Source: a virus
Reading direction: 5' to 3' (one strand)
DNA length: 22,889 nt
Virus record (IMG/VR): IMGVR_UViG_3300030060_001216
Span: 1-22,889 of that record
Both the position numbers and the translations under genes were made by a program. The notes under the pieces were generated by a model. The model was not told the DNA's origin and did not search any database. It saw only the letters and a list, made by a program, of their open reading frames with translations. Each line of letters begins with the position of its first letter. Position 1 is the stretch's first letter. Positions 1-22,889 of this stretch are shown here, in pieces.

Positions 1-39
1 AAAGATATGTCAATTTTAACTAAAATAATTAAAAACTAA
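1..39 (+). CDS. C-terminal end of a gene that begins before the window (partial)
   Basis: The first 39 bases read openly in frame 1 and end with TAA at 37-39, giving the tail KDMSILTKIIKN. The stop overlaps the ATG of the next gene (TAATG), the same tight coupling seen between many genes here. An ATG at 7 could alternatively make this a 10-residue micro-ORF. Too little is present to assign a function. Confidence 0.45.
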   Translation, partial: KDMSILTKIIKN

Positions 40-167
40 TGGCTGCTAGAAAATCTGGTTTTATTTTTAGACCTACAAAAAGTGTTCAAAGAAAAGGAGT
101 TCACTCAAAGAACGCTAGTAAAGGACAGAAAGGTTATAAGAAACCTTCTCGTGGTCAAGGAAAATAA
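39..167 (+). CDS. 42-residue very basic protein, phage-associated, unknown function
   Basis: An ATG at 39-41 overlaps the previous stop, and the frame runs to TAA at 165-167. The product begins MAARKSGFIFRP and ends KKPSRGQGK. About a third of the residues are Lys or Arg, with a Lys/Gly/Ser-rich second half and no acidic residue, so binding to nucleic acid or another polyanion is plausible. From memory, short proteins with the same pattern (RKSGF at the start, RKGVH in the middle, RGQG at the end) recur in Bacteroidota phages, but I know of no function. It sits seven bases before the DUF5675 gene and is probably co-transcribed with it. Coding status rests on the overlap and composition. Confidence 0.7.
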   Translation: MAARKSGFIFRPTKSVQRKGVHSKNASKGQKGYKKPSRGQGK

Positions 168-173
168 TATAAA

Positions 174-650
174 ATGAAATTAAAAGTATTAAGATTTAGT
201 TCTGAAGCAGACTCTACTTCTGGTTTGCTTTTTGAAGAAACAGATATTGGCTTACAATTCTTATGTTACACATTAGAAGATGAACGTAGAGCTTTAAAAG
301 TCAAAGGAGAAACAAGAATACCAGCAGGTATTTATAATTTAAAATTAAGAAAAGAGGGTGGTTTTCATGAAAGATATTCTAAAAAATATCGTAATATGCA
401 CATTGGTATGCTTCATGTCACTGATGTTCCTAACTTTGAGTATATTCTTATTCACACTGGAAACACTGACGAGCACTCCAGTGGATGTCTAATCGTTGGC
501 TTGTCGCAAGAATCCAATCAAGTTCTTAAAGATGGATTTGTTGGTAAAAGTGTTAACGCTTATAAAAGGATTTATCCTAAAATTGCAAAAGCCATAGATA
601 ATGGGCAAGATGTAACCATTGAATATGTTGACTTTGATAAAGAATTTTAA
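174..650 (+). CDS. DUF5675 family protein, possible cell-wall or lysis function
   Basis: The 158-residue protein has the hallmark of DUF5675: an N-terminal strand-rich region, a TRIPAGIY segment near residues 48-54, and the signature IHTGNTDEHSSGC at about 93-105. The H...S-GC arrangement resembles the catalytic motif of YkuD L,D-transpeptidases (HG...SxGC), with H94 and C105 as the natural candidates. The similarity is only in the motif and no activity has been shown here. There is no signal peptide, so any action on peptidoglycan would need release by the neighbouring holin-like protein. The gene lies between the 42-residue basic protein and that holin-like gene, which supports a lysis-module placement. 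The family call is fairly secure; the enzymatic idea is inference. Confidence 0.75.
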   Translation: MKLKVLRFSSEADSTSGLLFEETDIGLQFLCYTLEDERRALKVKGETRIPAGIYNLKLRKEGGFHERYSKKYRNMHIGMLHVTDVPNFEYILIHTGNTDEHSSGCLIVGLSQESNQVLKDGFVGKSVNAYKRIYPKIAKAIDNGQDVTIEYVDFDKEF

Positions 651-676
651 GGGTTCATAAAGGGTTAATAAACCCT
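649..676 (+). repeat. GGGT/GGGT/ACCC element, copy A
   Basis: It starts on the stop codon of the DUF5675 gene. GGGT occurs at 651-654 and 662-665, 11 bases apart, followed by ACCC at 672-675. The second GGGT and the ACCC can also form a small hairpin (GGGTT/AACCC). Two related elements lie at 4517-4544 (22 of 28 positions identical) and 9401-9429. No T-run follows, so it is not a typical terminator. It may be a protein-binding site. Confidence 0.6.
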
Positions 677-707
677 ATATAATAAAGATAAAGATAAATA
701 TAAAGAT

Positions 708-1121
708 ATGATAAATAATATATTAGGAGGAATACTTGGAAAAGTTGTAGATAATGCAGAAGGAATATTGGATAAAGTAATTACTACAGATAAAGAAAGA
801 GATGAAGCTAAACTACAATTAAGAAAAGTATTATTAGATGCTGAGAAAGAAGCTTTTGCTAAAGAGGTAGAAGATAGAAAATCAGCTAGAGATATGTATA
901 AGGATGATGCTATTATACAAAAGGTATTGGCAACATTATTTACAGTAGCTTACTTTGGTATAACATTTGTAATGTTTAGCTATTTTGTAACTAAAACAAT
1001 AGACTTAGGAGAGTTTGAGATTAGTTTTATATCTACAATATTTGGAGCTATGTCCAGTAAAGTTAATACTATTATTGATTTTTTCTTTGGTGGTAGTGCT
1101 AAAAAACAAGAAGAAAAATAA
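708..1121 (+). CDS. Holin-like membrane protein (3TM holin family)
   Basis: This 137-residue protein starts with a short Gly/Ile/Leu-rich segment (MINNILGGILGKVV), continues with a charged amphipathic helix at about 25-68, and has two membrane segments: roughly residues 72-94 (ending ITFVMFSYFV) and 104-127. It ends in a charged tail, KKQEEK. This plan matches the phage and gene-transfer-agent holin family usually called holin_3TM, in which the protein makes lesions in the inner membrane at lysis. The DUF5675 gene 57 bases upstream fits as a lysis partner. There is no Shine-Dalgarno sequence; the leader is purine/AT-rich. Family assignment is by architecture, so a different small membrane protein remains possible. 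Confidence 0.7.
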   Translation: MINNILGGILGKVVDNAEGILDKVITTDKERDEAKLQLRKVLLDAEKEAFAKEVEDRKSARDMYKDDAIIQKVLATLFTVAYFGITFVMFSYFVTKTIDLGEFEISFISTIFGAMSSKVNTIIDFFFGGSAKKQEEK

Positions 1122-1156
1122 TTCTACTTTTTTCCTATCTACTCATAATTTATTAG

Positions 1157-1165
1157 TATATTTGC
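1157..1165 (+). promoter_or_regulatory. Candidate Bacteroidota -7 box (TATATTTGC)
   Basis: TATATTTG matches the Bacteroidota -7 consensus TANNTTTG exactly, but no TTTG sits about 19 bases upstream, so the -33 half is weak. Transcription would start near 1171 and run through the hairpin at 1178-1192 into the terminator at 1213-1250, or onward to the metallophosphoesterase gene. Confidence 0.45.
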
Positions 1166-1177
1166 ACACTTACGAAA

Positions 1178-1192
1178 AACTCATTCTGAGTT
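1178..1192 (+). other. Short perfect hairpin upstream of the terminator
   Basis: AACTCA, loop TTC, TGAGTT: six perfect base pairs. It lies between the promoter-like box and the terminator, so a transcript of about 80 bases would contain two hairpins. Confidence 0.5.
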
Positions 1193-1212
1193 ATCATTGT
1201 TTTAGGGTTAGT

Positions 1213-1250
1213 AAAAAAACGAGATTTCTGTTGGTTATCTCGTTTTTTAT
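1213..1250 (+). terminator. Intrinsic terminator, likely bidirectional
   Basis: A 12-base perfect stem, AAAAAACGAGAT (1214-1225) with ATCTCGTTTTTT (1237-1248), has an 11-base loop. The A-run on the left and T-run on the right let it work on both strands. It separates the holin-like gene from the metallophosphoesterase gene. Confidence 0.85.
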
Positions 1251-1281
1251 TTTATATTGCACCAACCAATAAAACAGTTTA

Positions 1282-2043
1282 ATGAAAAAGATATATGGTA
1301 AAAGACTTAGACTTACCCCAGAAGAAGTACAAATGGTTGAAAACCATAGGCTTACAAGAAATGTAGGCATCATAGGTGACACGCATGAGCCTTTCTGTCA
1401 CCCAAAATACAGAGATTTTTGTTACGAAGTATTTAACAGATTTGGAGTTTCCGAGATAGTACATATCGGTGATGAGGTAGATAATTCAGCCTTGTCATAT
1501 CATGAGAAAATGGCTGAAATGCCTAATGCAGAAACAGAAGCAGAAAAAGCACAAGCAGCTATGGAAAAGTGGTATGCTACCTTTAGTAACGTAAAGGTAT
1601 GTGTAGGCAATCATTCGGCTTTACCTTTTCGTCAGGCTACTACGGCAGGTATTCCTAAAAGATTTATGAAGTCTTATGAAGAAATATGGAACGCACCAAA
1701 AGGCTGGCAGTGGAAGTTACAATGGGAAATAGACAATGTTTTATACGAACATGGTACAGGTAGTAGTGGAGCAAGAGCAGCAGTTAATAGAGCAACAGCA
1801 AACAGACAATCTACTGTTATAGGGCACTGTCACAGCTTTGGTGGTGTAAACTACATGGCATCTCGTAATGATTTAATATTTGGTCTTAACGTAGGTTGTG
1901 GCATATCTGTATCAGCACTAGCTTTTCATTATGGTAAAAACTTTCCCAAGAAGCCTACACTTGGCTGTGGTGTTGTTTTAGACGAAGGAAAAACAGGACT
2001 TTTTATCCCAATGGACTTAGGAAGTAAGATAGTTCATATCTAA
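1282..2043 (+). CDS. Calcineurin-like metallophosphoesterase
   Basis: The 253-residue protein carries the ordered metal-binding motifs of the metallophosphoesterase superfamily: GDTH (D33, H35), GDEVDN (D64), GNH (N110, H111), an isolated His in YEHG (H157) and GHCH (H182, H184). All expected dinuclear-metal ligands are present, so it should be an active phosphatase, phosphodiesterase or nuclease. The substrate cannot be told from sequence; phage relatives include protein phosphatases and nucleases. It is the first gene after the terminator at 1213-1250 and is followed by its own 83-base gap with a strong promoter, so it may form a single-gene transcription unit. There is no signal peptide, so it is cytoplasmic. 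Confidence 0.9.
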   Translation: MKKIYGKRLRLTPEEVQMVENHRLTRNVGIIGDTHEPFCHPKYRDFCYEVFNRFGVSEIVHIGDEVDNSALSYHEKMAEMPNAETEAEKAQAAMEKWYATFSNVKVCVGNHSALPFRQATTAGIPKRFMKSYEEIWNAPKGWQWKLQWEIDNVLYEHGTGSSGARAAVNRATANRQSTVIGHCHSFGGVNYMASRNDLIFGLNVGCGISVSALAFHYGKNFPKKPTLGCGVVLDEGKTGLFIPMDLGSKIVHI

Positions 2044-2068
2044 ATTTTTTAAAAAAGATACAAAAAAG

Positions 2069-2099
2069 TTTGTCAATATAATTTTTTATTATACATTTG
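2069..2099 (+). promoter_or_regulatory. Strong Bacteroidota-type promoter for the replication operon
   Basis: TTTG at 2069-2072, a 19-base spacer, then TACATTTG at 2092-2099: an essentially perfect match to the -33/-7 consensus of Bacteroidota primary sigma factors. Start of transcription would be near 2105, about 22 bases before the ATG at 2127. It probably drives the overlapping genes from 2127 to 6426. Confidence 0.85.
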
Positions 2100-2126
2100 C
2101 AGTAATAACCCACTAAATAATGTATT

Positions 2127-2369
2127 ATGTTAAAAGAATTATTAAAGAAAAATTACAAATTAAATAGTAATGAAACTCATGTTTACTTATCTAATGTTAA
2201 TAAAGTATTAGATGAAGTAAGAGATAATATTAAAGCATTACAGCTAGAAGCTCATAATAGTGAAAACTATGAAGCATCTGAAGCTTACAAAAATGCTTGG
2301 TATGAATTAGCTTTTGTAGGAAATAGAATATTAGATATTCAAATACAAAACTTAATAGATAAAAAATAA
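2127..2369 (+). CDS. 80-residue hypothetical early protein
   Basis: This is the first gene after the strong promoter. It begins MLKELLKKNYKLNSNETHVY and appears almost entirely helical and charged, with no Cys, no membrane segment and no motif I recognise. A helical bundle or a small partner or inhibitor protein would fit, but that is only a guess from composition. The start is the first ATG in the frame, after the leader TAATAACCCACTAAATAATG. A similar TAACCC-containing leader precedes the next gene. Genes immediately behind an early phage promoter are often host-takeover proteins; nothing in the sequence proves this one is. Confidence 0.75.
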   Translation: MLKELLKKNYKLNSNETHVYLSNVNKVLDEVRDNIKALQLEAHNSENYEASEAYKNAWYELAFVGNRILDIQIQNLIDKK

Positions 2370-2388
2370 TAACCCTAAAAATTATATT

Positions 2389-2781
2389 ATGTCAGAAATT
2401 AAAAAAGAAACAAGAAAAGAAGCATTAAGAAGGTTGTTTGAAACAAATGGCTTAGTGCAAGAAGATGTTTACAAAGACAAGAGAGGATTTGTAATTATTA
2501 CTAGAACAGGTATAGATAAGATAGTAAGTAACAGAGGTATTGATTTATCTTACGAACCTATAGTCATGGAAAAGGATTGGGTAGTATTACGTTGTATTGC
2601 TAAGATGTCCGAAACCAAAGTAGAAAGTTTTGGTGAGTGCTCACAAGAAAACACTATGGGTCTAGCTGGTAAATATCCAGTAGCTATGGCAGAAAAGCGT
2701 GCAAAGTCACGAGCAGTATTAATGATGACAGGATTTTACGAACAAGGAATCTATGGTCAGGATGAAATGATGGATAGTTAA
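2389..2781 (+). CDS. Probable single-strand annealing protein (Rad52/ERF-like)
   Basis: The 130-residue protein has a run of predicted strands (FVIITRTG; residues 56-80) followed by a helix with the pattern KYPVAMAEKRAKSRAVLMMTG. This beta-beta-beta-alpha layout, with an alternating Ala/Arg helix after a short Gly-containing turn, resembles the core of Rad52-superfamily annealing proteins such as ERF and Sak. In phages these pair complementary single strands during recombination and repair. Neighbours support this: an SSB-like OB-fold protein, a replication initiator and a VRR-NUC nuclease follow in the same operon. The protein is shorter than ERF, so it would be a minimal version. The call rests on pattern resemblance by eye; a different DNA-binding protein is possible. 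Confidence 0.5.
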   Translation: MSEIKKETRKEALRRLFETNGLVQEDVYKDKRGFVIITRTGIDKIVSNRGIDLSYEPIVMEKDWVVLRCIAKMSETKVESFGECSQENTMGLAGKYPVAMAEKRAKSRAVLMMTGFYEQGIYGQDEMMDS

Positions 2782-3005
2782 TGGATTGGATAGATGATTT
2801 ATTAGATGACAGATGTAACTTGTATCAGATTTCTACAATAGAAAATTTGATGAAAACATCATCTGTATCTAATGAATATATTAATATTGACTTTGAACAG
2901 CTTACAATTATAGAAGCAGAGCAAATAATATTACATCTGTACGATAATAATAATCCAACAGACCCAAAAGAACAATTTAAAAAAATGTTTAAAGATGGCA
3001 GTTAA
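2781..3005 (+). CDS. 74-residue acidic hypothetical protein
   Basis: The ATG overlaps the stop of the annealing-protein gene (TAATG), showing translational coupling. The product starts MDWIDDLLDDRCN, is acidic and helical, and ends FKKMFKDGS. I recognise no family. Its position beside a Rad52-like gene suggests an accessory role in recombination or replication, but there is no motif to test. It overlaps the next gene by 11 bases. Confidence 0.7.
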   Translation: MDWIDDLLDDRCNLYQISTIENLMKTSSVSNEYINIDFEQLTIIEAEQIILHLYDNNNPTDPKEQFKKMFKDGS

Positions 3006-3195
3006 AAAACACGCAATGACAAAAGAGGGTGCTATACTTTGTATAACTAGAAACCAAGTTAAACAACTTGATGGGAAACACTTAACAGGTATCAGACAAT
3101 CTTTTATAGATGCCTATAAACACTTAGATAACAGCAAGATAAAGGAGCTGTATAAAAAAACCTTTGATGTTGAATTAGTTATAATAGAAAAATGA
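2995..3195 (+). CDS. 66-residue hypothetical protein
   Basis: A small basic protein (MAVKKHAMTKEGAILCITRN at the start) overlaps both neighbours (11 bases upstream, 4 bases downstream, ATGA). The overlaps make it likely to be translated as part of the operon. I see no recognisable motif. The alternation of strand-like (AILCITRNQV, VELVIIEK) and helical segments suggests a small folded alpha/beta protein. Confidence 0.7.
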   Translation: MAVKKHAMTKEGAILCITRNQVKQLDGKHLTGIRQSFIDAYKHLDNSKIKELYKKTFDVELVIIEK

Positions 3196-3401
3196 AAAAA
3201 GCAAGAAGTAAATTTGAAGTATATATAAGAACACAAGGTATTTCTAAAAGAAAGTTTGGTCAAATTACTGGCAATAAAGGTTCTACAATAGAAAAATACT
3301 TAGCAAACCCTTCATTACTTAGAGTTAAACATTTAAAATGTTTAGTTGCAAGTGATGAATGTGATAAATCAATGATAGAAATAATTAAATTAATTAAATA
3401 A
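3192..3401 (+). CDS. Small helix-turn-helix protein, Cro/XRE-like
   Basis: The 69-residue protein is basic and consists of about five short helices. The segment ISKRKFGQITGNKGSTIEKY at about 17-36 reads as a helix-turn-helix: first helix with SKRKFGQ, turn, and recognition helix GSTIEKYL. It is the size of a minimal phage Cro-type repressor. Its position inside the replication operon suggests a regulator of early transcription, possibly acting on the promoter at 2069 or on the GGGT elements; that link is inference. It overlaps the previous gene by four bases and ends one base before the next start. Confidence 0.6.
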   Translation: MKKARSKFEVYIRTQGISKRKFGQITGNKGSTIEKYLANPSLLRVKHLKCLVASDECDKSMIEIIKLIK

Positions 3402-3402
3402 A

Positions 3403-3702
3403 ATGGAAATAAAAGGAACACTAGAAGCAAAATATGACACTAAAGAATTTAAAAGTGGCTTTAGAAAAAGAGAGTTTGTAATTAATACAGGTGGTGATTA
3501 TCCACAAACAGTTAAATTAGAAGCTCATAAAGACAATATATCTAAGATAGACAGTGTTAGTGTAGGTCAGGATATTATATGTCAAATAAACATAACAGGA
3601 AGGCTTTATGAAGGCAACTATTACAATAATATAGTAGCTTGGAAAATAGACACAACTACACAAACCGAAACTAAAAACAATGAATCAGATTTACCCTTTT
3701 AA
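3403..3702 (+). CDS. DUF3127 OB-fold protein, probable phage single-strand DNA-binding protein
   Basis: The 99-residue protein matches the DUF3127 pattern common in Bacteroidota and their phages: MEIKGTLEAK at the start, RKREFVINTGGDYPQTVKLE in the middle (residues 21-40), VGQDIICQINITGRLY, and YNNIVAWKI. These are the five strands of an OB fold. After a disordered linker it ends in ESDLPF, equivalent to the acidic-Pro-Phe tip (DDIPF) through which SSB recruits repair and replication proteins. It therefore most likely coats single-stranded phage DNA. Neighbouring replication and recombination genes agree. Stronger than a generic hypothetical call, though binding has not been shown here. Confidence 0.8.
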   Translation: MEIKGTLEAKYDTKEFKSGFRKREFVINTGGDYPQTVKLEAHKDNISKIDSVSVGQDIICQINITGRLYEGNYYNNIVAWKIDTTTQTETKNNESDLPF

Positions 3703-3704
3703 TT

Positions 3705-4181
3705 ATGAAACAATATAACAAAGAAAAGAAGTTTGTAGGACAAAAAGAAATCAGTAGATTAAAAACTATTGTTTGTGCACAGCTTGGATTAAACAATACT
3801 GCAATAAATAGTAAAGTAAAAAATGCTGATAATGTAAATGCTAGACTTATATTTAGCAACATACTAATGTTTGAATTAGAGATACCTATAGGTAAGATGT
3901 CAGATTTTGTCAATAAGGATAGAAGTAATTTTTACCACTACATTAAATTACATAATCAAGCATTAGAAATGCCAAAGTTTTACCAAGAGTATTTAAGAGA
4001 TTATGAAATTTGCAAGGATGAGTTTATAAATAAAACACATACAAAAGTTAAGAAGTGGCAAATTATGATTGAAAAATTATCATATAATTATAGAAAGCTA
4101 GATGATAAGCTAAATAATATTCAAAGACAGATAAATAATTTTGTAGAAGAAGAACAATTAAATAATCAAGACAATGGCTAA
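3705..4181 (+). CDS. DnaA domain IV-like DNA-binding protein with coiled-coil tail
   Basis: In this 158-residue protein, residues about 18-85 form a helical domain with the segment NKDRSNFYHYIKLHN. This resembles the recognition element of DnaA domain IV (DHSTV-H followed by a basic helix), and ARLIFSNILMFELEIPIGKM corresponds to the preceding helices. No AAA+ ATPase domain is present, so only the DNA-binding half is represented. Residues about 100-158 are strongly charged and likely coiled coil. It is immediately followed, with an 8-base overlap, by the replication initiator gene. A role in recognising DnaA-box-like sequence in the phage origin is plausible. The resemblance is by eye; another HTH family is the main alternative. 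Confidence 0.5.
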   Translation: MKQYNKEKKFVGQKEISRLKTIVCAQLGLNNTAINSKVKNADNVNARLIFSNILMFELEIPIGKMSDFVNKDRSNFYHYIKLHNQALEMPKFYQEYLRDYEICKDEFINKTHTKVKKWQIMIEKLSYNYRKLDDKLNNIQRQINNFVEEEQLNNQDNG

Positions 4182-4821
4182 AAGAATGACTGACACAGAT
4201 AAATGGAAGAAAAGATTTGTAAGAGAATTATCTTCAGAGTTTAAACTTTTATGGTTATACATTTTAGATGATTGTAACCACGCAGGTATATGGGAGGTAG
4301 ATTTAGAAGTAGCTTCTATTAGAATAGGTGAAACATTAAAGTTTGATATACCTGCTGAAGATATGTTACCACAATCTTTTTTAGACAAAATTGTAATATT
4401 TGACAATGGTGATAAATGGTTTATTCCTGAGTTTATTGACTTTCAATATGGCGAGTTAAATCCAAACTCTAATGTTCATAAGTCAGTTATATTATTATTA
4501 CAGAAGTATAATCTTGAAGGGTACATGAAGGGTACACAAACCCCTCCTGAACCCATCATTGATAAACCTGCAAAAAGATTTAAAAAACCTACAGTAGAAG
4601 ATGTTTCTTTGTATTGTCAAAGTAGAAATAACTTTGTAGATGCAGAAAAGTTTTTTGATTTTTATTCTTCTAATGGTTGGAAGGTAGGTAAAAATGCTAT
4701 GAAAGATTGGAAGGCTGCTGTCAGAACTTGGGAGAAGAACTCAACAACAGAGCAAACTAAAAGTAAAGTAGAACAATCTCTTGATACTTGGCAAGAGGCA
4801 AGACGTATGATAAATGGATAA
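4174..4821 (+). CDS. Phage replication initiation protein (replisome organiser/O-like)
   Basis: This 215-residue protein has two domains. Residues 1-112 look like a winged-helix domain (KLLWLYILDDCNHAGIWEVD; later WFIPEFIDFQYG). Residues 138-188 hold a conserved C-terminal motif, PTVEDVSLYCQ...FVDAEKFFDFY...GWKVGKNAMKDWKAAVRTW, widespread in replication proteins of Bacteroidota phages and mobile elements. The linker (about 113-137, Pro-rich) is encoded by DNA containing two tandem 11-base repeats, GAAGGGTACAT and GAAGGGTACAC. This is the same geometry as the origin inside lambda gene O. It probably binds the origin and helps load the helicase. It overlaps both neighbours. Confidence 0.75.
   Translation: MAKRMTDTDKWKKRFVRELSSEFKLLWLYILDDCNHAGIWEVDLEVASIRIGETLKFDIPAEDMLPQSFLDKIVIFDNGDKWFIPEFIDFQYGELNPNSNVHKSVILLLQKYNLEGYMKGTQTPPEPIIDKPAKRFKKPTVEDVSLYCQSRNNFVDAEKFFDFYSSNGWKVGKNAMKDWKAAVRTWEKNSTTEQTKSKVEQSLDTWQEARRMING
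4517..4544 (+). repeat. GGGT/GGGT/ACCC element, copy C, inside the initiator gene (candidate origin)
   Basis: GGGT at 4519-4522 and 4530-4533, 11 bases apart, is followed by ACCC at 4540-4543. It matches copy A (649-676) at 22 of 28 positions even though it is constrained by coding. It falls in the inter-domain linker codons of the replication initiator, where lambdoid phages keep their iterons. Confidence 0.6.
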
Positions 4822-5209
4822 AAGTAATCAAGTATGGTATAGGTTTAAAAATAACCTTGAACAGTTTAATATTGATTGTGTTGACCTTTTAAGCAAGTGC
4901 TATATGATGTTAGGTCAAAGACCAGACACATCACAGATAGTAATGATGTCTAAATTTTTAATAGAAGATTTATCTAGGAATCATGGCTCTATGACTTTGG
5001 AGGAGGTATCTTTTGCTTTTGAGCAAGGTATTAAGCACTCAGAGCATGGGGGCTTCATTAATGTAAGAACTATGAGTCAATTTATTAAGGAGTATAAAAA
5101 AAATGCACAAGCTAAAAGACAGCAACAATTATTAACAGATTATGAAAAAGAACAACAAAACCTTAAATTTATAGGTCAAAGTATAAACAAAGCAAAAAGA
5201 TTAAAATGA
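4814..5209 (+). CDS. 131-residue protein, possible replication accessory or helicase loader
   Basis: It overlaps the initiator gene by eight bases, the position where many phages have a helicase loader. The sequence is helical and has a compact domain at about 35-95 with segments MTLEEVSFAFEQGIKH and GGFINVRTMSQFIKEYKKNA, followed by a charged Gln/Lys-rich tail. No ATPase motif is present, so it is not a DnaC-type AAA+ loader; non-ATPase loaders (lambda P-like) remain possible. I do not recognise a named family. A poly-G run of five (5048-5052) lies in the gene. The function stated is inference from position. Confidence 0.6.
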   Translation: MDKSNQVWYRFKNNLEQFNIDCVDLLSKCYMMLGQRPDTSQIVMMSKFLIEDLSRNHGSMTLEEVSFAFEQGIKHSEHGGFINVRTMSQFIKEYKKNAQAKRQQQLLTDYEKEQQNLKFIGQSINKAKRLK

Positions 5210-5352
5210 ATTTATTTATATTAACATTGTCAATACTATCTTTACTATATGTTACCATTTGGTTAGTTTATTCTGATAGAGTATATAAAAAAAAGAGAAA
5301 GGAATTTGAAGATAGATTAAAAAAATTTGACAATAAAAATACTGAAAATTGA
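5206..5352 (+). CDS. 48-residue single-pass membrane protein
   Basis: The ATG at 5206 overlaps the previous stop (ATGA), and the TGA at 5350-5352 overlaps the TTG start of the nuclease gene. The product starts MNLFILTLSILSLLYVTIWL: one hydrophobic membrane segment at about residues 2-22, then a strongly charged tail rich in Lys, Arg, Asp and Glu. The topology would be N-out/C-in by the positive-inside rule. Phages often encode such peptides for superinfection exclusion, host membrane interference or lysis control; nothing here distinguishes these. The exact overlaps on both sides make it a convincing gene despite its size. Confidence 0.7.
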   Translation: MNLFILTLSILSLLYVTIWLVYSDRVYKKKRKEFEDRLKKFDNKNTEN

Positions 5353-5708
5353 AAGAATTAAGTGAAGAAAAAATACAAATAGCTATTGTAAATTATTTAA
5401 AGTTGCAATATCCTAAGCTGTTATTTACTGCAACAATGGGTGGTCAATATCAAAAACATCACTCACAAAGAAGAAGGGCAAAGCAAACAGGCTATTTAAG
5501 GGGGGTAAGTGACTTACTTATATTTGAGCCAAGAGGTATATACTCTGGATTATTTATAGAATTAAAAAGAAACAAAAAATGCTACCCAACTAAAGAACAA
5601 AAAGAATTTATATTAAAAGCAAAAAGCAAGGGGTACTACGCTGTATGTGCCAAAGGTTTTGATGAATGTAAAGAAACTATAGATAATTATTTAAATGATA
5701 AATTATGA
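5349..5708 (+). CDS. VRR-NUC domain nuclease
   Basis: The protein (119 residues from a TTG start) shows the VRR-NUC/PD-(D/E)XK pattern: EEKIQIAIVNYL at the N-terminus, RGVSDLLIF (D55), GLFIELK (E71, K73) and a conserved Gln in KEQKEF (Q84). Such stand-alone domains in phages cut branched DNA or act in replication and recombination; metal ions would be held by D55 and E71. The TTG start is preferred because it overlaps the upstream TGA by four bases, mirroring other junctions here, and the next in-frame start would remove the conserved N-terminal helix. A run of six G (5500-5505) lies in the conserved RGVSD segment. Confidence 0.85.
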   Translation: MKELSEEKIQIAIVNYLKLQYPKLLFTATMGGQYQKHHSQRRRAKQTGYLRGVSDLLIFEPRGIYSGLFIELKRNKKCYPTKEQKEFILKAKSKGYYAVCAKGFDECKETIDNYLNDKL

Positions 5709-6016
5709 CTGAACATAGTAAATATTATTACGATTATAAAAGAAACACTACTGACAAGGGGGGAGAGGTCTGTGAAAATGCTAACAAAGATAATCTTAAC
5801 ATTCCAGATTATTATATAGGAAAGAATGGTTATATGGCAAAAGATGTTGTAGCAAATTTTGATTTATCTTACAATGTTGGGACTGCCACCACATATCTCA
5901 TTCGTTGTGGCAAGAAACGAGAAGAAGGAATGTCTGATGTTGATAAACACATAGAAGATATTGAGAAAGCAATAAACCATTTAAGATTTGAAATAGAAAA
6001 ACTAAAACAAAAATAA
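5705..6016 (+). CDS. DUF3310 family protein (SaV-like)
   Basis: In this 103-residue protein, residues about 43-100 match DUF3310: MAKDVVANFDLSYNVGTATT, then YLIRCGKK, then an acidic gap and a helix KHIEDIEKAINHLRFEIEKL. The N-terminal 35 residues are polar and likely flexible. DUF3310 proteins are frequent in phages and are sometimes labelled nucleotide kinases by homology to T7 gp1.7, but no nucleotide-binding motif is obvious here. A run of six G (5758-5763) encodes the KGG segment in the flexible N-terminus. It overlaps the nuclease gene by four bases. Confidence 0.75.
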   Translation: MTEHSKYYYDYKRNTTDKGGEVCENANKDNLNIPDYYIGKNGYMAKDVVANFDLSYNVGTATTYLIRCGKKREEGMSDVDKHIEDIEKAINHLRFEIEKLKQK

Positions 6017-6228
6017 TGAAACCAGAAATTACAGACAAACACATTAAAGTTCAAGCTTTACAACACTTGTTAATACATTACGAGAATAAGTATAAGAAAT
6101 ATAAAGGGGGGGGTAGAGAGGATGTATTAGAGATTATAGAACTATACATATCAAAGATTAGAAGAACTATAATTAGTGTTTTAGAAGAAGAAAATAAAAA
6201 AATAAATAAACCAATAGAATTTTATTAA
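6016..6228 (+). CDS. 70-residue hypothetical protein with a poly-G tract
   Basis: The ATG overlaps the previous stop by one base (TAATG). The product is helical and highly charged, MKPEITDKHIKVQALQHLLI at the start, likely a two-helix hairpin broken at residues about 30-33 by KGGGRED. That break is encoded by eight consecutive G (6106-6113), very unusual in this AT-rich genome; slippage by one base would truncate the protein. I recognise no family. Confidence 0.65.
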   Translation: MKPEITDKHIKVQALQHLLIHYENKYKKYKGGGREDVLEIIELYISKIRRTIISVLEEENKKINKPIEFY

Positions 6229-6426
6229 ATGAGCATAAATCCATTTGAAAGAAAAGATAGCAGAGGAGGGGGGTACGCTAAGAGAAAGTTTACCTTACAA
6301 GAGGCTATAGAAATTAGAGAAGAATATAATCAGGGGGGGGTGTCCCAGAATCAACTTGCTAGAAAGTATAATGTTTCTCAGCCTATTATTAATATGTTGT
6401 TGAGAAAGAAAACTTATACAAAATAA
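6229..6426 (+). CDS. Small helix-turn-helix protein, resolvase-type HTH
   Basis: The 65-residue protein contains residues 21-62, FTLQEAIEIREEYN then GVSQNQLARKYNVSQPIINM. This is the classic pattern of an HTH_23/resolvase-like domain: a regulated helix, then Q-LA-KY-VSQ-IIN as turn and recognition helix. It is likely a DNA-binding regulator of phage transcription. It starts immediately after the previous stop. Two poly-G runs (6268-6273 and 6333-6340) fall inside it, both at glycine turns (RGGGY and QGGV). It is the last gene of the replication operon and lies just before a new promoter at 6428. Confidence 0.75.
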   Translation: MSINPFERKDSRGGGYAKRKFTLQEAIEIREEYNQGGVSQNQLARKYNVSQPIINMLLRKKTYTK

Positions 6427-6427
6427 T

Positions 6428-6458
6428 TTTGTACTTTATAAAATAATTTGTATGTTTG
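6428..6458 (+). promoter_or_regulatory. Strong Bacteroidota-type promoter for the gene at 6549
   Basis: TTTG at 6428-6431, a 19-base spacer, and TATGTTTG at 6451-6458: the same spacing and boxes as the promoter at 2069-2099. The leader to the ATG at 6549 is about 85 bases and contains a G7 run and a TAACCC motif. Confidence 0.8.
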
Positions 6459-6548
6459 TGGTGTGTATGGGTAGTGATAGAGGGGCAAGGTAGGGGGGGT
6501 GCTCTTACACAACTTTAAAAAAAGTAACCCTAAAATAAAAAAATAATT

Positions 6549-6878
6549 ATGAGAGCAGGTTCAGACATAGGATATTGTGACAGCGATTACAGAAACAAAA
6601 ATACAGTTCCAAACTTACCAAGTGAAGAAGATGTAACAAATCATTTAGAGTCTATGGGCTTTGAAGTAAATGATATAAGAGTAGGAGATAAAGACTTAGA
6701 CATACATATTACTTACAATGGATTGTCTTATGACTTTGTAGATTTTGATTGGGATTGTTATGAATCATTTGATAAAGATAATTATTTAAAAGAATATGAT
6801 GAGGTTTACAGTATGTGCTGTGGAGTTCCAATAGATACAGATATAAGACGTTGTAACAGTTGTCAAGAGGCTTTATAA
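6549..6878 (+). CDS. 109-residue acidic protein with a C-terminal zinc-ribbon-like motif
   Basis: The protein is strongly acidic. Residues 1-75 contain strand-like segments rich in Asp (VGDKDLDIHITYNG; DFVDFDWDCY). The C-terminus, MCCGVPIDTDIRRCNSCQEA, holds two Cys pairs (CC and CxxC) separated by about ten residues, which looks like a minimal zinc ribbon. I do not recognise the family. It is a single-gene unit with its own strong promoter and a good terminator directly behind it, which implies tightly timed expression. A role as a small protein-protein or nucleic-acid adaptor is possible but not demonstrated. Confidence 0.75.
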   Translation: MRAGSDIGYCDSDYRNKNTVPNLPSEEDVTNHLESMGFEVNDIRVGDKDLDIHITYNGLSYDFVDFDWDCYESFDKDNYLKEYDEVYSMCCGVPIDTDIRRCNSCQEAL

Positions 6879-6903
6879 ATTTGTGTATTCATTTGTTTGA
6901 AAA

Positions 6904-6936
6904 GTGGGAGTGGTTGAAACTGCTCCCCTTTTTTTT
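6904..6936 (+). terminator. Intrinsic terminator
   Basis: Stem GGGAG (6906-6910) with CTCCC (6923-6927), with additional GTT/AAC pairs inside, is followed by eight T (6929-6936). It closes the single-gene unit of 6549-6878. Confidence 0.8.
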
Positions 6937-6993
6937 ACTGAAATTGCCAGCAAAATCCCAGCGAAACTGCTGTGAAACTGCTGGGTCTGCTGT
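6916..6993 (+). repeat. Iteron-like repeats GAAACTGCT with an embedded hairpin
   Basis: GAAACTGCT occurs at 6916-6924, 6963-6971 and 6974-6982; a variant, GAAATTGCC, is at 6940-6948, and a TCTGCTG remnant follows at 6986-6992. The two adjacent copies form a perfect 11-base tandem step. CCCAGC (6957-6962) pairs with GCTGGG (6980-6985) around them. This is the most GC-rich patch in the neighbourhood and is followed by a very AT-rich stretch. The first copy overlaps the terminator stem. Confidence 0.6.
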
Positions 6994-7205
6994 ATAAAAT
7001 ATAGTATGCACTTATAGTTATTAACAATTCTTTTGTTCATAACTTTTTTATCTTTTTTATTTTGTTTTTAATTATTTTTTGTTATTCGCCTGTACTTATA
7101 TAACAAAAGGAGTATATAAATTTTTTTATTTTTTTTAAATTTATTTGTATTGTATTAAAATATTTTTATTATATTTGTCTCAATTATTAATTTAAACTAT
7201 AACAA
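6994..7205. other. Very AT-rich non-coding stretch, candidate DNA-unwinding element
   Basis: There is no gene between the iteron-like repeats and the first small gene at 7206. The stretch is dominated by T-runs on the + strand (for example around 7046-7080 and 7120-7140). It ends in a promoter-like sequence at 7170-7177. Confidence 0.45.
7144..7177 (+). promoter_or_regulatory. Candidate promoter for the small-gene operon
   Basis: A perfect -7 box, TATATTTG, is at 7170-7177. The upstream TTTG at 7144-7147 is 22 bases away and a TTG at 7150-7152 is 17 bases away, so the -33 half is imperfect. The leader to the ATG at 7206 is about 25 bases. Confidence 0.55.
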
Positions 7206-7382
7206 ATGACAAAGGAAGAAAAATTAAAAATACATTATTTATGTGATGCAAGCAAATATGCTTTAATTTTAGATTTAAAAGAAAAAAACAAAAAGTTAAA
7301 AGAAGAATTAAATCACTATATAATAAAAGAAATAAAGGAAGCAGAAGAATGGCTAAAAGAAAAACAAAATAAAAATAAATAA
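7206..7382 (+). CDS. 58-residue charged helical protein
   Basis: An ATG at 7206 follows the leader ATAACA, and the frame ends with TAA at 7380-7382. The product begins MTKEEKLKIHYLCDASKYAL and then becomes an almost uninterrupted Lys/Glu-rich helix to the end (KEAEEWLKEKQNKNK), most likely a coiled coil. It is the first gene after the promoter-like box at 7170. I recognise no family. The coding call rests on its position in a dense run of similar small genes and on a reasonable leader. Confidence 0.6.
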   Translation: MTKEEKLKIHYLCDASKYALILDLKEKNKKLKEELNHYIIKEIKEAEEWLKEKQNKNK

Positions 7383-7386
7383 AATT

Positions 7387-7518
7387 ATGACATATTTAGA
7401 AAAACTAGAAAAAGAAAGAAAGAAAGAAAGAAACAAAAATTTATTTTGTTGCTTTATCTTTTTACTGGTGGTTACGTTATCACCTTTTATAGAATCAATT
7501 TTTAATTTAAATATATAA
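7387..7518 (+). CDS. 43-residue single-pass membrane protein
   Basis: An ATG at 7387 follows the previous stop by four bases. The N-terminal half is a Lys/Glu/Arg-rich segment encoded partly by tandem GAAA repeats (7411-7432). The C-terminal half is a hydrophobic span, NLFCCFIFLLVVTLSPF, at about residues 18-34. This gives a basic N-in anchor with a single membrane helix. The GAAA tandem repeat could expand or contract, but only multiples of three units keep the frame. The function is unknown. Confidence 0.55.
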   Translation: MTYLEKLEKERKKERNKNLFCCFIFLLVVTLSPFIESIFNLNI

Positions 7519-7556
7519 ACAAATGAAAACAACCGAAATAATTATTTTTTAACACT

Positions 7557-7688
7557 ATGATAAAAGAAAATAACAATTCACACAATTTAAAAAGACTTTT
7601 AAAACTTAATAAAATAACATTTCAAAATTATTTATTTAGATTAAAAGCAAATCAATTAAATATTAACACCTATAAATTAAAACAATGA
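7557..7688 (+). CDS. 43-residue small basic protein, possible HTH
   Basis: An ATG at 7557 and TGA at 7686-7688, which overlaps the next ATG (ATGA). The sequence MIKENNNSHNLKRLLKLNKI followed by TFQNYLFRLKANQLNINTY is basic and helical, and could be the first two or three helices of a Cro-like helix-turn-helix, although it is shorter than a typical domain. No other motif is visible. The four-base overlap with the downstream gene supports translation. Confidence 0.5.
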   Translation: MIKENNNSHNLKRLLKLNKITFQNYLFRLKANQLNINTYKLKQ

Positions 7689-7891
7689 AAACAAAATTAA
7701 CACCTTATTTAGCTGTGGGCATTGCAGAAGGATTTGAAGAAGCAGAAACCGAAAAACAATTTTTAGAAGCGTGGCAGTATATATATGACAATGAATTATA
7801 CTTAGGTTTGCAGGGTAGGTTTGGGCGTACATTAGAAAGTTTAATCGAACAAGGATATATTAATACAAACAATAAAACAAAAAACAAATGA
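7685..7891 (+). CDS. 68-residue phage protein, DUF7417-like
   Basis: The product has an N-terminal helix (LAVGIAEGFEEAETEKQFLE) and the motif LYLGLQGRFGRTLESLIEQG at about residues 38-57. A W-x(n)-L-x-LQG-x-FGR-x(n)-LI-x-G arrangement is common in small phage proteins, from memory those grouped as DUF7417. No function is known for the family. It overlaps the upstream gene and the downstream gene by four bases each, so it is translationally coupled. Confidence 0.7.
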   Translation: MKTKLTPYLAVGIAEGFEEAETEKQFLEAWQYIYDNELYLGLQGRFGRTLESLIEQGYINTNNKTKNK

Positions 7892-8301
7892 AAACAACAA
7901 AACACATTAAAAAACTAGCGTTTGCAATGGCTAAAGAAGACATTAAAAAATCTAATTTTTGGACAGACAAAGACATTGACAAACTAACAGAATGGAACGC
8001 CGAAACACTTACAAAAATTAAAAATTCTTTATTAAATGGTAGATTTTACGCAGGTGTTAAAAGTGTTTCAAGTTCTGGAATGAGCAGAAAAATAATACTT
8101 GCTTACATACATAAAAATAAACTTTACAAAATAACAGACAAACAAATATTGTCTTTGGCTGGTTGTGATAAAAATGGTAGAATTTCAGGTTGTGGAATGG
8201 ATATGTTATTCCACGCACAATATACACTCTTTCATAATTTACACAAAACGTATAAACAAGCACATTATCAAAAAAGAATGAGACAATATAATAATTTATA
8301 A
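7888..8301 (+). CDS. 137-residue conserved phage protein with SSSGMSR and GCGMDM motifs
   Basis: The N-terminal third is a Lys-rich helical segment. The conserved core runs from FYAGVKSVSSSGMSRKI (about residues 53-69) through ITDKQILSLAGC to ISGCGMDMLFHAQYTLFHNL (about 99-118). Proteins with the paired SSSGMSR and GCGMDM motifs are familiar from many phages and from small defence or counter-defence loci, but I know of no assigned function. The conserved Ser, Arg, Cys, Asp and His residues could form an active or binding site; that is inference. It is the largest protein of the small-gene operon. Confidence 0.7.
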   Translation: MKTTKHIKKLAFAMAKEDIKKSNFWTDKDIDKLTEWNAETLTKIKNSLLNGRFYAGVKSVSSSGMSRKIILAYIHKNKLYKITDKQILSLAGCDKNGRISGCGMDMLFHAQYTLFHNLHKTYKQAHYQKRMRQYNNL

Positions 8302-8333
8302 TATTAACAATTAAATAAATAAAACAATGAAAG
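8294..8333 (+). repeat. Gene-boundary direct repeat, copy 1 (40 bases)
   Basis: It covers the stop region of the gene ending at 8301, the A-rich leader and the ATG at 8327. It is identical over 40 bases to 8610-8649 and shares 27 bases with 8792-8818. Confidence 0.9.
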
Positions 8334-8617
8334 TAAAAATAATGCAAAGGAGTGTATATCATAAATACGCAGAAATAGAAATTGAAATTCCTAATGACTG
8401 GAATAATAAAAATGGTGTTGAGAATTATTATGATGAACACATAAATGATTATTTACACGACAACGAACATCTATACGTAAATAAAATTGATGAAGCTATA
8501 AACAAAGCAGACTTTGAATATGGCTCTGGCGTAGATGATTATCGTGGTATGAATGAGCCAGAATCAGACTCTGAATGGAGGTTTGAATTAAATAACGGAT
8601 ACGGAGGACATTTATAA
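8327..8617 (+). CDS. 96-residue acidic hypothetical protein flanked by direct repeats
   Basis: The protein begins MKVKIMQRSVYHKYAEIEIE, has strand-like N-terminal segments, then an Asp/Asn/Glu-rich middle (NYYDEHINDYLHDNEH) and a C-terminal GYGGHL. It is strongly acidic, a common property of phage proteins that mimic DNA, but nothing specific proves mimicry. It is bracketed by identical 40-base repeats that include its own start and the next gene's start, so it looks like an exchangeable cassette. I recognise no family. Confidence 0.7.
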   Translation: MKVKIMQRSVYHKYAEIEIEIPNDWNNKNGVENYYDEHINDYLHDNEHLYVNKIDEAINKADFEYGSGVDDYRGMNEPESDSEWRFELNNGYGGHL

Positions 8618-8649
8618 TATTAACAATTAAATAAATAAAACAATGAAAG
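8610..8649 (+). repeat. Gene-boundary direct repeat, copy 2 (40 bases)
   Basis: Identical to 8294-8333, again spanning stop codon, leader and start codon, so the 96-residue gene between them could be lost or gained by recombination. Confidence 0.9.
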
Positions 8650-8804
8650 AAAAAACAATAAAAGAAAAAACAATAAATGAATTATTTGATATTCTTTACG
8701 ATTTAGAAATATATTTAGAATTTGATGAAACAGAACAAGGAAAAAAACTCGGAGAATTTATAAATAAATTACAAAAAGAACTAATAAATAAAACAATTAA
8801 ATAA
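8643..8804 (+). CDS. 53-residue acidic helical protein
   Basis: An ATG at 8643 lies within boundary repeat copy 2, and TAA is at 8802-8804, inside copy 3. The product starts with a short duplicated motif, MKEKTIKEKTI, then INELFDILYDLEIYLEFDET and a C-terminal charged helix. It is probably a two-helix protein. The function is unknown. Its start sits in exactly the same leader sequence as the genes on either side, which supports translation. Confidence 0.6.
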   Translation: MKEKTIKEKTINELFDILYDLEIYLEFDETEQGKKLGEFINKLQKELINKTIK

Positions 8805-8818
8805 ATAAAACAATGAAA
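8792..8818 (+). repeat. Gene-boundary direct repeat, copy 3 (27 bases)
   Basis: Shares 27 bases with copies 1 and 2, from AACAATT through the ATG at 8813. Part of it encodes the C-terminal TIK of the preceding gene. Confidence 0.85.
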
Positions 8819-8968
8819 CAAAATTTAATTAATCAAATAGGTTTTTTATTAATGATTAACACAGAAACAAAAGAAGATATAAAAGAATATAAAACACTTT
8901 TATATAATTGTAACAACTATACAATAAAACAATTAAAAGAATTAATAAATATTATGAATAAAAGTTAA
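8813..8968 (+). CDS. 51-residue hypothetical protein
   Basis: An ATG at 8813 lies in boundary repeat copy 3, and TAA is at 8966-8968. The sequence MKQNLINQIGFLLMINTETK then EDIKEYKTLLYNC and a C-terminal helix suggests a compact helical protein. No motif is recognised. Its N-terminal pattern is loosely like its neighbours, as expected from shared start regions, but no convincing protein-level homology between them is visible. Confidence 0.55.
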   Translation: MKQNLINQIGFLLMINTETKEDIKEYKTLLYNCNNYTIKQLKELINIMNKS

Positions 8969-8973
8969 TAACT

Positions 8974-9054
8974 ATGAACAATAAACAATTACCTATTAGT
9001 AACTTCTGGTTATTAATTGCTTTAATTTTATCCTTATTAGGTTGCTTTAATTAG
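8974..9054 (+). CDS. 26-residue membrane micropeptide overlapping the terminator
   Basis: An ATG at 8974 and TAG at 9052-9054 encode MNNKQLPISNFWLLIALILS followed by LLGCFN. One hydrophobic segment covers residues 11-24. The end LLGC resembles a lipoprotein lipobox, but those codons also form the left arm of the terminator, so the likeness may be forced by the RNA structure. If translated, it would be a tiny inner-membrane peptide. The evidence is weak: position after the 51-residue gene, a plausible start, and hydrophobicity. Confidence 0.4.
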   Translation: MNNKQLPISNFWLLIALILSLLGCFN

Positions 9055-9068
9055 CAACCTTTTTTTTT
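9039..9068 (+). terminator. Strong intrinsic terminator of the small-gene operon
   Basis: A perfect 8-base stem, AGGTTGCT (9039-9046) with AGCAACCT (9053-9060), has a 6-base loop and is followed by nine T (9060-9068). It overlaps the last codons of the micropeptide. Confidence 0.9.
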
Positions 9069-9400
9069 ATTATAATGTCTTACTATTGATTTATTTTGTT
9101 GTTGCTTTAAATGGTGTTTAAAATGTGTTAGAATGATTGCATTTTTTAAGTTAATATGCAAATATTCACAAATTAAACGCACTTTTTATTTATTTTGTTG
9201 CAAATTGTTTTTTTTTGATTCCGTCAAATATTAGTGGCCCCGTAGTTAAGCATATCCACACAACCACACCAATTTTAAATCCAATTTTATAGGCTAATTA
9301 TTTAATTATTAAGTTTAGATAAAAACTTATTATAAGAAGGCTTCGAAGTTAGTGTTTTATTTTTTAATTTTTAAGCAACTTTTGTGTAGAAAATAGCACT

Positions 9401-9429
9401 AAGGGTTTGTAAAGGGTATATAGTACCCT
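9401..9429 (+). repeat. GGGT/GGGT/ACCC element, copy B
   Basis: GGGT at 9403-9406 and 9414-9417, 11 bases apart, then ACCC at 9425-9428. AGGGTA (9413-9418) and TACCCT (9424-9429) form a 6-base hairpin. The sequence after it (CCCTATA, then A-rich purines) also resembles that following copy A. Confidence 0.6.
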
Positions 9430-9502
9430 ATAAGATATATATAAAGCTAAAGAAAAAGATAAGGTTATAGTTAATTATATAAAATTGCTAAGTTTTTTTT
9501 GT

Positions 9503-9510
9503 TACTTTTG
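9503..9510 (+). promoter_or_regulatory. Candidate -7 box for the packaging/structural operon
   Basis: TACTTTTG matches TANNTTTG; a possible TTG at 9485-9487 is only 15 bases upstream, so the -33 half is poor. The leader to the terminase small-subunit ATG is about 30 bases. A weak host-type -33 box would suit a late promoter that needs an activator. Confidence 0.5.
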
Positions 9511-9546
9511 TAATATAATTTACATATATATAGAGTTCAATTTTAT

Positions 9547-9915
9547 ATGGCAGAGAAAAAAAAGAAAGTTATTGGTAAACCTTTTGCAGTAGGAAATACT
9601 GTTGGTGGTAGAACTAAAGGTTCTATGAATAGAGTAACAAAATTTTCAAGAGAGGTTTTGACTATGGCTTTAGCAGGTCAAGAGGAGAATATAAGAAATG
9701 CTCTGGAAAAATTAGCAGAGAAAAATCCTGAGGCATATATTGGTGCAGTAGCAAAACTTCTTAACTACGCAATACCTAAATTACAAGCAACAGAAATTAG
9801 TGCTAATGGTAATACCAAAATAGAAATTACACTTGATGACTCTATGTCTGTAGAACAGCTTAAAGAAAAAATGGCTGAGATGGAAGCAGACGATACAGAA
9901 TTTGAAGAACTGTAA
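9547..9915 (+). CDS. Probable terminase small subunit
   Basis: The 122-residue protein has a basic N-terminus (MAEKKKKVIGKPF) and the segment VGNTVGGRTKGSMNRVTKFS (about residues 15-34), which resembles the DUF5681-type GN-GGR-KGS-N motif found at the start of many phage small terminase-like proteins. Helical segments with NALEKLAEKNPEAYIGAVAK follow, then an acidic C-terminus ending DDTEFEEL. It overlaps the large terminase gene by one base (TAATG), the usual gene order for a packaging module. It would recognise the packaging site and form a ring at the motor. The identity is partly from position. Confidence 0.65.
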   Translation: MAEKKKKVIGKPFAVGNTVGGRTKGSMNRVTKFSREVLTMALAGQEENIRNALEKLAEKNPEAYIGAVAKLLNYAIPKLQATEISANGNTKIEITLDDSMSVEQLKEKMAEMEADDTEFEEL

Positions 9916-11342
9916 TGAACGAACAACATAAAAAACAATTACTGCAAGCTATGGAAAAGGCGATTTGTGAAAAATCGTTTTATGAGTTCTTTGTTAAAGC
10001 TTGGCATATAGCAGAACCAGCAGTACCACTATCAACAAATTTTCATCACAAATATTTATGTGATATATTACAAGCAGAAGCAGAAAGAATAAGAGATGGT
10101 GTAAAAAAAGATAAAGATATAATTATCAATATTCCATTTCGTAGCACAAAGTCATTACTTGTAACAGTTATGTTTCCAGCATGGTGCTGGGCAGTATATC
10201 CCAAAATGAGATTTATTACTGCATCATACTCAGCAGAGATTAGTATTGAACACGCAACTAGAAGTAGAGATATAATACAAAGTGAATGGTATCAAAACTT
10301 ATGGGGCGATACATATCAAATTAAAAAAGACCAAAACCTAAAAGCAAGATATGAAAATACTTTTCTTGGTGTTCGTAGAGCAACATCTGTAGGAGGTTCA
10401 GTTACAGGTCAGGGTGGAGATATAATATTAGTGGATGACCCTACATCACCAAAAAATGCTGCATCTGAAACAGAAAGAGATAATGCTAACGAATGGTACA
10501 AGTCAACACTATATTCAAGACTAAACAACCCAACAACAGGTGTTAGAATCATTATTATGCAAAGAGTACATGAAGATGACCTAAGTGGCTACCTCTTATA
10601 CAACTCACCAGACAAACATAGACATATCTGCATACCAGCAGAACTATCTGAAGATTTGAAACCCCAACACCTAGCAGAACATTATGAAGATGGACTATTT
10701 TGGACTGATAGATTTTCAAGAGAAGTGCTAGATGACTATAAGTCAGCATTAGGCTCTTATGGCTATGCAGGACAGCTACAACAAAGACCTACACCTGCTG
10801 ATAGTGGTATGATACAAAAAAATTGGTTCAATATAGACCAAAAAAAATCCGAAGGAGATGTTCACTTTGTGATAGACCCAGCATATACTGCTAGTCAACA
10901 AAACGACCCCTCTGCACTTATGGCTTATAAGTTCTTTGACAACAAATGGCAAATCATTGAGGTTCAGAATGTTAGGTTAGAGTTCCCTGATTTGATAAAA
11001 CACATAGGTAGATTTGTTCATAAAAATGGATATACCAGCAGGTCAAAAATATATGTAGAGCCAAAAGCAAGTGGTAAATCTATAGTGCAAACACTAATTC
11101 GTGAAACAGGACTGAATGTTAAGGAAGATAAGCCACCAACTAAAGATAAAGTGGCTAGAGTACAAGATATTAGTGCAAGTATAGAAAGTGGTAGGGTGTC
11201 TTTACTAAAAGGAGCTTGGAATGAGGAGTTTTTACTACAATGCCAACAATTTCCTGCTGCCAAGCATGATGATATGGTAGATTGTCTTGTTATGGCACTA
11301 AATAAGCATTTTAATGCTTCAAAAGTGGTATATTTCGGATAA
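9915..11342 (+). CDS. terL: Terminase large subunit
   Basis: The 475-residue protein has the two expected parts. ATPase: a Walker A-like PFRSTKS (74-80, with K79), an adenine-binding region, and Walker B ILVDDP (171-176). Nuclease: FVIDPAY (D321), a second Asp at about 331, YVEPKASGKS (E382) and HDDMVDCLVMAL (D452, D453, D456), the RNase H-like metal-binding set. QLQQRPTPADSGMI at 287-300 is the typical linker. It packages DNA into the procapsid and cuts it. The Walker A is a variant, with R and S where classical motifs have small residues before GK, as in many terminases. The length is normal for the family. Confidence 0.95.
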   Translation: MNEQHKKQLLQAMEKAICEKSFYEFFVKAWHIAEPAVPLSTNFHHKYLCDILQAEAERIRDGVKKDKDIIINIPFRSTKSLLVTVMFPAWCWAVYPKMRFITASYSAEISIEHATRSRDIIQSEWYQNLWGDTYQIKKDQNLKARYENTFLGVRRATSVGGSVTGQGGDIILVDDPTSPKNAASETERDNANEWYKSTLYSRLNNPTTGVRIIIMQRVHEDDLSGYLLYNSPDKHRHICIPAELSEDLKPQHLAEHYEDGLFWTDRFSREVLDDYKSALGSYGYAGQLQQRPTPADSGMIQKNWFNIDQKKSEGDVHFVIDPAYTASQQNDPSALMAYKFFDNKWQIIEVQNVRLEFPDLIKHIGRFVHKNGYTSRSKIYVEPKASGKSIVQTLIRETGLNVKEDKPPTKDKVARVQDISASIESGRVSLLKGAWNEEFLLQCQQFPAAKHDDMVDCLVMALNKHFNASKVVYFG

Positions 11343-11349
11343 TTTAATA

Positions 11350-11393
11350 ATTTACACAAATATTGCTGTATTTTCAAGAAAATATTTGTAAAT
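11350..11393 (+). other. Complex hairpin between the terminase and structural genes
   Basis: Inner stem TATTTTC (11369-11375) pairs with GAAAATA (11378-11384). An outer stem pairs ATTTAC...AAA (11350-11360) with TTTGTAAAT (11385-11393). A longer alternative pairing of ATTTAC-AC-AAATATT with AATATTTGTAAAT also exists. No T-run follows directly. Confidence 0.5.
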
Positions 11394-11431
11394 TTTGCAA
11401 AAATGGATAATAATATATAAAATTAAATAAA

Positions 11432-11707
11432 ATGGCTTACGAATTTTTAGATGATAATGTTGCATTGATGAGAATGTTAGGTGAATGTCAATCAATAGAA
11501 GTTATAAGTAATACAGCAGCACACACTGGAAAAGATTTTTATTGTGTTTACTGTGTTACAGAAACAGCAGTTGCTAGTATAACTTGTGATAGTGAAGTAA
11601 CAAATGCAGCAGGATTACAAACAACATTACCAGCAGGAACAACTTTGATGCTTAATATTACAGCTATAACACTTACAAGTGGTGTAGTAATAGGTTATAA
11701 ACGATAA
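11432..11707 (+). CDS. Small beta-rich structural protein
   Basis: The 91-residue protein begins MAYEFLDDNVALMRMLGECQ and continues with alternating hydrophobic strands (DFYCVYCVTETAVASITCDS), then LPAGTTLMLNITAITLTSG and VVIGYKR. Composition rich in Thr, Ala and Val with several short strands is typical of small virion proteins. The final TLPAGTT...IT-I-LTSG-VI-Y pattern is common in small phage structural or decoration proteins. It is the first gene after terL and begins the structural operon. The exact role (head decoration, connector or tail) is not clear. Confidence 0.65.
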   Translation: MAYEFLDDNVALMRMLGECQSIEVISNTAAHTGKDFYCVYCVTETAVASITCDSEVTNAAGLQTTLPAGTTLMLNITAITLTSGVVIGYKR

Positions 11708-11708
11708 T

Positions 11709-12410
11709 ATGCTTAGTTTAGGACTTAAAATCGGTATAGGTAGCACTAGAGTTCAAAGTGGATTTGCAATAACTGATGTATCTGGATTACAACTATGGTT
11801 AAAATTTAATGAAGGACAGGTAACTACAGAAGATGGTTTAAAATGGAGTGATGGCAGTGGTAATGGTAATCACGCTACTCAAACAACTGATAGTCATGAA
11901 GGTGCTTTTTCTTCTGGTTTTTATAGAACTGATGCAAATGCTAATGACCACTTAGAATTTACCTCACAAATTGATTTGACAGGTGCTTATCATGTATTTA
12001 TGGTTATTGACCTATCAGAACAGACTAATGAAACATTTTTAAGTAGTACCAATAGTAGCACATCATTTATGCGATTAGGACAAGGAAGTAGTACAACATT
12101 TAGAATTAGACAAAACACTTCATCAAATCAGGCAGACATAAGTATGTCAGAAGCTTTTGGTACAGATAAAGCAATATTTGAAGTTACAAGAGATGGCTCA
12201 AATGATATTAGTGCACTAAAAAATGGTTCACAAGTAGGTACAGCTAGTAGTCAGACAGGAACTTTTGAAGCAAATCAAATATCTGCACACTCTGCTGGTT
12301 TAAGTAGTGCACAGATAGCAGAAGTTGTAATTTTTAATACAATATTAGATAGTGCAACTGCAACAAAGGTTAGAAATGATGTAGCAGATAGAAATAGTTT
12401 AAGCATTTAA
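11709..12410 (+). CDS. LamG/concanavalin A-like lectin domain protein 1
   Basis: The 233-residue protein is almost entirely one jelly-roll domain. GLQLWLKFNEG at about residues 26-36 is the first strand, WSDGSGNGNHATQTT (46-60) the conserved D-S-G-x-GN-H motif, then YHVFMVIDLS, ISALKNGSQVG and a closing IAEVVIFNTILDSATATKVR. This fits the ConA-like/LamG_3 superfamily, which binds glycans. A matching domain lies in the proteins at 13694 and, more divergently, at 20144. On a virion it would contact polysaccharide at the host surface. There is no signal peptide, consistent with a virion part. Lectin activity is inferred from the fold. Confidence 0.8.
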   Translation: MLSLGLKIGIGSTRVQSGFAITDVSGLQLWLKFNEGQVTTEDGLKWSDGSGNGNHATQTTDSHEGAFSSGFYRTDANANDHLEFTSQIDLTGAYHVFMVIDLSEQTNETFLSSTNSSTSFMRLGQGSSTTFRIRQNTSSNQADISMSEAFGTDKAIFEVTRDGSNDISALKNGSQVGTASSQTGTFEANQISAHSAGLSSAQIAEVVIFNTILDSATATKVRNDVADRNSLSI

Positions 12411-12411
12411 T

Positions 12412-12837
12412 ATGGACAGAATAAAAGGTATAAACAGTAAACACAGAATTTTAGTTAGAGAACATCTAAAGTTTTTGCAATCAAGATTGTATGATTTAAC
12501 AGAATATGATAAAACTAATGGTAAATTTTTAGATTTTGTTGATGTTTTAGACACAATAGTTAAATATTCTAATGATTTTAAAGATTATACAAATAAAAAC
12601 AGAGGTAAAGACGAGTGGATGTATATGATACCTACATTATCTCTTTATGCTTCTTTAGGATTTATGGTAGGTATAAAAAATGAAGAAATACAGAAAAGAA
12701 TAGACATGAGTGATATGCAAGAAGAAATTATTGCAGAAACACTAGAGCTGGTAGCAGAACTAGCAGATGTGCTTACAGATTATAGAGAAAAAAAAGGTAT
12801 TGAAAAAGAATTAAATAAAATAAAACAAGGATGTTAA
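12412..12837 (+). CDS. 141-residue helical protein in the tail gene cluster
   Basis: The predicted product is all-helical, MDRIKGINSKHRILVREHLK at the start, with a membrane-unlike hydrophobic stretch (IPTLSLYASLGFMVGI) at about residues 72-87 and a long acidic helix toward the end (EEIIAETLELVAELADVLTD). I recognise no family. It overlaps the next gene, the probable tail assembly chaperone, by seven bases and so is likely co-translated with it. It may be a tail or neck component or a chaperone partner; this is based on position only. Confidence 0.65.
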   Translation: MDRIKGINSKHRILVREHLKFLQSRLYDLTEYDKTNGKFLDFVDVLDTIVKYSNDFKDYTNKNRGKDEWMYMIPTLSLYASLGFMVGIKNEEIQKRIDMSDMQEEIIAETLELVAELADVLTDYREKKGIEKELNKIKQGC

Positions 12838-13475
12838 TTTTAGAAATAAATGGTAAAGAAAAACAAATACCATGTCAATGGGAAGAAATGACTATTGATT
12901 ACTATTGTGGTATTTACCAAATAATTAACAAGTACAAAAAAACAGAGGAGCAAAAGGAAGAAGAAAAAGAAAAAAATTTAGAGAAGTTTTATTTTGTTCA
13001 AGAAACTAAAATGTATAAAGAGCTTTTTTCATACATGACAGAAATACCAATGGAGATGGTTGACCAAGCTAACATGAGTGATGTTGAGAAAGTTATAAAC
13101 TCATTGGATAACATAATGAAAAAATATGAACCTAAAGGTATAGATTCTTTTACTTATGATAATGAGATATATTATTTTCCTTTTGAGTTTATGAAAACAG
13201 GCACATTTGGTGATTATATAGAAGCTAATCAACTAGAATTAAGCACTAAATATTTAAAGAATGGTAGATTTGATATTTTACCAGAACAGATGGCGATACT
13301 TTGCAAAAAAGTAGATGAAGAAGTAGATTTAGATAATATAGACGAAAAGGCTAAAAAGTTTAAGAATTTAACAATGGATATAGTTTGGGAGTTCAGTTTT
13401 TTTTTGAGCAAACGAACAATAAAATCTCTAAACGTTATCCGAACCTTTTCAGAAATGGCAGCACAAAAAGCATAG
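12831..13475 (+). CDS. Probable tail assembly chaperone, zero-frame product (gpG-like)
   Basis: The 214-residue protein begins MLILEINGKEKQIPCQWEEM and contains an acidic Lys/Glu-rich middle. It is followed in the -1 frame by an overlapping open frame (13385-13693). A run of nine T (13397-13405) lies in the overlap, giving the slippery heptamers T TTT TTT and T TTT TTG in the correct phase. This is the arrangement of lambda G/GT and analogues in other siphophages, where the short and the frameshifted long products chaperone tail assembly. The protein itself does not show a family I can name, and the tape measure gene is about 8 kb downstream rather than adjacent, so the call is inference from gene structure. 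Confidence 0.6.
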   Translation: MLILEINGKEKQIPCQWEEMTIDYYCGIYQIINKYKKTEEQKEEEKEKNLEKFYFVQETKMYKELFSYMTEIPMEMVDQANMSDVEKVINSLDNIMKKYEPKGIDSFTYDNEIYYFPFEFMKTGTFGDYIEANQLELSTKYLKNGRFDILPEQMAILCKKVDEEVDLDNIDEKAKKFKNLTMDIVWEFSFFLSKRTIKSLNVIRTFSEMAAQKA

Positions 13476-13693
13476 CTGTAACAAAAGCAAGCAGGATAAT
13501 GAAGCCTTATGGCTGGTTGAATAGCTTGTATGACTTAGCTTTGGATGGTGTATTTACAAAAGAAGGTAAAGATGCTATACAATGCGTAAAAGATGAAAAA
13601 TTATATAAAGTTATGACATATATGTCTTGGAAAACAGCAAAAGCAGATTTTGAATTAGCTGTAAACGAAGAACAAAGAAAAAAAATAAAATAA
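13385..13693 (+). CDS. Probable frameshift extension of the tail assembly chaperone (gpT-like)
   Basis: The frame is open on both sides of the T9 run and lies in the -1 phase relative to 12831-13475. A fused product would be about 287 residues. After the slip it would continue FEQTNNKISKRYPNLFRNGS, then KPYGWLNSLYDLALDGVFTK and a charged helical tail ending EEQRKKIK. Independent translation from the ATG at 13385 is possible but would put the start 91 bases inside the upstream gene with no visible leader, so a frameshift is the better explanation. It directly abuts the next gene at 13694. Confidence 0.6.
   Translation: MGVQFFFEQTNNKISKRYPNLFRNGSTKSIAVTKASRIMKPYGWLNSLYDLALDGVFTKEGKDAIQCVKDEKLYKVMTYMSWKTAKADFELAVNEEQRKKIK
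13397..13406 (+). other. Candidate -1 programmed frameshift site (T9G)
   Basis: Nine T then G, read in the zero frame as TTT TTT TTG from 13398. Tandem slippage by one base back keeps near-perfect pairing of both tRNAs. The -1 frame stays open for a further 96 codons or so. Confidence 0.6.
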
Positions 13694-14944
13694 ATGGCAT
13701 TTAATAGATTAAGAGATATAAGAGATAGAATGGAGTCTAAATGGACAAGTGGTCAGTTTATATTTGGTTATGAAGATGATGTAAACGAAAACCATAATAT
13801 AGATTATCCTTTACTTTTAGTTATACCACCAACATCTACTTTACCTGCAACTGAAAAAGACCCAATAAATGCTCATATTAAAGAAGAATATGAGTTTGAA
13901 GTAATATTTGCAAAACCATATAGAACAAGTAGTAGTAACACTGGTGCAAATGATACAAACACTAATTTAGATGTAATATATACATTATTAGAAGCTGAAG
14001 CACAATATTGGCTACAAAGTTTCTTAGATAGCTACCCAAAAAAAGAAGTTACACTTGTACCTTCACCAATAACTGTAGAAAGAGAAACAAATCAACATAA
14101 TGATAAAGTAGTACAAATAAGAATGAATTTTACTGTAGATTGTTTTTCTCATGCTTTTGCATCATTTGATGACCAGTTTATTAGAAATTTAGCACCTACT
14201 ATATGGTTAAGAAGTGATATAGGAGTAAAAACACAATATTTTGGTGGTAAAGAAGTTGTAACAAAATGGACAGACCAAAGTGGTAAAGGTAACCATTTTA
14301 CACAAACAACATCATCACAACAGCCAGAATACAAGTATGAAATGGCTGACACTACAAATACAAACAACAGATACCCTTTTTTAAGCTTTGATGGTACAGA
14401 CGATTTTTTAAGTTGTGAACAAGCATCACTAGGAGAAACTGTTGGCTTGTCAGCAAATCATACAATATTTTATATAGCTAAAACCAATGCTTTAGCAGAA
14501 AATGGTGGTGCAGTTTTTGGGGTAAACCAAGAAAGCACAACACTACAAAGAATGAAGATTCATGTAACAGAAACAGCTACAAATAATAATAAATGGACAT
14601 ATATTGCCAATGAAGCAAGCTCATCTGGAACTGACACAGCTACTTTAACAGAAAGTGAAACTGCTAACGCAGCACTAATAAAATGTAGAGCAGTAAGATT
14701 AAATGGTACACAACTAACTTATTTCTTAAATGGAGAGAATCATTTAGAATCAACTTTTGCAAGTTATGCACCACCAACTAATTATACATCAGCAAATGCT
14801 GCTGTTATGGGGGTAGATAATGCTGGTACACCACTTTATTTAAATGGCTCAGTACAAGAACTAATGGTTTTTACATCAGCTTTATCAAATGCTCAAATAA
14901 TAGACGTAATGAATTACCTTAACCATAAATATAACATATACTAA
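13694..14944 (+). CDS. Tail-completion-like protein fused to a LamG/ConA-like domain
   Basis: The 416-residue protein has two parts. Residues 1-160 form a compact domain with FNRLRDIRDRMESKW, YPLLLVIPP, EYEFEVIFAKPY and VVQIRMNFTVDCF. This layout recalls tail terminator or tail completion proteins that cap the tail tube. Residues 167-416 form a ConA-like lectin domain starting APTIWLRSDIG, with KWTDQSGKGNHFTQTT matching the domain at 11709 (SGNGNHATQTT), then YPFLSFDGTDDFL and a closing VQELMVFTSALSNAQIIDV. The fusion is unusual because it places a glycan-binding fold on a short, low-copy tail part. The lectin half is secure; the N-terminal role is tentative. Confidence 0.75.
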   Translation: MAFNRLRDIRDRMESKWTSGQFIFGYEDDVNENHNIDYPLLLVIPPTSTLPATEKDPINAHIKEEYEFEVIFAKPYRTSSSNTGANDTNTNLDVIYTLLEAEAQYWLQSFLDSYPKKEVTLVPSPITVERETNQHNDKVVQIRMNFTVDCFSHAFASFDDQFIRNLAPTIWLRSDIGVKTQYFGGKEVVTKWTDQSGKGNHFTQTTSSQQPEYKYEMADTTNTNNRYPFLSFDGTDDFLSCEQASLGETVGLSANHTIFYIAKTNALAENGGAVFGVNQESTTLQRMKIHVTETATNNNKWTYIANEASSSGTDTATLTESETANAALIKCRAVRLNGTQLTYFLNGENHLESTFASYAPPTNYTSANAAVMGVDNAGTPLYLNGSVQELMVFTSALSNAQIIDVMNYLNHKYNIY

Positions 14945-17301
14945 TGGCAACAGTACAACTTGTAGATAGCCCAAGCACAGCAGGCACAGAATCAGGGATG
15001 TATAGTGTTTATACACCTATAAAATACACAATGAGAGTTTCAGGTAGCCCACCATCTACTGGTCAAGCAGATTCAGTGGTTGACTATGTAAGCATGAAAG
15101 TTATTATAACACCATTTAATAGTATTATAAATCAGTTTGAGAATGGAGGTACAAATAAACCACCAAGCAAACAGTTTTCTTATAGAGTTCCTTTTACACC
15201 TTTTATACATACACACTCTGCTGCTGATGCAAGAAATGATGGTACTTACAGGTATTTTACAACAGATGTTTCTAGTTTATTAAAAAACTTTTTGTCTTTT
15301 AATTTAAGACCTTGTTCACATTATACACAAAACAAAAATGTAAGAAGGGATATAACACTTTCTCAAATATCTTATAATGTATATAAAAGATTTGAAGTAG
15401 CACTAACACCAGAATTTTTAGCAGCAGATGGCACATTAACTTCTGATAGTGCTAACACTATATATGAAAAAGTAAATGCAATAAATTCTGCTCTTTCTTA
15501 TGAAGAAGAAATAAATAGCTATATAGGTGATGCTATCCTTGACCACACAAGCCATCCTGATGCTTCTAGTTATCCAAATGAACAACAACATAGTGCAATA
15601 AATACCTTTTATATGCACAAAGATGACACCCATCACCTTGCAAGAAGGCAAAAATATTTAACCTTAAAGCCTACCTGTAAAAGAATGATAGGATATGATG
15701 AGTCAGAATATTTGAGTTTTCCTGTAGAAATAACAGCAGGAGGAGATGATGTTATTGCGATAATTAGATTTTTTGGTCATGATGGTAATGTTTTAGCACA
15801 TGGTCAAGCAGCAGTGGGTTATAGATTAAATATTGTAAAATCCGTTAATACATCAGGAGGCACTCATAATTTCAATCAAATATTATCTTATGGTTCTGCA
15901 ACACCTACTGGAGAAACTAGAGCTGTAGTTCAAATAGGTGTAGGAACAAGAAATATAAAAGAAGCAGGTATAGACCATGCAGGTGAGTGGGCAGAAGACC
16001 AACCATTGACAGATTTTTCTGCTGTTTCTCATTATGAAGTAAACACACAGCTAGCAACTAATGCTGAGGTTGTAGGAGAATATGTTACATATTACATAGA
16101 CCATAGCAAAAAACAGTATGACCAAAGGTGTACTAGGTTTCATTGGCAAAATAGATTAGGAGGTATAGATAGCTATACTTTTGATAATGTTTCTGCTAAA
16201 ATGTTAAACACATCTTCTAACACTTACGAACAGACAATATATCCATTTTTTGATGGTCAGCTAGGTCAAAGTGCTTCAAATAACCTTATGAATAATGGTC
16301 AATATATTGGATTAGTTGCTTCTAATGAAGACTTAGGTGCAGTAGTACCAAGAATAGCAGGTCTTACAAGTGATGAGTACCCTTCATCAAGAAAGCACAA
16401 GGTACACGCTTTTAACAGTGGTAATGCAGTAAGTAAGATTATAGACCCTTTAGAAGTGGAGATGTTTAAAGACCTTATGTCTAGTCCAAACGTATGGATA
16501 GAAAAAGGATGGAAAGCAAAGGAAGTATTTAAAGAAGAATTTACATATTCTACAGGTGAGGAGTTTGAAGTAAATTGGAACTTAGTTGATGGTAGTTCAG
16601 GCTTGGTTACTTTTAGTACAGCAGAAGGTCATGTTTCAGGAACAAAAGCAATCATTGTTGGAAATAATAGTGGTGATGATGAGGTGCACGCATCTAGTAA
16701 AACAATATTTAAGTATAGAAAAGACAGGATGTACGAGGTGGAGGTAAGGGTAAAGTCAAGAGGTGGTACATCAAATGGTTTATTTTACTGTGGTTTGACA
16801 ATGTATGATGAGTCAGCTACAGATTTTAATGGTACAAAAATTAGTACAACAGGAGGAGATAACTTTGGTGCTGCACATTATGTAGCAGCAAATGCAGAAA
16901 ATTTGACTGAGGGAACAGGTAATGCTGCTAAATACACTACTTTTAGAGGTTACATTAGTGGTTTTGCTAAAGATGGAGGTGATTATGGTGGAGCAAGTCC
17001 TGACCCTGCTAAAGCAGCAAGAGCATATTATACTCAAGGAACAAATGTTGGATTTTTTGCTCCAATGTTTATAGCTAATTATAATGACGCATCAGGAAGA
17101 ACTATTATAGATTACATAAAAGTAACAGAGTATTCACCAGAAGAAGAATCACAAAAAGGTTTTATGTCACCACTAAATAAAAATTACTATGTTCCTGTGC
17201 TTATCAAAGATGGTACGACAGAACTTACAAATAGTGATGAAGGCACTAAAATTAGTATAGATTATGTTGAAAGTAGAAAAAATAGAACAATAAGCACATA
17301 A
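14944..17301 (+). CDS. Large tail structural protein with a carbohydrate-binding-like insert
   Basis: The 785-residue protein overlaps the previous stop by one base (TAATG). It is beta-rich, with MKVIITPFNSI and FNLRPCSHYT in the first part and the segment CTRFHWQNRLGGIDSYTFDN at about residues 395-414. This pattern is shared by large tail proteins of Bacteroidota phages. Residues about 525-735 look like a separate jelly-roll domain, with FEVNWNLVDGSSG, MYEVEVRVKSRGG and FFAPMFIANYNDASGRTIID as its strands, similar in style to carbohydrate-binding modules. It is likely a component of the distal tail or tail fibre system. Identity beyond structural tail protein is not certain. Confidence 0.7.
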   Translation: MATVQLVDSPSTAGTESGMYSVYTPIKYTMRVSGSPPSTGQADSVVDYVSMKVIITPFNSIINQFENGGTNKPPSKQFSYRVPFTPFIHTHSAADARNDGTYRYFTTDVSSLLKNFLSFNLRPCSHYTQNKNVRRDITLSQISYNVYKRFEVALTPEFLAADGTLTSDSANTIYEKVNAINSALSYEEEINSYIGDAILDHTSHPDASSYPNEQQHSAINTFYMHKDDTHHLARRQKYLTLKPTCKRMIGYDESEYLSFPVEITAGGDDVIAIIRFFGHDGNVLAHGQAAVGYRLNIVKSVNTSGGTHNFNQILSYGSATPTGETRAVVQIGVGTRNIKEAGIDHAGEWAEDQPLTDFSAVSHYEVNTQLATNAEVVGEYVTYYIDHSKKQYDQRCTRFHWQNRLGGIDSYTFDNVSAKMLNTSSNTYEQTIYPFFDGQLGQSASNNLMNNGQYIGLVASNEDLGAVVPRIAGLTSDEYPSSRKHKVHAFNSGNAVSKIIDPLEVEMFKDLMSSPNVWIEKGWKAKEVFKEEFTYSTGEEFEVNWNLVDGSSGLVTFSTAEGHVSGTKAIIVGNNSGDDEVHASSKTIFKYRKDRMYEVEVRVKSRGGTSNGLFYCGLTMYDESATDFNGTKISTTGGDNFGAAHYVAANAENLTEGTGNAAKYTTFRGYISGFAKDGGDYGGASPDPAKAARAYYTQGTNVGFFAPMFIANYNDASGRTIIDYIKVTEYSPEEESQKGFMSPLNKNYYVPVLIKDGTTELTNSDEGTKISIDYVESRKNRTIST

Positions 17302-20141
17302 TGGCAGAAGTAAAATTACAGTTAAGAGGTTTTGGTACAAGTGCAAGTAATGAAGATAATATTGTTGGTGAATTAGATATTACATCAAGCGAGAAATTTC
17401 CTTTATCATTAAGCTTCCAAAACTTTGATGTTAAGAACCTAAAGACAAGAGGTGGTTCTTTTAGTAAGACATTTGATATACCAGCAACCAATAATAATAA
17501 TGTTATACTGAGAAACCTATGGAACTCAGGATGGAGGTCTGCACAAGGAGAAAATGTTTTAGGAAACATAGATGCTTCTGTATATGTTGATAATGTTCAT
17601 GTTTTAGCAGGAAAAGTTCGTATAACCAAAGTAACTAAAGATACTGAAGTAAAATCTTATAGCTGTACTTTGTTTGGTGATAACATGGATTGGGCTGCAG
17701 GAATTAAAAATAAAGAGCTTAAAGATTTAAAATTTAGCTCACAAGAGTATTCCAACTACAAAGATTTAGAAGATGGCACTATATCTGCACAACCTTTTGA
17801 ATTTAATTTTGAAGATACAGTAAGTTATAATCTAGGTGAAAGTTCTTTTGGAGCCATTGAAGGTTATGGTTTTTTAGATAATTTTATTCCTATATCATTT
17901 GAAAGAATAAGTACATTAATAGGAGGTGATGATGAATTTCCTACTAATAATACAGCAGGTGATTTTAATAGTTATAAAAAAAATCATGATAAGGTTTTAT
18001 ATCCTTTAATGAGTGTTGGTGATACTATTGCACCAAATAGAGTTGTATCTACCTTAGACTTTATACCAAACCTATTTGTAAAAAATGTATGGGATAAAAT
18101 ATTTCAATCACAAGGATATGAAGTAGTAAGCGAGTTTTGTGATAGTCAGTTTTTTAAGTCTTTGATTATGCCTATGAACTTTGAACGTACAGGAGAAATG
18201 TTAGATGATAAGTTTGGAGAGCTTAAAAAAACAGATGGTTATACAGAATTTGGTAATTATTTTCATAATGGTCAAACAGCTACTCTGAATAGAGCTATGG
18301 GCGACACAACAGATGCAACTGGTGCAAGTTTTGATGGAAAAGTTGTAAATAGACAGAATGGTAGGATTGCTGCACATGGTAATAAATCAGCAAGATTTGT
18401 ATTTTTTGGTAACGAAATAGAAGATAATTCTCCAGCACAACCATCTGATAGCTCTAATGGAAATGTAAGAGGAGATTCACCAGGATTTGCACAACAATCA
18501 GTAGTAAAAGCAGCAAACTCTGGTACTCATGAAGTAACAGCAAGTATTGATGTTAGACATTATAGAGAACTAGGAACACATGGAGGTACATTTGAATATG
18601 TTGTAAGAGCAGAGCTATGGAGAATACCAGACTATACTTACGCAACTAAAGGTGGTATATATGATGCCATAGATAATGACCATAATCACAATGGCTGGCA
18701 AAGAGTAGATGCTGTTCAACAATCTTTTTCACAAGTAGGTAACCATGATACAACATCTAACTTTCAACTATCACATACAACACAAAAATCAACTGAAGAA
18801 ACATTTATAGCTTGTATAAACGTACATAGTATAGATTATCCACAAGGAGATGGTGGTAGTGTTACTTTTGGAATAAGTGGAGGTTTTTTAAAAATAGAAG
18901 GTTCGCCAACATATTCAGCAGGTGACCCCATAGAAGATATAAACTTTTTAATACCAAAAGGTAAGCAATCAGATTTTGTATCAGGCTTAACACAAATGTT
19001 TAATTTACAATACTTTACAGACCCTATACAAAAGAAAGTTTATGTAGAGCCTTTTGATTTCTTTTATGGCAAAAGAGAAAATGCACTTAATTGGTCTGAT
19101 AAGGTAGATTATTCAAAAGATATAACAGAAGATTTTATAGATGATTTAAAATCTACAATTATATTTAAATACAAAGATGCTTCCAATGATGCTTTTTTAG
19201 AGAAATATAACAAAAAGAATTATACCGATTATGGTGCTTATAAAGAAATAAATACAAATGGGGTTTTTCAAGATGGAGAATATGTTATAGAAAATAAATA
19301 TTTTTCTCCAACTTTTAGTTTTCCTGAGCCACAATATCTATTTCCTCAAAATAATAATCCAAATAGTAGAGCAGAGCCCACTATACCTATAATACATACT
19401 GAATACACAAATTTACTAACAAATAAAGAAGTACAAAGACCAGAAAAAGACTTTAGTATTGGTGCTAGAATATTTTTAACTTTACCTGTAGTTTCTGATG
19501 AAGTAACACTTGATGGTTTGCCAGTGCCTACTTTTTATCATAGTTTTCATCAAGATGGTAGTATAAACTATTCAAGAGCAGAACATGATGAATTTCCAAC
19601 TAATGGCAACTCTGAAAAAGGGGGTACAAAAGCTAATTTTATTTGTTTGGATAGCTTTCAACAACAACTTATTTTAAGTAGTGCTACTGGTAATAGTAAT
19701 AGTACCTCTCCTGCTACAGCAACAGCAGATGTTGGGTTTGTGCAGTTTAGTATAGGTACTTATGATGGAGTTGAACATAAGATAGACCCTAACCTATCTT
19801 TTAATGATGTCAAGTTTTTACATGAAGATGTAGGCACTCATACAGGAAACAAAACTTTAAAAGGTTTGTACCATAATTTTTATGCTAAAATGTTTGCTCA
19901 ACTTAAAAATAATCCAAGAGTAAAAACTATATTCTTAAAATTAAAACATAATGATATATTAAATTTTGATTTTAGAAAGATTATTTACATAGAAGGTGTT
20001 TATTATAGAGTAAACAAAATAGTAGATTACAAGCCTCACACTAATGAATCAACAAGGGTAGAGTTAGTAGAGCATTATGATTTAGGTAAAGCTTCTGTAA
20101 TAGGAGATATAATGGATTTAACTGAAGGTTTAAATATATAG
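17301..20141 (+). CDS. Very large tail protein, possible baseplate hub-like component
   Basis: The 946-residue protein starts one base inside the previous stop. Its N-terminus has the pattern FPLSLSFQNFDVKNLKTRGG followed by SFSKTFDIPATNNNNVILRN (about residues 33-72). This is characteristic of a family of large Bacteroidota phage tail proteins whose N-terminal part resembles baseplate hub or tail-associated domains. A beta-rich middle contains an apparent jelly-roll insert at about 370-555. The C-terminal part has FLKLKHNDILNFDFRKIIYI and YYRVNKIVDYKPHTNESTRV, again hub-like. It probably forms the tail tip with the 785-residue protein. The label is based on pattern memory and position. Confidence 0.65.
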   Translation: MAEVKLQLRGFGTSASNEDNIVGELDITSSEKFPLSLSFQNFDVKNLKTRGGSFSKTFDIPATNNNNVILRNLWNSGWRSAQGENVLGNIDASVYVDNVHVLAGKVRITKVTKDTEVKSYSCTLFGDNMDWAAGIKNKELKDLKFSSQEYSNYKDLEDGTISAQPFEFNFEDTVSYNLGESSFGAIEGYGFLDNFIPISFERISTLIGGDDEFPTNNTAGDFNSYKKNHDKVLYPLMSVGDTIAPNRVVSTLDFIPNLFVKNVWDKIFQSQGYEVVSEFCDSQFFKSLIMPMNFERTGEMLDDKFGELKKTDGYTEFGNYFHNGQTATLNRAMGDTTDATGASFDGKVVNRQNGRIAAHGNKSARFVFFGNEIEDNSPAQPSDSSNGNVRGDSPGFAQQSVVKAANSGTHEVTASIDVRHYRELGTHGGTFEYVVRAELWRIPDYTYATKGGIYDAIDNDHNHNGWQRVDAVQQSFSQVGNHDTTSNFQLSHTTQKSTEETFIACINVHSIDYPQGDGGSVTFGISGGFLKIEGSPTYSAGDPIEDINFLIPKGKQSDFVSGLTQMFNLQYFTDPIQKKVYVEPFDFFYGKRENALNWSDKVDYSKDITEDFIDDLKSTIIFKYKDASNDAFLEKYNKKNYTDYGAYKEINTNGVFQDGEYVIENKYFSPTFSFPEPQYLFPQNNNPNSRAEPTIPIIHTEYTNLLTNKEVQRPEKDFSIGARIFLTLPVVSDEVTLDGLPVPTFYHSFHQDGSINYSRAEHDEFPTNGNSEKGGTKANFICLDSFQQQLILSSATGNSNSTSPATATADVGFVQFSIGTYDGVEHKIDPNLSFNDVKFLHEDVGTHTGNKTLKGLYHNFYAKMFAQLKNNPRVKTIFLKLKHNDILNFDFRKIIYIEGVYYRVNKIVDYKPHTNESTRVELVEHYDLGKASVIGDIMDLTEGLNI

Positions 20142-20143
20142 AT

Positions 20144-21088
20144 ATGTCAATAAAATCAGGCAAACTTTCTGCACAGAAAAAAAATATAGTAGTAAACAAA
20201 TTATACTGTTTAGTTGATGGTGTATTGACTCCTATGGTATATACAGAAAAAGGAGAAGATGGTAATGAGTATTACAATGAGCTGATGATTTCTAGTCCAA
20301 AAAGAATAATACAAATATCATCAAGTGCACCAAGACATTCTTTTCCTCTCTTAACAGAATTTAATGTAGCAACAACAACTACTACAGCACAAAAAGGCAC
20401 AGTAACTACTTTTGCAGATGTTACTATACAACCTGTATTTCTTTTTGATTACAAAAAGCAAGTAATACAATCAGCTAGTAGATTAGCTACTTGGGCTTCT
20501 TGTTATGGTGGTTTTATTTTATCTAATGGTACATCAAACCTTGCACCTAAACTTGGAAGAAAAGCAGGAGGTGTAAATGAAGAATCTTCAATATATTTTG
20601 ATGGTAATCATTCAGAAGGTGATTTTGTATCATCTAGTGCTAATATAACATTGTCAGGTGATTTTACTTTATTCTTACATTTTGTTTATGAGCAAGAGAA
20701 ATATATAAGGTTATTAGGTAAATCTTCTGATGCTAATGTTTATGTAGGTTTTAATGAAGATGCTAATCGTAATTTTCATTTTGGTTTAGGTTCTGGTAAA
20801 ACATATACAATATCAATGGGTGATGATGCTTTGACAGCAGAACCAACATTAATAACAGTACAAAGAAAAGGAACAACTCTAACTGTTAGAAAAAACAGAA
20901 AACAAATAGGAAGTACAACTGTAGCTACTGATGATTTAGTGATAGACCAAGTTGCTAGATGGGGTACTAGCAATTTAACTTTTGGAGGTAATATAAGTTA
21001 CTTAGCAGGATATGATGGATGTATAAGCACTAAGTTAGTAAGTATAGAAAGAGCAATAATCAATCATTCGCAAAAAGCAAGATTATAA
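20144..21088 (+). CDS. LamG/ConA-like domain tail protein 3
   Basis: The 314-residue protein has an N-terminal region of about 65 residues (KLYCLVDGVLTPMVYTEKGE), a Thr-rich linker (TEFNVATTTTTAQKGTVTTF at 71-90) and a C-terminal jelly-roll domain from about residue 98. Its strands include SSIYFDGNHSEGDFV, ITLSGDFTLFLHFVY, LITVQRKGTTLTVRKNRKQI and ISYLAGYDGCISTKL. It is more divergent than the domains at 11709 and 13694 but has the same order of elements. It probably binds surface polysaccharide. It lies three bases after the 946-residue tail protein and overlaps the next gene by one base. Confidence 0.7.
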   Translation: MSIKSGKLSAQKKNIVVNKLYCLVDGVLTPMVYTEKGEDGNEYYNELMISSPKRIIQISSSAPRHSFPLLTEFNVATTTTTAQKGTVTTFADVTIQPVFLFDYKKQVIQSASRLATWASCYGGFILSNGTSNLAPKLGRKAGGVNEESSIYFDGNHSEGDFVSSSANITLSGDFTLFLHFVYEQEKYIRLLGKSSDANVYVGFNEDANRNFHFGLGSGKTYTISMGDDALTAEPTLITVQRKGTTLTVRKNRKQIGSTTVATDDLVIDQVARWGTSNLTFGGNISYLAGYDGCISTKLVSIERAIINHSQKARL

Positions 21089-21570
21089 TGGATAGCAAAA
21101 TAAGAATAGAAGTAAAAAAAATAAGTGATGAAATTGTTGAAGGCTTCAGAAAAGAGCTAATTCAGCAAGGATATTTTGCTAGTGGTTCTTTAGACAAATC
21201 ATTTAAAGTTAGAATACAACACAAACCATCATTAATAAATGTAGATGTATTTTCTAATGATTATGCAAAAATATTAAACTATGGTGCAAAACCATTTTAT
21301 CCTGACATCAAAGAACTAGAAAGATGGGTAGAAGACAAAGGCTTTGCAAATACACCAGCAGAAAAAAATAGAATAGCTAGAAGTGTTGCAAGCAGAATAG
21401 CACAAGAAGGATTACCACATCCAAATAAAACTTATTCTAAAAATGGTAGAAGAACAAGGTTTATTGATACTGTTGTAGAAAAAAAACAAGATGATATAAT
21501 GCAAAGATTAGTAAAAGCTTTTGACCAACAAATAGAACTTTACTTTAATATAATACCAAATACAATATAA
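21088..21570 (+). CDS. Tail completion or head-tail connector-like protein (HK97 gp10-like)
   Basis: The 160-residue protein has an N-terminal helix (KISDEIVEGFRKELIQQGYF), a short beta hairpin (FKVRIQHKPSLINVDVFSND), the segment YAKILNYGAKPFYPDIKELE and a basic C-terminal half with GLPHPNKTYSKNGRRTRFID. A helix, a beta sheet around a YA-x-x-x-xYG motif and a late FID/F-T-V helix is the plan of HK97 gp10-like and related neck and tail completion proteins. Its place just before the tape measure gene fits a tail assembly role. The match is by pattern only. Confidence 0.55.
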   Translation: MDSKIRIEVKKISDEIVEGFRKELIQQGYFASGSLDKSFKVRIQHKPSLINVDVFSNDYAKILNYGAKPFYPDIKELERWVEDKGFANTPAEKNRIARSVASRIAQEGLPHPNKTYSKNGRRTRFIDTVVEKKQDDIMQRLVKAFDQQIELYFNIIPNTI

Positions 21571-22889
21571 TGGCAGAGATTAACAAAATATTTAATTTAA
21601 AAATAGTAGGCACTGACGACTTAAAAAGACTAAGAAACGAAATATTTACAACTGAAAAGGCATTAAAAAAACTTAAAAGTGAAACAAAAGATAATGGGGA
21701 GCTTACTAAAGAACAATCAAAACAATTTATAGAGCTTGAAACTTCACTAAAAGCTAATAGAAAAAATTATAGAGGTGCTCAAAAAGATTTGCAAAATTTA
21801 AGTCAAGCACAAAAGAAATCAGGTAGCTTTACTATGAAAATGGCTAAAGCTTTTGGTTTAGCACAATTAGCAGTTGATGGTTTTAAAATGGCTAGTAGAG
21901 CTTTGATGACACAAATACAAGACTCTGTAAAAGTTTTTGCAGACTTTGATATACAGATGCAAAAGGTAAAAGCTATCAGTGGTGCTAATAAAGAGGAGTT
22001 TGAAAAACTACAAAAATCTGCACAAGAATTAGGTCGTTCTACATTCTTTACAGCAACTCAAGTTGGTGAGCTACAAATGAACTTTTCTAAATTAGGATTT
22101 ACTGCTACAGAAGTTTTAGCAGCACAATCTGCTGCACTTGACATGGCAACTGCAACTGGTGAAGATTTAGCAAGAACAGCAACAGTTATAGGTTCTTCTA
22201 TTAGAGGTTTTAATTTAGATGCTTCAGAGGCAGGTAGAGTTGCTGATGTTATGGCTGCTTCTTTTACAAGTTCTGCTCTTGACTTAGAAAAGTTTCAAAC
22301 ATCTATGACAAAAGTTGCACCGATTGCTGAACTTATGGGTGTAAGTATAGAAGAAACAACTGCAATTATGGGTAAGCTTTCTGATGCAGGTATTGAAGCA
22401 TCTATTGCTGGTACATCACTTCGTAACATATTTCTTAAAATGGGTGACCCTTCTTCTGACCTTGCTAAAGCTTTAGGTAAAACTATTGGTTCTGGGGAGG
22501 AGTTAGTACAAGAATTAAAAAATCTTAGAGATGCAGGTGTTGATGTAGAGAAGATGTTGGCTGTTGTTGACCAAAGACAAGTTGCTGCTTTTGCTACAAT
22601 GGTAAAAGGTGTAGATGTTATAGAAAGTCAAATACTTGCTTTTGAAAACGCAAATGGTGCAGCAGCAGAAATGGCAGGCACAGTTGGTGACTCTTTACAA
22701 GGTGCTATGCTTAGATTTAAGTCAGCATTAGATGGATTAAAAATAGTATTAGTAGATAATATTGCACCAGCACTGCAAAAAACAATAGACTCATTAGCCA
22801 CAATGTTTAATATTTTTTCAAAATTTGCAGAAGGTGAAACTGTAACAGAAAGCTTTGCTAGTCAGTTAGGTAAAATTAAAGAAACAGAT
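21570..22889 (+). CDS. Tail tape measure protein, TP901-1 type (partial, continues past the window)
   Basis: An ATG at 21570 overlaps the previous stop (TAATG), and 440 codons remain open to the end of the window. The N-terminus (residues about 12-95) is a charged coiled coil. From about 125 the sequence FDIQMQKVKAISGANKEEFE is followed by LGRSTFFTATQVGELQMNFS and a helical repeat region (LAAQSAALDMATATGEDLAR), the hallmark of the TP901 phage tail tape measure domain. It sets tail length and is threaded through the tail tube, so the phage has a long-tailed (sipho- or myovirus) morphology. Confidence 0.9.
   Translation, partial: MAEINKIFNLKIVGTDDLKRLRNEIFTTEKALKKLKSETKDNGELTKEQSKQFIELETSLKANRKNYRGAQKDLQNLSQAQKKSGSFTMKMAKAFGLAQLAVDGFKMASRALMTQIQDSVKVFADFDIQMQKVKAISGANKEEFEKLQKSAQELGRSTFFTATQVGELQMNFSKLGFTATEVLAAQSAALDMATATGEDLARTATVIGSSIRGFNLDASEAGRVADVMAASFTSSALDLEKFQTSMTKVAPIAELMGVSIEETTAIMGKLSDAGIEASIAGTSLRNIFLKMGDPSSDLAKALGKTIGSGEELVQELKNLRDAGVDVEKMLAVVDQRQVAAFATMVKGVDVIESQILAFENANGAAAEMAGTVGDSLQGAMLRFKSALDGLKIVLVDNIAPALQKTIDSLATMFNIFSKFAEGETVTESFASQLGKIKETD

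Follow-up and report, generated by a model that had tools for sequence, protein, structure and literature searches.

Phage origins that are embedded in an initiator gene, as well as phage origins that are duplicated, are already known from lambda and SPP1. Lambda gene O, as read from its sequence, contains four iterons, each 18 bp long and 20–24 bp apart, followed by an A/G-rich stretch on the coding strand; to our knowledge, these iterons occur only in O. In SPP1, oriL lies within gene 38 and oriR in an intergenic late region; each combines direct repeats with an AT-rich unwinding element and is bound by gp38, and gp38 bound to oriR has been proposed to stall forks and thereby trigger the switch to concatemers (PMC6316719, PMC3485210). 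In Staphylococcus phage 80alpha, ORF20 is described as a G38P homologue, and the origin is thought to be embedded there, beside the helicase-loader gene (PMC5499656). At Bacillus subtilis oriC, DnaA-trios and the DnaD recognition element (DRE), which are strand-specific short repeats beside double-strand boxes, guide helicase loading (PMC10201434).

The element analyzed here shares features with each of these systems. By its layout, with one copy in the initiator gene and intergenic copies A and C of the same design, it resembles SPP1 oriL/oriR, differing in having three copies rather than two, half-sites spaced by 11 bp of which one is inverted, and a hexamer tract of defined sequence. Copy B alone, which lies in the initiator gene, resembles lambda ori, where iterons in the gene are likewise followed by A/G-rich sequence, but the 11-bp-spaced half-sites contrast with the four longer and more widely spaced lambda iterons. 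The layout is also similar to that of 80alpha, where the putative origin lies inside the initiator gene and beside a helicase-loader gene; repeated intergenic copies are not mentioned in the description of that origin (PMC5499656). The hexamer tract recalls DnaA-trios and the DRE by analogy only. The trios are three-base and the repeats here six-base; TnnT motifs like those of the DRE are found in the complement of AAAGAT (PMC10201434). Given the SPP1 repeats in the initiator gene and in an intergenic late set (PMC6316719), the original prediction that no described element has this arrangement was too strong. Searches of the open-access literature for elements of this type, DUF4373-type initiators and origins of Flavobacteria phages gave titles and abstracts that contained no description of it.

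Three copies of the element in the window

The window covers bases 1–22,889 of a marine phage record that is 29,680 bases long. A three-part element, consisting of two GGGT half-sites 11 bases apart followed by an inverted ACCC, had been predicted at three places, and searching with the pattern GGGT-N7-GGGT-N6/7-ACCC confirmed it at 651–675, 4519–4543 and 9403–9428, all on the plus strand. The strict pattern gave four hits at these three places, with the extra hit at 4530–4554 on the minus strand arising from a fourth, inverted half-site in copy B. No match occurred in 100 dinucleotide shuffles or in 400 order-4 Markov sequences, and the remaining part of the 29,680-base record holds no additional copy. 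Of 37 GGGT words in the window, only those of the three copies form 11-bp pairs, and GGGT–GGGT spacings of 40 or less are limited to 11 (three times), 28 and 33. The predicted identity of 22 out of 28 positions applies to the copies at 649 and 4517, and the other pairs are lower (20 for 649/9401 and 19 for 4517/9401). The copies and adjoining elements are, with F denoting GGGT and r the inverted half-site:

649–676, plus strand: copy A; GGGT at 651–654 and 662–665, inverted ACCC at 672–675
684–707, plus strand: hexamer tract of copy A; AAAGAT, AAAGAT, AAATAT, AAAGAT
4517–4554, plus strand: copy B, in the initiator gene; GGGT at 4519 and 4530, inverted ACCC at 4540 and 4551 (F-F-r-r), the fourth half-site being 4551–4554
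9401–9429, plus strand: copy C, upstream of the terS promoter; GGGT at 9403 and 9414, inverted ACCC at 9425–9428
9443–9472, plus strand: hexamer tract of copy C; AAAGCT, AAAGAA, AAAGAT, AAGGTT, ATAGTT
9503–9510, plus strand: -7 box TACTTTTG, read from the sequence; part of the terS promoter that follows copy C

Copy A is intergenic, beginning right behind the stop codon of the DUF5675 gene, and its hexamer tract abuts the ATG of the holin-like gene, with no recognizable promoter. Copy B is in coding sequence, and copy C lies upstream of a promoter whose TACTTTTG we take to be a -7 box of the Bacteroidota type; the relatives show a similar arrangement of copy C and terS promoter. The occurrence of copies in three different settings favors a function of the DNA itself.

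The half-site word is AAGGGTW, repeated at 11-bp spacing and accompanied by an inverted one. In most copies of the relatives, the half-site block is followed by purine-rich hexamers of the form A[AT][AG]G[N]T, i.e. (AWRGNT)n. Runs of at least four hexamers occur 65 times in 477 kb of core sequence (the core set is defined below), with 0 expected, and all 65 lie beside half-sites. The element is thus larger than the GGGT/GGGT/ACCC core, and the hexamer tract belongs to it; the original three-part description captured the core pattern and did not include the tracts of copies A and C or the fourth half-site of copy B. The tract, a candidate unwinding region, stands next to the repeats in the majority of relatives. 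In the window it accompanies copies A and C, where it departs in places from the consensus. Copy B of the window has none, though the initiator-gene copies of most relatives do. The order of half-sites varies among copies, including r-F-F, F-F-F-F and r-r-F-r.

Conservation in core relatives and distant phages

From 80 loci encoding relatives of the initiator, a core set of 49 initiator genes was defined, comprising 48 relatives and the window. The element is conserved in initiator genes of related phages: all 49 core genes carry a linker copy at the same codon position, arranged as F-F-r or F-F-F-r with GGGT spaced by exactly 11 bases. Copy A is found between the DUF5675 and holin-like genes in 20/20 core loci covering that junction. 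Wherever terS was recognized in a core locus (9/9), copy C precedes it; L086–L088, which had been retrieved by the pattern itself, were left out of the counts. Altered forms of copy C are present in L018 and L020. Copy C keeps its position next to two different types of terS. Among the nine core records longer than 30 kb (G001–G008 and G016), the strict pattern is present at exactly three places in seven and at two places in G002 and G004, and a reversed control pattern had no match in the nine.

The first Gly codon of the linker element is GGG in 49/49 genes, while in the rest of these genes 5 of 321 Gly codons are GGG, and the mean codon entropy is 0.12 bits inside the element versus 0.79. 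Considering that the 11-base period is out of frame, the element is not a peptide repeat. Codon choice thus indicates that the constraint on the linker copy acts on the DNA.

Outside the core set, the element is found largely in initiator genes. In 1.6 Mb of non-core loci the signature occurs 67 times in initiators and eight times outside them, with six of the eight in a sister clade. The initiator linkers of this clade (L053–L055, L057–L067 and L075, all but L056) have no repeats, and in seven of its loci (L057, L059, L061, L062, L064, L065 and L066) the element is found elsewhere, mostly behind a phosphoesterase gene that precedes the initiator by a few kb. In L055 and L075, where the sequence extends to the phosphoesterase region, there is no clear copy. 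No other origin candidate was found in L128, L129, L145, L161, L162, L166 and further loci with repeat-free linkers. In L148, the initiator linker has no repeats, and closely packed ACCC/GGGT half-sites with hexamers behind them lie at about 4130–4260 on the minus strand; this array is a candidate for a relocated origin.

A short palindrome (CCTATTTTATAGG / TCTATTTTATAGA) was seen immediately upstream of copy C in L008 (about 12530–12585), L034 and L048, with changes matched between its two arms.

The initiator and the domain that the repeats follow

The initiator is part of a replication module with the following genes:

3403–3702, plus strand: single-strand DNA-binding protein (DUF3127; phrog_4932, E = 1e-22)
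3705–4181, plus strand: DnaA domain-IV-like protein (weak Bac_DnaA_C match, E = 0.041)
4174–4821, plus strand: replication initiator, with an N-terminal winged-helix-like domain (residues 1–112), a disordered linker and a C-terminal helical domain (about 141–191)
4814–5209, plus strand: conserved gene downstream of the initiator, a possible helicase loader judging from its position

The AlphaFold model of the initiator has a pLDDT of 91 for the N-domain and values below 50 for linker residues 126–132. The modeled N-domain follows the order helix-strand-helix-helix-strand-strand, which is compatible with a winged helix. The C-terminus matches phrog_15768 (E = 5e-27) and, weakly, a DnaD-like helicase loader (E = 0.003); in annotated phages, genes with a homologous C-domain directly precede those of a DnaB-like helicase or DnaC-like loader. 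A homologue of the 4814–5209 gene follows the initiator in 44/45 core loci, and profile searches gave no convincing family match for its product. As predicted, copy B falls in the linker between the two initiator domains, comparable to the position of the lambda origin in gene O, with no detectable homology between the window initiator and lambda O (BLASTP, E = 1.9). The initiator has no Pfam match above cutoff, and no model in Pfam, NCBIfam or PHROGs covers its N-domain. The relatives searched likewise gave no significant match over this domain, except that L098 matches phrog_25711, a family of unknown function (E = 1e-5). A sequence-profile search of the PDB with the initiator yielded chance matches only, and Foldseek searches with the full protein and the N-domain gave no significant PDB match, with winged-helix proteins among the weak ones.

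A consensus DnaA box, TTATCCACA, is located at 3498 within the single-strand DNA-binding protein gene, near the gene of the DnaA-like protein, and the close relative L007 has a DnaA box at a similar distance from its initiator.

Relatives sharing only the N-domain often have unrelated C-termini and nevertheless the same linker layout, in which 11-bp iterons and an inverted half-site are followed by hexamers encoding KDKD or KEKE. In a set of 67 de-duplicated genes with this N-domain, compared with synonymous codon shuffling, a direct pair at spacing 11 was present in 26 genes versus 2.2 after shuffling (maximum 6), and the number of half-sites was 145 versus 60. Behind the last half-site, lag-6 identity in the 67 genes reached 0.60, compared with 0.28 in the coding sequence of the N-terminal part. 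Where the same C-domain is joined to Lin1244_N, HTH_36 or other N-domains, phage initiators carry unrelated repeats, and several of these lead into six-base tracts that encode NG, GQ or KD. The layout is kept across C-terminal swaps and gives way to other repeats with other N-domains, indicating that the repeats are linked to the N-terminal domain. Half-site variants occur in eight genes only, and there is no amino-acid position that clearly varies with them. Some initiator genes use another word, GGCT or GGGGC, and repeat it within the gene. Contigs with the layout were binned to Bacteroidota, Melainabacteria, Elusimicrobia, Omnitrophica, Planctomycetota and further groups, a host assignment that is tentative because most of these are MAG contigs.

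Two initiators with other N-termini, L091 and L095 (MT835521.1 and MT835513.1), have six-base linker tracts encoding NGNGNG and GQGQGQ, and the tract may therefore be general for the initiator C-terminal domain.

Proposed origin function and alternative readings

Taken together, the repeats and their distribution make it likely that the element serves as a replication origin module of the iteron type, read by the initiator N-domain. We infer that the winged-helix-like N-domain would bind the AAGGGTW half-sites, for which 11 bp corresponds to one helical turn, that the purine-rich (AWRGNT)n tract would serve as the region of unwinding and strand exposure, and that the C-domain would direct helicase loading at the hexamers. 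The module would reside in the linker of its own initiator, like the origins within lambda O and SPP1 gene 38, and copies A and C would be further initiator-binding sites of the same layout. These two would act either as extra origins or, in the manner proposed for SPP1 oriR, by stalling forks and so initiating the change to concatemer synthesis. Several observations were counted against the iteron-origin reading, namely that copy B has no hexamer tract, that Foldseek finds no significant match for the N-domain and that 22/67 genes have fewer than two recognizable half-sites of one type in the linker, with no alternative site found in most of those checked. The GC skew, by which origin mapping had been suggested, was also counted against it: the skew is never negative across the window and shows no sign change, so that it is uninformative and does not point to an origin.

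A binding site for a phage protein, as originally proposed, could also be an operator, through which the initiator or another phage protein would regulate the lysis, replication and packaging operons without the copies being origins. We regard this as unlikely. In the relatives seen, a promoter-like sequence for terS follows closely behind copy C, which may thus serve in the suggested autoregulation or in promoter control, and copy A stands before the holin-like gene. Regulation of this kind leaves the other two copies unexplained. Copy A has no recognizable promoter nearby, copy B is within coding sequence, and a conserved hexamer tract would not be expected of an operator. In distant phages the signature is almost restricted to the linker of the initiator, with 67 occurrences in the gene against 8 elsewhere. 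As to the protein, the initiator is the likely reader, while the DnaA-like protein, also suggested, is not supported, because it was undetected in 37/45 element-bearing core relatives, nor was it detected upstream of any distant initiator. Its gene is a neighbor and its product has a weak match to DnaA domain IV, but the DnaA-box-like TTATCCACA is not near the element. Its non-detection in most core relatives led us to reject it as a general reader, and we consider such a role extremely improbable.

An element acting in the transcript would have to be a GGGTW...WACCC hairpin with effects on translation, stability or termination. Stems of 5 bp are possible for F-r pairs, and between copies GGGTT/AACCC alternates with GGGTA/TACCC. 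However, owing to the varying half-site order, some copies have no hairpin or a degenerate one, and copy C, being upstream of the promoter, should be absent from terS mRNA started there. The direct 11-bp repeats would have no account, and the window contains no Rfam match. Given the variable order and the lack of an Rfam match, the RNA hairpin was rejected; we find it very hard to credit. Similarly slight is the chance of a packaging (pac/cos), partition or recombination site, even though copy C adjoins terS and repeated copies could be points of module exchange. Each genome has three copies, one of which is within a coding gene, the element is conserved next to terS genes of two types, and in distant phages it is tied to the initiator gene. 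The partition and packaging roles raised in the original prediction likewise find no support, with no partition gene noticed among the ORFs of the window.

If the element is an origin module, the iteron word together with the 11-bp geometry and hexamer tract would locate origins in uncultivated phages having this N-domain. The reader domain to which it points is hardly represented in the family libraries searched, and a genome with three origin-like copies is a natural setting in which to test replication-mode switching in phages. A broader interpretation, which we offer tentatively and with more doubt than confidence, is that the N-domain represents a widespread, uncatalogued origin-binding domain, whose GGGT-type iterons at 11 bp would be combined with a six-base single-strand code (AWRGNT and relatives) setting the helicase-loading strand, as a phage counterpart of DnaA-trios and the DRE, and that one clade would have spread this origin to three fixed sites, at which the phage fires or stalls forks.

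Further features of the window were noted. The DUF5675 protein (174–650) has a weak, below-cutoff match to a Tlde1 domain (E = 4.5e-4) and may be a peptidoglycan-active lysis protein. In the structural region, the genes at 11709–12410, 13694–14944 and 20144–21088 seem, by eye, to have a LamG/concanavalin-type domain in common. Runs of 6–8 G occur at 5500, 5758, 6106, 6268, 6333 and 6493, i.e. six in 1 kb at about 30% GC, with no C runs, and similar G runs are present in the relatives, mostly downstream of the initiator.
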